Assembly (NCBI RefSeq): GCF_003353425.1
Contig: NZ_QRAO01000001.1
Location: 620,001 to 684,000 of the forward strand
Source of the DNA: Marinirhabdus gelatinilytica
GTDB taxonomy: Bacteria > Bacteroidota > Bacteroidia > Flavobacteriales > Flavobacteriaceae
Length of the DNA: 64,000 nt
Direction: 5' to 3'
The position numbers and the translations under genes were made by a program. Positions 1 to 64,000 of the stretch are shown in pieces (the first letter of the stretch is position 1; every line of letters begins with the position of its first letter). The notes under the pieces are model-generated. The model was not told the origin of the DNA. It saw only the letters and a list, made by a program, of their open reading frames with translations, and did no database searches.

Positions 1-90
1 AAAAATAGTGAATTACTTGTTCAAACAATATTTTGGGCTTTTGGAAAGTTTAGTATAAATAAGCATATATTTGCCCAAAATAAATCAATT

Positions 91-663
91 ATGAAAAACT
101 TAAAAACAATTGTAATCGCTTTTATGGCCGTGGCAACTTTAGTGGCCTGTAAAAGTGACGACGATAATAACGAACAAGAGGCTTTTTTATTCAGTAACAC
201 GAACCTAGCAGGTAATCACGACCTTACTTTTTTTACTATGAATGCGGAAATTATGGGTGAGGTAGCTGGGTTCCCTACAACTGTTATTATAGATGGTGTA
301 GGGGATACCTTTCAGACAGTGGTGGATTTTACTGAAAATGGCACTATGTTATTGGATGGACAGTTTCGTATAGTAACAGAGGTTACAGTTGCAGGGGCAC
401 CCGTTCCTTCAGACCCTGTGATAATTGACTTGGAGAACGAACAGGGAACTTACAGCATAGGCACTAATGCACAAACCATTACATTCGCCAATGTAAACAG
501 TGACATACAGGTGATACAAGAGTTCCCTATAGATATAGTAAATGGTACCTGGGATGTGGCCTTGTTCAACGAAAATGAATTGCGTTTAACAAAGATGGAA
601 ACCACTACCACAGCAGATGGTGATGCAGATATTATTGCAGAAATGAGATTTTTGAGACAATAA
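91..663 (+). CDS. putative lipoprotein of unknown function
   Basis: 190 residues. The N-terminus is a lipoprotein signal peptide: two lysines, a hydrophobic stretch and the lipobox LVAC, with the lipid-accepting Cys at residue 20, followed by an acidic SDDDNNE linker typical of Bacteroidota surface or periplasmic lipoproteins. The rest is beta-rich, with alternating hydrophobic strands, and resembles small lipocalin-like or immunoglobulin-like lipoproteins, but I recognise no family with confidence. It stands alone. A strong rho-independent terminator follows 25 bases after the stop, and ileS begins downstream with its own leader. The function is unknown; the export call is secure. Confidence 0.75.
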   Translation: MKNLKTIVIAFMAVATLVACKSDDDNNEQEAFLFSNTNLAGNHDLTFFTMNAEIMGEVAGFPTTVIIDGVGDTFQTVVDFTENGTMLLDGQFRIVTEVTVAGAPVPSDPVIIDLENEQGTYSIGTNAQTITFANVNSDIQVIQEFPIDIVNGTWDVALFNENELRLTKMETTTTADGDADIIAEMRFLRQ

Positions 664-687
664 AACGAGACAATCCTGAAATTTTAA

Positions 688-717
688 AAAGCCGCTCGTT
701 TTCGAGTGGCTTTTTTT
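688..717 (+). terminator. rho-independent terminator after the small lipoprotein gene
   Basis: An 8-bp stem GCCGCTCG/CGAGTGGC (one G-U pair) closes a TTTT loop, with an A run before it and seven T after it. It separates the lipoprotein gene from ileS. Confidence 0.85.
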
Positions 718-820
718 ATAAACAAAAAGTAACCTAACCCTAACATAGATAAGGCAATAACCGAATATTATTTACCGAAAAAATTAGTAAATTCGCACCC
801 TTATTAAAACACACCGAAGC

Positions 821-3800
821 ATGAGCAACACATTCAAAGAATACAAAGGCTTGGACCTCCCAAAACTGGGCGAGGACATACTCGATTTTTGGAAAAAGGA
901 ACAAATTTTCGAAAAGAGTATTGCCATTCGTGAGGGAGCCACACCATTCGTGTTTTTTGAAGGCCCGCCAAGTGCCAACGGCCTTCCGGGGATTCACCAT
1001 GTCATGGCACGCGCCATAAAAGATATCTTTTGTCGTTACAAGACCCAAAAAGGCTTTAAGGTAGATCGAAAAGCAGGCTGGGACACACACGGGTTGCCCA
1101 TTGAGTTGGGTGTAGAAAAAGAACTGGGCATCACCAAGGAGGATATCGGCAAGAAAATCTCCGTCGAAGCCTATAACGAAGCCTGCCGAAAGGCCGTAAT
1201 GCGCTATACCGATGTTTGGAACCAAGTAACCGAAAGCTACGGCTATTGGGTAGATATGGAAGACCCATATATTACCTACAAGCCTAAATATATGGAAACG
1301 GTCTGGTGGTTGCTCAAACAGATTTACAATAAAGAGCTGCTCTATAAGGGCTATACCATACAACCCTATTCGCCAAAAGCGGGAACGGGTCTCAGCTCAC
1401 ACGAGCTGAACCAACCGGGAACCTACCAAGACGTAACCGATACTACGGTGGTGGCTCAGTTTAAAAGTCCGCGTACCCCAAAAGAGGGGCATTCTATATG
1501 GGACGCCTTTAAGGTTTCCCCTCCCGCCGAAGGCTCGGGGGAGGCATCTTTCCTGGCTTGGACTACTACGCCGTGGACATTGCCAAGTAATACGGCACTC
1601 ACCGTTGGACCCAAGATAGAATATGTGTTGGTGGAAAGCTATAACCAATATACATTCCGGCCCATTTACGTGGTGCTGGCCAAGAATTTGGTAGGGAAGC
1701 AATTTGGCGGAAAGTACGAAGAGACCGATAATGAAGAAGTAGTAAAAGCATACAAACAAGGCGATAAAAAAATCCCTTTTAGGATTGTGGGCGAATGCAA
1801 AGGAACAGACTTGGTAGACATTCACTACGAGCAACTGCTAGATTATGCGAAACCACACAACAACCCAGAAAATGCATTTCGTGTCATCGCTGGTGATTTT
1901 GTAACTACTGAAGACGGTACAGGTATTGTGCACACGGCCCCAACGTTTGGGCAGGATGATGCGCAGGTAGCTAAGCAGGCTACGCCAGAAGTCCCGCCTA
2001 TGTTGGTGGAGGATGAAGATGGAAACTTGGTGCCACTGGTAGATCTGCAAGGAAAGTTCCGTCCAGAGTTGGGCGATTTGGGAGGCAAATATGTAAAGAA
2101 TGAATATTATGCCGATGGGGAAGCCCCCGAAAAAAGTGTGGATGTTGAAATAGCCATTAAGCTGAAAACCGAGAACAAAGCCTTCCACGTTGAAAAGTAC
2201 GTGCACAGCTACCCAAACTGCTGGCGAACCGATAAACCTATCCTGTACTATCCGCTAGACTCTTGGTTCATCAAGGTGACCGAGTTTAGGGACCGCATGC
2301 ACGAGCTGAACGAAACCATAAACTGGAAACCCAAAGCTACGGGTGAGGGCCGTTTTGGCAACTGGCTCGCCAATGCTAACGATTGGAACCTGAGCCGCTC
2401 CCGCTATTGGGGTATCCCACTTCCTTTGTGGCGTACCGAAGATGGAAAGGAAGAAATAGTCATAGGTTCCATAGAAGAATTAAAGGCTGAAATGGCGAAA
2501 GCTGTTGAAGCTGGAGTGATGCCAAAAGCTCTTTTTGAAGACTTTACTGTGGGCGATTATTCCGAAGAAAACTATGACAAGGTAGACCTGCACAAAAACA
2601 TCGTGGACGATATCGTCTTGGTTTCTAAAAGTGGAAAGCCTATGAAGCGTGAGGCAGATTTGATCGATGTGTGGTTCGATAGCGGCTCTATGCCCTATGC
2701 ACAATGGCATTATCCTTTTGAAAACAAGGAGAAAGTTGAAGCAACCTGGCGCAAAGCCGATTTTATAGCTGAAGGTGTGGACCAGACCCGTGGTTGGTTT
2801 TACACCCTGCACGCCATAGCTACCATGATTTTTGACGATGTAGCCTATAAAAACGTAGTGAGCAACGGTTTGGTGCTGGACAAGAACGGCCATAAAATGT
2901 CCAAGCGTTTGGGCAATGCCGTAGACCCTTTCGATGTGTTAAAAACATACGGTCCAGATGCCACACGTTGGTATATGATAAGCAACGCCAATCCATGGGA
3001 TAACCTAAAGTTCGATATCGATGGGATTGCCGAGGTACGCAACAAATTCTTCGGAACGCTTTACAATACCTATGGTTTCTTCAGTCTATATGCTAATTTA
3101 GATAATTTTGAATATGCCGAAGCCGATGTTCCTTCAGAAAAAAGACCCGAGATAGACCGTTGGGTCCTTTCAGAATTGAACACCTTGATACTAGAAGTTG
3201 ACCAAGCCTATGGCGACTATGAACCTACAAGGGCAGCGCGTGCTATTTCAAAATTTGTACAGGAAAACCTAAGTAACTGGTTTGTGCGCTTGAGCCGAAG
3301 ACGTTACTGGAAAGGCGATTATGCCGAAGATAAAATTTCAGCATACCAGACACTCTATACGTGTTTGGTTACTGTGGCACAGTTGGGAGCACCCATAGCC
3401 CCATTCTTTATGGACAGACTGTATAGGGATTTAACTAGCGGTGTCACGTTGAGCGCTGTAGAAGCGTCTGTTCACCTTAGCGATTTCCCAAAAGCCGATA
3501 CTTCGTTGATAGACAAGGTGCTGGAACGAAAAATGCAACGTGCCCAAACAATATCTTCCTTGGTATTGTCGTTACGTCAACGTGAGAAGATAAAGGTGAG
3601 ACAACCTTTGCAAAAGGTGATGGTACCTGTTTTGGATGAAATAACGAAACAAGAGATTGAAGCAGTTTCAGACCTCATAAAGAGCGAGGTAAACGTAAAG
3701 GAAGTAGAATTGATAGATGAAGGTTCAGGAATTTTGGTGAAGCAGATCAAGCCAGATTTCAAAAAATTGGGCCCTCGTTTCGGGAAGGAAATGAAAGCGG

Positions 3801-4258
3801 TAGCCGCTGTAATTCAGCAATTTGGGCAAGATGAAATCGCTAAACTGGAAAAAGAAGGCGAGATCACGGTGACCGTTAATGAAAAAAACACTACCTTAAC
3901 AGTGGATGATGTGGTAATAAGCTCCCAGGATATTGAGGGCTGGCTCGTTGCCAATGCCGATGGAATTACCGTAGCTTTAGACGTAACCATTTCTCCCGAA
4001 CTTAAAAATGAAGGGATAGCCCGTGAGTTGGTAAACCGTATCCAGAACCTTAGAAAGGACTCTGGTTTTGAAGTAACCGACAAAATAGGTGTAACGTTAC
4101 AGGAAGACAGCACACTTATACCGGCAGTAGAACAGAATATTGATTATATAAAACAAGAAACCCTAACCAATGAGTTGCAGTTTGTGCCACAAGTAGATAA
4201 AGGCACCGAAATATCGTTTGACGATGTTGTAACCCGATTGGAAATTAAAAAGAACTGA
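821..4258 (+). CDS. ileS: isoleucyl-tRNA synthetase
   Basis: Charges tRNA-Ile with isoleucine in the cytoplasm. 1145 residues, in the range of the long bacterial/eukaryote-like class. The class I signature region is PPSANGLPGIHH (residues 49-60, the HIGH-equivalent being GIHH), followed by GWDTHGLPIE. The editing (CP1) domain carries LAWTTTPWTLPSN, and the second signature KMSKR is at residues 692-696. The GWDTHGLP variant suggests the type-2 class often linked with low mupirocin sensitivity; that is an inference. Two stretches of the coding sequence look like in-frame copies of dispersed genomic repeats (see those entries). The start ATG is preceded by a near-consensus -7 element, TAAATTCG, at 788-795. 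The TraR/DksA-like gene starts 3 bases after the stop, so the two are probably co-transcribed. Confidence 0.97.
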   Translation: MSNTFKEYKGLDLPKLGEDILDFWKKEQIFEKSIAIREGATPFVFFEGPPSANGLPGIHHVMARAIKDIFCRYKTQKGFKVDRKAGWDTHGLPIELGVEKELGITKEDIGKKISVEAYNEACRKAVMRYTDVWNQVTESYGYWVDMEDPYITYKPKYMETVWWLLKQIYNKELLYKGYTIQPYSPKAGTGLSSHELNQPGTYQDVTDTTVVAQFKSPRTPKEGHSIWDAFKVSPPAEGSGEASFLAWTTTPWTLPSNTALTVGPKIEYVLVESYNQYTFRPIYVVLAKNLVGKQFGGKYEETDNEEVVKAYKQGDKKIPFRIVGECKGTDLVDIHYEQLLDYAKPHNNPENAFRVIAGDFVTTEDGTGIVHTAPTFGQDDAQVAKQATPEVPPMLVEDEDGNLVPLVDLQGKFRPELGDLGGKYVKNEYYADGEAPEKSVDVEIAIKLKTENKAFHVEKYVHSYPNCWRTDKPILYYPLDSWFIKVTEFRDRMHELNETINWKPKATGEGRFGNWLANANDWNLSRSRYWGIPLPLWRTEDGKEEIVIGSIEELKAEMAKAVEAGVMPKALFEDFTVGDYSEENYDKVDLHKNIVDDIVLVSKSGKPMKREADLIDVWFDSGSMPYAQWHYPFENKEKVEATWRKADFIAEGVDQTRGWFYTLHAIATMIFDDVAYKNVVSNGLVLDKNGHKMSKRLGNAVDPFDVLKTYGPDATRWYMISNANPWDNLKFDIDGIAEVRNKFFGTLYNTYGFFSLYANLDNFEYAEADVPSEKRPEIDRWVLSELNTLILEVDQAYGDYEPTRAARAISKFVQENLSNWFVRLSRRRYWKGDYAEDKISAYQTLYTCLVTVAQLGAPIAPFFMDRLYRDLTSGVTLSAVEASVHLSDFPKADTSLIDKVLERKMQRAQTISSLVLSLRQREKIKVRQPLQKVMVPVLDEITKQEIEAVSDLIKSEVNVKEVELIDEGSGILVKQIKPDFKKLGPRFGKEMKAVAAVIQQFGQDEIAKLEKEGEITVTVNEKNTTLTVDDVVISSQDIEGWLVANADGITVALDVTISPELKNEGIARELVNRIQNLRKDSGFEVTDKIGVTLQEDSTLIPAVEQNIDYIKQETLTNELQFVPQVDKGTEISFDDVVTRLEIKKN
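1518..1544 (+). repeat. REP-like palindrome in frame within ileS
   Basis: The 27-base GC-rich segment folds as CCTCCC-GCC-GAA-GGC-(TCG)-GGGAGG. Its reverse complement aligns with the intergenic repeat near 28768: both contain CCCGAGC, then CTTCGG, then GAGGGG, with small indels between. In the protein it encodes roughly SPPAEGSGEA, between the strand ending QFKSPRT and the conserved LAWTTTPWTLPS of the editing domain, a loop where homologues vary in length. This looks like a mobile palindrome tolerated in a surface loop. Confidence 0.55.
3440..3470 (+). repeat. second dispersed-repeat copy in frame within ileS
   Basis: Starts GGTGTCACGTTGAGC, continues GCTGTAGAAGCG, and encodes roughly GVTLSAVEAS. 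The reverse complement of the intergenic repeat at 31652-31680 reads GGTGTCACCCTGAGC followed by TTGTCGAAGAG, so the two clearly belong to one repeat family. It sits in the anticodon-binding part of IleRS, between LYRDL and VHLSDFP, where homologues have a variable loop. Confidence 0.55.
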
Positions 4259-4261
4259 ATT

Positions 4262-4645
4262 ATGGCAGAAGATGTAAAAAACAGATATAACGACTCGCAA
4301 CTTGAAGAGTTTAGAGCGTTGATCAACGAAAAAATAAAGAAGGCACAAGAGCAACTGGAATTGATTGAAAGCGCTTATAAGAACGATTCCAATAACGGTA
4401 CCGATGATACCTCACCAACTTTTAAAGCCTTTGACGAGGGTAGCGAGGTGATGAGCAAGGAAACCGCTTCACAACTTGCCATTCGCCAAGAGAAGTTTAT
4501 TCGCGACCTCAAAAACGCGCTTATCCGTATAGAGAACAAAACATACGGAGTATGTCGTGTAACGGGGAAACTTATAAATCCAGAGCGCTTAAAACTGGTG
4601 CCACACGCCACCCTGAGCATTGAAGCCAAGAACATGCAGAAGTGA
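4262..4645 (+). CDS. TraR/DksA family protein lacking most zinc-finger cysteines
   Basis: 127 residues. An N-terminal helical hairpin (about residues 10-95, with an acidic middle around DDTSPTFKAFDEGSE) is followed by a C-terminal segment that matches the DksA/TraR zinc-finger region in spacing: YGVCRVTGKL, then NPERLKLVPHATLS. Classical DksA has four cysteines there; only the first remains (GVC), and the last CxxC is replaced by SIEA. The family binds RNA polymerase through its secondary channel. Here the fold would have to be stable without zinc. It follows ileS by 3 bases, a gene order I know from other Flavobacteriia, where lspA usually comes next; here lspA is 17 kb away. Confidence 0.85.
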   Translation: MAEDVKNRYNDSQLEEFRALINEKIKKAQEQLELIESAYKNDSNNGTDDTSPTFKAFDEGSEVMSKETASQLAIRQEKFIRDLKNALIRIENKTYGVCRVTGKLINPERLKLVPHATLSIEAKNMQK

Positions 4646-4681
4646 ATAAGCTAATATTTTTCTCAAAAATTTAGCCCATTC

Positions 4682-4701
4682 ATCCCGCTGCATAGCGGGA
4701 T
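4682..4701. repeat. perfect 8-bp intergenic hairpin
   Basis: ATCCCGCT-GCAT-AGCGGGAT. It lies in the 368-base gap between the traR/dksA-like gene and the first LRR gene. It has no T tract, so it is more likely a REP-type palindrome than a terminator. Apart from this and the terminator at 4884, I see nothing else in the gap. Confidence 0.6.
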
Positions 4702-4883
4702 CCCAACACTTGTTTTTCACAGAAAATACGTAAGCGAATCTGGCCGTGCTGGAAGATTTATCTCGCTTTATATAGAGATATCATCATCAAAGCCATGTTA
4801 CAATAATAGATGTGTAAAGGGTCATTTGTGCTATTTTTTGTATTAAAAAAACACTAAAAATTAATTAAATAGCTGTAAATTAA

Positions 4884-4912
4884 AGTCTTTCGATTTTCGG
4901 AAGGCTTTTTTT
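4884..4912 (+). terminator. rho-independent terminator for the ileS-traR unit
   Basis: AGTCTTTCG pairs with CGGAAGGCT (two or three G-U pairs) around ATTTT, then a T run. It lies 240 bases after the traR/dksA-like stop and 100 bases before the LRR gene. Confidence 0.75.
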
Positions 4913-5013
4913 ATGGAGATTTCTTCGTATTAATCTGAAATCTTTTGCAGCAAGCTTTCAGGAGTTTTCACTGTTGGATTGTTATATTTTTAGAACACAT
5001 AAAATCACTATTG

Positions 5014-7410
5014 ATGAAACAAATGTACCTCGCAGCTTTTTTAACGGTATTCTTCTTTTCAGCCTTTTCGGCAAGTGGGCAGATCATAAATTTTCCGGAT
5101 AGTCACTTCAAGAACGCATTGGTAGTGTCCAGTCCTGGCAACGGTATTGCTAAAGACATAGACGGAAATGCCATAGCGATAGATGCTAACGGGGATGGTG
5201 AAATCGAGGTTTCTGAAGCATTGACAGTGTATCAATTGGACATAAATACCCAGCTCATTACAAGTGTAGCAGGGATTGAAAATTTTTCGAACCTCACGCT
5301 CTTAGATTGTACTTCGAACATTATTAACGACATGGATCTTACTGCGTTGGGTAATCTACAAGTCTTGAAATGTTCCAATAACGAGATGGAAACGATCAAT
5401 ATCACGGGTCTTACAAATTTAGACACTGTTAGGGCCTTTAGTAACGATTTAACCACTGTAGACCTGTCGGGTCTCACTAGTCTTACCGAACTCTCCCTTA
5501 GTAGCAACCAGATTACTTCCCTAGATGCCAGCCCTGCTGTAAACTTAGAAAGCCTTATTGTTGCTTATGGACCCCTAAACAGCTTAACCCTTGGCTCGTT
5601 GCCCAATCTTACCTATTTGGAATGTGTTACTTCCAACCTTACTTCCCTGGACGTAACGGGGTGTCCCAATCTTGAATCGCTTTTGTGTTTCGACAATGAA
5701 ATTACAGCATTGGACCTTTCTGGTATGGCAAGTCTTGAGATAGTTAATGCTACAGATAATGCCTTCGATTCTATCACCCTTGCCAATAACACAAATCTGC
5801 AAATTTTAAACGTGGCCCAAAGTAATTTAACGACCCTCGATATTTCTGAATGCCCCAACCTTACCCAGCTATCTTGTTACGATAACGCACTGGAAACTTT
5901 ATTTCTGAAAAACGGTACAGATGAATTTGTAGATATAAGTGGAAATCCAGATCTGGAATATATTTGTTGTGACGAAGAACAGTTTAACAATATCCTTGAT
6001 TTAATCATGCTCTTCGAGTACGATACAAACCTGAACACATACTGTTCCTTTACTCCAGGAGGAACATTTTATACAGTAGCTGGAAATTCAAATTACGATT
6101 TTAATGCAAACGGTTGTGATGCCACAGATCCTCCGGTTTCCTATCTTCAATTTGACATTACCGACGGTACAACCAGCGGTAGTTTTATAGCTAATAATAG
6201 TGGAGCCTATTCTATTGAAGTCCCCGAAGGCAGTTATACTATCACCCCACAAGTGGAAGTTCCAGAATATTTTACCATAACACCTTCAAACTTAGTAGTG
6301 AACTTCCCCACAGATCCAAGTCCTTTCGCCCAGGATTTCTGTGTGGTCGCGGACGGTGTCCACCCAGACCTTGACGTGACCATCATCCCGCTGGAGCCTG
6401 CGAGGCCCGGCTTCGATGCCTCCTACCGCATCTCCTACAGCAACAAGGGGAACCAGGTACAGTCCGGTGACGTCACCATTACCTATCTGGAGCCTTTGAT
6501 GGCGTACGTGTCCTCCGACCCCGTTTTCGATTCGGAGACCCTGAACAGCTACACCTGGGACTTTGTGGACCTGCTTCCCTTCGAGACCCGTACCATAGAT
6601 ATCGTGTTCACCATAAACGCACCCACTGCCACCCCGCCCGTGGACATAGACGACGTACTGGTGTTCACTGCGGACATTGCGCCCCTTTCCGGCGATGAGA
6701 CGCCACTGGACAACCAGTTCGTCCTGGACCAGGTGGTCGTGGGCTCTTTCGACCCCAATGATATAAGGTGCCTGCAGGGGGAGTCGATCTCCCCGGAGGC
6801 CGTTGGCGGTTATGTGCACTATCTCATCCGCTTTGAGAACACGGGGACCTTCCCCGCGGAGAACATCGTTGTGGTCGATGAGATAGATCCCGAGTTCTTT
6901 GATGTGGAGACGATGCGCCCGCTGAATGGGAGCCACGATTTTGTGACGAGGGTGACGGGCCAGAAGGTCGAGTTCATCTTCGAGGGAATAGACCTTCCCT
7001 TCAATGATGAAGATAACGACGGGTTCGTGCTCTTCAAGATAGAGACGGTTCCCGGCCTTGGGTTGGGCGACAGTTTCAGCAACAGTGCGGAGATATTCTT
7101 CGACTTCAATTTCCCCATCGTTACCAATACCTATACCACTACCATAGAGGAGTCGTTGGGAACAGCTGAAAATAATTTTTCTGAAACTATTTCGGTCTAT
7201 CCAAACCCTTCAAAAGATATTTTGTACATAGCACATAACAACCAAGTTGAAATTGCTTCCATTGAAATACTGGACCTTGTAGGTAAATCGGTATTTATGG
7301 AAACAAAGAACACTTCTGAGCTAGATATTTCCAGTTTGCAGTCTGGAGCTTATTTTCTAAGAGTAGCTTCTGAAAAGGGTGTAGAGGTATTACAGTTTAT
7401 AAAAGAATAA
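5014..7410 (+). CDS. secreted leucine-rich-repeat protein with T9SS sorting domain (copy 1)
   Basis: I chose the ATG at 5014 (798 residues) because MKQMYLAAFLTVFFFSAFSA begins a normal signal peptide; an upstream in-frame ATG at 4945 would put 23 odd residues before it. Order: signal peptide; conserved IINFPDSHFKNAL; an EF-hand-like loop DANGDGEIEVSE (57-68); roughly ten leucine-rich repeats (about 75-300); a Cys-containing linker; a DUF7619-like/DUF11-like beta domain with the motif GSFDPND (about 440-712); and a type A C-terminal sorting domain starting near ENNFSETISVYPNPS (about 717-798). It is probably exported by T9SS and surface-attached or released. The region 6325-7155 has quite different base composition from its flanks. 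A paralogue follows 33 bases downstream and another lies at 28961. Confidence 0.85.
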   Translation: MKQMYLAAFLTVFFFSAFSASGQIINFPDSHFKNALVVSSPGNGIAKDIDGNAIAIDANGDGEIEVSEALTVYQLDINTQLITSVAGIENFSNLTLLDCTSNIINDMDLTALGNLQVLKCSNNEMETINITGLTNLDTVRAFSNDLTTVDLSGLTSLTELSLSSNQITSLDASPAVNLESLIVAYGPLNSLTLGSLPNLTYLECVTSNLTSLDVTGCPNLESLLCFDNEITALDLSGMASLEIVNATDNAFDSITLANNTNLQILNVAQSNLTTLDISECPNLTQLSCYDNALETLFLKNGTDEFVDISGNPDLEYICCDEEQFNNILDLIMLFEYDTNLNTYCSFTPGGTFYTVAGNSNYDFNANGCDATDPPVSYLQFDITDGTTSGSFIANNSGAYSIEVPEGSYTITPQVEVPEYFTITPSNLVVNFPTDPSPFAQDFCVVADGVHPDLDVTIIPLEPARPGFDASYRISYSNKGNQVQSGDVTITYLEPLMAYVSSDPVFDSETLNSYTWDFVDLLPFETRTIDIVFTINAPTATPPVDIDDVLVFTADIAPLSGDETPLDNQFVLDQVVVGSFDPNDIRCLQGESISPEAVGGYVHYLIRFENTGTFPAENIVVVDEIDPEFFDVETMRPLNGSHDFVTRVTGQKVEFIFEGIDLPFNDEDNDGFVLFKIETVPGLGLGDSFSNSAEIFFDFNFPIVTNTYTTTIEESLGTAENNFSETISVYPNPSKDILYIAHNNQVEIASIEILDLVGKSVFMETKNTSELDISSLQSGAYFLRVASEKGVEVLQFIKE
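6325..7155 (+). other. GC-rich mosaic block inside LRR gene copy 1
   Basis: By hand count, G+C is 40/60 at 6361-6420 and 37/60 at 6901-6960. It is 19/60 at 5881-5940 just upstream in the same gene, and 23/60 at 9541-9600 in the paralogue's equivalent domain. Codons inside the block end mostly in C or G, while the paralogue uses A/T-ending codons for nearly the same protein. The switch back to AT-rich sequence coincides with the start of the sorting domain, which is nearly identical at DNA level to the paralogue's. This points to recombination or gene conversion with a foreign or differently selected donor. Confidence 0.7.
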
Positions 7411-7443
7411 AAGAATTTTTGCTAACCAGATAATACGCATATT

Positions 7444-10044
7444 ATGAAAAAATATTTAATTGCAGTTTTGTGTCTATGGATGTCTGCTACTTCGATAGCG
7501 CAGATCATAAATTTTACAGATGTAGAACTTAAAAACAAACTCTTAACAGCAGATGCCAATAATTTTGTTGCTTCAGACATTAATGGAGATTCTGTGGCCA
7601 TAGATACCAATGCCGATGGTGAAATAGATGTAGCCGAAGCCCTAGCTATTTATGAATTGGACATCAAATCCAGTAACATTAGCGACCTAACGGGGTTGGA
7701 AAATTTCAGCAATCTCACACGTCTGGAAGTAAACCTAAACAATATTACGGTCTTTGACGGGACGGCCTTTACTAATCTAGAATACCTGGATTTTAGCAAC
7801 AACGATCTCACAACAGTAAATGTTGCAGGCCTTTCAAGTTTAGAGATATTTTGGGCTTTTGGAAACCCTTTTACTACTATAGATGTAAGCACATTAAGCT
7901 CTTTACAGTTATTGGATATTAGCTACAGTGATAATTTAACAGGGCTGGATGTAAGTAATTTGACCAGTCTTACGGATCTTTCCTGCACAAGTAACGACGC
8001 AATGGCTACACTTACTGTTCAAGGATGTACGGCGCTAGAGGATTTGCACTGTGCACACAGTGCGATTACCAGCTTAGATTTAAGTGGCTTAGCAAATTTG
8101 AGCTCTGTTTTTGCAGATAATAATAATATTACTACCGTAGATGTAACAGGAGCGGTAAGTCTTAGCAATTTAAATGTTGAGTTTAACCAGATTACATCGC
8201 TCTCTGTCCAGGACTTGCCCTTGTTACAATCTATTAATGCCGAGAGTAATGCAATTAGTAGTTTTAATATGTCCAACTGCCCATTTTTCTTCACGTTGTT
8301 ATTAAGCAACAATCAATTGCAAACTCTTGATTTATCACAGGTGCCCAATACAACCATTGTGTACGCCCAAAATAATGTGCTGGAAGATTTAATACTCGCT
8401 CAAGATAATGAGATAGTAAATATCCACCTTTCCAACAATTTACTTACCGCAATAGATTTGAATGAGTGCATGAACCTTAACTGGGGTACGTTTAACGACA
8501 ACCCAAACCTGGAATATTTATTTCTTAAGAACGGAAGTATAGAGTCACTTTTCAATATTAACATAGATAACCTGCCCAACTTGCAGTTTGTATGTGCCGA
8601 TGAAGTTCAACTCACAGATGTGCAAACTTGGCTAGTAAATAACGGCTATAATAATGTAAACGTAAGCAGCTCTTGCCCCGATCTCGGCGGTGATATTTTT
8701 GAAATACAAGGAATGTCGCGTTTCGATTTTGATATGGATGGCTGTGCAGGCACAGACCCCGTGGTACCTTTTATGAACTACAGTATTACCAACGGCACAG
8801 ATACAAGCACGGGCATAGCCAATGGTAGCGGAATGTATTATATTCCCGTTGAAGAAGGCACGTACACCGTAACCCCTTCTTCGGTAGATCCAGCTCTTTT
8901 CGATGTTGACCCTGCAAGCTTCACTGTTTCATTTCCAACCGATCCTAGTCCGTTTGAGCAGGATATATGTTTTGTTGCAAATTCGGTAACCAATGATCTT
9001 GAAGTACTAATAAGCCCCATAACACCAGCACGCCCTGGATTTGATGCTACCTACCAACTTATCGTAAATAACGTTGGTAACCAGGTTCTTAGCGGTGATG
9101 TAACAATTATCTATCTTGAAAACTTAATGACCTTTTTAGAGTCTGATATTCCTTTTGATGCTTCTACAAGCAATAGCTTTACCTGGAATTTTAGTGATTT
9201 AATGCCTTTCCAAAGTTTTACGGTAAACCTTACATTTACTATAAACACGCCCACAGACCCCAATTTTCCCGTAAACATTGATGATGTTTTGGTTTTTACA
9301 GCAACCGTAAACCCTATAACGGGTGATGCAAACCCTGTGGATAATATATTCACGCTAGACCAAATTGTTGTAGGCTCTTTTGATCCCAATGATATTACCT
9401 GTTTGCAGGGTGAGACCATCACTCCCCAAGAAGTAGACAGCTATATGTATTACCTTATACGGTTTGAAAATACAGGAAACTTCCCCGCAGAAGATGTTGT
9501 TGTTGTGGATGAAATAGATACAGACTTATTCCAGCTAGAGAGCTTGAAACCGGTTAACGCTAGCCACGATTTTGTAACCCAAATTACAGATAATACAGTA
9601 GAGTTTATATTTGAGGATATCAACCTCCCTTTCAACGATGCGGATAATGATGGTTTTGTTCTTTTTAAAATCAAGACAGTTCCCACATTGGAACTTGGCG
9701 ATTCATTTAGCAATTCAGCCGAAATTTTCTTCGACTTCAATGAGGCTATAGTTACCAATACCTATGTCACGACCATAGAAAAACCTCTTGGAACTGCTGA
9801 AAATACTTTTTCTGAAACTATTTCGATCTACCCAAACCCTTCAGAAGATATGTTGTATATAAATGACCCAAAAGAGACTGTTCAGGCATACAAGATATAT
9901 TCTATTTTAGGACAAACTGTTTTAGAAAGTGGAACTAAAAAGGTACAGTATGATGTAGATATCTCAATATTAAAAGCGGGAAACTATTTTATTGAGTTTG
10001 AGACACTTTCTGGTCCTGTGTTTAAGAGATTTTTGAAAAAGTAA
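7444..10044 (+). CDS. secreted leucine-rich-repeat protein with T9SS sorting domain (copy 2)
   Basis: 866 residues. Order: signal peptide MKKYLIAVLCLWMSATSIAQ; IINFTDVELKN; EF-hand-like loop DTNADGEIDVAE (54-65); about 14 leucine-rich repeats with LxxLxxLDVSxN-type periodicity (about 75-395); Cys-containing linker; the same DUF7619-like domain with GSFDPND; and a type A sorting domain from about residue 783 (GTAENTFSETISIYPNPS). Very similar in its last 400 residues to the gene upstream but more diverged in the repeats, so the pair is probably a tandem duplication with diverging recognition surfaces. The ligand is unknown. The composition is uniformly AT-rich, unlike copy 1. Confidence 0.85.
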   Translation: MKKYLIAVLCLWMSATSIAQIINFTDVELKNKLLTADANNFVASDINGDSVAIDTNADGEIDVAEALAIYELDIKSSNISDLTGLENFSNLTRLEVNLNNITVFDGTAFTNLEYLDFSNNDLTTVNVAGLSSLEIFWAFGNPFTTIDVSTLSSLQLLDISYSDNLTGLDVSNLTSLTDLSCTSNDAMATLTVQGCTALEDLHCAHSAITSLDLSGLANLSSVFADNNNITTVDVTGAVSLSNLNVEFNQITSLSVQDLPLLQSINAESNAISSFNMSNCPFFFTLLLSNNQLQTLDLSQVPNTTIVYAQNNVLEDLILAQDNEIVNIHLSNNLLTAIDLNECMNLNWGTFNDNPNLEYLFLKNGSIESLFNINIDNLPNLQFVCADEVQLTDVQTWLVNNGYNNVNVSSSCPDLGGDIFEIQGMSRFDFDMDGCAGTDPVVPFMNYSITNGTDTSTGIANGSGMYYIPVEEGTYTVTPSSVDPALFDVDPASFTVSFPTDPSPFEQDICFVANSVTNDLEVLISPITPARPGFDATYQLIVNNVGNQVLSGDVTIIYLENLMTFLESDIPFDASTSNSFTWNFSDLMPFQSFTVNLTFTINTPTDPNFPVNIDDVLVFTATVNPITGDANPVDNIFTLDQIVVGSFDPNDITCLQGETITPQEVDSYMYYLIRFENTGNFPAEDVVVVDEIDTDLFQLESLKPVNASHDFVTQITDNTVEFIFEDINLPFNDADNDGFVLFKIKTVPTLELGDSFSNSAEIFFDFNEAIVTNTYVTTIEKPLGTAENTFSETISIYPNPSEDMLYINDPKETVQAYKIYSILGQTVLESGTKKVQYDVDISILKAGNYFIEFETLSGPVFKRFLKK

Positions 10045-10079
10045 TAAAACTCTATTAGCCTTTAAAATTATTTGAGCCA

Positions 10080-10117
10080 AATTGTAGGAGTACTTGTAAT
10101 GGTTCTGCACTACAATT
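10080..10117. other. long-loop inverted repeat between LRR copy 2 and ccsBA
   Basis: AATTGTAG (10080-10087) is perfectly complementary to CTACAATT (10110-10117), with a 22-base loop and no T run. It could be a weak transcript 3' end for the LRR gene or an operator for the cytochrome maturation gene that starts 47 bases later. Confidence 0.3.
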
Positions 10118-10163
10118 AGTATCTTACCGTTTTACTTAGTGAAAACATAAAAAGTTTATATTC

Positions 10164-13100
10164 TTGAAACTTAAAAAAATAATTAGGAAGTTTTTGGGCA
10201 CCCGTGCGGCCGGACTTTATTTTATTCTTTTCGCAGCAGCCATAGGCGTCGCCACTTTTATTGAGAATGACTTTGGAACCAGCGCTGCTCAAAAAGTGGT
10301 ATATAGGGCCAGGTGGTTCGAGTTGCTGCTTTTCTTGTTTGGCGCAACGATTATATTCAATATTTATCAATACCGAATGATCCAGCAGAAAAAATGGGCC
10401 TTGCTGCTTTTCCACGCATCGATCATCGTTATTTTGATTGGGGCAGGGGTGACACGTTACTTTGGTTTTGAAGGGGTCATGCACATACGGGAAAACAATA
10501 CGGCCAGCTCTTTCCTTTCGGCGGAGACCTTTCTCAAGTTTGAAGTGCAAAAAGATGGGACAACCTATACATTTGATGAGCCCGTGCTATTCGCTTCTTT
10601 GGGAACCAATACTTTTGAGGAATCGTATTTAATTGGGAATGATCTTATTGAGGTTCAACTTAAAGAATTTGTCCCAAACCCTAAGCAAACTTTCACTACG
10701 AGTGAAGACGGACAACCAGCCCTTAAGCTGGTTGTCGCTGGAACGCAAGGACGGGAGGAATATTTTGTTGAAAAAGGGCAAACACGTCGTATAGGGAACT
10801 TGACCTACAATTTTAAGGAAAGTACAATGCCAGGGGCTATTAACTTGAAATATGAGGACGAAGCTCTTTTCATAAATTCAGAAAGGACCCTCACCCAAAC
10901 CGTTATGGCTACCCAACAAAAAGACACCATTGGCGGCTCTAGTGGGTATGTACCCCTAAAATTACGTTCGTTGTATTCGGATGGTGCCAATAATTTTGTG
11001 TTTTCTGAATTTCAGCCCAATGCTTCAGTAGCCATTACCTCTGAAGATCCCAAAGTTAAAGGAGATAGTATGGTTGCACTGTTTCTTACTATTTCAGTAA
11101 ACGGAAATACCCAAGAAAATTATGTGTACGGAATGAAAGGGCTGCCAGGAAGAACCACTCCCTTTTCTTTTGAAAGCCTGCAAATGAAGGTCTCGTATGG
11201 AGCCAGGGAAGTTACCGTTCCCTTTGCAATACAATTAAAAGATTTTCAGTTGGAGAAATATCCCGGGACCAATAGTGCATCCTCCTATGCCAGCGAAGTA
11301 ACTGTTTTGGATCCCAATGAAAACGTGAATATGGACTACCGTATTTATATGAACAACATCTTGGATTACGATGGATACAGGTTCTTCCAATCGTCCTTTG
11401 ATAAAGACGAAAAAGGAACGTATCTGAGTGTGAACAGCGATTGGTGGGGCACAATAATTTCCTATTTGGGCTATGCTTTGCTCACCTTGGGAATGATTTG
11501 GACGCTCTTCAGCAAAAGAACCCGTTTTTATGAAGTCCGAAAAAAAATAAAGAAGATAAGAGCCAAGAGCGGAACGTTCGTGTTTATATTGTTCTGTATG
11601 CTTTCTGCATCTAGTATGGCACAGGGCAACCACGTAAATTCGGCAGTTTCTGAAGCGCACGCCGAAACCTTTAGTACTGTGGTAGTACAGGATTTTAAAG
11701 GGCGAATGAAACCCGTGCACACCCTCTCCCGCGAGTTGCTCCGTAAAATCTCCAGAAAAGAAAGTTGGGATGGCCTCACGGCGGACCAAGTGTTGCTAAG
11801 TATGTTTGTGAACAAGCAGGATTGGTATGGGGTCAAGCTTGTGAAATTGGGTAAAAACCAAGAGATCCAAAAATTGTTGAATGTTTCGGGAGATTATGCA
11901 TCGTACAAAGATTTTTTCGATACCGAAGGACAATACAAACTGCGTGATGAGGTGCGGCGCATCTATGCCATGGAACAGAAGGACCGTGGTACCTATGCCA
12001 AGGAACTCATTAAAATAGATGAACGTCTCAATATTTTGAGCATGGTTTTTTCGGGTAGTTTGCTGAAAATTATTCCCAACCCAAACAATCCCAACAATAC
12101 TTGGGAAGGATATACCAATCATGGCCATGATGATGGCCATAACCACAGTGCTGTGGCCAGTAAGTTTTTTAATGCCTATGGAACCGAACTGAAAAAAGCA
12201 ACCCAAACCAACAATTATACTCATGTAGGACACCTGTTGGAAGAATTGAAAGCCTATCAAAAAAATAGCGGTGGTGCCGTGATGCCTTCTGAGGCAAAGA
12301 TCAATACCGAAATAGCCCTGAATAAAATGAACGTGTTCTCACGATTGGCAGGTTGGTATATGCTATTGGCACTTGCTTTATTGTTCTTTCTGTTTGTTTC
12401 GGTGTTTAAACCCAATTGGAAACTGAAGAAGATATACTATGTACTCTTTGGATTGGTAGTCCTTGGTTTTGTATTGCATACCATCGGGCTAGGAATGCGC
12501 TGGTATGTTTCCGGTAGGGCACCCTGGAGCAATGGTTATGAATCTATGATCTATATCGCTTGGACCTCAACACTTGCCGGAATTTTATTTACCCGTAAAT
12601 CTTTTGGAGGTCTAGCGGCAACCATGGTATTGGCAGGCACTATTTTATTTGTGTCTATGCTCAGTTTCTTGGATCCGGAAATCACACCACTGGTTCCCGT
12701 CTTAAAATCGTATTGGCTTACCATCCACGTGTCTTTGGAAGCCGGAAGCTATGGATTCTTGATGTTGGGTGCTATTATAGGGCTCATCAATTTAATATTG
12801 CTGATGTTCATTTCAGAAAAGAACAAGACCCGAGTAAAACGTATTGTACAAGAAATGTCATATATAAGTGAACTTACCTTAATAGGTGGGTTGTTTATGG
12901 TAAGTGTAGGTACTTATTTAGGCGGTGTTTGGGCCAATGAGTCCTGGGGTCGTTATTGGGGATGGGATGCCAAGGAAACGTGGGCATTGGTTACTATTTT
13001 AGTCTATGCGTTTATCCTACATATGCGCTTGATTCCAAAATTACGCGGATTGTTTGCCTATAACGTAGCGACCATTTTTGGATTGGCTTCAGTAATTATG

Positions 13101-13259
13101 ACGTACTATGGTGTAAACTACTACCTTTCTGGTTTGCACAGCTATGCCACAGGAGATCCGGTGCCTATACCTAACTGGGTGTACGTTGCAGTAGCTGTGA
13201 TTATTTGTATTTGTATTATAGCATTCATTAGAAAGCGCAAATACCCCATTATATCATAA
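10164..13259 (+). CDS. ccsBA: cytochrome c biogenesis protein, ResB-CcsA fusion
   Basis: System II cytochrome c maturation: moves haem across the inner membrane and attaches it to CxxCH motifs in the periplasm. 1031 residues from a TTG start (no closer ATG). The N-terminal ResB half has membrane segments near 16-34, 52-69 and 78-97, a large periplasmic domain, then a segment near 425-445. A second periplasmic part follows, with a histidine-rich patch NHGHDDGHNHS near 652. The C-terminal CcsA half has many membrane segments and the tryptophan-rich haem-handling motif WGRYWGWDAKETWAL (about 927-940), plus conserved His in HTIGLGMRW, HVSLEAGSYG and HMRLIPK. The stop lies only 6 bases from the stop of the convergent multihaem cytochrome operon, whose products need exactly this activity. 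Confidence 0.93.
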   Translation: MKLKKIIRKFLGTRAAGLYFILFAAAIGVATFIENDFGTSAAQKVVYRARWFELLLFLFGATIIFNIYQYRMIQQKKWALLLFHASIIVILIGAGVTRYFGFEGVMHIRENNTASSFLSAETFLKFEVQKDGTTYTFDEPVLFASLGTNTFEESYLIGNDLIEVQLKEFVPNPKQTFTTSEDGQPALKLVVAGTQGREEYFVEKGQTRRIGNLTYNFKESTMPGAINLKYEDEALFINSERTLTQTVMATQQKDTIGGSSGYVPLKLRSLYSDGANNFVFSEFQPNASVAITSEDPKVKGDSMVALFLTISVNGNTQENYVYGMKGLPGRTTPFSFESLQMKVSYGAREVTVPFAIQLKDFQLEKYPGTNSASSYASEVTVLDPNENVNMDYRIYMNNILDYDGYRFFQSSFDKDEKGTYLSVNSDWWGTIISYLGYALLTLGMIWTLFSKRTRFYEVRKKIKKIRAKSGTFVFILFCMLSASSMAQGNHVNSAVSEAHAETFSTVVVQDFKGRMKPVHTLSRELLRKISRKESWDGLTADQVLLSMFVNKQDWYGVKLVKLGKNQEIQKLLNVSGDYASYKDFFDTEGQYKLRDEVRRIYAMEQKDRGTYAKELIKIDERLNILSMVFSGSLLKIIPNPNNPNNTWEGYTNHGHDDGHNHSAVASKFFNAYGTELKKATQTNNYTHVGHLLEELKAYQKNSGGAVMPSEAKINTEIALNKMNVFSRLAGWYMLLALALLFFLFVSVFKPNWKLKKIYYVLFGLVVLGFVLHTIGLGMRWYVSGRAPWSNGYESMIYIAWTSTLAGILFTRKSFGGLAATMVLAGTILFVSMLSFLDPEITPLVPVLKSYWLTIHVSLEAGSYGFLMLGAIIGLINLILLMFISEKNKTRVKRIVQEMSYISELTLIGGLFMVSVGTYLGGVWANESWGRYWGWDAKETWALVTILVYAFILHMRLIPKLRGLFAYNVATIFGLASVIMTYYGVNYYLSGLHSYATGDPVPIPNWVYVAVAVIICICIIAFIRKRKYPIIS

Positions 13260-13265
13260 AAGGAT

Positions 13266-14090
13266 CTATTCAACTAAAACAGCATCCTCTACTATAAGAT
13301 TGTATTTGTAGCCTGCGCCAAAATCCCTGTTCAAACTTACTTTACCTCGTACGGTAACGGTTTGGCCTTCGGGAATAAATGTGTTGGATGTTGCTACAAG
13401 ATCAAAGTCGTTTTTGGTGCCATCCTGTAAGTGCAACCAATTACGGTTCATAATGTTTGGGTTCACTTTTACTACTTTTCCGGATAGCTGGACTGTTTTA
13501 CCCTCGTATTGCTTTGGGTTGGCGACCAATTCGGCAATCTTTATAGAGCCTTTGTGCTCAATCACCTTTTTGGTATGTGTCTCAATAGTTTGTTTTTGGG
13601 ATGTTTCAGCCGGGGGGGAGCTTGTGTTGTTTTCGGTAAAGTCTGCTTTTATATTTCCTGCACCGTGGTTGTGCGAAACAAGGTTGGATACCAAATAGAT
13701 AGTATCGAACACACGGTTATGTTCCCTGCTTTCAAAATTGGTTTTCAATAACGGGTCTCGGTAATAATAGGTCTTGCCAACGTCTATGGGCTGCTTTGCA
13801 GTAGCGATCCAGAAAGACTTGCCTCCCTCGGTAACATTTATGTAAACATACTTTTTGGTGTCCAGTGTTTTTTGTGCGACAACGCTATGCAAATTATCGG
13901 TAAAGGAACCACCTGTGTTGGAATCGGGAATTAAATTAGGAGTTTCGGTAGAGGGTTCTTCAGTAAAAATCCCACTGGTATTTACAGGTGTTTCATTGGA
14001 AGAGGCAGTAATAACCTTGGGACCATTGTTGCAGGATGCCATAGTGGCCAGTACTAGACTAGCCCATAAAATGTTCAGCTTTATATTCAT
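13266..14090 (-). CDS. OB-fold lipoprotein, last gene of the multihaem operon
   Basis: 274 residues. Lipobox MASC with Cys at residue 20, then a low-complexity Ser/Thr/Glu/Pro linker. A central domain (about 70-145) contains YVYINVTEGGKSFWIATAK, resembling GW/SH3-like modules. The C-terminal domain (about 178-274) has the pattern IAELVANPKQYEGKTVQLSG and NRNWLHLQDGT, an OB-fold type that I associate with proteins encoded near multihaem cytochromes. Its start overlaps the stop of the beta-barrel gene upstream by 4 bases, so it is translationally coupled. Probable role: accessory lipoprotein of the electron conduit, periplasm- or surface-facing. Function not proven. Confidence 0.75.
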   Translation of the reverse strand: MNIKLNILWASLVLATMASCNNGPKVITASSNETPVNTSGIFTEEPSTETPNLIPDSNTGGSFTDNLHSVVAQKTLDTKKYVYINVTEGGKSFWIATAKQPIDVGKTYYYRDPLLKTNFESREHNRVFDTIYLVSNLVSHNHGAGNIKADFTENNTSSPPAETSQKQTIETHTKKVIEHKGSIKIAELVANPKQYEGKTVQLSGKVVKVNPNIMNRNWLHLQDGTKNDFDLVATSNTFIPEGQTVTVRGKVSLNRDFGAGYKYNLIVEDAVLVE

Positions 14091-15697
14091 CTTTTTTTCT
14101 TTTTGCTATAAAATCTTTTTGTGAGCCGCGTGTAAAAGCGGTAGTTTTTTTCATCGTTGGAATCTAGGGTGGAAAGTTCTCCGTTTATTGAAAACTGCCA
14201 AGAACGGGATATACTCCAGTTAAGGCCACCTCCAAAATAATTTTGAGTAAAGGTTTCATCACGGTTTTCATACTCATATTTTGCATTTCTAAAATACGCA
14301 TCTGCTTGTAACTTCCCTTTTACAACATCCCTAGAATAGCGTACCGAGGCAATATTGCTGGAAAGATATCGTGAGGTGTTACTGTTATAAGAAACGTTAA
14401 ATCTACCTCCAACCCCGGGGATTTTAGAAAGCGTAGCATACCCGTATACGTTATTGGATTCGTTTTGGCTATCGCTCTGTGAACGATTACTGTAACTTGC
14501 TCCCAACCATACAATTTTTGCAGGACGCACATTTAAACGTAGCCGAATTCCTTGACGTGCAAGGTCGTCATCCAAAAATCGTTCGAGTTCTGTTTGGAAT
14601 GTTTGGTAATAAATAATCTGCTTTCGGCTATCGTACGAAATCATCGCATTTACGGCTCTGCTGAAGCGGTACCGTGCAGAAAGATAGAGATTTGTTAATC
14701 GGGAACCACCTTCCTCTCCCCCAAAAATATCCAACTCCATAGAGCTGAAAAGATTGAGGTTTGAAGCTATGGTGCTATTATGCTGAAAATAGATATATCG
14801 TCTATCGGTCGCCCCGGCATTGGTCTGCTCCATGGCCCCTAGTGTGGTCTGGCTGTAAAAATCTTTGCTATCGGTTTCAATGCCGAAATATCCTCCATAT
14901 TGTAGCAGATCGGTATTGAATCCGTAGTCGAAAATGTCGGGTCTAAAACCTCCAATGGCTCCTACATAAAACTTTCCGAAGTATTTTTCAACCATTACCC
15001 CGTCGTTTGCTCCCAACGAGCTTGCCTTAGGGTTTATTTTTCTTCCGGCAGTAATTGAAAGGTCCGGTAAGGCATCGTAGCGAAGATTAAGATTATAAAT
15101 GTTGAAAATACTTGTACGGGATGCGTAATTTTCGGGTGGGGAGAGAATGCTGCGATAGGCGATATAACTCTCTACTGAAAATTTTGAATCGCCAATGTGG
15201 TTTGCCGTTAACGAAAATCTTCCTTGTAACCTATTCCTGCTTTCTCTAACATTTGAAGAGAGATTATAACTGGCCACCGAAACACGCCCACGGATATTCT
15301 CTTTGTACAGCGATTCTTTTTCTGAATATTCTGGCGCTACATCAACAGTCGTCTTTGGGGCTTCCTCAGTTGTGTCTGTCGTTTCAATAGGAACGTCGTC
15401 GGTTGTTGTTTCTGTAGTTGAAACGGTTGCTGTAACCGTATCATCTTTGCTTACCTCACAATTGTTAATGCTAGTACAAACTGCTGATGTTGAGGAAAGG
15501 CTGGTGATTTTTAAACAATTTGTTCCATTAAATGTAAGGACGTCGCCAACGTTCAAATTTTCAGTACCATCAAACCGTACATACACATTGTTTGAGGTAA
15601 CAAACGTAACTGCACCCTGTAACGTTTTGCCTGCATCTTGGGCAAATACGCCTAATGCAACACCAAAAATAAGTATGCAGCTAACAAGTTTTTTCAT
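14087..15697 (-). CDS. outer-membrane beta-barrel protein of the multihaem operon
   Basis: 536 residues from the ATG at 15697, where MKKLVSCILIFGVALGVFAQ gives a clean signal peptide; longer in-frame readings overlap the cytochrome gene. After the signal is a small N-terminal beta domain (GAVTFVTSNNVYVRF, then NVGDVLTF), a Thr-rich linker, and from about residue 145 a long run of alternating amphipathic strands with aromatic girdles (for example RGRVSVASYNLSS and YIYFQHNSTIASNLNLFS), ending RFYSKKKKR. This is what a 16-24 strand outer-membrane barrel looks like. It follows the 19-haem cytochrome gene by 7 bases. By analogy with porin-cytochrome complexes it could sheath a cytochrome across the outer membrane; that is an inference from position and topology only. 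Confidence 0.75.
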   Translation of the reverse strand: MKKLVSCILIFGVALGVFAQDAGKTLQGAVTFVTSNNVYVRFDGTENLNVGDVLTFNGTNCLKITSLSSTSAVCTSINNCEVSKDDTVTATVSTTETTTDDVPIETTDTTEEAPKTTVDVAPEYSEKESLYKENIRGRVSVASYNLSSNVRESRNRLQGRFSLTANHIGDSKFSVESYIAYRSILSPPENYASRTSIFNIYNLNLRYDALPDLSITAGRKINPKASSLGANDGVMVEKYFGKFYVGAIGGFRPDIFDYGFNTDLLQYGGYFGIETDSKDFYSQTTLGAMEQTNAGATDRRYIYFQHNSTIASNLNLFSSMELDIFGGEEGGSRLTNLYLSARYRFSRAVNAMISYDSRKQIIYYQTFQTELERFLDDDLARQGIRLRLNVRPAKIVWLGASYSNRSQSDSQNESNNVYGYATLSKIPGVGGRFNVSYNSNTSRYLSSNIASVRYSRDVVKGKLQADAYFRNAKYEYENRDETFTQNYFGGGLNWSISRSWQFSINGELSTLDSNDEKNYRFYTRLTKRFYSKKKKR

Positions 15698-15704
15698 TAC
15701 ATAT

Positions 15705-17147
15705 TTATTCTTCTCCAGTTGGATGGCACTGGAAGCAGGCATTACTCTCGTACACGTATCCATTTACATCTTCATGTTCATCTGCCATTTCACCTGCTGG
15801 GTGGCAATTCAAGCAATCGAATATGGAAAAATTATTGGTTACCATGTGACAATCTGTACAAGAAGTCCATACATCATCATGTTTCCCGCTGTAAATGGGG
15901 AAATACATATTGTCATGATCAAAAGTGGCGGGCATCCAGCCTGGATTGGTCGTATGGCAGGAAGCACAATCTGTAGGAAAACCTGCCGCTTGATGGTTCG
16001 GGTTGGTTGTTCCGGCATAATCGTCCATATGGCACGCAAAGCAATCGGTTGGGGTGTTGTTAAAATTCCCGTTCTCGTGACATGCATTACAATCCTGAAT
16101 GTCATGGCCAAGTGTAAGAGGGAAAAAATCGTGGTTCAAGACCGCAGGCATCCACCCTGGGTTGGTAGAGTGACAAGAAGCACAATCTGTTGGGAAGCCA
16201 GCTGCTTGGTGGTTCGGGTTGGTTGTTCCGGCATAATCGTCCATATGGCATGCAAAACAGTCCGTTGGGGTATTGTTGAAGTTTCCGTTTTGGTGGCAAG
16301 CGTTACAATCTTGAATATCGTGGCCAAGTGTTAGGGGGAAAAAATCGTGGTTTATGGTTGCTGGCATCCAGCCTATGTCTGTGGTGTGGCACTGTGCACA
16401 GTCCGTAGGGAAATTTCCGCTTTGGTGGTTGGGGTTTTGAGCCATGGCATAGTCCTCCATATGGCAGGCAAAACAATCTGATGATATATTGCCAAAGTTG
16501 CTTACGTCATGACAAGCGCTACAATCTTGGATATCATGTCCTTTGGTCAAAGGGAAAAAATCGTGCAGTATGCCTGCACCGTCCCAACCAAATCCAAGTG
16601 GATCGTGACATTCAATACAATCTGTTGAAAAGCCAGCGATTGCGTGATTAGGGCTCTGTGTGGCAAAATAATCGTCACGGTGACATTCAATACATTCGTT
16701 TCCTAATCTATTGAATATTAAGCTACTTTCAAGGGTGTGGCATTCTACACAACTTAAATTGCTGTGTGCACCAATAAGGGGAAAACCGTTTTGTTCGTGG
16801 ATTTCTGGAATTTCAAAAACCAACCAATTGTCTGTGGTATGGCAGCGTACACAATCATTTCCAACGCTTTGGGCGTGTACATCGGTATGGCAGGAAAAAC
16901 AATCGGTAGGAGCTTGGTCGAACACCAAATCTGTATGGCAGGATTTACAGTCAACAAGTTCGTGTGTACCTTCCAATTCAAAATTGGTAGTGCTATGGTC
17001 AAATTTTAAAGTTTCAAAATCAATCTCCCAGCCCCCCGGGTTATGGCAAGAGGCACAATCTATCTTCAAATTTGAGCCATGTGGAGACTGTCCCCACAAA
17101 AAGCTTGTAAAGCATAGAAATAACGCTATAAATGACAGTCTTTGCAA
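15705..17147 (-). CDS. multihaem cytochrome c with 19 CxxCH motifs
   Basis: 480 residues, signal peptide MQRLSFIALFLCFTSFLWGQ, TTG start overlapping the end of the previous gene by 22 bases. I count 19 CxxCH haem-attachment motifs in about 460 mature residues, roughly one per 24. Many extra His (for example NHDFF and LGHDI) could be distal ligands, as in bis-His c3/c7-type cytochromes. Residues 187-402 are three tandem 72-residue units, each carrying three CxxCH. No membrane anchor is seen, so the mature protein is periplasmic or passes into the outer-membrane barrel encoded next. The role is probably electron transfer; there is no sign of a catalytic (for example nitrite reductase) domain. 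Confidence 0.88.
   Translation of the reverse strand: MQRLSFIALFLCFTSFLWGQSPHGSNLKIDCASCHNPGGWEIDFETLKFDHSTTNFELEGTHELVDCKSCHTDLVFDQAPTDCFSCHTDVHAQSVGNDCVRCHTTDNWLVFEIPEIHEQNGFPLIGAHSNLSCVECHTLESSLIFNRLGNECIECHRDDYFATQSPNHAIAGFSTDCIECHDPLGFGWDGAGILHDFFPLTKGHDIQDCSACHDVSNFGNISSDCFACHMEDYAMAQNPNHQSGNFPTDCAQCHTTDIGWMPATINHDFFPLTLGHDIQDCNACHQNGNFNNTPTDCFACHMDDYAGTTNPNHQAAGFPTDCASCHSTNPGWMPAVLNHDFFPLTLGHDIQDCNACHENGNFNNTPTDCFACHMDDYAGTTNPNHQAAGFPTDCASCHTTNPGWMPATFDHDNMYFPIYSGKHDDVWTSCTDCHMVTNNFSIFDCLNCHPAGEMADEHEDVNGYVYESNACFQCHPTGEE
15942..16589 (-). repeat. three tandem 216-bp units, each encoding three haem sites
   Basis: Units correspond to residues 187-258, 259-330 and 331-402 of the 19-haem cytochrome; a fourth begins at GWMPATFDHD (403). 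The spacing is exactly 72 codons. The last two units are almost identical in protein and close in DNA, while the first is more diverged, so the array has grown by recent duplication. Confidence 0.9.
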
Positions 17148-18958
17148 TCTAGTTTTTCTAATTTATATATAACGGTTGTTTCACCAGTTTCAGTACGCAC
17201 TTCATGGCAGGCCCTACAATCCAGAGAGGCGTGCTTGCCTTGTAGCGGGAAACGTGTATTACTGTGATCAAATTTTTCTGGCAACCAACTTGTTGTGACG
17301 TGACAACGGGTACATTGTGTAACCCCGTTTATGGCAAATTCATCTCCGTGGACATTATCATGACAAGAAGCGCAGTTAGTGTCTAAATTACTGAAATTTT
17401 GTGAGAATTGGGTGCTGTTTTCTACATTTTCAAAGTGACAAGCACGGCAGGATACATTATTGTGGGCTCCTGTAAGTGGCCATTCAGTTTGTGAATGGTT
17501 AAATGTAACTGAAGTCCAAGCATCACTCACGTGGCAGGCGGTACAATCGTTCTCAGGGTAGTATGTTGAAGCAATAAATCCTTCATGGATGTTGTTATGG
17601 CAATCTATACAATTTGTACCTAGATTGGCAAACTCCCATTTAGGGTCGTCTTCGCTCACATGGCAGGCAAAACATGGAGTAGCAACATGGGCACCCTCGA
17701 GGGGGAAATCAGATGTGTTGTGATCTTCAATGGTGAAGAGGGTAAACTCAAACCCTTTTTCCAAGCTGTGACATTCTCTACAGTCGGGGGTAACGCCATT
17801 TTCGGTGAAATCGCCTTCGTGGTAATCTGCATGACAATTCTTACATTCAGAAAAATCTATGGGGGTTGAAAAGCTTTCTTCGTGACATGCCCTACAGTCT
17901 ACGCCTTGGTGTTTTCCTTCCAATGGATAGTCGGTCACAGAATGGTCAAAGAAGCCCATGTCGTTAAGCGCTAGAAAACTTTCTTCATTGTGACATTTTG
18001 CGCAATCCTGTCCAAACTTGTTATCGTGAGGATCGGTGTGGCAAGCAACACAATTGTTTTCTTCCACATTTTTTCTATCCTGAAAAACAGTAGCTGCATT
18101 ATTTGTATTGGTATGGCAGGTAAAACAATCTATAGCTTTATGGCTCCCATTGAGGTCAAAATTGGTTACCGTATGGTTAAAGTTGCCCTTACCCATAAAG
18201 ATATCAAACCCATTTTCTACGTGGCATTGTTTACACTGCCCAGGCAAACTGCCGTTGTGAACGTCCTGATGGCAAGCTTTACAATCGTTAAATGCCAAGC
18301 CCGTAAACTGCTGAAATTCATTACCATTTTTTGTGGTAGTTTGGTGGCATTCCTTGCAATCTACCACTAGGTGTTGTCCCCGCAATTTATAGTCGGCTGT
18401 TTCATGGTTAAACTTGGTAACCGGTGTGAAGCCCTCCATACTATGGCACTGTAGGCAATCTGTAGGTAAGGTGCCTTGGTGAAAATCTTCGTGGCAGGAG
18501 AGGCATTTTTGGTTTAGTCCCAACCACGTATCGCTGTCGCTACGTAGTTTAGGGTCCGGAATATTTGTTGGGTTGTGGCAATCTCTACAATCTACTTTTG
18601 CGTGGGCACCCTCTAGGGTGTACCCAGTTCGATTATGGTTGAAATTATTGGTATCGAACCGAATCATATCAAAATTGCGCCCGTGGTGTTCGCTATGGCA
18701 CTCAAAACAGTTTTGCGCCTTTACGCGACTATTGGCATGCAAACCCCTATCTTGATTGAGGAGGGATTGTATTTCGTTATGGCAATCCAAGCATTTGGAG
18801 TCAGACACCTTAGCCCCAAGCTCGTGGCACAAGGTACAATTGCCCATGCCTTCCAGCTCACTGTGTGCCTTGGTAAGGTCTCCAGGTGAGATTTGGGCAA
18901 AAAGAGAGTGACTTCCCAGAAGGAAGCACAGTACAATATATGTTACACTTACTCGCAA
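17126..18958 (-). CDS. multihaem cytochrome c with 23 CxxCH motifs
   Basis: 610 residues, signal peptide MRVSVTYIVLCFLLGSHSLFA, TTG start 2 bases after the flavoprotein stop. I count 23 CxxCH motifs. A recurring module (F-x-H-x4-[FYW]-x-L-x-G-x-H, then CxxCH) appears seven or eight times, for example FNHSQTEWPLTGAHNNVSC, and supplies both proximal and likely distal His. This matches the doubled-CxxCH/cytochrome c7-like multihaem families. Soluble or peripheral periplasmic protein, no transmembrane segment after the signal. Together with the next gene it gives 42 predicted haems. The likely role is to carry electrons from the inner-membrane module to the 19-haem cytochrome and barrel. Confidence 0.9.
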   Translation of the reverse strand: MRVSVTYIVLCFLLGSHSLFAQISPGDLTKAHSELEGMGNCTLCHELGAKVSDSKCLDCHNEIQSLLNQDRGLHANSRVKAQNCFECHSEHHGRNFDMIRFDTNNFNHNRTGYTLEGAHAKVDCRDCHNPTNIPDPKLRSDSDTWLGLNQKCLSCHEDFHQGTLPTDCLQCHSMEGFTPVTKFNHETADYKLRGQHLVVDCKECHQTTTKNGNEFQQFTGLAFNDCKACHQDVHNGSLPGQCKQCHVENGFDIFMGKGNFNHTVTNFDLNGSHKAIDCFTCHTNTNNAATVFQDRKNVEENNCVACHTDPHDNKFGQDCAKCHNEESFLALNDMGFFDHSVTDYPLEGKHQGVDCRACHEESFSTPIDFSECKNCHADYHEGDFTENGVTPDCRECHSLEKGFEFTLFTIEDHNTSDFPLEGAHVATPCFACHVSEDDPKWEFANLGTNCIDCHNNIHEGFIASTYYPENDCTACHVSDAWTSVTFNHSQTEWPLTGAHNNVSCRACHFENVENSTQFSQNFSNLDTNCASCHDNVHGDEFAINGVTQCTRCHVTTSWLPEKFDHSNTRFPLQGKHASLDCRACHEVRTETGETTVIYKLEKLDCKDCHL

Positions 18959-18960
18959 AC

Positions 18961-20298
18961 CTATTTGTGTTTTTTTACGGTATAGCCAAATCGTTTGGTC
19001 ACCTCAACTCCGGCTCTTTCCAAAAAAGCGGTAGGCAGTAACCCTCCAGCAAATATATATACCAAATCATTAGGTACTTTTTTATCTCCTTCGGTTTCCA
19101 CATTAAAAATACAATTTTCTTCCGTTATTTCTGTAAGATTGGAATTAAAGACAACGTCCAGTTTTTTTTCATCAATGGCAGTTTTTATCTTCTCCCTGTT
19201 CTTGGGCTTCGACCTAGTAAAAGAGTCACTTCTGCACAGCAGGTGCACGTTGTTTTCCTCCATAAGTAGCATGGCGGCTTCCATGGCAGAATCACCCCCA
19301 CCCACTACAACTATGTTTTTACCTGAAATGAGTTCGGGCTCCAACAACCTGTAGGCTACCTTCTCAGTATCTTCACCAGGAATTCCTAATTTACGTGGGC
19401 TACCACGCCTCCCTATGGCAATTATTACATTATTGGCTAAATGTTCTTCTCCACTCGCGGTCACCACTTTAAATGTATTGTCTTTGAGTGGCGTAATGTT
19501 TTCCACTTTTGTGTTTTCTTGAATTGAAATGTTGTTTTCGGAAATTACCTTGTTCCATAGATCCAATAACTCCTTTTTGGAAGTGTCGTGAAGTTTCACC
19601 TTACCATGCAGGGGAAGGTGCATGGGGGAGGTCATTACTACTTTGGAACGTGGAAAGGTAAATACAGCGCCTCCCAAGGAGTCCTGCTCCAGTGTAATGC
19701 TGGAAAGCTCGTGCTTTTTTGCCGCTAGTGTAGCCGAGATACCAGCAGGTCCTGCTCCAATTACAGCGACATCCAGCACGTTTTGGGGGTTGGATTTATT
19801 GCTTTTTACAATACTATCCACGGCTTGTTGTCCTTGCTCCACACTATTTTTTATAAGTCCCATTCCTCCAAGTTCTCCTGCAATATAGATACCTGGGATG
19901 TTGGTTTCAAAATTTTGATTAACGTGCGGGAGCTCGACACCGCGCTCTTCTGTACCTATTCTAAGGGTTATCGCTTCCACAGGACAGGCGTGAAAACAAG
20001 CTCCGTGTCCAACGCAGTTGGAAGCATTAACAGCCTGCGCTTGGCCGTTTACCATCCCCAATATATCTTTTTCGGGACAGGCCTTAATACATGCACCACT
20101 ACCAATGCAGGCGTTGGGGTCTATATAGGGATGTAAGGAAACCGGCTCGTACAAGCCTTCTTCTTTGGCAATAGCCACCTTTTTGAGGGTTTGTTTGGTG
20201 GTTTTGTTTTTCTTCCGTAGATATATAAAGAATATAACAGCACAGAAAAGGAACACCGTCCCATACGTAACTAACTGTTCTAAAAAGACTGAATCCAT
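18961..20298 (-). CDS. membrane-anchored Fe-S/FAD NAD(P)-binding oxidoreductase
   Basis: 445 residues. Membrane anchor at about 10-27. Two ferredoxin-like motifs follow: CIGSGACIKACP (C64, C70, C74) and CVGHGACFHACP (C95, C101, C105). In both, the usual second Cys is replaced, by Ser67 and His98. Next comes TNIPGIYIAGELGG (about 132-145), a motif that normally closes the FAD domain of thioredoxin-reductase-like enzymes. Only after it does the FAD domain begin with GAGPAG (181-186), followed by the NAD(P) motif VVGGGDSAMEAA. No redox CxxC of true thioredoxin reductase is visible. Probable role: passes electrons between NAD(P)H, its clusters and the partner membrane cytochrome. It is 3 bases from the gene before and 2 from the gene after, a tight operon. 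Confidence 0.85.
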   Translation of the reverse strand: MDSVFLEQLVTYGTVFLFCAVIFFIYLRKKNKTTKQTLKKVAIAKEEGLYEPVSLHPYIDPNACIGSGACIKACPEKDILGMVNGQAQAVNASNCVGHGACFHACPVEAITLRIGTEERGVELPHVNQNFETNIPGIYIAGELGGMGLIKNSVEQGQQAVDSIVKSNKSNPQNVLDVAVIGAGPAGISATLAAKKHELSSITLEQDSLGGAVFTFPRSKVVMTSPMHLPLHGKVKLHDTSKKELLDLWNKVISENNISIQENTKVENITPLKDNTFKVVTASGEEHLANNVIIAIGRRGSPRKLGIPGEDTEKVAYRLLEPELISGKNIVVVGGGDSAMEAAMLLMEENNVHLLCRSDSFTRSKPKNREKIKTAIDEKKLDVVFNSNLTEITEENCIFNVETEGDKKVPNDLVYIFAGGLLPTAFLERAGVEVTKRFGYTVKKHK

Positions 20299-20301
20299 AA
20301 C

Positions 20302-21123
20302 TTAAAATATCCAACGGTATCCAAAGGTGAATGCCACTACTACGTGCACCACTACAATGACCAACATGATGATAGCAAAAGGCATGTGCGCTACATGCCA
20401 GTACCTAAAGAGTTTTTTCATTTGTTCCAAACGCTCTATTTTTTTTGAAAGGGAACGCTCCTTTTTCACTATGCTGAAGATGTTGCGCTGTTCGGTTTTA
20501 GGAACGCTATGTTCTTCGAGGGTGGTTTTCAAATCGCTTTTGGTGACGGCTTCTCCTTTGTTCTTATCAATAAAATTCAAGAAAAGAATGGCACTCTTTT
20601 CATCTAGATTATATTTTTCTGAAAGCACCGTTTGTATATCGGTCTGCGAATTTTTTACTTCCTGTAGGCTCAGTTCCCGTCCTTCGATAGTCCGTGGGAT
20701 CTGTAGGTATAAAAACCTGCCAATAACACCACTGGCAACCACTGCAACCATACTCCAAAAGGCTACGGAAACGATACCCCCAAACTTGAAAGCTGTATGG
20801 TACAGGATGAGTACAGGACCTAGACTGCATAAAAAAATATGGAATTCCAGTAAATACTTTAATCGAACCCACTTTCCCAAAATCGTGTAGCGTTTGTGCA
20901 AAATATAGATGAACACCCCAAAAAATATAAGGAAGGTCCCTATTACACCCAAACCTTGCCCGAATAGGCCACTGGGTTTGAACCAGCTGTGCCTTGGATG
21001 GTAAAAACGCTCTTCTAGGGGGGTACTGTAGTAGGAGTAGCCAGTATAGCCAAGATACACTGCAACGGCAACTACGATGAGTGCCATGGTCCAAATATAA
21101 ATAGTGTGTACGGTTTTGTTCAC
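20302..21123 (-). CDS. di-haem b-type membrane protein, first gene of the multihaem operon
   Basis: 273 residues from a GTG start. Predicted membrane segments near 9-28, 56-76, 91-112, 118-140 and 248-268, with a charged, probably cytoplasmic loop at 145-240. Two helices each carry a pair of His 14 residues apart: His95/His109 and His246/His260 (with His243 nearby). That is the geometry expected for two stacked b-haems in a four-helix bundle, as in ferric-reductase and cytochrome b-type proteins. I do not recognise a named family. Position and haem ligands suggest it moves electrons across the inner membrane between the flavoprotein or quinol pool and the periplasmic cytochromes. Promoter region with an Fnr-like palindrome lies 43-63 bases upstream of the start. 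Confidence 0.75.
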   Translation of the reverse strand: MNKTVHTIYIWTMALIVVAVAVYLGYTGYSYYSTPLEERFYHPRHSWFKPSGLFGQGLGVIGTFLIFFGVFIYILHKRYTILGKWVRLKYLLEFHIFLCSLGPVLILYHTAFKFGGIVSVAFWSMVAVVASGVIGRFLYLQIPRTIEGRELSLQEVKNSQTDIQTVLSEKYNLDEKSAILFLNFIDKNKGEAVTKSDLKTTLEEHSVPKTEQRNIFSIVKKERSLSKKIERLEQMKKLFRYWHVAHMPFAIIMLVIVVVHVVVAFTFGYRWIF

Positions 21124-21166
21124 AATTTTAGAGGTTTATGTAATAAACTAATGTACAATTTAATTA

Positions 21167-21186
21167 TTATTGAAATATATCAATAA
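21167..21186. promoter_or_regulatory. Crp/Fnr-type operator candidate in the divergent promoter of the multihaem operon
   Basis: Perfect 7-bp arms TTATTGA and TCAATAA around a 6-base centre. The core TTGAAATATATCAA differs from the Fnr consensus TTGATnnnnATCAA at one position. It lies in the 77-base gap between the GTG of the operon (minus strand) and the TTG of the DUF4097-like gene (plus strand). A near-consensus -7 element, TACATTAG on the minus strand, lies at 21148-21155. Confidence 0.5.
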
Positions 21187-21200
21187 AACAACTTAAGCCC

Positions 21201-21851
21201 TTGAAATCCTCAAGAAAATCATACAAAATATATGTCCAAGTATTTTTTTTGCTTTTTTGTATCACCATTGTAAATGCCCAAAAAACACTTTCCAGAAGTT
21301 ACTCCGCTTCAGGCATTGAAAACATCCTTATAGACGGCAATGGGGTTCATTTACTGAAAGTACGGGCTGCCAAGGTGAAGGCTATCTCGGTACGGGTACG
21401 ATTGGAAGGCGAAACTTCAGAAGAAATTGGTATAAAGGAACAGCTCAAGGGCGATAGATTGCAATTGGGTTTTGGGTCTTGGCCATTTGCCAAAATGTAT
21501 AACGATAAACTTTCGGCACATAAAGTTGTGAGTGTGGAAGTGGTTATCACAATTCCAGAAAATATGTTCGTTTCGCTCACTTCAAATACAACCGCCGTGG
21601 TAGCACAAGGAAAATTTAGGTTTTTGTACGTAGATATTGAGGATGAAGACTGCTTGCTCAAAAACTTTTTGGGAGGTGCCTCCCTAAAGACCAACAGAGG
21701 CCGTATAACCATAAAAACCCAACAACCACAGGTCACAGTAAAGGCAGCTTCAACCTATGGTACAGTTATAAATAGTGTGAAAACGGGAGGGAAATATCGT
21801 ATTACCGCAAAAAGTGTGCACGGTGATATTACACTACAACAAACCCAATAA
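21201..21851 (+). CDS. exported beta-helix-like protein, DUF4097/head-GIN type
   Basis: 216 residues from a TTG start; the N-terminus is a signal peptide ending IVNAQ. The body has repeating short strands with turns of the form LKTNRGRITIKTQQ, VKAASTYGTVINSV and ITAKSVHGDITLQQ, the signature of auto-adhesin/DUF4097 right-handed beta-helices. Periplasmic or surface; function unknown. It is divergent from the multihaem operon and shares its promoter region, and it precedes lspA by 34 bases. A connection with either is possible but not shown. Confidence 0.6.
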   Translation: MKSSRKSYKIYVQVFFLLFCITIVNAQKTLSRSYSASGIENILIDGNGVHLLKVRAAKVKAISVRVRLEGETSEEIGIKEQLKGDRLQLGFGSWPFAKMYNDKLSAHKVVSVEVVITIPENMFVSLTSNTTAVVAQGKFRFLYVDIEDEDCLLKNFLGGASLKTNRGRITIKTQQPQVTVKAASTYGTVINSVKTGGKYRITAKSVHGDITLQQTQ

Positions 21852-21858
21852 TATTCTT

Positions 21859-21866
21859 TATTTTTG
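21859..21866 (+). promoter_or_regulatory. -7 promoter element for lspA
   Basis: TATTTTTG is a full match to the Bacteroidota -7 consensus TAnnTTTG and lies 19 bases before the lspA ATG. No TTG is found at the usual distance upstream. Confidence 0.45.
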
Positions 21867-21885
21867 CAACTTCAATTTGTAGCGA

Positions 21886-22509
21886 ATGTCCCTAAAAAAA
21901 GCCATTGCAATCATCATACTGGTCTTACTTATAGACCAAGTTTCAAAAATATACATTAAGACCACTTTTATTCTTGGGGATGGTTTTGATGTGTTCTCGT
22001 GGTTCAAGATCCATTTTGTGGAGAACAAGGGAATGGCTTGGGGAGCTCAAATTCCAGGTGAATACGGAAAATTGATCCTAACACTGTTTAGGCTTGTTGC
22101 CATTGTAGGTATTGGGTACTGGTTGTGGGATTCGGTACGTAAAAATGCTTCGCGGGTGCTCATAGTATCCATAGCTCTTATTTTTGCGGGTGCTATGGGA
22201 AATATTATAGACTCTGTATTCTACGGCCTTATTTTCAGTGATAGCGCCACACAGGTTGCTACCTTTATGCCTCCTGAAGGGGGTTACGGTACCTTGTTTC
22301 ACGGTAAAGTGGTAGATATGCTATACTTCCCGTTATGGGAGGGCGTCTTACCAGAGTGGATACCTATCTGGGGTGGGAGTTACTTTACTTTTTTCGATCC
22401 AGTATTCAACATTGCAGATTCTGCGATAAGCATAGGCTTGGTGTTGTTGGTAATCTTTAACAAAAAGGCTTTTCCCAAGAAAAAGAAACTAGACGATACA
22501 GTGTCCTAA
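21886..22509 (+). CDS. lspA: lipoprotein signal peptidase (signal peptidase II)
   Basis: Inner-membrane aspartyl peptidase that cleaves prolipoproteins before the lipidated Cys. 207 residues, longer than the proteobacterial enzyme because of inserts, as usual in Flavobacteriia. Four membrane segments, the first at about 3-22. Catalytic aspartates are Asp109 in GNIIDSVFYG and Asp178 in VFNIADSAIS; conserved FVENKGMAWG is near residue 45. The window encodes several lipoproteins that would be substrates. Its stop overlaps the stop of the convergent histidine kinase gene by 4 bases. Confidence 0.96.
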   Translation: MSLKKAIAIIILVLLIDQVSKIYIKTTFILGDGFDVFSWFKIHFVENKGMAWGAQIPGEYGKLILTLFRLVAIVGIGYWLWDSVRKNASRVLIVSIALIFAGAMGNIIDSVFYGLIFSDSATQVATFMPPEGGYGTLFHGKVVDMLYFPLWEGVLPEWIPIWGGSYFTFFDPVFNIADSAISIGLVLLVIFNKKAFPKKKKLDDTVS

Positions 22510-23642
22510 AATACAATTGTAAAGGTAGATCCACGCTCTGGGCTACTATCCAACTGTACACTGCCCCCTAAAGCCTCAATCTTGTTTTTAAGCTGAAAGA
22601 GCTCTATGTTTTTACATGTGGTATAGGCAGTATTGGTCTTGGTAATGTCGAAAACCTTTTGCAGATCTTCTTCTCTGGAGTGTCCAATCCCGTTATCCTT
22701 AAACAATAGAGAGGAGCCTCTTTCACTTTCAAGACTAAAGATTTGAATGTTCAGGCTCCTTTCAGGATGTTTTCTTTCCATTGCCTGTAGTAGTAGCGTA
22801 TCGAATATGTACTCCAAAAAGGAAGGGATGTATTGAATGGAAGGTGCTTCAGAGAAATCTGTATAGAGTTGGATTGGCTGCTCCGATATTTTAGATGCAA
22901 GACGTTGCTTGGAAGCTATAATTGCATCTTCAAAACTTATTTCGGTCTTTGAAATTTTGGCAGTTTCGGTAACGCTAACTGTTTCACAAAGATCGTTAAT
23001 GGTCTCGCATAGCTCGTTAGAGATCCCTTTCAATAGGGAAAAAAGTTCTTTTGCTTCGGAAGTGTCTTTCGTATCTCCCAAAAGTTCTAGGGACATATTC
23101 AGGTTACTAGCGTGCGATTTAAGGTTGTGGGAGATAAGGTTGGCATATTCAAAAAGTCGAGAATTTTGTGATGCAATGGTCCTCATGGACTCTTGTAGCT
23201 GTGTCTCGCGCTCTTTTTCCTTTGTTATATCCTGAAAAACACCGTGTATCCCTACTATGTTACCTTTGTTGTCGTACTTTGGTTTTCCCATGACCCTGGC
23301 CCAAAATAGTTCTCCAGTTGTCTTTTTCATTTTCACGATTGTTGTGAAGGGAGTGCCTTGCGAACATTTAGTAAACGTAGCCATAACCCGCTCTTTTTCT
23401 TCTTCTGCATAGAATTCCAGCAGCATGTTCGTAGGGTTAAAGTCGCCAGTAATGTTCAGTATTTTCTTTCCCTCTGGGTCTATATAACTGGTCTTGTTTA
23501 TTGAGTCCACGCCGTAACCACCGGCACCTGTTAAAAGGGCTATTTCCTTGTAGTAAAAATTGTCGAAAGTTCTTGCTTTACTTGTAGTAGGGGAAATATC
23601 CTGCTGTAAAATTTTCTTTCTCTTTTGAGCTAAAAAATTCAC
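22506..23642 (-). CDS. PAS-domain sensor histidine kinase
   Basis: 378 residues from a GTG start; no signal peptide or membrane segment, so cytoplasmic. The N-terminal PAS/PAC domain (about 25-145) ends with GIHGVFQDITKEKE. A short coiled linker leads to the dimerisation helix with the phospho-acceptor His172 in LISHNLKSHASN, the variant without the usual proline that is common in Bacteroidota. The ATPase domain has the D-x-G-x-G box FKDNGIGHS and ends GSTFTIVF. No response regulator is adjacent, so its partner is unknown. The signal is probably sensed in the cytoplasm by the PAS domain. Confidence 0.85.
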   Translation of the reverse strand: MNFLAQKRKKILQQDISPTTSKARTFDNFYYKEIALLTGAGGYGVDSINKTSYIDPEGKKILNITGDFNPTNMLLEFYAEEEKERVMATFTKCSQGTPFTTIVKMKKTTGELFWARVMGKPKYDNKGNIVGIHGVFQDITKEKERETQLQESMRTIASQNSRLFEYANLISHNLKSHASNLNMSLELLGDTKDTSEAKELFSLLKGISNELCETINDLCETVSVTETAKISKTEISFEDAIIASKQRLASKISEQPIQLYTDFSEAPSIQYIPSFLEYIFDTLLLQAMERKHPERSLNIQIFSLESERGSSLLFKDNGIGHSREEDLQKVFDITKTNTAYTTCKNIELFQLKNKIEALGGSVQLDSSPERGSTFTIVF

Positions 23643-23712
23643 TTAATTAGTTGATTTTGGAGGGGCTAATATATATAAAATATTTTATTTGTGAGTATTT
23701 TCCTATAAAATA

Positions 23713-24147
23713 TTATTCCCCATAAGGAGCCAGATAATGAAATGGAGCAACCGGAATATTGCGCAACACCCAGTAAATTAAGGCAACGGCAAAGTAACCA
23801 TAGATAAACCAAGGTTTATAGAAAAGTTGGACCCTATGCGATTGTTGAAAGATGTAATTATAGATTTTGGTGCCCAAACCGTACATAACTAATGGTAACG
23901 ACAACACCATAAAAGGGTTGAGCCTAAACGCTGTATATAAGTTGAGATGAAGCAAATGGTGTATAGCTCTTTGCGAGCCACATCCCGCACAGTGATACCC
24001 TGTAAGAGATTTAAAGGGGCAACTCAAAAAAAAAGAATATTGCGTTGGATTAAAAGAAAAATACACCAGCAGCAATAAAAAAAACACAAAGCTGCTTGCT
24101 ATAACAATGGTGATACGTTTAGAAATTGGCCGCACCCTGAATTCCAA
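23713..24147 (-). CDS. DUF2752 membrane protein
   Basis: 144 residues from a TTG start that overlaps the CD225 gene before it by 29 bases. Hydrophobic segments near 11-30, 75-90 and 115-132. The DUF2752 signature is plain: CPFKSLTGYHCAGCGSQRA (Cys43, Cys53, Cys56), followed by HHLLHLN. The biochemical role of the family is unknown. It is commonly encoded beside CD225/dispanin proteins in Bacteroidota, as here. Confidence 0.85.
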   Translation of the reverse strand: MEFRVRPISKRITIVIASSFVFFLLLLVYFSFNPTQYSFFLSCPFKSLTGYHCAGCGSQRAIHHLLHLNLYTAFRLNPFMVLSLPLVMYGLGTKIYNYIFQQSHRVQLFYKPWFIYGYFAVALIYWVLRNIPVAPFHYLAPYGE

Positions 24148-24394
24148 AAATGATTAAGGCAACCAATATATAGAGCACAACCAACACACCGATAGAAACC
24201 GCACTGTATATAGACCATTTTTTGGCATCGTCCGCAGCTTTATGGGCCTCGGCGTGAAAGCCTTGATACCATAACTGCTCCACTTTGGAGGCCTTTATTA
24301 TAGCTACTATGCCTAGAGGCAAGCAACACAGTACAGTGCTTAAAATTGCCCATACCATATTATTGTCTGGTGGGGGTTGTTGGGTTGGGTTCAT
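24119..24394 (-). CDS. CD225/dispanin family membrane protein (copy 1)
   Basis: 91 residues. I take the ATG at 24394 (MNPTQQPPPDNNMV) because the family begins with such a short polar, Pro-rich tail; the open frame upstream crosses a terminator. Two hydrophobic segments (about 13-32 and 61-85) flank the conserved cytoplasmic loop with AHKAADDAKKWS. Related to eukaryotic IFITM/dispanins, which insert into membranes; the bacterial function is unknown. Probably co-transcribed with the DUF2752 gene. A close paralogue lies directly upstream. Confidence 0.85.
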   Translation of the reverse strand: MNPTQQPPPDNNMVWAILSTVLCCLPLGIVAIIKASKVEQLWYQGFHAEAHKAADDAKKWSIYSAVSIGVLVVLYILVALIIFGIQGAANF

Positions 24395-24421
24395 ACAGCA
24401 AATATAGGTTTTAATAAAAAT

Positions 24422-24446
24422 ACCCCCAAACACGATGCTTGGGGGT
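24422..24446 (-). terminator. terminator between the two CD225 genes
   Basis: ACCCCCAA pairs with TTGGGGGT around a 9-base loop. On the minus strand the stem is followed by a T-rich run, so it ends the transcript of the upstream CD225 gene. Confidence 0.8.
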
Positions 24447-24467
24447 TTAATAGTATCCTTAAAGGTT

Positions 24468-24740
24468 TTAGAATCCTCCCGCAGCAACTCCTGCAAAAAT
24501 TAGGATGATATATAATACCCAGAAAATAGCTGAGATTGCAATTCCCCAAATAGCCCATTTTTTTGCATCGTCGGCACTTTTTTGGGCGCCAGCGTGGTCA
24601 CCTTGTAGCCATAACGATTTTACCTTGGTAGACTTAATGATTGAAACTATGCCCAAAGGCCAGCAAAAAATGATACAAATAATGGCCCATACCAAGTTGT
24701 TGTCTGGTGGGCTGCCCGCAGGCATGTTTTGATTTTCCAT
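24468..24740 (-). CDS. CD225/dispanin family membrane protein (copy 2)
   Basis: 90 residues, ATG start. Same architecture as copy 1: polar head with PPDNNLVW, hydrophobic segment (about 17-36), conserved loop AQKSADDAKKWA, and second hydrophobic segment to the C-terminus. The two share most loop residues, so they are tandem paralogues, but a terminator between them suggests separate transcription. Confidence 0.85.
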   Translation of the reverse strand: MENQNMPAGSPPDNNLVWAIICIIFCWPLGIVSIIKSTKVKSLWLQGDHAGAQKSADDAKKWAIWGIAISAIFWVLYIILIFAGVAAGGF

Positions 24741-24786
24741 ATTGGTTGGTTTTTTAAGATTTGGTTAACAATATACAATGGAATTT

Positions 24787-25347
24787 TTAGAATGCATAAA
24801 TTTTATGCGGTGTAACACAGTAATTTAGCGGAAAATCTATGTTTTCATTGAGTATTTTTTCTTCGGCTTCAAAGAATGAGACTCCTATTTTGAGACATTC
24901 AGGCTTGCATTGGGCCAAAAACCTATCGTAAAAACCTTTTCCGTAGCCAACCCTGTTCCCATTAATGTCAAAAGCCAAGAGGGGCACAAAAACTACCTCG
25001 AATTGTTGAGGTGGAATTGCGATGCCTCTAACAGGTTCGGGGATGTCGTATGCTGAAACCTTAATGGGGGTGTTTTCCTGTAGTAAGATATGCTCCATTT
25101 CAAAAGACTTGAAATCTGCTTTGGGGATACCAATGCTTTTGTCCTTGCCCTGGAGTATATGTAATAGAAACTCGGTATTGACTTCTTTTTTTTCTGAAAT
25201 TGATAAAAAAACGTGATAGTACGTCTTTTCCCAAATGGGCAACTTTAGTGCTTGGTTGGCAATGGCAATGCTCCATTCTTCAACAGCTTCAGGAGAAAGG
25301 GTGTTGCGTAGCCGTTTGTATTTTTTCCGAAGTTCTTTTTTGTCCAT
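24787..25347 (-). CDS. 5-formyltetrahydrofolate cyclo-ligase
   Basis: Converts 5-formyl-THF to 5,10-methenyl-THF with ATP, returning a storage folate to one-carbon metabolism in the cytoplasm. 186 residues from the ATG at 25347 (MDKKELRKKYKRLR); a TTG three codons earlier is possible. The N-terminal basic helix, IGIPKADF (usually IxLPxV), VPLLAFDINGNRVGYGKGFYDRFL (nucleotide and folate binding, split here as VPLLAFD and RVGYGKGFYDR) and the C-terminal LPLNY-like FPLNYCVTP fit the family. It lies 18 bases behind the AstE-like gene and may be the last gene of that operon. Confidence 0.93.
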   Translation of the reverse strand: MDKKELRKKYKRLRNTLSPEAVEEWSIAIANQALKLPIWEKTYYHVFLSISEKKEVNTEFLLHILQGKDKSIGIPKADFKSFEMEHILLQENTPIKVSAYDIPEPVRGIAIPPQQFEVVFVPLLAFDINGNRVGYGKGFYDRFLAQCKPECLKIGVSFFEAEEKILNENIDFPLNYCVTPHKIYAF

Positions 25348-25365
25348 GGCTTTCAACTAGTGGTA

Positions 25366-26367
25366 TCAATCTTCGTTTTCTTCATCTTCTGAAACTATAG
25401 CATCTTCAGTAGAAATATGAAAAATAGCATCTCCCTGGTGTACAATAGGTGCGTGGTTCACATTAATAATGTACCCTGCGTTGGGAGCTTTTACCTTAAA
25501 ACGCATGGCTCCGTAGGGGTCGGTTATGGTAGCCAAAAACTCATCTTTTTCCACATATTTGCCACAGGGTATCTTAACGTGTAGCAGTCCGCTTCTTTGG
25601 GCACGTACCCACCTGCTCTTTTCAATAAGCACACTTTTTTCACCAATTTCAGCAACATTGAATTTACTACCTAACATTTCTAAGTGTGCCAATATCCTCA
25701 CGGTTCCTTCTACACCGTGTTTTACAATGTGCTTGTCACTCTCCAAACTTTTACCACCCTCAAACAGCAAACTGGGAATGCCCATCTTGGCGCAGGTAGC
25801 CCTGTACGATTTTGAGAGGTTTGATGAGTATACCGTAAATGGGGCGTTAAAAATTTCAGCTAATTTCAGAAGATTTTCATTGTCCGGTACTACACGTATT
25901 TGTGGTGCATTAAAGCGTTGTGCGCCTCCCGTATGGAAATCCAGACAATAATCTGCCAACGGAACGATCTCTTTCGTAAAATGGTATGCCACCCTACTGG
26001 CCAAGGATCCCGTTTTGGTGCCTGGGAACACACGGTTTAGGTCGCGACCATCGGGAAAGCTGCGATCTGCATTCAAAAAGCCAAAAATATTCAGGATAGG
26101 GATGCAGATTATAGTTCCTTTTTTTGGTTTGTTTATCCCCTTGGCAATAATTTGCCGTACTACTTCCACGCCATTTATCTCATCTCCGTGTATGCCTCCC
26201 GTTAGCAGTACGGTAGGTCCGGGTTCTTGTGCCCTGGAGACAATAACGGGAATCTCCACTTTGGTAGAGGTGTATAGTTTGGCAAAACTAAAATTGATGG
26301 TCTTGGTCTCGCCCGGGGCTACATTTTTCCCCAAGATGATAAAATGTGAAGTATCTTGTTCGCTCAT
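25366..26367 (-). CDS. succinylglutamate desuccinylase/aspartoacylase-type zinc hydrolase
   Basis: 333 residues. M14-like zinc hydrolase fold: GGIHGDEING gives ligands His60 and Glu63, LDFHTGG gives His145, and GRDLNRVFPG (107-116) is the substrate-carboxylate-binding signature. The C-terminal third is a beta-barrel domain typical of AstE/AspA. The family removes acyl or amino-acid groups from amide-linked amino acids. It starts 3 bases after the rimK stop. In this neighbourhood an activity on glutamate-containing conjugates made or released by RimK/RimB is attractive, but the real substrate is unknown. Confidence 0.85.
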   Translation of the reverse strand: MSEQDTSHFIILGKNVAPGETKTINFSFAKLYTSTKVEIPVIVSRAQEPGPTVLLTGGIHGDEINGVEVVRQIIAKGINKPKKGTIICIPILNIFGFLNADRSFPDGRDLNRVFPGTKTGSLASRVAYHFTKEIVPLADYCLDFHTGGAQRFNAPQIRVVPDNENLLKLAEIFNAPFTVYSSNLSKSYRATCAKMGIPSLLFEGGKSLESDKHIVKHGVEGTVRILAHLEMLGSKFNVAEIGEKSVLIEKSRWVRAQRSGLLHVKIPCGKYVEKDEFLATITDPYGAMRFKVKAPNAGYIINVNHAPIVHQGDAIFHISTEDAIVSEDEENED

Positions 26368-26370
26368 GGC

Positions 26371-27243
26371 CTAGATGCTTCGTTCAATATACTTAATTAT
26401 TTCACGTGCAATATCTTTTCCAGTGGCTTTTTCAATGCCTTCCAGACCTGGGGAAGAGTTTACTTCCAAGATCAAAGGGCCGCGGGAAGATTGCAACATA
26501 TCTACCCCTGCAATACCCAGTCCCATGGCTTTGGCCGCTTTTATGGCGGCAGTTTCTTCTTCGTCGGTAAGGTCAATAATTTCGGCACTTCCACCGCGGT
26601 GCAGGTTGCTCCTAAATTCGCCTTCCTTTCCTTGCCGTTTCATGGCACCTACCACGCGACCATCTATAACAATTGCACGAATATCTGCTCCGCCTGCCTC
26701 TTTTATAAACTCTTGTACAATCACTCGGGCCTGTAGGTTATTAAAAGCTTCAATAACACTTTCTGCAGCTTTTTTTGTTTCAGCAAGGATTACACCTATT
26801 CCTTGTGTACCCTCTAAAAGTTTTATGATTACAGGTGCACCACCTACTTGGTCCACAATACCTGCGACGTTTTTGGAGTAGTTGGTAAAAATGGTTTTGG
26901 GCAATCCCAAACCAGCCCTGGAAAGTATTTGAAGGCTCCTCAATTTGTCACGGGAGCGTACCAATGCCATAGACTCGGTAGTTGTGAAACAGCGCATCAT
27001 CTCGAACTGGCGCACAACCGCAGTACCGTAAAAGGTAACCGAAGCACCTATCCTAGGGATAACGGCATCTACGTCCTCAATTTTTTTGCCTTTGTAATAT
27101 ACACAGGGATTTTTCTTTTCAATTACTATATCGCACTTGGTATGGTTTATTATTTCGACCGTGTGCTTTCGTTTTTCAGCAGCCTGTACAATTCGTTGGG
27201 TAGAATAGAGATTGGGTGCTGCAGAGAGTATCTTAATGTTCAT
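26371..27243 (-). CDS. rimK: RimK-family ATP-grasp glutamate ligase (copy 1)
   Basis: 290 residues, close to E. coli RimK (300). RimK adds glutamates to the C-terminus of ribosomal protein S6. The N-terminal domain starts [19 protein letters not shown]; the ATP-grasp core has [15 protein letters not shown] (phosphate-binding loop), a Gly/Arg-rich [11 protein letters not shown] and the metal-binding [14 protein letters not shown]. It overlaps the RimB-like gene by 11 bases, which supports a shared pathway. A second paralogue is encoded just upstream; which of the two modifies S6 cannot be told from the sequence. Confidence 0.9.
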
Positions 27244-27664
27244 GTTTCAGTTTTAGTTTGTGGGACAGGTTTGTTTTGGTAATATCTACCACGAAGCGCT
27301 TGGTCAAAAATTTTCGTCCCAACAATACGGGATATTTCATCTCTTCTCTATCGCTCAAGGTTAAGAATATGGGATATCGTTTCCCAAATAGTTCAATTTC
27401 AGTAAGTATTCTATAGCGTGCTTGGGATTTTCCGTTGCTGCTTTTTACCACACGTACATCATATTTGTCAAACTTGAATTCTTTTTCATGGTACGATGGG
27501 TGCTCGGGATCTAAAAAAACGCATTTTAGGTAATTGTCTTCAATAGTCACGTTCTTACAATGGATGCTGGATGTGTATGCTCCCGTATCTATCTTTACCT
27601 CAATATCGTGTAAATGTAATAATGGAAAATCTGCTTTGTCTATCCGTCCTATCTTTCGTTTCAA
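27233..27664 (-). CDS. RimB-like retropepsin-fold protease (putative ATP-dependent zinc protease family)
   Basis: 143 residues from a TTG start. The aspartic-protease motif [12 protein letters not shown] (Asp26) and the closing [10 protein letters not shown] fit the PF05618 family, long called ATP-dependent zinc protease. In Pseudomonas the member RimB is a retropepsin-like enzyme that cleaves the glutamate tail added to S6 by RimK. Overlap with rimK makes the same add/remove pairing likely here. Single-domain, cytoplasmic, no signal peptide. Confidence 0.85.
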
Positions 27665-27743
27665 AAAATCTAATTTTTATGATTGTTGAAAGGTACTAAA
27701 ACCACGAAGAACAGAGGAATATTGGCACTGTTTTAAGCAAGAT

Positions 27744-28616
27744 TTAACGCTTAGTGCGTTCCAGATACCCAATGATGCTTTTGGAAATATTCTTGCCAGT
27801 GGTGTTCTCTATACCCTCCAGCCCTGGGGTGCTGTTTATTTCAAGTACCAAAGGCCCTCTGTCCGACTGTAATATATCCACCCCGCACACCCCCAACCGT
27901 AATGCCTTTGCAGCCTTTAGCGCAACACGTTCTTCCTCGTAGGAAAGCTGAATGGGCTGTGCACTCCCGCCACGATGTAGATTGGACCTAAAATCGCCCG
28001 CCTTGCAGCTGCGTTTCATGGCGGCCACCACTACGCCATCTACCACAATGGCACGTAGGTCCTCTCCTTTAGATTCGGCTATGTATTCCTGTAGGATAAA
28101 GCGTACTTTGCTGGTCTGTAGCGTCTCTATGGTTGCCAAGGCGTTCTGTGGACTCTCGGAAAGGATTACCCCATTGCCGTGCGTGCCTTCCAGTATTTTT
28201 ATAATAACGGGTTTTTCCTTAAAATTTTCCAGCAAAAAAGAAGCGTCGTAATAATCGCCCAGCACGGTATTGGGGATAGGGATATCCGCTTTTGCCAAGA
28301 TTTGGAAGCAGGTCCATTTGTCCCGGGAATTCAGGATACCCTCGGCAGAAACTGCACAAGTAACACCCGCTCCCTCAAAATGGCGCACGAGCGATGACCC
28401 TTGCAATGTGTTGCTCGCCCCTATGCGAGGGATCACGGCATGAAGATCGTCCACTACCTCGTCGTGATAGTATAGGACGGGCTTGCCAGCCTCTACAGTA
28501 AGGTTGAAATATAAGGGGTTGAGCACTTCCATCGTATGGTTTCGTGCCTCCCCTGCCTTGAGCAGACTTTTCGTAGAGTATAGGTTTTCGCCCCGCGAAA
28601 GGATAGCAATGTTCAT
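27744..28616 (-). CDS. RimK-family ATP-grasp ligase (copy 2)
   Basis: 290 residues from the ATG at 28616 (MNIAILSRGENLYSTKSLLK); 22 further upstream codons are open but have no family similarity. Same core as copy 1: [26 protein letters not shown] and VLEINSTPGLEGIE. It is 79 bases upstream of the RimB-like gene, so it may head the same operon. The two copies differ enough outside the catalytic motifs (including VAAMKRSCKAGD here) to suggest different protein targets. Confidence 0.88.
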   Translation of the reverse strand: MNIAILSRGENLYSTKSLLKAGEARNHTMEVLNPLYFNLTVEAGKPVLYYHDEVVDDLHAVIPRIGASNTLQGSSLVRHFEGAGVTCAVSAEGILNSRDKWTCFQILAKADIPIPNTVLGDYYDASFLLENFKEKPVIIKILEGTHGNGVILSESPQNALATIETLQTSKVRFILQEYIAESKGEDLRAIVVDGVVVAAMKRSCKAGDFRSNLHRGGSAQPIQLSYEEERVALKAAKALRLGVCGVDILQSDRGPLVLEINSTPGLEGIENTTGKNISKSIIGYLERTKR

Positions 28617-28750
28617 GGTTGAAAGATACGGATAGAATTTGAAATCGGGCTTCGATACATTTTGAATGTTGCTCTCGCACATTCAGAACACTCAGCCACC
28701 AGTTGAAGACGATACCAAAAACAACAACAAACCCATAATAGAACTTAATT

Positions 28751-28843
28751 CCCCATTGAGAGCCGGTCCCGAGCTCGCTTCGGGAGGGGTAGGGGGGTGT
28801 TTTTTAAAATTTAATCAAAACCCAACTCCTGACCTGGCAGGTC
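28751..28843. repeat. GC-rich intergenic repeats between rimK copy 2 and LRR copy 3
   Basis: 28767-28785 forms the hairpin TCCCGA-GCTCGCT-TCGGGA, followed by GGGGTAGGGGGGTG. 28831-28843 is the palindrome GACCTGGCAGGTC. Both stand out from the AT-rich gap (28617-28960). The first is similar to the in-frame element in ileS. No gene or clear promoter is seen in the rest of this 344-base gap. Confidence 0.6.
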
Positions 28844-28960
28844 TGAAAGATGATAGAATTTAAAACCTAGAATCAAAAACTCAAAAAAAGCCCCCATTTT
28901 CTTGCCCCTATTTCGTTTTTTTTTTTTCTTTAGGCAAATTTTACTGAAACCCTACTACTT

Positions 28961-31636
28961 ATGTGCAAAATACTACTAGTTTGTCTGTCCCTTTTTATAA
29001 GCGTAACCACCTATTCACAAATCGTAAACATTCCTGATGCTAATTTTAAAGCGCATCTGGTAAATTATACAAACCCCGTTATTGATACCAACGGCGACGG
29101 GGAGATACAAGTGAGCGAGGCGGAGGCTGTAAATAGTCAAATAAATATTACTAATGTAGGTGTAAGTGATTTGACTGGTTTGGAAGCTTTTGTAAATATT
29201 ACTAGTTTTAATTCATCGGGAAACTTATTTACAGAAATTGATTTTACTGGATTAAATGAACTTGAAGTATTGAGTTTATCAGAAGAGCAATTGGAGTTAA
29301 TTAATTTTTCAAATATTTCAAATTTAGAAAACGTTTTAATTCAATCTTCATCTTTGTCTGTTTTAGATATTTCGAGTCTTATTAATTTAGAAAACTTCCG
29401 CTATAGATTATTAAATTCAACTATACCCGTTTTAAATACGTTAATTTTACCTAATACTCAGACCTTAATAGACTTCGATGTTAGTGATACATTAATTGAA
29501 AATATCGATTTTACAAATTTTATTAACCTTCAATCTTTAAGATTTGTTCGAGGAGAAATTAGCACTATAGATACTAGCAATTTAATTAATCTAAACTTTT
29601 TATCACTTACAGGAAATAATCTTTCAACAATTGATGTTTCACAGAATATCAATTTAAACTTTCTCTCTATTTCTGATCAAAATATTACTTCTGTAGATAT
29701 TTCTAACTTACCTCAATTGAAAGAGTTGTGGTTTAACAGAAGTAATGTATCTGAAATTGACTTAAGTAATAATCCTTTGTTAGAACAAATTTTAATTTAT
29801 GAAACTAATATTGATGAACTAGATTTATCTATTCATAATCAATTAAAATCTTTAGATATTTCTTCTACAATGATTGAAGAAATTGATTTATCAAATACAC
29901 CTCTTATTGAACTTTTAAAAATAAATTTTTTAGAGTTGGATACTATAGATATTACTCCATTATCATTTTTATCAGGATTAGAAGCGGTTTATACTTCATT
30001 AACTGAAATTGATTTTTCATCCAATGTAAATTTACAATCTGCAATTTTATTTGGGAACCAATTTGAAAACTTAGATTTTTCCAATTCAAATAATTTAGGT
30101 TTACTAGATACTACAAATTCTCTAGAACTACGCTCCATTAACATTAAAAACATTTCGCTACCAGACTTAATCTTTTTTGCAATTAACAATCCTAACTTAG
30201 ATTTTATCTGCGTAGACGACATTCCACTTGCCATCGCCCAAAATTATAATGTGCCGCCTTTTACTACATACGTAGACGATTGCGCCCTTGCCGGTGGCGA
30301 TTTAAATTTTATAGAGGGAACGCTAACCTACGACGTAAACGGTAACAATTGTGGCGCAGGAGCGCAACCACTTAACAATTACCTTATTAATGCGAATAAC
30401 GGTGCCAGCAACTTTGCCAATACTACAAATATAGACGGGGAATACAGCGTAAAAGTAAGTGAGGGAACGTACACCACACAGGTATTAGGCTTACCGCCTT
30501 ATTACGATACAACACCAACTACGGCAACTAGTACTTTTGCTGGCTTTAACCAAACAGACACTGCAGATTTTTGCGTACAACCCAACACCACCGCAGACGA
30601 CCTTACGGTAAGTATCATCCCATTAACAGAAGCAAGACCCGGTTTTGAGGCAGACTATGAAGTTGTTTATGAAAATGTAGGAACCACTTCCCTCACAGGT
30701 GAAGTAACCGTTACCTTTAGCGATGTGCAGGTAGATTTTGTAACCTCAACCCCAGCGCCAGACAACCAAACCAATAGTACCCTTACTTTTAATGTGGGAA
30801 CTATCGAGCCATTAACACAAGGAAGTATAATGGCAACTTTTTTATTGGAGCAACCTCCTACCAACCAGAGCGGTCAATTACTACCCTATACGGTAACAAT
30901 TTTACCCACTGCCAGTGATGCTACACCAGAGGACAACGAGTTTTATCTTCCACAAATCATCGTAAATTCTTATGACCCTAATGACAAAACCTGTTTACAG
31001 GGCACGCAAGTGCTTTTTGAAGATGCAGATAAGTATTTGCACTATATCATAAGGTTTCAAAATTTAGGAACGGCAGATGCTATCAATGTTCGTGTTGTAG
31101 ATGTACTGGATGAGCTGTTGGATGTTTCAACTTTTAGGGTTCTGGATGCAAGTCACAATATGGAAACCACAATTGTGGATGGACAAGTAGATTTTATTTT
31201 CGACGATATTAACCTACCTCCTGAAACCGTGGACCCTGAAGGCAGTAATGGGTATGTGACCTTTAAGATAAAGCCAGTTACTACCGTTGCCTTAAACGAC
31301 GAAGTAGCGAACAGTGCCGATATCTATTTCGATTTTAATGCGCCCATCGTTACTAACACCACGGTTACAAGGTTTGTAGATGTGTTACATGTTGAAGAAG
31401 TTTCAGCAATGGATGTTTCAATTTTTCCAAACCCTGCTAAAGACGTTTTAAACATCTCAACCATTTCAAAAATTGAAAATGTAACCTTTGTGAATACTCT
31501 AGGGCAAGAGGTTAAAAACATTTCAGTTTCAGAAAACAATAGCAAAGTGGATGTGTCTACCTTAGTTTCGGGACTTTATTTTGTGAAAGTTACTACTATG
31601 GATGGGTCTGTAGTGAAAAGGATTGTAAAGGAGTAA
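28961..31636 (+). CDS. secreted leucine-rich-repeat protein with T9SS sorting domain (copy 3)
   Basis: 891 residues. Signal peptide MCKILLVCLSLFISVTTYSQ; IVNIPDANFKAHL; EF-hand-like loop DTNGDGEIQVSE (42-53); a long leucine-rich region (about 60-420) with repeated LDxSxxxNL units; linker; DUF7619-like domain with NSYDPNDKTCLQG; and a type A sorting domain from about 811 (SIFPNPAKDVLNIS). Related to the two genes at 5014 and 7444 but more diverged. The repeat region is extremely AT-rich (12/60 G+C at 29881-29940), while the C-terminal part is ordinary (24/60 at 30961-31020), so this gene too is a compositional mosaic. Probably surface-exposed, ligand unknown. Confidence 0.85.
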   Translation: MCKILLVCLSLFISVTTYSQIVNIPDANFKAHLVNYTNPVIDTNGDGEIQVSEAEAVNSQINITNVGVSDLTGLEAFVNITSFNSSGNLFTEIDFTGLNELEVLSLSEEQLELINFSNISNLENVLIQSSSLSVLDISSLINLENFRYRLLNSTIPVLNTLILPNTQTLIDFDVSDTLIENIDFTNFINLQSLRFVRGEISTIDTSNLINLNFLSLTGNNLSTIDVSQNINLNFLSISDQNITSVDISNLPQLKELWFNRSNVSEIDLSNNPLLEQILIYETNIDELDLSIHNQLKSLDISSTMIEEIDLSNTPLIELLKINFLELDTIDITPLSFLSGLEAVYTSLTEIDFSSNVNLQSAILFGNQFENLDFSNSNNLGLLDTTNSLELRSINIKNISLPDLIFFAINNPNLDFICVDDIPLAIAQNYNVPPFTTYVDDCALAGGDLNFIEGTLTYDVNGNNCGAGAQPLNNYLINANNGASNFANTTNIDGEYSVKVSEGTYTTQVLGLPPYYDTTPTTATSTFAGFNQTDTADFCVQPNTTADDLTVSIIPLTEARPGFEADYEVVYENVGTTSLTGEVTVTFSDVQVDFVTSTPAPDNQTNSTLTFNVGTIEPLTQGSIMATFLLEQPPTNQSGQLLPYTVTILPTASDATPEDNEFYLPQIIVNSYDPNDKTCLQGTQVLFEDADKYLHYIIRFQNLGTADAINVRVVDVLDELLDVSTFRVLDASHNMETTIVDGQVDFIFDDINLPPETVDPEGSNGYVTFKIKPVTTVALNDEVANSADIYFDFNAPIVTNTTVTRFVDVLHVEEVSAMDVSIFPNPAKDVLNISTISKIENVTFVNTLGQEVKNISVSENNSKVDVSTLVSGLYFVKVTTMDGSVVKRIVKE

Positions 31637-31651
31637 GAAATTAGTAAAACG

Positions 31652-31746
31652 TTGCTCTTCGACAAGCTCAGGGTGACACCTAATGGTTACAAAAGTGGTC
31701 TACTTGTTTATCATGCTGAGCCTTTCGACAAGTTCAGGACAAGACT
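31652..31746. repeat. two copies of a dispersed flavobacterial intergenic repeat
   Basis: 31652-31680 reads, as reverse complement, GGTGTCACCCTGAGC then TTGTCGAAGAG. 31711-31746 reads, as reverse complement, GTCCTGAACTTGTCGAAAGG then CTCAGCATGA, and is itself a head-to-head pair of the core CTGAnCTTGTCGAA. They lie in the 246-base gap between the third LRR gene and uvrC. Related copies are at 3440 (inside ileS) and 59494. Confidence 0.7.
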
Positions 31747-31882
31747 TTCATACCATAGTTTGAAATTACAGAACCCAAGACCAAATTAAAAATCGAAACC
31801 GAAACAGAATTGAAAAACCTTAACAAAAATTTGACCCTCTAAAATTTCAGCAAAAAAGGAAATTGCCACTATCTTTACGGGT

Positions 31883-33676
31883 ATGGCAGAAAAAGCTTCG
31901 GTACCCTTACAAATTTCTACACTCCCCAATGCGCCCGGTGTATATCAATACTACGATAAAAACGGGAAGCTGCTGTATGTGGGCAAGGCAAAAAACCTGA
32001 AAAAACGGGTAAATTCCTACTTCACCAAACAGCACGACAATGCCCGTACCCGCTTGCTCGTTAAACGGATCAAGGACATAAAGCACATTGTTGTAGCAAC
32101 CGAGACCGATGCACTGCTCTTGGAGAACAACCTCATAAAAAAGTACCAGCCCAAGTACAACGTAATGCTCAAGGACGATAAGAGCTACCCGTGGATATGT
32201 ATCAAGAACGAACGCTTCCCCAGGGTGTTCCCCACGAGGCGTTTTATAAAGGATGGCTCCGAATATTTTGGCCCCTATACCAGTATGAAAACGGTACATA
32301 CGCTATTGGATTTAATCAAAGGACTGTATCCCTTACGCACGTGCAATTACGATCTGGCCGAAGAAAAAATACAAAACGGGAAATACAAAGTATGCCTAGA
32401 ATACCATCTGGAAAATTGTGCCGGGCCTTGCGAGGGACTGCATTCCGAAAAAAGCTATAACGAAAATATCGAGGCCATACGAAACATCATCAAAGGAAAT
32501 TTTAAAGACTCTTTGGGCGATTTTAAAACCCAAATGAAACAATTTGCGGAAGATCTTCAATTCGAGGATGCACAACGGGTAAAGGAGAAAATTGATGTGC
32601 TACAAAACTACCAGGCCAAGAGCACCGTGGTGAATCCCAAGATAAACAATGTAGATGTTTTCAGTATAATTTCAGACGAAAGTTATGCGTATGTAAATTA
32701 CCTTCAAATTTCGTTTGGGAGTATCATTCGTTCGCACACGCTGGAAATAAAAAAGAAACTGGAAGAAACCGATAAGGAGTTGTTGGAACTGGCGGTGGTA
32801 GAACTTCGGCAGCGTTTCAACTCGCAGTGCAAGGAGCTGTATGTGCCTTTTAAAATTGAAACCGAAGAAGGAGTGAAAATCCATATCCCGAAACTAGGGG
32901 ATAAGAAGAAAATTCTGGATATGTCTACCAGAAACGCAAAATACTACCGCATGGAGCGTTTCAAACAAGCCAAGATCGTGGATCCGGACCGTCATGAAAA
33001 ACGTATCATGGCACAAATGAAAAAGGATTTGCGATTAAGCCAAGAACCTCGCCATATTGAGTGTTTTGACAATAGTAACATACAAGGGACCAATCCCGTG
33101 GCAGCCTGTGTAGTATTCAAGAACGGAAAACCGAGCAAGAAGGACTATCGTAAGTTCAATATCAAGACGGTGGAAGGCCCGGACGATTTCGCTTCGATGG
33201 AAGAAGTGGTGTACCGCCGTTATAAAAGATTGAAGGAAGAAGAGCAACCCTTGCCGCAACTCATCATCATAGATGGGGGGAAGGGCCAGTTGTCCAGCTC
33301 GTTAAAAGCATTGGATAAACTGGAGCTAAGAGGAAAAATCGCTATTATAGGTATTGCAAAACGATTGGAGGAATTGTTCTATCCGGACGATCCCGTCCCA
33401 TTGTATTTGGACAAAAAATCTGAAACTTTAAAGATCATACAACAATTACGCAATGAGGCACACCGTTTTGGTATTACCTTCCATCGTGACAAACGAAGCA
33501 AGGAAGCCTTGGAATCTGGACTGGAGAGTATCCCTGGTATAGGTGAAAAAACCATTGTGGAACTATTGAAGAAATTCAAGAGTACCAAACGAATTGAAAA
33601 AGCCAGTTTTGAAGATTTGGCAAATGTAGTGGGCGCTAGCAGGGCGAAGAAAATCGTTACCTATTTTCAAAAATGA
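31883..33676 (+). CDS. uvrC: excinuclease ABC subunit C
   Basis: Makes both incisions around DNA damage in nucleotide excision repair with UvrAB. 597 residues, normal length. N-terminal GIY-YIG nuclease: GVYQYYDKNGKLLYVGKAKN; the UVR motif DLQFEDAQRVKEKIDVL (about 220-240) binds UvrB; the UvrC RNase H-like nuclease is marked by IECFDNSNIQGTNPVAACVVF and IIIDGGKGQL; the C-terminal helix-hairpin-helix pair includes LESIPGIGEKT. The patatin gene begins 22 bases later and may share its transcript. Confidence 0.97.
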   Translation: MAEKASVPLQISTLPNAPGVYQYYDKNGKLLYVGKAKNLKKRVNSYFTKQHDNARTRLLVKRIKDIKHIVVATETDALLLENNLIKKYQPKYNVMLKDDKSYPWICIKNERFPRVFPTRRFIKDGSEYFGPYTSMKTVHTLLDLIKGLYPLRTCNYDLAEEKIQNGKYKVCLEYHLENCAGPCEGLHSEKSYNENIEAIRNIIKGNFKDSLGDFKTQMKQFAEDLQFEDAQRVKEKIDVLQNYQAKSTVVNPKINNVDVFSIISDESYAYVNYLQISFGSIIRSHTLEIKKKLEETDKELLELAVVELRQRFNSQCKELYVPFKIETEEGVKIHIPKLGDKKKILDMSTRNAKYYRMERFKQAKIVDPDRHEKRIMAQMKKDLRLSQEPRHIECFDNSNIQGTNPVAACVVFKNGKPSKKDYRKFNIKTVEGPDDFASMEEVVYRRYKRLKEEEQPLPQLIIIDGGKGQLSSSLKALDKLELRGKIAIIGIAKRLEELFYPDDPVPLYLDKKSETLKIIQQLRNEAHRFGITFHRDKRSKEALESGLESIPGIGEKTIVELLKKFKSTKRIEKASFEDLANVVGASRAKKIVTYFQK

Positions 33677-33698
33677 TAAAGAAACTAGAAAAAATTCT

Positions 33699-35942
33699 TT
33701 GAAAAGAATCATTCAAATAATCGTCTGTTTTTTTGCGGTAGTTCAAATTTCCGCACAGGACACCATACCCGATAATCCAAAAGTAGGACTGGTGCTCAGT
33801 GGCGGTGGTGCCAAGGGGCTCGCACATATTGGAGTGCTCAAAAAAATTGAGGAAGCAGGTGTGCGCATAGATTATATTGGCGGTACCAGCATGGGTGCTA
33901 TCATTGGAGGGCTATATGCTTCAGGGTACACGGCCAAGCAATTGGACTCTATGTTCCGTGCGGTAGATTTCGACAAGTTGATACAAGATGATATTCCGCG
34001 TAGTGCCAAAACCTTTTACGAGAAAAATGAAACCGATAAGTATGCCATCACCCTACCTTTTGAGGGGTTCCAGGTCAGGTTGCCATCGGGCATTAGCAAA
34101 GGGCAAAATGTGTACAACCTCTTCAGTAAGTTAACAAATCATGTGAGCAATGTTAAGGATTTTGGTGAACTTCCCACACCATTTTTATGCGTTGCCACGA
34201 ATATTGAGAATGGTAAAGCGGTTGTTTTGGAAGAAGGTTATCTGCCCAGGGCTATCTCGGCCAGTGGAGCATTACCCTCGCTGTTCAGCCCTGTGTATAT
34301 AGATGATGTGCTCATGGTGGATGGCGGTGTGGTGAACAATTATCCCGTAGATGAAATAAGGGCCAAGGGGATGGACATCATCATTGGGGTAGATGTACAG
34401 GATAGCCTGAGGGACAGGACAAACCTACGCTCTGGGCTAGAAGTGTTAACACAGATAAATAACTTCCGCACCATAAACGATATGAAAGAAAAACGGAAGA
34501 AGACCGATATCTATCTGAACCCAAATATCGTGGATTTTACGGTTATAGCTTTCAACGATGGTGAAAAAATTATAGAGGCCGGCTATGACGAAGCCAGTTT
34601 AAAGATGGAAGAACTGCAAGCATTGGCTGCACGGCAAAAACCCAAAGAACAACAAAAAGTTGAATTTAATAAAGAAACCTCACTGTACATCACCAAGGTA
34701 GAAGTTGATGGTCTGGAAAATTACACAAGAGCCTACGTATTGGGGAAACTAAAACTAAAAATCCCTGCAAAAGTTACCTATCAAAGTTTTAACGAAGGAA
34801 TAAACAATCTTTCAGCCACAGGGAATTTTCAGGATATAAACTATAGGCTCATAGAGGATGGCGAAGGCATGTATAAAGTTAGTTTTCAGCTTAGGGAGAG
34901 TAACATTAAAACACTTCTCAGGTTAGGCGCACATTATGACGATTTATATAGAACCGGAGCCCTGTTGAACGTAACCCGCAAACGGCTGTTGACCAATAAC
35001 GATATTGCTTCCCTTGATTTTATCGTGGGCGATAACATACGATATAACTTCAATTATTATATAGATAAGGGCTACTACTGGAGTATAGGGCTGAACTCAA
35101 GTTTCGATTTTTTCGATAAGAATGTGCCCGTGTCGTTCATCTTTTCAGAAAACTTAGTGGAAGAGGAAGGAGTGCAAACCTCGCTCAACGAGATAGAACT
35201 GGAATACAGTGATATTACCAACCAGATTTATTTTGAAACCCTCTTTAGACGAACTTTTTTATTGGGAATAGGTGCAGAACATAAAAAACTCCGCTACCTA
35301 TCCAAGACCATTGGGGTAGACCAAGACAACAATGCGCAAACGGTTTTTGAGAACACCAATTACTTTAGCACCTACGGATATTTGGTGTACGATACGTACG
35401 ACAATACGTTTTTCCCAAAAGAGGGTGTTTTCTTCTCGGGAGATTTTCACCTGTATCTTTTTGGTGAGGGACTTAACGAGGATTTTGAAAGTTTCAGTAT
35501 TGCAAAAGCAAAAGCAGGGTACGCAAAATCTATCGGGAAATTTACAGCACAACTCACAACCGAGGGGGGCTTTAAAATAGGGAACAACGATACTCGCTCT
35601 TTGGACTTTTTTATGGGTGGTTTCGGTTTCAAGGAAATTAATAATATAGTTCCATTTTATGGCTACGAAGCCTTGTCCCTTCGAGGTAATACTTACCTAA
35701 AAAGCGGCTTGACCTTCGATTACGAGATCTTCAAAAAGAACCATATCAATCTTGCTGCGAATATTAGTAATATTGGCGATAATCTTTTCGAAAACAGGGG
35801 CTGGATAGACGGTGTGGACTATAGCGGTTTTGCCTTGGGGTACGGGTTGGAAACGTTCTTGGGCCCCCTTCAGATAAAATATGCCTATTCTCCAGAGCGT
35901 GATGAGAGCGAATGGCACGTGAGCGCAGGGTTTAAGTTTTAA
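33699..35942 (+). CDS. patatin-like phospholipase fused to an outer-membrane beta-barrel
   Basis: 747 residues from a TTG start; signal peptide MKRIIQIIVCFFAVVQISAQ. Patatin domain (about 28-290) with oxyanion-hole GGGAKG (35-40), nucleophile Ser64 in GGTSMGA and catalytic Asp208 in MVDGGVVNN. A POTRA-like segment (about 325-400: ITKVEVDGLENYTRAYVLGK) and a C-terminal 16-strand-type barrel (about 400-747, ending SAGFKF) of the Omp85/BamA superfamily follow. This is the PlpD-like type V-D arrangement: the barrel anchors or exports a phospholipase A-type domain at the cell surface. Substrate not predictable. Confidence 0.9.
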   Translation: MKRIIQIIVCFFAVVQISAQDTIPDNPKVGLVLSGGGAKGLAHIGVLKKIEEAGVRIDYIGGTSMGAIIGGLYASGYTAKQLDSMFRAVDFDKLIQDDIPRSAKTFYEKNETDKYAITLPFEGFQVRLPSGISKGQNVYNLFSKLTNHVSNVKDFGELPTPFLCVATNIENGKAVVLEEGYLPRAISASGALPSLFSPVYIDDVLMVDGGVVNNYPVDEIRAKGMDIIIGVDVQDSLRDRTNLRSGLEVLTQINNFRTINDMKEKRKKTDIYLNPNIVDFTVIAFNDGEKIIEAGYDEASLKMEELQALAARQKPKEQQKVEFNKETSLYITKVEVDGLENYTRAYVLGKLKLKIPAKVTYQSFNEGINNLSATGNFQDINYRLIEDGEGMYKVSFQLRESNIKTLLRLGAHYDDLYRTGALLNVTRKRLLTNNDIASLDFIVGDNIRYNFNYYIDKGYYWSIGLNSSFDFFDKNVPVSFIFSENLVEEEGVQTSLNEIELEYSDITNQIYFETLFRRTFLLGIGAEHKKLRYLSKTIGVDQDNNAQTVFENTNYFSTYGYLVYDTYDNTFFPKEGVFFSGDFHLYLFGEGLNEDFESFSIAKAKAGYAKSIGKFTAQLTTEGGFKIGNNDTRSLDFFMGGFGFKEINNIVPFYGYEALSLRGNTYLKSGLTFDYEIFKKNHINLAANISNIGDNLFENRGWIDGVDYSGFALGYGLETFLGPLQIKYAYSPERDESEWHVSAGFKF

Positions 35943-36002
35943 TAATCCCTTATCATAAACTGCGGTAAAATTTTCCGATATTTGTAACAAACACAAGTAA
36001 CT

Positions 36003-37172
36003 ATGCCTTTTTACCATACACTAGGAAAAATACCGCCCAAGCGACATACTCAATTCAGAAAGGAAGATGGCAGTTTGTATGCCGAGCAATTGTTCGGTAC
36101 CAGTGGTTTCGACGGCATGTACAGCAACTCCTACCATGAGCAACGTCCCACACAGGTAAAGGAAATAAAAAAGCAGTACAATGTAGCTCCAAAAATTGCG
36201 AAGAAGAACAATATACAATCGTATCGTTTTAAAGGATTTCAAGTTGCTCCAGAAAAAGATTATCTGGACAGCCGCAAAGCAGTGTTGACGAATAGCGATT
36301 GCACCATAATCTTAGCAGCTCCGCAAGAGAGCCAAGAAAAATATTTCTACAAGAATACCGATGCTGACGAACTTATCTTTGTACATAAAGGAAGCGGAAA
36401 ATTGCGCACCCACCTTGGAAATCTTGATTTTAAATACGGCGACTACCTTGTGATCCCACGAGGCATGATATATAAAATGCAGTTTGATACTGAAGACAAT
36501 AGGCTATTTATCGTAGAATCCCGCCGTCCCATTTATACACCCAAACGCTACCGAAACTGGTTTGGGCAATTGCTGGAACACTCCCCCTTTTGCGAGCGTG
36601 ATATCCGCAAACCTTACGAGCTGGAAACCAACAATGAAAATGGCGAATTTTTGATGAAAATTAAAAAAGCCGATGAGATTATTGAAATGGTGTATGCATC
36701 CCACCCGTTCGATGTGGTTGGGTACGATGGTTACAACTATCCCTATGCTTTTTCCATTCACGATTTCGAACCCATAACGGGACGTATCCACCAGCCGCCA
36801 CCGGTTCACCAAACATTTGAGACCGATGCTTTTGTAGTGTGTAGTTTTGTGCCCAGATTGTACGATTATCACCCAAAAAGCATTCCCGCACCATACAACC
36901 ATAGCAATATAGATAGTGATGAGGTGTTGTATTATGTAGACGGTGATTTTATGAGCCGCAACGATGTGGATGCAGGACACATTTCCCTTCACCCGGCAGG
37001 AATCCCCCACGGGCCGCATCCTGGCAGCGTGGAGCGTAGCATTGGTAAAGTAAAGACAGACGAGCTCGCCGTAATGGTAGATACCTTTAAGCCACTCATG
37101 GTGACCGAAGAAGCCCTAAAAATTGCAGATGAAACCTATTATCAATCTTGGTTGGATGAAAATCATAAATAA
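36003..37172 (+). CDS. hmgA: homogentisate 1,2-dioxygenase
   Basis: Opens the homogentisate ring to maleylacetoacetate, the third step of tyrosine breakdown. 389 residues, slightly shorter than the 430-residue human/proteobacterial form, as in other Bacteroidota. Cupin-type fold; the C-terminal part carries the iron-site region: PPVHQTFETDAFVVCSF, EVLYYVDGDF and HISLHPAGIPHGPHPGSVE. The N-terminus MPFYHTLGKIPPKRHTQFR is typical of the family. hppD, which makes its substrate, starts 120 bases downstream. Confidence 0.95.
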   Translation: MPFYHTLGKIPPKRHTQFRKEDGSLYAEQLFGTSGFDGMYSNSYHEQRPTQVKEIKKQYNVAPKIAKKNNIQSYRFKGFQVAPEKDYLDSRKAVLTNSDCTIILAAPQESQEKYFYKNTDADELIFVHKGSGKLRTHLGNLDFKYGDYLVIPRGMIYKMQFDTEDNRLFIVESRRPIYTPKRYRNWFGQLLEHSPFCERDIRKPYELETNNENGEFLMKIKKADEIIEMVYASHPFDVVGYDGYNYPYAFSIHDFEPITGRIHQPPPVHQTFETDAFVVCSFVPRLYDYHPKSIPAPYNHSNIDSDEVLYYVDGDFMSRNDVDAGHISLHPAGIPHGPHPGSVERSIGKVKTDELAVMVDTFKPLMVTEEALKIADETYYQSWLDENHK

Positions 37173-37292
37173 GAGAATATTTTTTACATACCGAAACGAA
37201 ATGCTACCGCACTTTCGAGCCATGTGGTAACTGCTATCATTATTTTCAATTAATAAACCGGAAGTATAAATAGCAATTAAAACAATACAATC

Positions 37293-38456
37293 ATGCCAAA
37301 AGAAATAAAAAACCTAAAAGACCTTCAAAATACCGAATTCGGACTCAAAAAATTGTTCGATGAAGCCGAGGATTTCCTTCCGCTTCTGGGAACAGATTAT
37401 GTAGAGCTATATGTAGGCAACGCAAAACAAGCCGCCCACTTTTACAAAACAGCATTTGGCTTTCAATCATTAGCCTATGCAGGCTTGGAAACGGGACTAA
37501 AAGATCGTGTCTCCTATGTGTTGCAACAAGATAAAATCCGTTTGGTGCTCACTTCGCCACTCAACAAGGGCGGTGAAATAAATCGCCACCTCGAAGAGCA
37601 CGGCGATGCTGCAAAAGTGATCGCACTTTGGGTGGACGATGCCGCCAAAGCTTTTGAAGAAACCACAAAAAGAGGTGCAAAACCCTATTTTGAACCTAAA
37701 AAAGAAGAAGACGAGCACGGCCACGTTATAAAATCTGGTATCTATACCTATGGCGAGACCGTCCATATTTTCGTGGAAAGAAAACATTACAACGGTATCT
37801 TCCTCCCAGGATTTGTTGAGTGGGAATCGCATTACAACCCAGAGCCAGTAGGTCTTAAATTTATTGATCATATTGTAGGTAACGTGGGCTGGAACGAAAT
37901 GAACAAATGGTGTAAGTTTTATGCCGAAGTAATGGGCTTTGCGCAAATTATCTCCTTTGCAGACGACGATATATCTACTGAGTATACAGCTCTTATGAGT
38001 AAGGTGATGAGCAACGGCAACGGTCGTATAAAGTTCCCCATAAACGAACCCGCCGAAGCAGAGAAAAAATCACAGATTGAAGAATATCTGGACTTTTACA
38101 ATGGACCGGGGGTACAACATTTGGCCTTGGCAACAGACGATATTGTTGCAACCGTTTCAGCCATGCGCGACCGGGGTGTCGAGTTCCTATATGTGCCAGA
38201 TACCTATTACGACGATATTACCGAACGTGTGGGTGAAATTGACGAGGACATTTCCCTACTAAAGGAGCACGGTATCTTGATAGACCGTGACGAAGAAGGT
38301 TATTTGTTGCAACTCTTCACAAACAATGTGTTGGACAGGCCCACGATGTTCATAGAGATCATCCAGCGAAAAGGAGCACAGAGCTTTGGCGTAGGTAACT
38401 TTAAAGCACTTTTTGAGGCCATTGAGCGTCAACAGGCAAAAAGAGGTACGCTATAA
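37293..38456 (+). CDS. hppD: 4-hydroxyphenylpyruvate dioxygenase
   Basis: Converts 4-hydroxyphenylpyruvate to homogentisate using Fe(II) and O2. 387 residues, two vicinal-oxygen-chelate domains. The iron triad is visible in the C-terminal domain: His193 in FIDHIVGNVGW, His276 in GPGVQHLAL and Glu355 in MFIEIIQRKG. The C-terminal helix GVGNFKALFEAIERQQ closes the active site. Followed by a terminator, so the transcript probably ends here. With hmgA it gives the committed part of tyrosine degradation. Confidence 0.96.
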   Translation: MPKEIKNLKDLQNTEFGLKKLFDEAEDFLPLLGTDYVELYVGNAKQAAHFYKTAFGFQSLAYAGLETGLKDRVSYVLQQDKIRLVLTSPLNKGGEINRHLEEHGDAAKVIALWVDDAAKAFEETTKRGAKPYFEPKKEEDEHGHVIKSGIYTYGETVHIFVERKHYNGIFLPGFVEWESHYNPEPVGLKFIDHIVGNVGWNEMNKWCKFYAEVMGFAQIISFADDDISTEYTALMSKVMSNGNGRIKFPINEPAEAEKKSQIEEYLDFYNGPGVQHLALATDDIVATVSAMRDRGVEFLYVPDTYYDDITERVGEIDEDISLLKEHGILIDRDEEGYLLQLFTNNVLDRPTMFIEIIQRKGAQSFGVGNFKALFEAIERQQAKRGTL

Positions 38457-38474
38457 TCTACAGGTAACAAAAAT

Positions 38475-38511
38475 AAAACTCCATCGTTTAAAGGTGGGGT
38501 TTTATTTTTTT
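38475..38511 (+). terminator. terminator after hppD
   Basis: AAAACTCCATC pairs with GGTGGGGTTTT (two G-U pairs) around GTTTAAA, followed by ATTTTTTT. Confidence 0.85.
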
Positions 38512-38556
38512 GGAACAATCCTTGTAATTTGAAACACAAAGCCCTAAAAATAAGCT

Positions 38557-39327
38557 ATGAAAAAAATACTCACAATCCTTTTGGTAGTTGCTGTTACAAT
38601 TGCTTCGGCACAAGATAAAGCCTATGGCGATGGCGAGTGGTTCAAGTTCAGGATTCATTATGGTTTCATAACTGCTGGCTATGCTACCCTACAAGTAGAT
38701 GATACAGTTTTAAATGGTAAGGAAGTGTACCACATAAAAGGAGTGGGCGAGACCACAGGTGCCTCACGTTTCTTCTTTAAGGTTGAAGATTATTACGACT
38801 CGTATGTAGACAAACAAAAGGATATTCCGTATAAATTTATTCGCAAGATAGACGAAGGCGGCCACACCAAGGATATTGAGATAGATTTCGACCATGTCTC
38901 AGGCAAGGCGTTGGTACACAATAAAAAACACCAAACCAAGACCTTGATAGATTTCCCAAAAGACGCACAGGATATGGTGTCTGCGTTTTATTACCTTCGG
39001 AATAATCTGGATACCGAAAGCATCCAGATAGGCGAAACCATAAACATGGATATGTTTTTTGATGACGAAGCCTATAAATTTAAACTGAAATTTTTGGGTC
39101 GTGAAATATTGAAAACCGAATTTGGCAGTGTACCCACCCTAAAATTCAGACCCTACGTACAAGCGGGACGGGTATTCAAGGAAAAAGAAAGTTTAACGGT
39201 GTGGGTCACAGACGATGGAAATAAAATGCCAGTCCTCATTAAAGCAGATCTTGCCGTTGGTTCCCTAAAAGCAAGCCTGGTTCAGTTTAAAGGGCTAAGG
39301 CATTCTTTCAGAATTGTTGTAGATTAG
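38557..39327 (+). CDS. DUF3108 exported protein
   Basis: 256 residues. Signal peptide MKKILTILLVVAVTIASAQ, then an all-beta domain with the DUF3108 pattern: GEWFKFRIHYGFITAGYATL, VDKQKDIPYKFIRKIDEGG and VWVTDDGNKMPVLIKADL. Periplasmic; the fold resembles lipid-binding beta-barrel halves, but no activity is known. It sits between tyrosine-degradation genes and a tryptophan-dioxygenase-family gene that starts 4 bases later, an order I recall from other Flavobacteriia. Confidence 0.85.
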   Translation: MKKILTILLVVAVTIASAQDKAYGDGEWFKFRIHYGFITAGYATLQVDDTVLNGKEVYHIKGVGETTGASRFFFKVEDYYDSYVDKQKDIPYKFIRKIDEGGHTKDIEIDFDHVSGKALVHNKKHQTKTLIDFPKDAQDMVSAFYYLRNNLDTESIQIGETINMDMFFDDEAYKFKLKFLGREILKTEFGSVPTLKFRPYVQAGRVFKEKESLTVWVTDDGNKMPVLIKADLAVGSLKASLVQFKGLRHSFRIVVD

Positions 39328-39331
39328 CACC

Positions 39332-40267
39332 GTGAAAAACAAAGCCGAAGAAACACAGGAATTACTCAAGCAATTGGAAGAAAAATACCAGTTGCTGGAC
39401 CAAGATATCAACACCCACCTAGAAGGGCTCTTGCATAGCAAACCCATTAACTATTGGGACTATATCCAGACCGATGCCTTATTGAGCCTTCAGCGACAAG
39501 AAACCACCTTTCCGGACGAGATGGTCTTTATTATGTACCATCAAGTAAACGAATTACTGTTCAAGATGATGCTGTGGGAGATACGTCAAATTTCATATAA
39601 AGAAGGCTTAACGGCACAGTTCTTTTCCGAAAGACTGGGAAGGATTAGTAGATATTTCGATATGTTGACCTCTTCGTTTCAGATCATGACCCAAGGAATG
39701 GAGGTGGAACAGTACCTAAAATTTAGAAATACCCTGGCACCAGCAAGTGGTTTCCAGAGTGCCCAATATAGAAAGATCGAGTTCGCCTGTACAGATTTGT
39801 TGCAGCTCATTGATGCACGGTTCAGAAAAACCATAGACCGTAACACCCCATTTTCACACGCCTTTGAACATTTGTACTGGCAAGCTGCAGGGAAAGATTA
39901 CCACACCGGAAAAAAAAGTTATACCCTTAGCCAGTTCGAGGCAAAATATAGAAAGGAGTTTATACGTTTCATGAAAGAATACAATACTATAAACGTATAT
40001 GCACGGTTCTTGGCATTGCCCGAAGAAGCCAGAAAAGATGAAAAGCTAGTTAAAGCTATGCGGCATTTAGACAGAACCATAAACATAACTTGGGTGATGG
40101 CACATTACAATACTGCTGCAAAGTACCTTAACCACGGCGAACAACCCGAAACAGCCACTGGCGGTAGTGAATGGGCAAAGTACATGCACCCAAAATACCA
40201 GAAACGAATTTTTTTCCCCGCAGTCTGGACCCAAGAAGAACTGGACACATGGGGAGAAGACATATAA
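39332..40267 (+). CDS. tryptophan 2,3-dioxygenase family haem protein
   Basis: 311 residues from a GTG start. All-helical. Family motifs: INYWDYIQTDALLSLQ (about 39-54), HQVNELLFKMMLWE with His70 (the active-site base position), FRNTLAPASGFQSAQYRKIE (131-150), WVMAHYN with His258 (haem ligand position) and the substrate-carboxylate loop TGGSEWAKYM (277-285). Classical enzymes open the tryptophan indole ring to N-formylkynurenine. This flavobacterial clade is longer at both ends, and no other kynurenine-pathway gene is visible here, so the exact substrate is less certain. Confidence 0.88.
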   Translation: MKNKAEETQELLKQLEEKYQLLDQDINTHLEGLLHSKPINYWDYIQTDALLSLQRQETTFPDEMVFIMYHQVNELLFKMMLWEIRQISYKEGLTAQFFSERLGRISRYFDMLTSSFQIMTQGMEVEQYLKFRNTLAPASGFQSAQYRKIEFACTDLLQLIDARFRKTIDRNTPFSHAFEHLYWQAAGKDYHTGKKSYTLSQFEAKYRKEFIRFMKEYNTINVYARFLALPEEARKDEKLVKAMRHLDRTINITWVMAHYNTAAKYLNHGEQPETATGGSEWAKYMHPKYQKRIFFPAVWTQEELDTWGEDI

Positions 40268-40280
40268 AATTAATGACAGA

Positions 40281-41525
40281 TTGAGCAAAAATAGTGCAGC
40301 CTTGAAATACCTTGTTAGCCTACTCCCCATCCTTCTATTCTTCATCTCTTGTGAAGATACAGATACTGAAATTATTGAATACACACCAGAACCCGTCCCC
40401 ATTGTTTTGGAAGAATTCGGGTTTAACCTGAACGATTTCAACGTGGTGCGCGACACCATACAGCCGGGGGATACCTTTGGCGATATCTTGGATGCCTACG
40501 GGGTGTCCAACCAGGACATCCTGGAGGTTGCCTCAAAATTTAGGGACAGTTTTGATGTTCGTAGAATTGTAGTGGGAAAGCCCTATGTGCTGCTCAATTC
40601 CAAGGATTCATTGAACAAGACCGAAGTGTTCATCTACCAAAAGAACAAAGTGGACTATGCGGTGGTAGATTTTAGGGACACACTACAGGTGTTCACGGCC
40701 GAACAACCCGTTTCCACCAAAGAAAGGGAAGTTTCGGGTGTTATCACCAACTCGCTCTCCATGACCATGCAGGAAAATAACTTGAGTCCCAATCTCACGG
40801 ACCGAATGGCCAGTATCTTTGCTTGGACGGTAAACTTCTATGGACTGCAAAAAGGGGATAATTTCAAGCTCATCTATACCGAAAAATATATAAACGATAC
40901 CATTCCCGCTGGGATAGACGAAATTAAGGCAGCATATTTCGAACACCGTGGAAAGCCTCTTTATGCCTTCCAATATGAAAAAGATAGCATAAACCGTGTG
41001 GTCGATTACTATGATGAAAATGGCGACAACCTTCGAAGGGCTTTCCTAAAATCGCCCATTGAGTTCAACTACCGAATCTCCTCCCGTTATAATTTGAAAC
41101 GCCGTATAAAATATTACGGCTACAAACTGCGCCCTCACAAAGGAACCGATTTTGCAGCGGCTATTGGCACTCCCATTGTTGCTACTGCAGATGGTGTGGT
41201 CACAAAATCTGAACGTCGTGGCGGTAACGGTAACTATGTGAAAATAAAGCACAATAGCACCTACGAGACACAATACCTGCATATGAAAAGACGCAAGGTG
41301 CGAGTTGGAGAGTACGTGCGCCAAGGCGAGGTAATAGGTTGGGTTGGGATGACTGGAAATACCGGAGGCCCACACGTTTGTTACCGCTTTTGGAAACATG
41401 GAAAACAAGTGGACCCCTTTAAGCAGGACCTTCCCATGTCCTCTCCCTTAGAAGAAGAGTATCGCGAGGCATACTTCAACTTTATCCCCTCCCTTAAAGA
41501 GCGCTTGGACTGTATTCAGTATTAA
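40281..41525 (+). CDS. M23 family peptidoglycan peptidase lipoprotein
   Basis: 414 residues if started at TTG 40281, 14 bases after the dioxygenase stop; an upstream ATG at 40167 would overlap that gene by 100 bases. The N-terminus then reads MSKNSAALKYLVSLLPILLFF-ISCEDTD, a lipoprotein signal with lipobox FISC. A LysM-like/Csd3-type domain contains IQPGDTFGDILDAYGVS. The LytM domain has His286-x3-Asp290 in PHKGTDFAAA and YLHMKRRKV; the second zinc motif, usually H-x-H, reads His365-Val-Cys367 in GPHVCYRFW. Likely a DD-endopeptidase acting on cell-wall cross-links, anchored in the outer membrane. Confidence 0.85.
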   Translation: MSKNSAALKYLVSLLPILLFFISCEDTDTEIIEYTPEPVPIVLEEFGFNLNDFNVVRDTIQPGDTFGDILDAYGVSNQDILEVASKFRDSFDVRRIVVGKPYVLLNSKDSLNKTEVFIYQKNKVDYAVVDFRDTLQVFTAEQPVSTKEREVSGVITNSLSMTMQENNLSPNLTDRMASIFAWTVNFYGLQKGDNFKLIYTEKYINDTIPAGIDEIKAAYFEHRGKPLYAFQYEKDSINRVVDYYDENGDNLRRAFLKSPIEFNYRISSRYNLKRRIKYYGYKLRPHKGTDFAAAIGTPIVATADGVVTKSERRGGNGNYVKIKHNSTYETQYLHMKRRKVRVGEYVRQGEVIGWVGMTGNTGGPHVCYRFWKHGKQVDPFKQDLPMSSPLEEEYREAYFNFIPSLKERLDCIQY

Positions 41526-41652
41526 ATTATATTTTTTCTAGTTGTTGAAAACCTGTTGTTAACTAAAATGCTGCAAATCAATTTGTTGTGTATTTTGTGT
41601 TACATTTAGGTATCTAATAATTTGTTAGCGTTTTCTTAACGTTGCCTATGCA

Positions 41653-41680
41653 TTGCCCATAGCTATACGGCGTAATTTTG
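41653..41680 (+). promoter_or_regulatory. Bacteroidota-type promoter for the Oar-like TonB receptor
   Basis: TTG at 41653-41655, 17-base spacer, and TAATTTTG at 41673-41680: a full match to the TTG/TAnnTTTG consensus, 25 bases before the ATG. Confidence 0.75.
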
Positions 41681-41705
41681 CGCTAACTTTTAAACTCTAA
41701 CAACT

Positions 41706-44700
41706 ATGAGAAAACTTTTACTTATTACTTTGTTTTTTGCAGGGTTATTTTCAGGCTTTTCACAGGGTCTCACAACTTCTGCAATAAATGGTCAAGTGAC
41801 CGACACAAATGGGGAGCCATTAGTTGGCGCAAATATTGTGGCCCTACACGTTCCATCGGGAACAAAGTATGGCGCAATAACCGATTTTGATGGGTACTAC
41901 CGCGTGCCCAATATGAGACCTGGAGGTCCATATACCGTTACCATAACATATGTGGGATTTGCTGAATATATAAAGAATGAAGTATACCTTCAGCTTGGGG
42001 ATTCGCAACGAATAAGCCCGCAAATGTCCGAAGAGGCCAACGCTCTTGAGGAAGTGTTGATCACGGCCCAAAGGGATAACGTTTTTGACAGCAATAGAAC
42101 AGGAACCGAAACTACCGTAACAGAGAGGGACATCCTAACCCTGCCAGCTGCGTCACGTTCCATAGCAGATTTTGTTAGGGTAACACCACAAGCGCAATTA
42201 ACCGAGGGCGACGACGGGTTCTCTATCTCATTGGCCGGACAGAACAATCGCTACAATGCTATTTATATTGATGGTGCCGTGAATAACGACGTGTTTGGTC
42301 TTGCGGGATCTGGAACCAATGGTGGACAAACTGGGGTAAACCCTTTTTCGGTGGACGCTATTGAAAGTTTTCAAGTGAACATTGCGCCTTTTGATGTACG
42401 CCAATCTGGATTTTCAGGAGGTTCCATAAGTGCCATTACCCGTTCTGGAACCAACACCTTCAAAGGTTCGGTATATGGGTTTTTAAGAAACGAGAGCTTA
42501 GCTGGGAAAACCCCAGTAGATTTGGTCGAAGAGGACGGCGAGCGTGAAAAGCTTGACGAATTTTCAGCAAAAACCTACGGTATGCGACTTGGAGGGCCCA
42601 TCATTAAGGATAAATTGTTCTTCTTCGTAAATTATGAGAGACAGGACGATGAAACTCCGCAACCCTTTAATTTTGGTAATTATGAAGGCCGTTCAAGCGC
42701 AGCAGATATTGACAACCTAAGAAACTTTTTAATAAATACCTACGGATACGATCCTGGAGGGTTCAATGCGAACACAAGAACACTTACCAGTAACAAGTTT
42801 ACCGCAAAGATAGACTGGAACGTAAACGATAACAACAAGATATCCTTCCGTCACGGTTTGGTAACGGCAGAAAACCTGGAGGCCCGTAGCTCGAACAACA
42901 GGAATATAGGATTTATAAATGGTTCAGAGCAGTTCGAATCTACTACAAATTCTTCGGCATTAGAATGGAACTCTAACATTAGCGATAAGGTCTCTAACAA
43001 GTTGGTCCTTGGATATACAGCCGTAAGGGACGATCGTGACCCTTCAGGAAGCCCTTTCCCCAGTGTAGATATACAGGATGGGATTGGAACCATTACTTTT
43101 GGGGCTGAGCCTTTCTCCACTGCTAATTTGTTGGACCAAGATATTTTTACCGTAAACAATAATCTAGAGATCTACTCGGGCGCACACACCATTACCCTGG
43201 GAGCTAATCTGGAGCATAGTAAGTCTAAAAACCTGTTCTTCGCCTTCAACTATGGAGACTATACTTTTGAAGATCAATTTGACGATGACAACAATTTAAT
43301 ATCAAGCGGTTTAAATCAGTTCTTGACCGGGCAAGATGCCGATGTGTACCAACACGGGTATTCACTTGTTGGCGATGGCACTGTTGGTGACGAATCTGCG
43401 GGAGCTTCAGAATTCAGCTTAACTCAAGTAGCTTTTTATGCGCAGGACGAGATACAGTTTGGTAACAACTTTAAGTTCACATACGGTATAAGGGCAGATA
43501 TTCCATATTGGGAAGATGGAAGGGTGAACAACGATTTTAACGAGAGGACCATCCCAATCTTGGAGAGCTTTGGGAAAGATTTACAAGATGCAAAAGTGGG
43601 CCAGGCAATAGACCCTAAATTACACCTTTCGCCCAGATTAGGATTTAACTGGGATGTTAAGGACAACAACAAGACACAGGTTCGTGGAGGACTGGGTGTA
43701 TTTACCTCAAGGGTGCCGTTGGTATGGCCTGGAGGGACATACAACAACAACGGTGTTACGGGAGGATTCAATTTTGAGATTGGACAACCGTTTGAGCCTA
43801 ACATCAACAATCAGTTTGAAGACCCAGCCCCAACTCCAAACCCAGATAATTCTGTAGGGTCTGAAACTGTAGGAGGTAATGTAGATTTATTTGCTAAAGG
43901 TTTTAAGTTGCCACAGGTAATGAAATACAATATTGGTGTAGACCAAAAGCTACCGTTCTGGAATTTGATAGTAAGTGGAGATTTTCTTTACACCGATGTA
44001 ATTACTGATATTTATTACGAAAACCTGAATATTAAAGGCCCAGTGGGTACCCTTAACGGTTCTGGAGATAACAGACCATTTTATGATAGGGGCGATGCAA
44101 TTGACGACACTTATGGAAGTATAATCCTGGCAAGCAATACAGGAGAGGGACACGCATACAACGCTACCGTGAGCCTTAGAAAGCCATTCCAGAATGGTTT
44201 CCAAGGTCAAGTTTCGTATTCCTATGGTGAGTCTTTCAAGATTTTTGAAGGAACCTCTTCCCAAAACACCTCTCAGTGGAGAAACCAAATTACCGTAAAT
44301 GGTAAAAACTCTCGCCTGGAGGCTACGGAATCTTCATTCTCACTCGGGCACAGGATTTCGGCCAATGCATCGTATGAGCTAAAGTGGAGTGAAAACGTAA
44401 AAACAACAATAGGGTTGTTCTACGAAGGATTGGATGGGCAACCTTTCAGTTTTATCTATAATGAAGGTAGAGATCTTCTTAACGACGATTCTCGTGACAA
44501 CGCACTTATCTATGTGCCGGAAAATTCTTCTGAAATCACATTTGCAAACCTTACCGATTCTGAAGGAAACGTAATTGCCACGCCCGAACAGCAGTGGGAG
44601 CAGTTTAATGCCTTCATCGAAAATGATGAATACCTAAGAACCCGTAGAGGTGGTTATGCCGAAAGAAACGGCTCGCGATTGAACTGGTCGCACATTCTGG

Positions 44701-44996
44701 ACCTAAAATTCTTGCAGGATTTTTCAATCACAACAGGCAACACCAAGCATACATTGCAGGCGTCTTTGGATATCTTCAACTTTACCAACCTTTTGAACAA
44801 GGAATGGGGCGTACGTGAATTTGCTCCAAACTTTGGTGAAATTGCACCATTGACCACGGTATCTGGAGGTCCGGACCCCGTGTTCACCTTTGATGCGAGA
44901 AATTTTGAAGACGATAGATTGGGAGACATTGACGATAGTGGTATCGCTTCATCTAGATGGCAAATGCAGATTGGACTTCGTTATTTGTTCAACTAA
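41706..44996 (+). CDS. TonB-dependent receptor, Oar-like, with CarboxypepD_reg domain
   Basis: 1096 residues. Signal peptide to about residue 19 (FSQG). A CarboxypepD_reg beta-sandwich (about 25-105: INGQVTDTNGEPLVGANIVA) precedes a plug domain with the conserved PFDVRQSGFSGGSISAITRSGT (about 235-255, split here as PFDVRQSGFSGG and SISAITRSGT). The outer-membrane barrel runs to the terminal RWQMQIGLRYLFN. This combination is the Oar family (named from Myxococcus), widespread in Bacteroidota; ligands are mostly unknown, some members being linked to protein or peptide uptake. It has its own strong promoter and terminator, so it is monocistronic. Confidence 0.92.
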   Translation: MRKLLLITLFFAGLFSGFSQGLTTSAINGQVTDTNGEPLVGANIVALHVPSGTKYGAITDFDGYYRVPNMRPGGPYTVTITYVGFAEYIKNEVYLQLGDSQRISPQMSEEANALEEVLITAQRDNVFDSNRTGTETTVTERDILTLPAASRSIADFVRVTPQAQLTEGDDGFSISLAGQNNRYNAIYIDGAVNNDVFGLAGSGTNGGQTGVNPFSVDAIESFQVNIAPFDVRQSGFSGGSISAITRSGTNTFKGSVYGFLRNESLAGKTPVDLVEEDGEREKLDEFSAKTYGMRLGGPIIKDKLFFFVNYERQDDETPQPFNFGNYEGRSSAADIDNLRNFLINTYGYDPGGFNANTRTLTSNKFTAKIDWNVNDNNKISFRHGLVTAENLEARSSNNRNIGFINGSEQFESTTNSSALEWNSNISDKVSNKLVLGYTAVRDDRDPSGSPFPSVDIQDGIGTITFGAEPFSTANLLDQDIFTVNNNLEIYSGAHTITLGANLEHSKSKNLFFAFNYGDYTFEDQFDDDNNLISSGLNQFLTGQDADVYQHGYSLVGDGTVGDESAGASEFSLTQVAFYAQDEIQFGNNFKFTYGIRADIPYWEDGRVNNDFNERTIPILESFGKDLQDAKVGQAIDPKLHLSPRLGFNWDVKDNNKTQVRGGLGVFTSRVPLVWPGGTYNNNGVTGGFNFEIGQPFEPNINNQFEDPAPTPNPDNSVGSETVGGNVDLFAKGFKLPQVMKYNIGVDQKLPFWNLIVSGDFLYTDVITDIYYENLNIKGPVGTLNGSGDNRPFYDRGDAIDDTYGSIILASNTGEGHAYNATVSLRKPFQNGFQGQVSYSYGESFKIFEGTSSQNTSQWRNQITVNGKNSRLEATESSFSLGHRISANASYELKWSENVKTTIGLFYEGLDGQPFSFIYNEGRDLLNDDSRDNALIYVPENSSEITFANLTDSEGNVIATPEQQWEQFNAFIENDEYLRTRRGGYAERNGSRLNWSHILDLKFLQDFSITTGNTKHTLQASLDIFNFTNLLNKEWGVREFAPNFGEIAPLTTVSGGPDPVFTFDARNFEDDRLGDIDDSGIASSRWQMQIGLRYLFN

Positions 44997-45020
44997 TCCT
45001 TACTACATACCAATTTACAG

Positions 45021-45049
45021 AACCGCTCCCCAACAGGAGCGGTTTTTTT
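45021..45049 (+). terminator. terminator after the Oar-like receptor
   Basis: AACCGCTCC pairs with GGAGCGGTT around CCAACA, then a run of T. Confidence 0.9.
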
Positions 45050-45090
45050 GGAAATATAGCTACCTTTACAGAGAAATTAAACCAAAGACT

Positions 45091-45537
45091 ATGTACACAA
45101 CCATTCAATTTATACATTCTTATTGGGCCTATTTGGTACTTTTTGTGGTGCTTATTGCGACCATTAATGCCATTGCCGGCTTTATGGGCAACAAAGAATA
45201 CGGTCCAAAGGACTTTAGGCTAGCATTATTCGCACTTATTACAACGCACATTCAATTTTTAATTGGCCTTGTATTGTATTTTGTCTCGCCATTGGGGTTG
45301 CAGAACATTACCAATAATGGTATGGGTGAAGTAATGGGGAATAGCTTGTTTAGGCTATATGCAGTCGAGCATCCCATCGTAATGATACTTACAGTAGTCT
45401 TTATTACCATTGGGTATTCCAAACATAAAAAGAAGTTGGTGAGCAAGCCCAAGTTTAAGGCTTTGGCTATTTTTTATACCATAGCATTACTATTGATGCT
45501 TTCTAGAATCCCTTGGGCACAGTGGCTGGATTTGTAG
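45091..45537 (+). CDS. small four-helix membrane protein, cytochrome-b-like
   Basis: 148 residues from the ATG at 45091 (MYTTIQFIHSYWAY); the longer open frame runs back through a terminator. Four hydrophobic segments (about 10-30, 49-70, 87-110 and 122-140). His are placed within or at the ends of helices (FIHSYWAY, TTHIQFLIGL, VEHPIVMILTV), which is why relatives are often labelled cytochrome B. Haem binding is not proven. It stands alone between two terminators. Confidence 0.7.
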   Translation: MYTTIQFIHSYWAYLVLFVVLIATINAIAGFMGNKEYGPKDFRLALFALITTHIQFLIGLVLYFVSPLGLQNITNNGMGEVMGNSLFRLYAVEHPIVMILTVVFITIGYSKHKKKLVSKPKFKALAIFYTIALLLMLSRIPWAQWLDL

Positions 45538-45554
45538 AAAAACTACCTCAATAT

Positions 45555-45590
45555 AAAAACCCAGAGCAATTTAAAGTACTCTGGGTTTTT
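45555..45590. terminator. bidirectional terminator between convergent genes
   Basis: AAAAACCCAGAG pairs perfectly with CTCTGGGTTTTT around a 12-base loop. A and T runs on the two sides let it serve both the membrane protein gene and the convergent nuclease gene ending at 45611. Confidence 0.85.
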
Positions 45591-45610
45591 TGCTTTAAAA
45601 GAGGGTTCTG

Positions 45611-46663
45611 TTACTGTACTTCCTTGATCAAATAGAGAAATACCGGAAAGTGGTCGCTATAGCCCCCAGTGAAGCTTCCGCTGGTGAAACTTCGGTATGG
45701 GTAGCCTTTGTACCTTCCTCTTGGGTTGGCCAAATACGATTTATTGTAAATCCCTGCTTGGTAAAAGCGATAGCTAGAATAATCGTCCTTGAGTAATTCG
45801 GTAGAGAGGATCATTTGGTCAAATAGGTTCCAGCCGTCACGCCAAGCCAAAGTACCCAACCCTTTCTTGAACATATCTTCCATAGGGTTGTAAAGTTGTT
45901 TTATCTGTAAATCCTCTTTATCTGCCTTGGCTTTTAGATATTCTTTTACGCTGGAGTTGGTAGGGTCATCGTTAAGGTCTCCCATAGTAATAATCTTTGC
46001 GTATGGATCATCAGAAAAGAGTGAATCTATAATGCGTCTATTTAGTTTTGCGGCTTTTTCGCGCTTGGAACGGCTTCTGGCTTCTCCACCACTTCGGGAT
46101 GGCCAGTGGTTTACTATAAAATGCATTTTTTCACCATCCAACATGCCGCTTACCAACAGTTGGTCACGTGTATAGATACGCTTGCTAGTGTCGTTATTAT
46201 CATAAATTACCAGAGGGTATGCTTTATAATGTGTTGGGGTGAACAATCTTTTTTGGTACAGTAGTGCAACGTCAATTCCACGGCGGTCTGGCGAGTCGAA
46301 CTGTATAATACCATAATCCTTTTTTAACAGCGGTTCTTGGTTTACTAAGTCTTCAAGTACCCTTCTATTCTCTGTCTCGCACACACCTATAATTGCTGGG
46401 GCAGTTCCGGTAACATCAGCACCGATTTCGGCAATTACCTTTGCCATATTCTTAAGCTTGGCGTTGTATATTTCTTCGGTCCAATGGTCTTTCCCATCTG
46501 GGGTCCTATCATCATCGAACGTTATGGGGTCGTCCTCATAATCGAAAAGGTTTTCCAGGTTGTAGAATGCAACTGTATTTACTTTGTACTGTTTTTTTTC
46601 CTGGGCATTTGTGAGTGTTGTAAACCCAATAAGACCAATTAAGAAACAATGGATCAATTTCAT
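45611..46663 (-). CDS. exported endonuclease/exonuclease/phosphatase family protein
   Basis: 350 residues, signal peptide MKLIHCFLIGLIGFTTLTNA. EEP-fold motifs in order: VAFYNLENLFDYEDDP (metal-binding Asn), GVCETENRRVLEDL (metal-binding Glu), FDSPDRRGIDVALLYQK, VNHWPSRSGG, ITMGDLNDDPTNS (catalytic Asp/Asn) and the closing YSDHFPVFLYL. Acts outside the cytoplasm on a phosphodiester, most simply DNA, RNA or nucleotides. It is divergent from the TonB receptor at 46793, which is followed by a DUF5689 lipoprotein; I associate these three in Flavobacteriia with uptake of nucleic-acid-derived material. Confidence 0.88.
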   Translation of the reverse strand: MKLIHCFLIGLIGFTTLTNAQEKKQYKVNTVAFYNLENLFDYEDDPITFDDDRTPDGKDHWTEEIYNAKLKNMAKVIAEIGADVTGTAPAIIGVCETENRRVLEDLVNQEPLLKKDYGIIQFDSPDRRGIDVALLYQKRLFTPTHYKAYPLVIYDNNDTSKRIYTRDQLLVSGMLDGEKMHFIVNHWPSRSGGEARSRSKREKAAKLNRRIIDSLFSDDPYAKIITMGDLNDDPTNSSVKEYLKAKADKEDLQIKQLYNPMEDMFKKGLGTLAWRDGWNLFDQMILSTELLKDDYSSYRFYQAGIYNKSYLANPRGRYKGYPYRSFTSGSFTGGYSDHFPVFLYLIKEVQ

Positions 46664-46741
46664 AGAATATATATAATATTAAGTTTGTGTAAAGTGTTAA
46701 TCAAAACTTGCGCCAAAAGTAAATATTTCATTTTAAAGCAG

Positions 46742-46749
46742 TAAGTTTG
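46742..46749 (+). promoter_or_regulatory. -7 element for the second TonB receptor
   Basis: TAAGTTTG is a full match to TAnnTTTG, 43 bases before the ATG. The nearest upstream TTG (46708) is 31 bases away, farther than usual. Confidence 0.5.
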
Positions 46750-46792
46750 CACCCCTTAAATAACAATTTAATAATAAACAATTTTTAATCGA

Positions 46793-49645
46793 ATGAAAAA
46801 CTTCTTTACAGCCTTAGCATTGTTTCTTTTGGGGAGTGCCTCACTCTTTGCTCAAGAAGCAGTAGTTAAGGGAAAAGTAATAGATTCAGACGCTACGGAA
46901 CCCGTTCCGGATACAGAGATTCGTATCCTCTCAAGTATCTTTAACACAGAAACCGATGCACAGGGTATGTTCTCCATCTCTGGGACAGACCTCCCACAAG
47001 GGGAGCAAGTTTTAGTAGTTTCCAAGGCTGGGTATGTTACAAAACGTATTCCTATTACCATTCAAAATGGGACAACTATCAATTTAGATCCTATCCTTTT
47101 TGAGGTGGATCTTTCAGATATTGAAGCACAAATAGGTATTATAAGCTTAAGTGATAATGAGCTTAACCAAGACGAGGGTACCGCATTCAACATTTCTGGA
47201 TTATTGCAAGCTTCCAGGGACGTATTCCTGAATGCTGCGGCCTTCGACTTTAGTGCTACCTTTTTTAGACCTCGAGGTCTGGACAACGCCAATGGAAAAG
47301 TGCTCATTAATGGTGTCGAGATGAACAAACAGTTTAACGGTAGGCCGCAATGGGGCAACTGGGGTGGACTCAACGATGTACAGCGTAACCGCGATTTCTC
47401 TATGGGTCTTACTGCAAACGAGTATACCTTTGGTGATGTTGCCGGAACTACCAATATTATTATGAGGGCTTCACAAGAGCGACAGGGCGGACGTGTATCT
47501 TACGCATCGTCTAACCGAAGCTACCGTGGACGTATCATGGGAACCTACAACAGTGGTCTCTTGGCAAGCGGTTGGGCCTATTCTGTTTCGGTTTCAAGAA
47601 GATATGGGGAGGAAGGGTACCAAGATGGGACCTTGTACGATGCCAATTCTTTTTATGCTTCCGTAGAGAAAAAATTGAACGATGCACATAGCCTTAACTT
47701 TTCAGCTTTTTATACTCCAAACCGAAGAGGACGCTCTACAGCTATAACCCAAGAGGCAAGGGATCTAAAAGGTATACGTTATAACCCTAACTGGGGCTTT
47801 CAGGACGGAGAAATTCGTAACAGCCGTGTACGAAATATAGAAGAGCCTGTATTTTTGCTGAACCACTATTGGGACATCAGTGAAAAAACCAGACTCAACA
47901 CCAATATTGGTTTCCAGACGGGAAGTATTGGAAACACCCGTATTGATAACGGAGGTACCAGATTGGTTACTGTAAACGGACAAGAAGCCTACCTGGGTGG
48001 AGCCAGAAACCCTTTTGGGAACTATTACCAAAGGCTACCAAGCTTTTTCCTTCAGGATGAGAACCCAACAGCATTCGACTATCAACAGGCATATCTTGCA
48101 CAGCAGGAATTTATAAACGATGGTCAGTTGGACTGGAGCGAACTCTATGCAGCAAACACCAACCCCACAAACGTAGCAAATGGGGGGAATTCCATCTACG
48201 CTATCCAAGAAGATAGGAACGATGATACTCAAATAACGTTCAACAGTATCTTGAGCAGTCAGATCTCAGAAAACATCACATTGAACGGAAATATAAACTA
48301 CCGTACCCTAAAGAGCGAAAACTATGCGTTGCTTAAGGACCTTTTGGGCGGTACAGGATATCTCGATGTTGATTTCTTTGCTGAGGACGACGTAAATATT
48401 ATTGTGGGGGATATTGCACAAAGCGACCTTCGCAACAGAAACCGAATTGTACAAGAAGGAGAACGCTACAAGTATAACTACGAGCTTATGGCAAATGTAC
48501 TATCCGGATTTGCACAGGCACAATTCAAGTACAACAAAATAGACTTTTATGTGGGTGCTTCTGCAGGAAACACAACGTATCAACGTAACGGTCTCTACGA
48601 GAACGGAAACTTCCCGGGAGCACGTTCCTTTGGTGAGAGTGAGGAGTTGAGTTTTACCAACTACGGTATAAAAGGGGGTGCAACCTATAAAGTAACGGGT
48701 CGCCATTTAATCGATCTTAACGCGGGTTATTTAACCAAGGCACCAACGCTGCGCAATTCATTCTCCAATGCACGCCAAACTAACGATGTAATTGTAGGAC
48801 TTGAAGAAGAGAAGATCCAGAACCTGGACCTTAGCTATATTTACCGTTCGCCAATAGTAAAGGCTAGGCTTACTGGGTTTTACATTGGACAGGCAGATGC
48901 TACAGACCTAGGTTTTTACTTTACTGAAAACCTTACAGGATTGGGAGGTCCAGAGGAGAGTGCTTTTGTACAAGAAGTACTTACGGGTATAGAAACCCGC
49001 AATATGGGAGTGGAAATGGGTATTGAAGCACAAGTAACACCAACAGTGAAACTGAAAGGTGCTGCATCTGTAGGACAATATGTGTACACAAACAATCCCA
49101 ACCTGTATCTAACCAGTGACGATTTTGATGGCAACCTTACCTTTGGCGATGGTACCACGAAACTGGAAAACTACCACGTAGCTGGTGGTCCGGAGCGCGC
49201 TTACCAATTAGGGTTTGAGTACCGTGATCCAGATTTCTGGTGGTTTGGTGCTACAACCAACTATTTCTCAAATGCGTATATAGACGTGAACAATTTGGCA
49301 AGAACAACAAACTTTAGCCAGGATTTCGATGGTCAAACGTTTATAGAGTATTCTGAAGATGAAGCCAGAGAGCTATTGACTCAGGAAGAGTTTGACGATT
49401 ACTTTTTGGTAAACGTAGTAGGAGGAAAGTCTTGGAAAATAGACGATTACTACGTTGGCTTTTTTGCAACAATTAATAACATATTAAACCAAAATTATAA
49501 AACAGGTGGTTTTGAACAAGGAAGATTAACTAACTTTAGGGATATTAAAGAAGACGCTTCCAGAGAAAACGGAAGAATCTTTGGCCCACGCTACTTCTTT
49601 GGCTACGGAACCACATACTACGTAAACCTTTACGTAAGATTTTAA
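46793..49645 (+). CDS. TonB-dependent receptor with CarboxypepD_reg domain
   Basis: 950 residues. Signal peptide MKNFFTALALFLLGSASLFAQ; CarboxypepD_reg domain (about 22-105: VVKGKVIDSDATEPVPDTEI); plug with RPRGLDNANGKVLINGVEMN and GDVAGTTNIIMRAS; then a long barrel ending TYYVNLYVRF. The DUF5689 lipoprotein starts 30 bases downstream, in the position of a SusD-like partner. This suggests a receptor-lipoprotein pair importing an unknown ligand at the expense of TonB energy. Confidence 0.9.
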   Translation: MKNFFTALALFLLGSASLFAQEAVVKGKVIDSDATEPVPDTEIRILSSIFNTETDAQGMFSISGTDLPQGEQVLVVSKAGYVTKRIPITIQNGTTINLDPILFEVDLSDIEAQIGIISLSDNELNQDEGTAFNISGLLQASRDVFLNAAAFDFSATFFRPRGLDNANGKVLINGVEMNKQFNGRPQWGNWGGLNDVQRNRDFSMGLTANEYTFGDVAGTTNIIMRASQERQGGRVSYASSNRSYRGRIMGTYNSGLLASGWAYSVSVSRRYGEEGYQDGTLYDANSFYASVEKKLNDAHSLNFSAFYTPNRRGRSTAITQEARDLKGIRYNPNWGFQDGEIRNSRVRNIEEPVFLLNHYWDISEKTRLNTNIGFQTGSIGNTRIDNGGTRLVTVNGQEAYLGGARNPFGNYYQRLPSFFLQDENPTAFDYQQAYLAQQEFINDGQLDWSELYAANTNPTNVANGGNSIYAIQEDRNDDTQITFNSILSSQISENITLNGNINYRTLKSENYALLKDLLGGTGYLDVDFFAEDDVNIIVGDIAQSDLRNRNRIVQEGERYKYNYELMANVLSGFAQAQFKYNKIDFYVGASAGNTTYQRNGLYENGNFPGARSFGESEELSFTNYGIKGGATYKVTGRHLIDLNAGYLTKAPTLRNSFSNARQTNDVIVGLEEEKIQNLDLSYIYRSPIVKARLTGFYIGQADATDLGFYFTENLTGLGGPEESAFVQEVLTGIETRNMGVEMGIEAQVTPTVKLKGAASVGQYVYTNNPNLYLTSDDFDGNLTFGDGTTKLENYHVAGGPERAYQLGFEYRDPDFWWFGATTNYFSNAYIDVNNLARTTNFSQDFDGQTFIEYSEDEARELLTQEEFDDYFLVNVVGGKSWKIDDYYVGFFATINNILNQNYKTGGFEQGRLTNFRDIKEDASRENGRIFGPRYFFGYGTTYYVNLYVRF

Positions 49646-49675
49646 TACTACTGAAAAAAATAAACACCTATAAAA

Positions 49676-51853
49676 ATGAAACATTTCAAGATTTATAACC
49701 TATTTATACTATTTGCCCTTACCGTGGCTACAGTATCTTGTGTTAAGGATGACGAGTTTGACACCCCGGACACAACCATTATCGACCCAGAGCTGGGAGG
49801 CGAAATTGTGAGCTTGTCCAGTATACGTTCTTCCTATCAGCAAGCTGTTGCAGCAGGAGAATCTACTTTTACGTACGAGGCCACAAATACATTTGCCGAA
49901 GGATTTGTAATCTCAAGTGACGAAGGTGGAAACTTTTTCGAAGAAATTATCCTTCAGGACTCAGCCGAAAACCCACAAGCTGGTGTTAAGGTATTGATCG
50001 ATGTAAACCCACTATTCACCAAATACGAGATGGGCCGTAAGGTGTTCATCAAGTTAGATGGTCTTACCGTAGGTTTGGATAGCGGTGTGTTAACACTTGG
50101 AGTGTTGAGTGAAGGACAGATAGAAAAGATACCTTCTCCTAATGAAGCGGATTTCTTGATCCGTTCTTCGGAAACTGCTACCATTATACCAACGGTTAAA
50201 ACATTGAGCCAAATTACCGAGGATGATGTAAACACCTTGATACAATTACCAAACGCTCAGTTTACCGAAAGCCAAATAGACCTTAGCTTTGCAAACGAAC
50301 CAGGAGATGAGTTTGACGGAGACCGTATTATTGAGAGCTGTAGTGACGATGGAGGAACTATTCTTTTCCAGACCAGTACGTTTGCAGACTTTAAAGGCTT
50401 GAACCTTCCTGATGGTTCAGGAAGCATCACTGCAGTATTGACAAGAGATTTCTTTGGAGAGCAGTTTGTACTCAACGTAAACGAGCCGGGAGATATCAAT
50501 TTTGACAGTCCTGACAGATGTGAGCCTATGCCATTGGATCCAGGATTGCAAGCAACCACAACCTTTGCGGCGGTTCGTGCAAGATTCCAGCAAGCGGGAG
50601 GGTATGAAGAATTTGGTACAGATGAGGATCCTTTGATTATAGAAGGATACGTGATTTCAAGCGACGAGAAAGGAAACTTCTTCGATGAGATTTTTATCCA
50701 GAACACCCCTGGAACCGAAGACTTAGGTCCTAACAACCCTCGTTTGGGACTACGTGTTATTATGGACAAGAACGATATTTATCAAACCTTTCCAGTAGGC
50801 CGTAAGGTGTACGTGAAGCTGAACGGCTTGGCCATAAACGAAGATTCGGGAATTCTAACAATTGGTCTTCAAAATGTAGCACAAATCGAAAAGATTCCAG
50901 ATGGTTCTTTAGATCTGTTTGTTGTTGGAGGACAAGAAATAGAAGAGCTTCAGCCACTTAATGTCTCTGTAAACGAACTGAATGCAGACGACTTGAACAC
51001 CTTGGTACAGTTGGATGACATGCAATTTACCATTCAGCAATTAGGATTAACGTATGCTGGCGAGCCAGGAGATAATTTTGATGGAGAGCGTAACCTTGAG
51101 AGCTGTGATGAAACTGGCGATATTCGCTTGTTTACAAGTACATTTGCAGATTTTAAATCTCAAATCCTAGACCCAGATTCTGGGCAAATAACCGCTGTAT
51201 ACTCTAACGATTTCTCTGGAGACGAGCGTATCTTGACCATACGTGATCTTGACGATGTAAACTTTACAGGAGAACGTTGCGACCCACCAGTTGTAGACTG
51301 TGGAATTGCAGGTACAACAGGAACCAATATCTTGTTTACAGATTTCTTTGAATCTCAAACCACAGGAACTCCTATTACAGGAAATGGCTGGACCAACTAT
51401 ATTGAAGCAGGTACCGAGACTTGGGAAGCTTTCTTTGATGATGGAACCAATGCTTCTTTGGGTATCTCTGCAAGAATGGGATCCTTTAACTCGGGTGATG
51501 CAAGCTCAATTGGCTGGTTGATCACCCCAGAAATAGATTTTAATGCACAGGATGGTGAAACGTTGAATTTCAAAACATCCAACAGTTTCTCAGACGGTAG
51601 TGAAATGCAAGTATTGTTCTCAAGCGATTGGGACGGGAACCCTGCTAACATCACCTCGGCTACTTGGAGCAGCTTGAGTTCTGCAAATATAGTGGACGAC
51701 AGTGCATTCTTCGGCGACTGGATACCTTCTGGTAACGTAGACTTGTCTTGTATAGACGGTGCTGGTTACATTGCCTTTAAATACATTGGTAGTGGAGACG
51801 AAGCCTTTGACGGAACCTACGAGTTGGACGAAATTGTCGTAAACTCAAACTAA
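49676..51853 (+). CDS. double-DUF5689 lipoprotein with choice-of-anchor J domain
   Basis: 725 residues. Lipobox TVSC (Cys22) then DDEFDTPD. Two DUF5689 domains in tandem: about 40-280 and 290-535. Each holds the same landmarks: EGFVISSDEGGNFFEEI and EGYVISSDEKGNFFDEI; VFIKLDGL and VYVKLNGL; SGVLTLG and SGILTIG; EPGDEFDGDR and EPGDNFDGER; and FADFK. DUF5689 is OB-fold-like. The C-terminal part (about 545-725: DFFESQTTGTPITGNGW) is a choice-of-anchor J beta-sandwich. Outer-membrane lipoprotein, probably the surface ligand-binding partner of the receptor before it. Ends with a strong terminator. Confidence 0.88.
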   Translation: MKHFKIYNLFILFALTVATVSCVKDDEFDTPDTTIIDPELGGEIVSLSSIRSSYQQAVAAGESTFTYEATNTFAEGFVISSDEGGNFFEEIILQDSAENPQAGVKVLIDVNPLFTKYEMGRKVFIKLDGLTVGLDSGVLTLGVLSEGQIEKIPSPNEADFLIRSSETATIIPTVKTLSQITEDDVNTLIQLPNAQFTESQIDLSFANEPGDEFDGDRIIESCSDDGGTILFQTSTFADFKGLNLPDGSGSITAVLTRDFFGEQFVLNVNEPGDINFDSPDRCEPMPLDPGLQATTTFAAVRARFQQAGGYEEFGTDEDPLIIEGYVISSDEKGNFFDEIFIQNTPGTEDLGPNNPRLGLRVIMDKNDIYQTFPVGRKVYVKLNGLAINEDSGILTIGLQNVAQIEKIPDGSLDLFVVGGQEIEELQPLNVSVNELNADDLNTLVQLDDMQFTIQQLGLTYAGEPGDNFDGERNLESCDETGDIRLFTSTFADFKSQILDPDSGQITAVYSNDFSGDERILTIRDLDDVNFTGERCDPPVVDCGIAGTTGTNILFTDFFESQTTGTPITGNGWTNYIEAGTETWEAFFDDGTNASLGISARMGSFNSGDASSIGWLITPEIDFNAQDGETLNFKTSNSFSDGSEMQVLFSSDWDGNPANITSATWSSLSSANIVDDSAFFGDWIPSGNVDLSCIDGAGYIAFKYIGSGDEAFDGTYELDEIVVNSN

Positions 51854-51872
51854 GCAAAATTTGCTATAATTT

Positions 51873-51904
51873 AAAAGCCTCCCGTTTTCGGGAGGCTTTT
51901 TTTA
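51873..51904 (+). terminator. terminator after the DUF5689 gene
   Basis: AAAAGCCTCCCG pairs with CGGGAGGCTTTT around TTTT, plus extra T. Confidence 0.92.
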
Positions 51905-51943
51905 TATACTGAAATTTTAGGAAAATTGTACAATTTTGCTCAG

Positions 51944-52023
51944 ACATAAGAAAAGCCACCACAGATGTGGTGACTTTTCGCCCCAAATTTGATCGACACC
52001 CTAGGGTATCAACCTACTTATGT
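51944..52023. other. candidate structured RNA or complex terminator with a closing stem and two hairpins
   Basis: Outer arms ACATAAG (51944-51950) and CTTATGT (52017-52023) are complementary and enclose two hairpins: AAAAG-C-CACCAC-AGAT-GTGGTG-A-CTTTT (51951-51978), and TTGAT...ATCAA (51989-52012), whose centre is the palindrome ACCCTAGGGT (51998-52007). It lies beyond a strong terminator and about 140 bases past the convergent Ntn-hydrolase stop. The first hairpin could also act as that gene's terminator. A further dyad, TGTTAC/GTAACA with ACTACGTAGT inside, is at 52088-52109. No coding region is seen in 51905-52163. Confidence 0.35.
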
Positions 52024-52163
52024 GTAACAAAGCTATAAAAAAAAGGCGTTGCTATTTGTACGAAAGTTCTGATTTTATAAAAATACGTGTTACTACGTAG
52101 TTCGTAACAAATTCGTTTTCTGAATTTTAGGAGGAGATCTTAAAGATTTATTGTTAGGTAGGG

Positions 52164-53180
52164 TCAGGACGGTTTATGATAAAAAGCTACGGGTACTTCT
52201 TCATTTTTAGCATTCTCGTATTTCATCATCGTAAACCCCTCGTGAATACAATAGGCTCCAGTTTCGCCAGATTTGTTCATAGCGATATATGCTATCTGAA
52301 AATTTTTATAATCGTCATTTTTAGATACTATTCTTTTTACAGCTTCTTCACAAGCGGCTTGCGGGGTCATCCCATTGCGCATCAATTCTACTATTAAAAA
52401 ACTTCCTACGGTTTTTATCACTTCTTCGCCCATACCCGTTGCTACGGCACCACCCACTTCATTGTCCAAAAACAGCCCACTACCTATTATGGGGCTATCG
52501 CCCACACGTCCCTTCATTTTGTAGGAGAGTCCGCTGGTACTGCAGGCTCCTGCAATATCGCCATTTTTGTCCAAGGCCAACATTCCTATGGTGTCGTGGT
52601 TTTCAATATTAATAATGGGTTTGTATTCTGGGCTCTCCAGCCATTCTTCCCAAGCTTGTTTTGAACTTTCGGTAAGCAGGTTTTCGGTTTCAAAACCAAT
52701 TGTTTTGGCAAACTCATCGGCTCCTTCACCTACCAAAATTACATGCGGGGTTTCTTCCATCACTTTACGCGACAGTGCCGCTACATGGCTTGTGTTGGAT
52801 ACCGCCATTACCACACCGCAATCGCCATTGGGTGCCATTACACAGGCATCCAATGTTACATTCCCTTCACGATCGGGCGCACCTCCTTTCCCTACGGTAG
52901 TATTTTTTAAATTTTGTTCTTCAACCGAAACACCTTCAATAACAGCATCCAGTGCAGATTTTCCAGCATCGAGAACTTCTCCCGCTCTCTGGTTGGCTTT
53001 CGTAAATTTCCATGTACAAATGGCGATAGGAAGGGCGTGGGTTTTTTTGTTCATTGCATTTTTTTCTTCTGAAGATTTTTGGGTAGCATCCTTTTCATTT
53101 TCACAGGCGAGCGCACTCAAGGCAAAGGTAGCTCCAGTAGCACCCACGACGGTGTTTTGAATAAATTTTCTTCTTTTCAA
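52164..53180 (-). CDS. glycosylasparaginase/isoaspartyl peptidase family Ntn hydrolase
   Basis: 338 residues from a TTG start. The N-terminus MKRRKFIQNTVVGATG is Tat-like (twin Arg then K-F-I) and is followed by SALAC, a possible lipobox. The precursor cleaves itself before the catalytic Thr197 in NHDTIGMLA; downstream GACSTSGLSYKMKGRVGDSP and GGAVATGMGEE are substrate-binding loops. The family hydrolyses the GlcNAc-Asn bond of glycopeptides or isoaspartyl peptides; the close flavobacterial enzyme from Elizabethkingia is a glycosylasparaginase. Exported, so it probably works in the periplasm on glycoprotein debris. Confidence 0.92.
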   Translation of the reverse strand: MKRRKFIQNTVVGATGATFALSALACENEKDATQKSSEEKNAMNKKTHALPIAICTWKFTKANQRAGEVLDAGKSALDAVIEGVSVEEQNLKNTTVGKGGAPDREGNVTLDACVMAPNGDCGVVMAVSNTSHVAALSRKVMEETPHVILVGEGADEFAKTIGFETENLLTESSKQAWEEWLESPEYKPIINIENHDTIGMLALDKNGDIAGACSTSGLSYKMKGRVGDSPIIGSGLFLDNEVGGAVATGMGEEVIKTVGSFLIVELMRNGMTPQAACEEAVKRIVSKNDDYKNFQIAYIAMNKSGETGAYCIHEGFTMMKYENAKNEEVPVAFYHKPS

Positions 53181-53293
53181 TTTGCTGATTTTAATTATGA
53201 AATTATAAAGGCACCCCTTTAACGTTCTCGATAATCAAGACTTAAAATGCTTAGAGGATTGTCTCTACACTAAAAATTATGTTCCAACTGATG

Positions 53294-53314
53294 CCTCGCG
53301 GGCTTTTGCCGAGG
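53294..53314. repeat. intergenic GC-rich hairpin
   Basis: CCTCG (53294-53298) pairs with CGAGG (53310-53314), with GGGC/GCC pairing possible inside, in the 273-base divergent gap between the Ntn hydrolase and the phosphoesterase. REP-like; no clear promoter was found, although TACCTTAG near 53418 is close to the -7 consensus. Confidence 0.35.
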
Positions 53315-53453
53315 TGCTTTACTGTGCACTTGTAAAAAAAGCTAAAATTAGGTTTTGAAAAGATACAAAAACCGTTAAAATAACGTGAATGATTTTTAGA
53401 AGGCGCAATCGCATAGTACCTTAGCTACTTATTAAAATTTTCAAGCTAAACCC

Positions 53454-54674
53454 ATGCGTTGGATTATTTTTATTGCCATTTACATTCTCATAGATATGTA
53501 TGCTTTTCAGGCCGTGCGTACCGTTACCAATAATAAGTGGTTATATGCCCTGTATGGGTTAAGTTCGCTGCTGGTATTGTTTCTGTTTGTATATGCGCTC
53601 AATTCTGGAGAGGCGAGGACCAATCCCGCACTTATGTACAACTTTGGGTTTTTCATTGCTTTTTTTGTCCCCAAACTGCTTATAATCGTTTTTATGTTTG
53701 GTGAAGATATTGTGAGACTGTTCGTTGGACTGTTTTCAAAGATAGGGGGGAACGAAAGTGGTTTTTACATACCCTCCCGCAGAAAATTTATCAGCGGGAT
53801 AGCACTTGGTATTGCTGCTATTCCCTTTGCAGGGTTGCTCTACGGAATGATACAGGGCAAGTACAACTACAAAGTATTGAAGTATGCCTTAGAATTTGAC
53901 GACCTCCCCGAAGCTTTTGATGGCTACACGGTAACGCAAATTAGCGACGTACACAGCGGCAGTTTTGACAATAAAGAGAAAATTGCCTACGGAATAGATT
54001 TAATAAACCAGCAAAAGAGCGATATCATTGTTTTTACAGGAGATTTGGTAAATAATGTTGCCAGCGAGATGCACAAGTGGAAAGAACTGTTTGGGAGCCT
54101 TCACGCCAAGGATGGGGTGTATTCGGTATTGGGGAACCATGATTATGGCGATTATGTTTCGTGGAATTCTGAAGCTGAAAAAGCCAAAAACCTTTCAGCA
54201 TTAAAAAAGCTGCAAAAAGAAATGGGGTGGCGCCTATTGTTGAACGAAAACCAAACGCTAGAAAGAAACGGGCAAACCATTAAACTGCTGGGCGTAGAGA
54301 ATTGGGGCGCTGGAGGATTTAAAAAAGCTGGCGACCTAAACAAAGCCTGCGAAGGGTGTGAGGTTTCAGATTTTAAGATTTTATTGAGCCATGACCCATC
54401 GCATTGGCAAGAGCAGGTAAAGTCGCACGATAAAAATATACACCTAACGCTAAGCGGACATACACACGGGATGCAGTTTGGCATAGAGATACCCGGTTGG
54501 ATAAAATGGAGCCCCGTAAAATATAGATACGAGAACTGGGCCGGTATCTATGAAGAATTTGGGCGCTACATCAATGTGAATAGGGGTTTTGGCTATTTGG
54601 GCTATCCCGGAAGAGTTGGGATTTGGCCAGAGGTTACCGTAATCACACTTAAAAAGAAGCGTATCAATGCGTAA
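53454..54674 (+). CDS. membrane-bound metallophosphoesterase
   Basis: 406 residues. Membrane segments near 1-20, 32-50, 63-85 and 113-131 precede the calcineurin-like domain (from about 155). All metal-binding boxes are present in order: TQISDVHSGSF, VFTGDLVNN, LGNHDYGDY, LLSHDPSHW and LSGHTHGMQFG. Architecture matches YkuE/YaeI-like and related phosphodiesterases; the substrate is unknown. The thioredoxin-like gene starts 54 bases later on the same strand. Confidence 0.92.
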   Translation: MRWIIFIAIYILIDMYAFQAVRTVTNNKWLYALYGLSSLLVLFLFVYALNSGEARTNPALMYNFGFFIAFFVPKLLIIVFMFGEDIVRLFVGLFSKIGGNESGFYIPSRRKFISGIALGIAAIPFAGLLYGMIQGKYNYKVLKYALEFDDLPEAFDGYTVTQISDVHSGSFDNKEKIAYGIDLINQQKSDIIVFTGDLVNNVASEMHKWKELFGSLHAKDGVYSVLGNHDYGDYVSWNSEAEKAKNLSALKKLQKEMGWRLLLNENQTLERNGQTIKLLGVENWGAGGFKKAGDLNKACEGCEVSDFKILLSHDPSHWQEQVKSHDKNIHLTLSGHTHGMQFGIEIPGWIKWSPVKYRYENWAGIYEEFGRYINVNRGFGYLGYPGRVGIWPEVTVITLKKKRINA

Positions 54675-54728
54675 TGCTTGCTATTCAGCCATAAATGTTA
54701 TATTTGTAGAACTAATACTTCAACTATT

Positions 54729-55025
54729 ATGTCCAAATTTGGAGAATTAATTGAAACCCAAGTCCCCGTCCTGTTAGACTTTTATGCCGAGTGGGACGAT
54801 GCCTGTAAGGGAATGCACGCCGTACTAAGGGACGTAGCTGCAGCCTTAGGTGATAAAGCACGTGTAATAAAGATAGACGTGGATAAAAATAACGAGCTCG
54901 CTGAAGCCTTGCGTGTAAAGGGCCTCCCAACCCTAATGATCTACAAAAATGGCGAGATGAAATGGCGGCAAAGTGGGGAGCAAGATGCCAATACCCTTAT
55001 TGGACTGGTAAAGGAGTACGTCTAA
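54729..55025 (+). CDS. thioredoxin-fold protein without the CxxC redox pair
   Basis: 98 residues from the ATG at 54729 (MSKFGELIETQVPV). The thioredoxin fold is clear: VLLDFYAEW, VIKIDVDKN, the cis-Pro loop VKGLPTLMIYKNG and TLIGLVKEYV. The active site WCGPC is replaced by WDDACKGM: only the second Cys remains, so it cannot act as a normal disulfide reductase. It may bind partners, use a monothiol mechanism or be a scaffold. Similar cysteine-poor members occur in other Flavobacteriia, so this is likely a real subfamily rather than decay. Confidence 0.85.
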   Translation: MSKFGELIETQVPVLLDFYAEWDDACKGMHAVLRDVAAALGDKARVIKIDVDKNNELAEALRVKGLPTLMIYKNGEMKWRQSGEQDANTLIGLVKEYV

Positions 55026-55076
55026 AAAGACGAGATACAGACGCCGAAGCACGAATCTTAAAGGCTAGGTGTCAAT

Positions 55077-55116
55077 TTCAGTATGTTTTGTTGTTATAAT
55101 AAACAAGTGTACTGAA
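55077..55116. other. inverted repeat between convergent genes
   Basis: TTCAGTA (55077-55083) pairs with TACTGAA (55110-55116); TTGTT/AACAA can pair inside. It lies between the thioredoxin-like and deacetylase genes, where a shared terminator is expected, but there is no strong T run. Confidence 0.3.
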
Positions 55117-55142
55117 TGGTTTCTTTAATTTGCAAAGCAGGG

Positions 55143-55787
55143 CTAAGGAAATTGTATCGAAGCACAGTTCCACCCTTTTTTATCAATAAACGCCAACACC
55201 TTCGGAAGTACATATCGCAGTTTCCCTTCGGCTTTTAGACTATCGTGAAATACTACAATGCTTCCTGTTTGTATATGCCGAAGTACATTGTTAAGACATT
55301 TTTCTTCTGAAATTGAAGCATCAAAATCTGCACTCAATACATCCCACATAATTATTTTATAACCCTTTTCTTGAAGTTTTTTGGCTTGGGCTGAAGTCAT
55401 TTTTCCGTAGGGTGGACGGAAGAGATTGGAGGATGCTGAATTTGTGACATTTTTAAGAGAAGCTTCAAATAAGGCTACATCCTCAAGATATTTTTGTGTT
55501 GTTGTGTTGCTTCCTTTTAAATGATGTTGGGTGTGATTCCCAATGGCATGTCCTTCAGCAAGGAGTTGTCTAAAAATTTTGGGATGCTTCCTTACATTGT
55601 CGCCAATACAAAAGAAGGTTGCTTTTGCATTGTGTTTTTTTAGTAGTTCCAAAGCCCAGGGAGTGACTTCTGGGATAGGGCCATCGTCAAACGTAAGATA
55701 TACATTGGGTTCTTTTGGTGTAAACGCCCAAACCCGCTGTGGAAATAACCACTGTACAAGCTTGGGCGTTTTTACCAAATAGTTCAT
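55143..55787 (-). CDS. polysaccharide deacetylase (NodB) family protein
   Basis: 214 residues. NodB motifs in order: LTFDDGP (31-37, catalytic base and metal Asp), GNHTQHH (metal His85 and His89), FRPPYGK, IMWDVLSADFD and IVVFHDSL. There is no convincing signal peptide but the N-terminus is hydrophobic and basic. Removes acetyl groups from GlcNAc in peptidoglycan or another polysaccharide. Its ATG shares one base with the stop of the DUF2723 gene, so the two are translationally coupled, pointing to a joint role in envelope glycans. Confidence 0.9.
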   Translation of the reverse strand: MNYLVKTPKLVQWLFPQRVWAFTPKEPNVYLTFDDGPIPEVTPWALELLKKHNAKATFFCIGDNVRKHPKIFRQLLAEGHAIGNHTQHHLKGSNTTTQKYLEDVALFEASLKNVTNSASSNLFRPPYGKMTSAQAKKLQEKGYKIIMWDVLSADFDASISEEKCLNNVLRHIQTGSIVVFHDSLKAEGKLRYVLPKVLAFIDKKGWNCASIQFP

Positions 55788-58700
55788 TAGTTGTTGGGCA
55801 GCAATTCAGGTTCAATATTTGTATTGTCCTGCACCACGGTGTCTATGGGTTGGTCTATAGCATTGGTATCGTTATCTAGCTGGTCCTTTTCTATTTTCTT
55901 ATCGGCATCGATACCTTCTTCTGGCGAATAGAAATGACGGAACAACTTGAGATAGTCGTTAAACTTACTTGCTTCGGTACGGGCAAATTCTTCATTGTCC
56001 ATCACGATCAAGATATCTACCAAGCCACGATATTTTTCCATATCGCTAATAATTTCGTCAGCAATGGAGAATTGCCTATTCACCTTCATCCCGCTATAGT
56101 ATAGTAGTTTTTCTTGGTATATTTTGGAAACCTTACTATAAAGATCCCTGGCTTTATCTGTATTTCCAACTTCATAATAACCAAGCATGTAGGGTTCTAA
56201 TAGGGAGTAATAGCTAAAGTATTCCACGGGCATTTTTTCCATAGCGAGATCCAGCACTTTTTCAGCTTTTTCCATTTCACCCTCATTCATCAGGGTTTCA
56301 GCAAGGCGGGCTAAGTTGCTTCGGTAGGTGATACCGTTTCGGCGTGTTTCGGTATCGTGGTATATGTCTGGGCTGCCGCTATTGCCCCAGTCAAAATTCA
56401 TCACGATGTCGTACATTTTTTCAGCATCTATTCGGCCCATGTCAAAAGGGTTTCCTTTGTCTACAGGCGTTTTTATTGGTACCAGCTTGTAGGTTACCCC
56501 TTCGAGTTGCAGGTAGTCTTTCATCCAGATATAGTCATCGTCACCAAAGCTTCCGCCACTAAAATAAATTGGGCGTTCCCAATTGTTATTTGCAATAACG
56601 TCCAGCATCATCATCCGGTTTTTATAGATTACGTTTTTGTTTATCGTAATGTCTATATACGGGACGATCTTATCTGCATCTTTTTGGGGTACGATGCCGT
56701 TTCGCAAAACAGCTTCCTTATCTACGGGAATACGAATGGTCTTACTTGGGAAGGTATGTGCCCACTGGTTGCTTTCCAGCTCTACTTTTGTTCTTGGATC
56801 CTCGCTGGCAACCCAGTTCATCCATTGTTTTATATCTATGGTGTCCTTGGTAGCTTCTTGGAAATACAGGAAATCCCGTGTTCCAAATCTGTATTCTTCA
56901 TGTGTAAGTTGAGAGGGTATTGGGTCGCTTTCAAAAGCCTTCTTTTTCATGTCGTCTATATACCAATCGGTCGCAAAGAGGCTAGTGTTCACTATACGCA
57001 CATCTTGGCGATACCCCTCAATATTCTGTGCATACCATAATGCAAACGTATCATTATCTCCAATGGTAAAGAGGATGGCGTTTTCATCGCAGGAGTCCAA
57101 GTACATCTTACCCATACTGTTGGCTGTATAACGATTGGAGCGGTCGTGGTCGTCCCAGTTTTGATAGGCTAATAATACTGGAGAGGCCAAGGTAGCCACC
57201 GTAAGTACTATGGGGATGGCCAGTTTTGGTTTTAGATAGCTTTTCAGCATTTCAAACAGTGCATATACGCCAAAACCAATCCACATAGCAAACACGTAGA
57301 ACGAGCCTACTAAGGCATAGTCTCTTTCACGGGGTTCAAAAGGCCGCTCGTTGAGGTATACTTTTAGGGCAAGACCTGTAAAGAGGAACAGGACGAGCAA
57401 TACCCAAAAGGTTTTCATGTCGTTCTTAAAATGAAACACAACACCCAAAACCCCTAAAATTAAGGGTAGGAGATAATAAGTGTTTCGTGCCTTGTTGTGT
57501 TTTACATCACTGGGAAGATTGTCCTGGGAGCCCAAACGGAGTTCGTCCAAAAAGGGGATGCCACTTAGCCAATTGCCATGTAGCATAGTTTTTTGCCCTT
57601 GCACATCGTCCTGTCTTCCCGCAAAATTCCACATAAAATAACGCCAGTACATATAGCCGAATTGATACTCAAATGTATAGGCCAAATTTTGCCAAAGCGA
57701 GGGTGGTTCAATGTCCAGAAACTGCCCGTAGGCTTCCAAAAACTCGTCGTAATCGTCCTTGTCTACCCTACCGTCCCTAAAGGCTTGCTTAAACCCTGTC
57801 ACTATCTCTACCAGTCTGGGTTCACTGCGGTATTCAGCTTTTATTGAAAACTCCAAGCCATCGGTAAACTCAAGATAATTCGCATTGTGTTCTGGGCTCC
57901 ACATTCTAGGTAGGATTACCTTATGCCTATCGTCCAGATTTTGTGCTGCATCCTTATATTGGTTTACAATGATATATTTTCCAGCCTCTTCGTCTTTTTC
58001 GTACTTGGGCTTGTCGTCCTTGTAAGGGTTCTCAGGATCCAATCCTGCGTACATTTCAGTAAAAAGAGGACCGTAGAACAGGTGTGTTTCTGGGTACTGT
58101 TCCCGGTTGTAATAAGCCAGTAGTTCGCGGGCATTGTTTGGGTTGTTTTCGTTTATTACCGTACCTGCATTGGCACGTATAGGCAACATAAGCCAACTTG
58201 AAAAACCTATAAAAATAAAAAGGACACACAGTAAAAGAGTGTTTACTTGGCCCAATTTTTTCTTTCGGGTATAGCGTAAACCGAAATAGAACAATGCAAT
58301 AAATAACAGTCCGGCGATGATAGTTCCCGAGTTGAAAGGCATCCCCAACGAATTCACGAAAAACAGCTCGAAACCACTAAAGAGTTTCATGGTGTATGGT
58401 AACAATAATTTAAAGATAAAGAGCAGGATAGCTACTGTAACAATGTTGGCTATGATGAAATTTTTTAGGGTGATGGTCTTGTAATTCTTGAAATAGTACA
58501 AGAATCCCATAGCAGGTATTGCCAATAACCCCATAAAGTGAATCCCGAAAGACAGTCCAATGATAAAAGCAATCAAAATAAGCCAACGGTCTCCACGGGG
58601 GGTGTTCATTTCACGTTCCCAGCGCAAGGCGCAATAGAACAATATGGAAAGCACACACGCAGCGCTTGCGTATACTTCTGCCTCTACGGCGTTGTACCAA

Positions 58701-59113
58701 AAACTATCGGTAAACGCAAAACTCAAAGCACCAACGGCTGCTGCACCTAAAATCGCCGCCTTATTGTTTTTATTGAGTTCTTGGTGCTTCTTCACGACCA
58801 TCCTGAGTAAAATAGTGAGAGACCAGAACATAAACAATATGGCAAAGGCACTAGCAAAAACAGACATTAGGTTAATGGTAAGTGCAATATTGGTGGGTTC
58901 CATCGCAAAAATGGAAAAGAAAGCCCCCATAATTTGGTACAGTGGCGCTCCTGGTGGGTGGCCTACCTCTAGGTTACTTGCCGTGGTGATATATTCTCCT
59001 GCGTCCCAAAAACTGGCCGTTGGTTCTACGGTGAGCCAGTAGGTAAGCAGGGCAATGGCAAAGACAAACCAGCCTGTAATTTTATTCAATTTGTCGAAGT
59101 TGAAACTAGACAT
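55787..59113 (-). CDS. DUF2723 integral membrane protein, O-mannosyltransferase-like (GT-C type)
   Basis: 1108 residues. The N-terminal half has about a dozen membrane segments and the family signature: FWDAGEYITTASNLEVGHPP (Asp/Glu in the first loop, as in GT-C glycosyltransferases) and PGAPLYQIMGAFF. The C-terminal 450 residues are mostly soluble, with TPR-like helices (LMNEGEMEKAEKVLDLAMEK). DUF2723 proteins are related to protein O-mannosyltransferases and are universal in Flavobacteriia, where O-glycosylation of exported proteins is common; involvement there is an inference. Upstream, in the 238-base gap before tRNA-Gln, is a strong hairpin. Confidence 0.88.
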   Translation of the reverse strand: MSSFNFDKLNKITGWFVFAIALLTYWLTVEPTASFWDAGEYITTASNLEVGHPPGAPLYQIMGAFFSIFAMEPTNIALTINLMSVFASAFAILFMFWSLTILLRMVVKKHQELNKNNKAAILGAAAVGALSFAFTDSFWYNAVEAEVYASAACVLSILFYCALRWEREMNTPRGDRWLILIAFIIGLSFGIHFMGLLAIPAMGFLYYFKNYKTITLKNFIIANIVTVAILLFIFKLLLPYTMKLFSGFELFFVNSLGMPFNSGTIIAGLLFIALFYFGLRYTRKKKLGQVNTLLLCVLFIFIGFSSWLMLPIRANAGTVINENNPNNARELLAYYNREQYPETHLFYGPLFTEMYAGLDPENPYKDDKPKYEKDEEAGKYIIVNQYKDAAQNLDDRHKVILPRMWSPEHNANYLEFTDGLEFSIKAEYRSEPRLVEIVTGFKQAFRDGRVDKDDYDEFLEAYGQFLDIEPPSLWQNLAYTFEYQFGYMYWRYFMWNFAGRQDDVQGQKTMLHGNWLSGIPFLDELRLGSQDNLPSDVKHNKARNTYYLLPLILGVLGVVFHFKNDMKTFWVLLVLFLFTGLALKVYLNERPFEPRERDYALVGSFYVFAMWIGFGVYALFEMLKSYLKPKLAIPIVLTVATLASPVLLAYQNWDDHDRSNRYTANSMGKMYLDSCDENAILFTIGDNDTFALWYAQNIEGYRQDVRIVNTSLFATDWYIDDMKKKAFESDPIPSQLTHEEYRFGTRDFLYFQEATKDTIDIKQWMNWVASEDPRTKVELESNQWAHTFPSKTIRIPVDKEAVLRNGIVPQKDADKIVPYIDITINKNVIYKNRMMMLDVIANNNWERPIYFSGGSFGDDDYIWMKDYLQLEGVTYKLVPIKTPVDKGNPFDMGRIDAEKMYDIVMNFDWGNSGSPDIYHDTETRRNGITYRSNLARLAETLMNEGEMEKAEKVLDLAMEKMPVEYFSYYSLLEPYMLGYYEVGNTDKARDLYSKVSKIYQEKLLYYSGMKVNRQFSIADEIISDMEKYRGLVDILIVMDNEEFARTEASKFNDYLKLFRHFYSPEEGIDADKKIEKDQLDNDTNAIDQPIDTVVQDNTNIEPELLPNN

Positions 59114-59216
59114 ACGTGCAGTGATTTTTTTGATAAAGCGAATTTACTAATAATATGGTTAGTGAAACGTTGAAACCACACCGAACGTACCCAAAAGCAT
59201 ATTTTTTCTGAAATTT

Positions 59217-59263
59217 AAGGGGTGGAAAATAGGTCTACACCCTTTCAAAGGGGATAGTAGACC
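59217..59263. promoter_or_regulatory. mutually exclusive hairpins upstream of tRNA-Gln
   Basis: Structure A: GGTCTAC (59232-59238) with GTAGACC (59257-59263) and CCCTTT/AAAGGG inside, followed on the plus strand by a T-rich run (59270-59281). Structure B: AAGGGGTG (59217-59224) with CACCCTT (59238-59244), which uses one side of A. The pair has the form of a terminator/antiterminator, but no gene is seen just before it on the plus strand; on the minus strand it would be in the DUF2723 leader. Confidence 0.35.
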
Positions 59264-59304
59264 TGCTATTTCATTTTTTTTCTTCCTTTTTTGCCTAAAA
59301 TAAT

Positions 59305-59334
59305 TTGTACAAGTTAAAGATTGTACTAAATTTG
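59305..59334 (+). promoter_or_regulatory. promoter of tRNA-Gln
   Basis: TTG (59305-59307), 19-base spacer, TAAATTTG (59327-59334): full Bacteroidota consensus, ending 17 bases before the tRNA 5' end. Confidence 0.8.
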
Positions 59335-59351
59335 CATCCGCATTATGGAAT

Positions 59352-59424
59352 TGGCCCATGGTGTAACTGGCAACACGTCTGGTTTTGGTCCAGAAGAGTC
59401 TAGGTTCGAGCCCTAGTGGGCCAA
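59352..59424 (+). tRNA. tRNA-Gln (anticodon TTG)
   Basis: 73 nt, complete cloverleaf. Acceptor TGGCCCA pairs with TGGGCCA, discriminator A, CCA not encoded. Anticodon stem TCTGG/CCAGA holds loop TTTTGGT with anticodon TTG. T stem CTAGG/CCTAG has loop TTCGAGC. D stem GTGT/ACAC. Own promoter and terminator. Confidence 0.95.
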
Positions 59425-59435
59425 CTTAATTTGAA

Positions 59436-59464
59436 AGTCCTGCATTTGATGTAGGGCTTTTTTT
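59436..59464 (+). terminator. terminator of tRNA-Gln
   Basis: AGTCCTGCA pairs with TGTAGGGCT (two G-U pairs) around TTTGA, then seven T. Confidence 0.85.
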
Positions 59465-59493
59465 ATGGAATTTATCTTCAGCTACGTGGGCGA

Positions 59494-59540
59494 GAAGCCT
59501 GTCCTGAGCGTTGCGACGCAGGAGCAGTAGTCGAAGGGAG
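59494..59540. repeat. dispersed repeat copy next to tRNA-Gln
   Basis: GTCCTGAGCG (59501-59510) and AGTCGAAGGGAG (about 59529-59540) are the two halves of the repeat family also seen at 31652, 31711 and 3440, here separated by an extra 18 bases that include GACGCAGGAGCAG. Confidence 0.6.
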
Positions 59541-59557
59541 CCCCTAGTGGGTCAACC
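59538..59557 (+). pseudogene. degenerate copy of the tRNA-Gln 3' end
   Basis: GAGCCCCTAGTGGGTCAAC matches the tRNA 3' end GAGCCCTAGTGGGCCAAC (59408-59425) with one inserted C and one C-to-T change. Its own hairpin terminator follows at 59561. It may be the relic of a second tandem tRNA-Gln whose 5' part was replaced by the repeat, or an old att-like duplication. The remaining gap, 59585-59838, shows no gene. Confidence 0.5.
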
Positions 59558-59560
59558 AAA

Positions 59561-59590
59561 TCGCAACCTGATTAAAGGTTGCGAGATTTT
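59561..59590 (+). terminator. hairpin terminator after the tRNA fragment
   Basis: TCGCAACCT (59561-59569) pairs perfectly with AGGTTGCGA (59576-59584) around GATTAA; followed by GATTTTGTTT. Confidence 0.6.
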
Positions 59591-59838
59591 GTTTAGGCGT
59601 TTGATATGGATGAGTTGAACTGTACCACTCCCGTGCCAGGGGAGGCTATTGTTACACTCGTATTTGCCATATTCCACAAAAGGAAGTAGCAGAATAGAGC
59701 TTACAGGTAGCAATAACCTTTATAAACTGTTATAAGTTTATACCGAGTAAATTGATATTAATCCGAGTTAAAATTTAACAAGCCTTTTAAAGCTACTCAA
59801 CGCTATTTTGTAGAAATTAGCACGAAAATTATATTCCC

Positions 59839-60408
59839 GTGAAAATCATAACACTACTATATTCATCTATCTTTTTATGTGCTTCTTTTTGTTGTGACCC
59901 AGACGATGACGGCCTGTTGTTTTTTGATGCAGATGTCCCAGATTTGGCAAGTGTACAGGACAATGCTACACAATTTAATGTTGGAGACACTCTATGGGTG
60001 CAAGTCTCTGTTCCAAAAGTAGTTGAGGTAAATGGCGATAGTAGAGATATTTCTGAAATCGCCGGTAACTCCCAATTGGCCCATACAAACTTTAGGGTAT
60101 TTCAGGAAAATGGTTTTGACAACCCAGCGCCAATCATATTTTCTGAAAATGAGTTGGTTTCTTCCGTGGGGAGTGTTTCAGTTTCTAATCAATACATACA
60201 GGCATCGGCATATTTACAAGGTGATTTTTTCAACAGTACTTTCGGGATCATTTTAAAGGAAGCAGGTGATTATTATATCACAGGCGATGAAGTAAGAAAC
60301 GGAGTGCTTTTAATTTCAGTAGAGACAAGCACCAACATTGTTGTTACCATTTACTCAAATATTGTAAACGCAAACACTGAAAACAACTATCCGTTTGCTG
60401 TGGAGTAG
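59839..60408 (+). CDS. putative lipoprotein of unknown function
   Basis: 189 residues from a GTG start. A short signal peptide MKIITLLYSSIFLCASFCC with adjacent Cys, then DPDDDG, suggests a lipoprotein. The rest is beta-rich with FNVGDTLWVQVSVPK, a phrase common in small flavobacterial extracellular proteins, and ends NNYPFAVE. No catalytic motif. It lies alone downstream of the tRNA region; the next gene has its own -7 element. Confidence 0.6.
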   Translation: MKIITLLYSSIFLCASFCCDPDDDGLLFFDADVPDLASVQDNATQFNVGDTLWVQVSVPKVVEVNGDSRDISEIAGNSQLAHTNFRVFQENGFDNPAPIIFSENELVSSVGSVSVSNQYIQASAYLQGDFFNSTFGIILKEAGDYYITGDEVRNGVLLISVETSTNIVVTIYSNIVNANTENNYPFAVE

Positions 60409-60509
60409 TTTTTGGCTGTGTATGCTGCCCAACTAACAGGGTGATATTTCTGTAAAGCCTTGATTGAACGTATTGGAAAATTACTTTCTATTTTAAAATT
60501 TAAAACCAG

Positions 60510-60517
60510 TATGTTTG
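60510..60517 (+). promoter_or_regulatory. -7 promoter element
   Basis: TATGTTTG is a full match to TAnnTTTG, 30 bases before the ATG at 60547; no TTG at standard distance. Confidence 0.4.
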
Positions 60518-60546
60518 CCGTCACGTATTAACTTCAATTATTTTAT

Positions 60547-61167
60547 ATGAAAAAACAAATTACACTTATGTTGGCCCTTGTTTGTACAGTTTTTGTGTAC
60601 GGGCAAAAAATGAAAGTAGTAGACGGAGATTACACTTTCCTAAAAGGTCAGAAAAACATCAACGTAGAATTCGATTACAGCAACCTCAAGCTTTATAATG
60701 ATGACAGGAGCGAAGAAACCTATGTTACCGAACGCACCAAAGAACTAGAAGAGAAAAATAGAGGAGTAGGTAAAAATTGGGCCAAGAAGTGGGAAGCTTC
60801 CAAAGAGCTAATCTACGCCCCTAAATTCCTAGAATTAATGAACCGATATCTTGCAGATGACTATGGATTGTTTTTCGAGGAGGGCCTTACAGATGCCAAA
60901 TACACACTTATAGTAGATGTTACCTGGATATACCCGGGGTATAATGTTGCGATTATGAGAAAGCCGGCAAAGCTTTCTACCACCTTGCGTTTTGTAGAAA
61001 CAGCAAACAGAGATAACGTAGTATTGGAAATTAAGGCAAAAAATGCTCCAGGGAATAGATTTGGAGGTACTTTTAGCAATGAGGACAGAATAGGCGAGGG
61101 CTTTGCCAAAACAGGAAAAACACTGGCAAAGATGATTGAAAAGAAGCTAAAGAAAATGAGAAGGTAA
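60547..61167 (+). CDS. exported protein of unknown function
   Basis: 206 residues, signal peptide MKKQITLMLALVCTVFVYGQ. The mature part begins KMKVVDGDYTFLKGQKNINV and has mixed alpha/beta character; TLIVDVTWIYPGYNVAIMRK and GEGFAKTGKTLAKMIEKKLKK at the C-terminus resemble small periplasmic proteins of the DUF4410 kind, but I am not sure. Followed by a strong terminator shared with the convergent flavoprotein gene. Confidence 0.65.
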   Translation: MKKQITLMLALVCTVFVYGQKMKVVDGDYTFLKGQKNINVEFDYSNLKLYNDDRSEETYVTERTKELEEKNRGVGKNWAKKWEASKELIYAPKFLELMNRYLADDYGLFFEEGLTDAKYTLIVDVTWIYPGYNVAIMRKPAKLSTTLRFVETANRDNVVLEIKAKNAPGNRFGGTFSNEDRIGEGFAKTGKTLAKMIEKKLKKMRR

Positions 61168-61190
61168 AAGTCGGCTCAAAAGCTATTTCA

Positions 61191-61226
61191 AAAATCCGTT
61201 GGGTGTTGTTCCAACGGATTTTTTTT
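61191..61226. terminator. bidirectional terminator between convergent genes
   Basis: AAAATCCGTTGG pairs perfectly with CCAACGGATTTT around an 8-base loop, with further T on the plus side. Confidence 0.9.
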
Positions 61227-61229
61227 GTC

Positions 61230-62480
61230 CTATTGCATACTTTCCTCTTCTATTTTTATAAAATGCGCCACAGTCTTTACAAGCCTATTATGGTTCTTTA
61301 CAAACGGGTTGGACTTGTCCCAAACATAGCCAGCAAGCACGGCACATATCTTTTTCTTTATATCTGGGTTTTCAGGTCTGTGGAAGAATATTTTTTGGAG
61401 GTTGCCCGTGTACCATTCTTTCACATAGGTCGCAAAAACAGCAACCCCTTCTTTTATGTAGGTGGAATATTCTTTCTCCCAATCTACCGTTTTACCGTTC
61501 AATTGTCTCGAGATCAATTTTGCCGAAAGCAATGCAGATTCAGTCGCAAAGGTAACCCCGGAGGAAAATACAGGGTCCAGGAATTCTGCACTGTTGCCCG
61601 TGAGTACAAAGCCCTTCCCGTACAGTTTGGAAACAGATTTTGAATAATTCTTTATCTCAATGGGTTCAAACTCGTAGTCTATGCCTTCAAACCTATCGTG
61701 ATAATGGGTCGAAAGTTGCATCATTTCCTTCATCTTTTCGGTTGTAGTGCCCTCGTATTTTTCCAGAAACTCGGTTGGTCCCACATACCCCAAACTTGTC
61801 ATCCCGTTAGAAAATGGAATTACCCACAGCCATACTTCGTCCGTAACCACATCAAAAGTAATAAGGGTTCCTTCGGTGCCTTGTGGTCGTTTCAGGTCTT
61901 TAACGTGGGTGAATATGGAGGAGTGTTTTGGCATTTCAGAAGGAACATCCAGGCCCAGAAGCCTTGGGAGTACCCTGCCAAATCCACTGGAGTCTACAAT
62001 AAATTTAGCTTGAATATTTGTGTGGCTCCCATCATCGCTCTTTACAGTTGTGGTGGATGTGCCGTCTTCAGCGAACGTAACGGCGGTCACTTCTTTTTCA
62101 AAAGAAATGGCTACGCCCCTTTGTGTGAGTTCTTGTGCCAGGGCATTGTCAAAATGTGCTCTGGGCACTTGCCAGGTCCAGTCCCAACCCTCAGTGTGCT
62201 TTTTGCTGAAATCGAAATTACAAACCCCGCCATCTTTTAAAAACCGTGCTCCTTTTTTTACTTCGTAATTTTGTGCTTGGAGGCAGTCCAGAAGGCCTAC
62301 TTCTTCAAAATGATCCATGCACCTTGGGAGAAGGCTCTCGCCTATGGCAAATCTTGGAAATCTGTTTTTTTCTACCACTTGTACGGTAAATCCTTTTTTG
62401 TGTAGGTAAGACGCTGCTACACAGCCAGAAGGACCTGCTCCTATAATTAAAATGTCTACGTTTTTTTTCAGTTCGCTCAC
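61230..62480 (-). CDS. halogenase-like FAD-dependent oxidoreductase
   Basis: 416 residues from a GTG start. FAD-binding GAGPSG at 14-19 and the family motif RFAIGESLLPRC (about 44-55). Two motifs tied to flavin-dependent halogenases are present: WLWVIP (217-222, pattern WxWxIP) and FLDPVFSSG (300-308, pattern FxxPxxSxG). Related hydroxylases and geranylgeranyl-reductase-like enzymes share parts of this, and a catalytic Lys cannot be assigned by eye. It is divergent, 121 bases apart, from an aromatic amino acid ammonia-lyase; genes of both kinds belong to flexirubin-type pigment clusters in Flavobacteriia, where this enzyme may modify the aromatic head group. Confidence 0.8.
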   Translation of the reverse strand: MSELKKNVDILIIGAGPSGCVAASYLHKKGFTVQVVEKNRFPRFAIGESLLPRCMDHFEEVGLLDCLQAQNYEVKKGARFLKDGGVCNFDFSKKHTEGWDWTWQVPRAHFDNALAQELTQRGVAISFEKEVTAVTFAEDGTSTTTVKSDDGSHTNIQAKFIVDSSGFGRVLPRLLGLDVPSEMPKHSSIFTHVKDLKRPQGTEGTLITFDVVTDEVWLWVIPFSNGMTSLGYVGPTEFLEKYEGTTTEKMKEMMQLSTHYHDRFEGIDYEFEPIEIKNYSKSVSKLYGKGFVLTGNSAEFLDPVFSSGVTFATESALLSAKLISRQLNGKTVDWEKEYSTYIKEGVAVFATYVKEWYTGNLQKIFFHRPENPDIKKKICAVLAGYVWDKSNPFVKNHNRLVKTVAHFIKIEEESMQ

Positions 62481-62528
62481 AAGTGCTATATTGGGTTGTA
62501 AATTTAGTCCTTAGATGCTATAAATTAT

Positions 62529-62536
62529 TAAATTTG
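62529..62536 (+). promoter_or_regulatory. -7 element for the ammonia-lyase
   Basis: TAAATTTG, full match to TAnnTTTG, 66 bases before the ATG within the divergent promoter region; nearest TTG is about 30 bases upstream. Confidence 0.4.
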
Positions 62537-62601
62537 CAGTCAAAATAACTGTTTTTATTTAAGGAACTGTATATTATTCATTAAAAGTTTTTACCATATA
62601 A

Positions 62602-64000
62602 ATGTTGACAATTAGGGGAGAGTTAGGCGTAAAAGAGTTTTTCGAGGTAATTTTTAAAGGAGAATCTATCGAAGTAGCCAACGAAGTGATAGATACCGTA
62701 GAGAAAAGCTTTGAGTTTTTAATGGAATTTTCGGAAAACAAGGTGATTTATGGGGTCAATACGGGGTTTGGGCCTATGGCACAATATAAGATAGCCGATT
62801 CCCAGAGAATTCAACTTCAATACAACCTAATACGCAGCCACGCTTCGGGAACAGGCAACCCTATTGAACCAAAATATGTGCGGGCAGCTATGTTAGCGCG
62901 CCTAAATACCCTTAGTTTAGGGAATTCTGGGGTGCATCCTTCGGTAATCGGTTTGATGACACAGCTCATCAACAAAAACATAATTCCTCTAATTTATGAA
63001 CACGGAGGCGTGGGTGCTAGTGGAGATTTGGTACAACTGGCCCATATGGCCTTGGTTCTTATTGGCGAAGGGGAGGTGTTTTATAAAGGCGAACGGAGAG
63101 CCACCAAAGAAGTTTTTGAAATAGAAGGTTTACAGCCCATTACCGTAGCATTGCGGGAAGGTCTTGCCATTATGAACGGTACCTCTGTAATGGCAGGGAT
63201 AGGGATTGTAAATACTATTTACACAAGGCGTTTGTTACACTGGATGGTTGCATGTTCTTCGGCCATAAACGAAATAGTACAGGCGTACGACGATCATCTC
63301 TCTGAAGATTTGAACCAGACCAAAAAGCACATTGGCCAGCGAGCTATCGCTAAGACCATGCGGGAGCATTTAAAGGACAGTTCCCTTACCCGCAAACGTG
63401 AGCACCACCTTTACAACGGCAATAAGGAAGTAGCCGTTTTTGAAGAAAAAGTGCAGGAATACTATTCCTTGCGCTGTGTACCCCAGATTTTGGGCCCCGT
63501 GCTGGATACATTGAACAATGTAGAACGTATCTTGATCGAAGAAGTAAACTCTGCCAACGATAATCCCATCGTTAATGTTGAAAAAAAGCACGTGTACCAC
63601 GGTGGAAATTTTCATGGAGATTACGTATCTTTAGAGATGGACAAGCTTAAGATTGTCGTTGCTAAAATGAGCATGTTGGCAGAGCGCCAATTAAATTACC
63701 TGCTCAACTCAAAACTGAACGATATCTTACCTCCCTTTGTGAATCTTGGGACCTTGGGTCTCAATTTTGGAATGCAGGGAGTGCAGTTTACGGCAACTTC
63801 AACCACTGCAGAGAACCAAATGCTCTCTAACCCAATGTATGTGCACAGTATTCCAAACAACAACGACAACCAGGATATCGTGAGTATGGGTACTAACGCA
63901 GCACTTATTGCCAAAAAGGTAATTGAAAATGCCTACGAGGTAGTGGCTATAGAGTTAATTACCATTATACAGGCAATAGAATATTTAGAAGTCCAGGATA
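62602..64000 (+). CDS. tyrosine/histidine ammonia-lyase (MIO family), partial
   Basis: Open to the window end, 466 codons, so truncated only by the window (family about 505). The MIO cofactor triad Ala139-Ser140-Gly141 is in GGVGASGDLVQLAH; catalytic Tyr50 in IYGVNTGFGPMAQ; the selectivity region reads LIRSHASG with His80, as in histidine and tyrosine but not phenylalanine lyases. The sequence is close to what I remember of the Flavobacterium johnsoniae tyrosine ammonia-lyase (same YNLIRSH, QEYYSLRCVPQILGPVL and YHGGNFHGDY). It would make 4-coumarate from tyrosine, the starter for flexirubin-type aryl polyenes, rather than feed histidine breakdown; no other hut gene is seen. Confidence 0.88.
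   Translation, partial: MLTIRGELGVKEFFEVIFKGESIEVANEVIDTVEKSFEFLMEFSENKVIYGVNTGFGPMAQYKIADSQRIQLQYNLIRSHASGTGNPIEPKYVRAAMLARLNTLSLGNSGVHPSVIGLMTQLINKNIIPLIYEHGGVGASGDLVQLAHMALVLIGEGEVFYKGERRATKEVFEIEGLQPITVALREGLAIMNGTSVMAGIGIVNTIYTRRLLHWMVACSSAINEIVQAYDDHLSEDLNQTKKHIGQRAIAKTMREHLKDSSLTRKREHHLYNGNKEVAVFEEKVQEYYSLRCVPQILGPVLDTLNNVERILIEEVNSANDNPIVNVEKKHVYHGGNFHGDYVSLEMDKLKIVVAKMSMLAERQLNYLLNSKLNDILPPFVNLGTLGLNFGMQGVQFTATSTTAENQMLSNPMYVHSIPNNNDNQDIVSMGTNAALIAKKVIENAYEVVAIELITIIQAIEYLEVQD

Follow-up and report, generated by a model that had tools for sequence, protein, structure and literature searches.

A probable PCC3-type electron conduit across the cell envelope, with an in-operon flavoprotein, in Marinirhabdus gelatinilytica

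PCC3 is a predicted porin-cytochrome conduit known from Proteobacteria such as Sideroxydans lithotrophicus ES-1 and Leptothrix cholodnii (He et al. 2017, PMC5566968), and it has been called functionally unverified (PMC12442390). The proteobacterial version was described with four genes, none of them for a flavoprotein, and its cytochromes carry one haem per 22-39 residues (median 26). The inner-membrane protein of PCC3 and PCC4 has about 300 residues and five TM helices, with SGxxG on TM4 and two WX3HX13H motifs on TM3 and TM5; for PCC3, He et al. propose that the cytb may be active on quinone, and they also drew a parallel between the HX13H spacing and NADPH oxidase/ferric reductase (PMC5566968). 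That a conduit of this kind would be unexpected in flavobacteria, as a first-pass annotation of the present locus supposed, is not borne out: earlier work already described giant multihaem cytochromes and putative new PCCs in Bacteroidota (PMC6344600, PMC11495043), and the inner-membrane protein discussed here (CytB) was found in 9 of the 199 genomes sampled from the family, the host genome included.

Six minus-strand open reading frames lie tightly packed at 13266-21123 of the window, the 64,000-nucleotide stretch of the M. gelatinilytica genome that was analysed. The first-pass annotation had described gaps of 7 bases or less or overlaps, and we measured 3, 2, -22, 7 and -4 bases in transcription order. 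Its count of 23 and 19 CxxCH motifs in two adjacent genes (MHCa and MHCb, 42 in sum) was reproduced, while 1000 shuffles of the 23-haem protein averaged 0.26 motifs, with no more than 3 in any of them. We consider it probable, at roughly 60%, that these six genes specify a Bacteroidota conduit of PCC3 type that carries electrons across the envelope, from NAD(P)H to an external acceptor. In the mechanism we propose, NAD(P)H would reduce the FAD of a membrane-anchored flavoprotein, whose two Fe-S clusters would hand electrons on to the b-haem pair of CytB and hence across the inner membrane. MHCa would then bear them over the periplasm, and MHCb, presumed to form a complex with the barrel, would lead them across the outer membrane, or out past it, to a metal oxide, humics or a partner. 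A cytochrome c synthase encoded next to the operon (ccsBA) would attach haem to both cytochromes.

Strong CytB matches were obtained in 40 of 395 sampled genomes of the phylum Bacteroidota, own genome included; 94 genomes were positive in all, and the matches in the other 54 were weak and are uncounted as clusters. Gene neighbourhoods were compared in two sets that have four genomes in common, one of 40 loci and one of 80 loci of named genomes; of the 40 phylum genomes with strong matches, 34 were covered. Cultured carriers include Arenibacter algicola, Aequorivita antarctica and Ulvibacter antarcticus. Homologues of CytB, the flavoprotein (FAD), MHCa and MHCb stood in one stretch in 36/40 and 61/80 loci, counts lowered by the many contigs that end inside the cluster. 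The gene order, for which the first-pass annotation proposed a test, is conserved in relatives. The same annotation took the conduit to be independent. Homologous clusters across Bacteroidota, together with the PCC3 architecture and inner-membrane motifs, contradict this, and with strong CytB matches in 40/395 phylum genomes an independent conduit confined to flavobacteria was rejected. Over 69 loci the pairwise distances for CytB, FAD, MHCa and the barrel go together (r 0.89-0.95), a pattern that could arise from shared ancestry alone.

CytB (20302..21123, minus strand) has 273 residues, with predicted helices at 3-27, 53-78, 88-109 and 117-140 and a long last helix at 209-266. The two His pairs 14 apart that had been noticed at first are HX13H pairs (H95/H109 and H246/H260), and both these pairs and SGxxG are kept in 40/40 rows of an alignment of 39 of the 40 homologues plus the window, the shorter homologue L072 being left out. 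WX3H is found in 40/40 rows on the last helix and in 29/40 on the third, where in the window CytB a Leu replaces the W. No match to PF01794 (FRD ferric reductase/NOX) appeared up to E 0.1, the sole match being TMEM100 (0.084), and a profile search of PDB sequences gave nothing meaningful. Structure searches with the CytB model (Foldseek, VIA-align) yielded no convincing match beyond helical-bundle noise; cytochrome b561 (5zle) was rejected as a structural relative, since its Z of 6.9 and rmsd of 3.4 over 139 residues fall inside the noise range. Distant relatives (hhalign probability 99.5) occur on plasmids, and at 8 of 8 such places they adjoin a gene annotated as a 2Fe-2S protein or FAD/NAD(P) reductase; the three reductase neighbours scanned all have NAD- and FAD-binding domains. 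The proteobacterial plasmid matches, entertained as possible PCC3, turned out to be another reductase module.

The flavoprotein (18961..20298, minus strand), recognised by domain and NCBIfam matches and by alignment, agrees with the initial description as a membrane-anchored Fe-S/FAD protein: one N-terminal hydrophobic stretch, read by eye, is followed by Fer4 (56-112), a segment resembling an FAD tail (116-172) and Pyr_redox-type FAD/NAD(P) domains (176-442). It is apparently a circularly permuted, thioredoxin-reductase-like oxidoreductase of NAD(P)H type, with non-canonical Fe-S motifs in which Ser and His take the place of the second Cys. A true thioredoxin reductase was rejected, as TRX_reduct (NCBIfam) scores 91.4 against a cut-off of 343.45 bits and the FAD/NAD(P) part holds no redox-active CxxC, the whole protein having nine Cys. 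The NAD(P) site (GGGDSA, R356, R362 and K364) is invariant in all 21 aligned sequences, for which 20 of the 37 homologues found were used. The presence of this protein in the operon points to NAD(P)H entry. An alternative, which we regard as unlikely but worth keeping in view, is that the conduit is the same, but that CytB exchanges electrons with the menaquinone pool, the arrangement He et al. put forward for PCC3, and the flavoprotein forms a side branch with an accessory or regulatory role. The proteobacterial PCC3 without flavoprotein and its proposed quinone-active cytb (PMC5566968) favor this view, as do the 40 loci, in which the flavoprotein gene adjoins CytB 17 times, stands one ORF off 10 times and at the far end another 10, and is missing from 3, so that the pairing is not obligatory. 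However, a flavoprotein homologue is present in 37/40 and 78/80 loci, directly beside CytB in all 78 of the latter, and the distant plasmid relatives of CytB also adjoin reductases of NAD(P)H type.

As to direction, we judge outward flow from NAD(P)H the likeliest. It is improbable, to our reading, that electrons run inward instead, supplied by Fe(II), by reduced minerals or by a partner cell and passing through MHCb to oxidases or NADP+. Fe(II) oxidisers were the first known hosts of PCC3, in Sideroxydans CL21 one PCC3 copy has its inner-membrane gene significantly upregulated in cells capable of iron oxidation, and the host genome has two genes of the haem-copper-oxidase family. Against this, general bioenergetics makes inward flow to NADP+ uphill in redox potential and opposed to the inside-negative membrane potential.

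Both cytochromes carry signal peptides (by eye) and are densely loaded with haem, with medians of 26.6 (MHCa) and 25.5 (MHCb) residues per haem among homologues. MHCa (17126..18958, minus strand, 23 haems) is nearly fixed in size: 95 of 98 unbroken homologues have 20 or 23 haems and 96 of 98 follow 3n+2, nine rows having been dropped (cut ends or N) and four split-gene halves (L060, L114) removed; before this last step the figure was 99/102 rows. MHCb (15705..17147, minus strand, 19 haems) ranges from 9 to 73 haems, and 84 of 88 uncut rows follow 3n+1, the exceptions having 9, 12, 14 and 42; these 88 rows derive from a total of 80 loci and remain after 26 were dropped because they were cut by contig or locus ends or held N. 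MHCb is built of tri-haem units, seen in the window as 216-bp tandem repeats inside the gene (15931..16478, minus strand; 72 residues), of which units 2 and 3 share 87% protein identity. The resulting series runs 16, 19, 22, 25 and up to 73, in part within one genus, and repeat numbers from MAGs should be interpreted with some caution, as assembly may distort them. A near-fixed MHCa beside a widely ranging MHCb is what would be expected of a fixed periplasmic span and an extendable external wire, and MHCa is probably the periplasmic wire and MHCb probably the outer or extracellular one. Neither cytochrome matches a lipobox or T9SS tail, and for the route of MHCb to the surface this is a point against the conduit. 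Searches of PDB sequences brought up a single c7-like protein for MHCa (E 3.3e-5) and no relative for MHCb.

The barrel gene (14087..15697, minus strand) begins too early in the program's ORF list; the signal peptide and the relatives place the likely start at ATG 15697. Structure modelling (mean pLDDT 84.1) predicts 22 strands, as counted, after a small N-terminal beta domain, and residues about 110-513 align to solved outer-membrane barrels with Z 16.6-20.1 among the 50 matches listed, in keeping with the beta-barrel first proposed. According to two fold searches it is a generic outer-membrane barrel; no single relative stands out, and MtrB is absent from the 50 matches listed of either. Pfam gave no match at 0.1 and NCBIfam ExtJ alone, below cut-off. 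The barrel alignment took 23 of 24 listed barrels. The last gene (13266..14090, minus strand) encodes a lipoprotein, as had been stated, by its lipobox ATMASC read by eye, with a putative OB-like C-terminus; in Emticicia a gene with a GW domain takes its position. Together, the predicted barrel, the conserved order, the b-haem protein and the lack of a recognised periplasmic reductase among neighbouring ORFs read by eye lend good sequence support to the inner-to-outer-membrane conduit first suggested. That the cytochromes instead serve as a periplasmic or surface electron store with no conduit to an external acceptor, a capacitor role suggested for PCC3 and for the giant cytochromes that wastewater bacteria, chiefly Saprospiraceae, encode, is very improbable given barrel homologues in 29/40 and 45/80 loci, although contig ends cut many, and the correlated distances noted above.

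Convergent with the operon lies a second cytochrome c synthase, a fused ccsBA (10164..13259, plus strand; domain match and tree). It is 40% identical to a paralogue elsewhere in the genome, and linked copies split from unlinked ones with support 1.000. Such a linked gene was found in Flavobacteriaceae and some others but is not general, since 15 of 20 carrier genomes tested, all outside the family, gave weak matches alone. On the evidence of linkage and tree it is probably dedicated to the operon. Together with two LRR/T9SS-tail proteins and the six genes it makes up an accessory block (4646..21200), and a congener (G580) lacks the whole ~16.5-kb block at the matching site. Tentatively, and short of even odds, we hypothesize that Bacteroidota-wide NAD(P)H-driven exporters combine an NADPH-oxidase-like core (permuted flavoprotein, His/Ser-substituted Fe-S motifs and two b haems) with an external wire that evolves by whole tri-haem units, moved in some lineages as a block with its own synthase. 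If the operon is such a conduit, many members of a phylum that figures little in the electron-transfer papers considered here would join the bacteria with trans-envelope conduits, and electrons would enter from cytosolic NAD(P)H at the point where quinone is assumed in the PCC3 model. The three-step haem series offers a natural length set for testing wire length against electron transfer, and a genus with and without the block would allow a clean physiological comparison.

Among known systems, MtrCAB, MtoAB and PioAB likewise join a barrel to multihaem cytochromes for transfer across the outer membrane. However, theirs are decahaem, and the present operon has no CymA-type gene among its six; Mtr membership was rejected with NCBIfam scores of 52 against 192.2 bits for MHCa (DmsE-family decahaem) and 13.7 against 209.3 for MHCb (OmcA/MtrC). 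The Geobacter Ext and Omb-Oma-Omc systems share the porin-cytochrome logic, and Ext models match MHCa partially and the barrel marginally, far below NCBIfam cut-offs (ExtN 48.8/200, ExtO 48.6/200, ExtJ 13.1/52.5), so that Ext membership was rejected as well. The plasmid modules of Methylophaga, Alteromonas, Qipengyuania, Acetobacter, Roseomonas, Bradyrhizobium and Spirosoma pair a homologous CytB with a reductase of NAD(P)H type and, in most cases, a short cytochrome. They differ in having an FNR-type reductase with 2Fe-2S (in the three scanned), a single short cytochrome and, in incomplete gene tables, no barrel annotated nearby, and they lie mostly among copper/heavy-metal genes. NADPH oxidase carries electrons from cytosolic NADPH through FAD to two b haems across the membrane, and the flavoprotein and CytB would work alike, whereas here PF01794 is unmatched, and Fe-S clusters and a chain of c haems come in addition.

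Closest, by architecture and by inner-membrane-protein motifs as set against published descriptions of the proteobacterial system, is PCC3. Both would combine a porin, a giant external cytochrome of variable haem number, a smaller periplasmic cytochrome (median 21 haems in PCC3) and an inner-membrane protein; here too the porin gene stands beside two multihaem cytochromes, the residues per haem fall within the PCC3 range, and the inner-membrane signature is matched save for the first W of the window CytB. The barrel has 22 strands, whereas PCC3 porins mostly show numerous predicted segments, with a maximum of 42, and the hosts are Bacteroidota. The in-operon Fe-S/FAD protein, which the first-pass annotation had correctly set apart from Mtr, genuinely distinguishes the operon from Mtr as well as from the described four-gene PCC3, and a lipoprotein accompanies it. 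Beyond published PCC3 are also the linked second ccsBA with its block, in Flavobacteriaceae and some others, and the quantised haem number, locked to 3n+1 and 3n+2 where Gallionellaceae external cytochromes have 10-18, 26, 28, 29, 33 and 35 haems.

The first-pass annotation had described a six-gene minus-strand operon with 23- and 19-haem cytochromes, and ORFs and motif counts bear this out. In transcription order the genes encode CytB, a b-haem membrane protein (20302-21123), an Fe-S/FAD flavoprotein (18961-20298), the multihaem cytochromes MHCa (17126-18958, 23 CxxCH) and MHCb (15705-17147, 19 CxxCH), a barrel (14087-15697) and a lipoprotein (13266-14090), at distances of 3, 2, -22, 7 and -4 bases. 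Since 1000 shuffled MHCa sequences never held more than three CxxCH, against 23 in the real protein, a chance origin of its motifs is ruled out. Our reading, to which we give a probability of roughly 0.6 on sequence grounds, is that the operon encodes an outward, NAD(P)H-fed trans-envelope conduit of the type of PCC3, the predicted porin-cytochrome conduit of He et al. 2017 (PMC5566968). Electrons would pass from NAD(P)H to the FAD of the flavoprotein, its Fe-S centres and the b haems of CytB, and from these through MHCa and MHCb/barrel to an acceptor outside the cell. Components, gene order, conserved ligands and the predicted barrel come directly from the sequence analysis, and the electron path is inferred. 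As an inside-negative membrane favors outward electron flow, with no energy conserved at that step, redox balancing or metal reduction would be a more natural role than efficient respiration.

No Pfam family matched CytB above cut-off. In an alignment of the window protein with 39 homologues, the four His of its two HX13H pairs and an SGxxG motif are invariant (40 sequences), and its model (mean pLDDT 81.9) comprises four long, separate helices and a final one that is very long. Both Fer4 and pyridine-nucleotide-disulphide oxidoreductase models match the flavoprotein, and its profile leads to YpdA/thioredoxin-reductase structures: positions 173-435 align to 3-268 of the 7a7b chain and positions 126-143 to 277-294, the latter match being short (score 4.2) and not significant alone. 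An NAD(P)+ transhydrogenase model gives a further match, its positions 287-342 falling on residues 116-172. Because a segment that is C-terminal in the YpdA/thioredoxin-reductase enzymes here precedes the rest, the flavoprotein appears to be circularly permuted relative to them. In its Fe-S motifs, CxxSxxCxxxCP and CxxHxxCxxxCP (residues 64-74 and 95-105), the second Cys is replaced by Ser and His, respectively; this His is present in 21 of 21 aligned flavoproteins, and the Ser position holds Ser in 14, Cys in six and Thr in one. The altered motifs possibly bind [3Fe-4S] or His-ligated [4Fe-4S] clusters.

The barrel had been proposed to lie in the outer membrane, and its model (mean pLDDT 84.1) agrees, with 22 predicted strands across residues 115-513 and alignment to solved outer-membrane barrels (best Z among the matches listed 20.1; 355 residues, rmsd 4.6). 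A small beta domain precedes the strands, and the start of the protein gives a sub-cut-off match to Geobacter ExtJ (E 0.098).

CytB occurs in three of five genomes of the genus, in 9 of 199 sampled family genomes (own included) and, at E 0.001, in 94 of 395 sampled phylum genomes, 40 of them below 1e-30 (own included) and 54 weak. Named genomes hold at least 548 relatives; 80 of these form a second locus set (Bacteroidota, one labelled merely 'bacterium') that takes in Arenibacter, Maribacter, Aequorivita, Ulvibacter, Hanstruepera, Lutibacter, Saprospiraceae and one Cyclobacteriaceae MAG, and shares four genomes with our 40-locus set. The genes are conserved together in relatives: CytB, flavoprotein, MHCa and MHCb co-occur in 36/40 and 61/80 loci, these four and the barrel in 29/40 and 45/80, and all six in 6/40 and 38/80, counted as presence anywhere within the fetched stretch, with the cluster running off the contig end in many loci. 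Two loci (L057 and L072) have CytB without the cluster. The flavoprotein gene lies immediately behind CytB in 78 of the 80 loci; of the 40-locus set, 17 loci have the two genes adjacent, 10 have them one ORF apart, another 10 have the flavoprotein gene at the opposite end of the cluster, and three show no such gene. In 16/40 loci, outside Flavobacteriaceae, an ORF of about 190-250 residues separates CytB from the gene of the cluster that follows; the sole one scanned (L056, 9603-10199) is a TPR protein, which we take to resemble CcmI/NrfG-type haem-lyase helpers. In L056, L061 and L067 a presumably PHP-like protein of about 350 residues stands behind the barrel, after the cluster. A set of this kind on the Emticicia oligotrophica plasmid pEMTOL02 consists of ccsA, CytB, an NAD(P)-binding protein, one cytochrome with 23 and one with 40 CxxCH, a barrel-sized hypothetical protein and a GW-domain protein. 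Across 69 loci the distances of CytB, flavoprotein, MHCa and barrel correlate pairwise (r 0.89 to 0.95), which is consistent with joint inheritance, though common phylogeny would give the same.

A cytochrome c synthase gene, ccsBA, converges on the operon and is the second copy in the genome, 40% identical to the other, on contig 3. Among the congeners, G073 and G580, both without CytB, have the distant copy only, G581 has both and G582 (81% complete) shows the linked one only. Both kinds occur in 5/5 family carriers tested; 15 other carriers, all from other families, gave weak matches only, so linked ccsBA is not general. In a midpoint-rooted tree of 17 linked and nine unlinked sequences (all unlinked ones from Flavobacteriaceae), a branch with support 1.000 splits the kinds, and ccsBA of Emticicia and others from outside Flavobacteriaceae group with the linked side. 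The genes that flank this region in the window (ends 4645 and 21201) adjoin in G580, about 110 bp apart, and a block of about 16.5 kb is thus missing there; in G073 the contig starts near the site, with the left flank outside it. The block holds ccsBA, the six operon genes and two LRR proteins (4945-7410 and 7444-10044), each bearing DUF7619 and, at the C-terminus, a T9SS sorting domain; one such gene was matched in the block of G581, none at the site in G580.

Four lines of evidence point to NAD(P)H entry: the conserved nucleotide site, the missing CxxC, the adjacency of the flavoprotein and CytB genes, and distant CytB relatives beside reductases. These relatives (hhalign 99.5% to CytB) lie on plasmids; in 8/8 places (one a short piece adjoining an IS element) the neighbouring gene is annotated either as 2Fe-2S protein or as FAD/NAD(P) reductase, and 3/3 of those scanned have NAD- and FAD-binding domains. 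Exchange of electrons between CytB and quinone, as suggested for PCC3, is in our estimate less likely. It gains from the limits of the linkage: since flavoprotein adjacency (17 of the 40-locus set) and linked ccsBA (5/40 and 35/80 stretches) are not general, we weighed the main reading slightly lower and the quinone alternative slightly higher. The plasmid modules of CytB and 2Fe-2S/FAD reductase (L167-L171, L229, L230) are mostly near copper or heavy-metal genes, and that of L169 (Alteromonas) adjoins a hydrogenase cluster.

MHCb carries 3n+1 CxxCH in 84 of 88 distinct uncut rows, drawn from 80 loci (range 10 to 73; exceptions 9, 12, 14 and 42), and MHCa 3n+2 in 96 of 98 unbroken rows (23 haems in 60, 20 in 35, 26 in one; two exceptions with 19). 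The rows share ancestry, so the excess over one in three does not reflect independent trials, and changes within genera weigh more. MHCb haem numbers are 19 in the window's genome, 16 in G581 and 19 in G582, and 25, 22 and 16 in three Arenibacter; near relatives differ by whole tri-haem units. MHCb consists of three-haem units, each about 72 residues long; in the window, units 2 and 3 share 87% identity, and the gene contains a 216-bp tandem repeat. The largest MHCb (L120) reaches 73 haems in 1808 residues, and the distinctive final unit (FPIYSG...) is also internal in both long proteins examined (L054 and L120). Further tri-haem-repeat cytochrome genes, a second or third, lie inside the cluster in L068, L123, L130, L148, L153 and L165, the extra ORF of L153 having 62 CxxCH although cut.

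The conduit had been called independent; this does not hold, as PCC3-kind architecture was already described and strong CytB relatives spread across Bacteroidota (40/395 phylum genomes). In its main text, PMC5566968 describes PCC3 from Alpha-, Beta- and Gammaproteobacteria, with no occurrence of 'Bacteroidetes'. Other sources report novel PCCs of unspecified kind in Bacteroidetes (PMC6344600), very haem-rich cytochromes without named clusters in Bacteroidota, above all Saprospiraceae (PMC11495043), a distinct six-cytochrome cluster from a Bacteroidetes MAG (PMC8258643), and Ignavibacteria porin-cytochromes, Bacteroidota Cyc2 and Bacteroidetes homologues, five CbcL-type and one ImcH-type (PMC7399161, PMC9769843, PMC6295460). 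Our search, with most subscription journals outside it, found no publication linking PCC3 to Bacteroidota, and none on the flavoprotein, linked ccsBA or haem quantisation, three subjects not queried by name; this is weak evidence of novelty. We consider the operon a variant of PCC3, itself still a predicted kind, and new as far as the literature searched shows. In Gallionellaceae PCC3, according to PMC10734462, external cytochromes have 10-18, 26, 28, 29, 33 or 35 haems and periplasmic ones 21, 24 or 27, whereas the MHCb family is mostly 3n+1. The near-constant MHCa would suit a span across the periplasm, and the elastic MHCb a wire outside the cell, a fixed and variable split that matches the PCC3 assignment.
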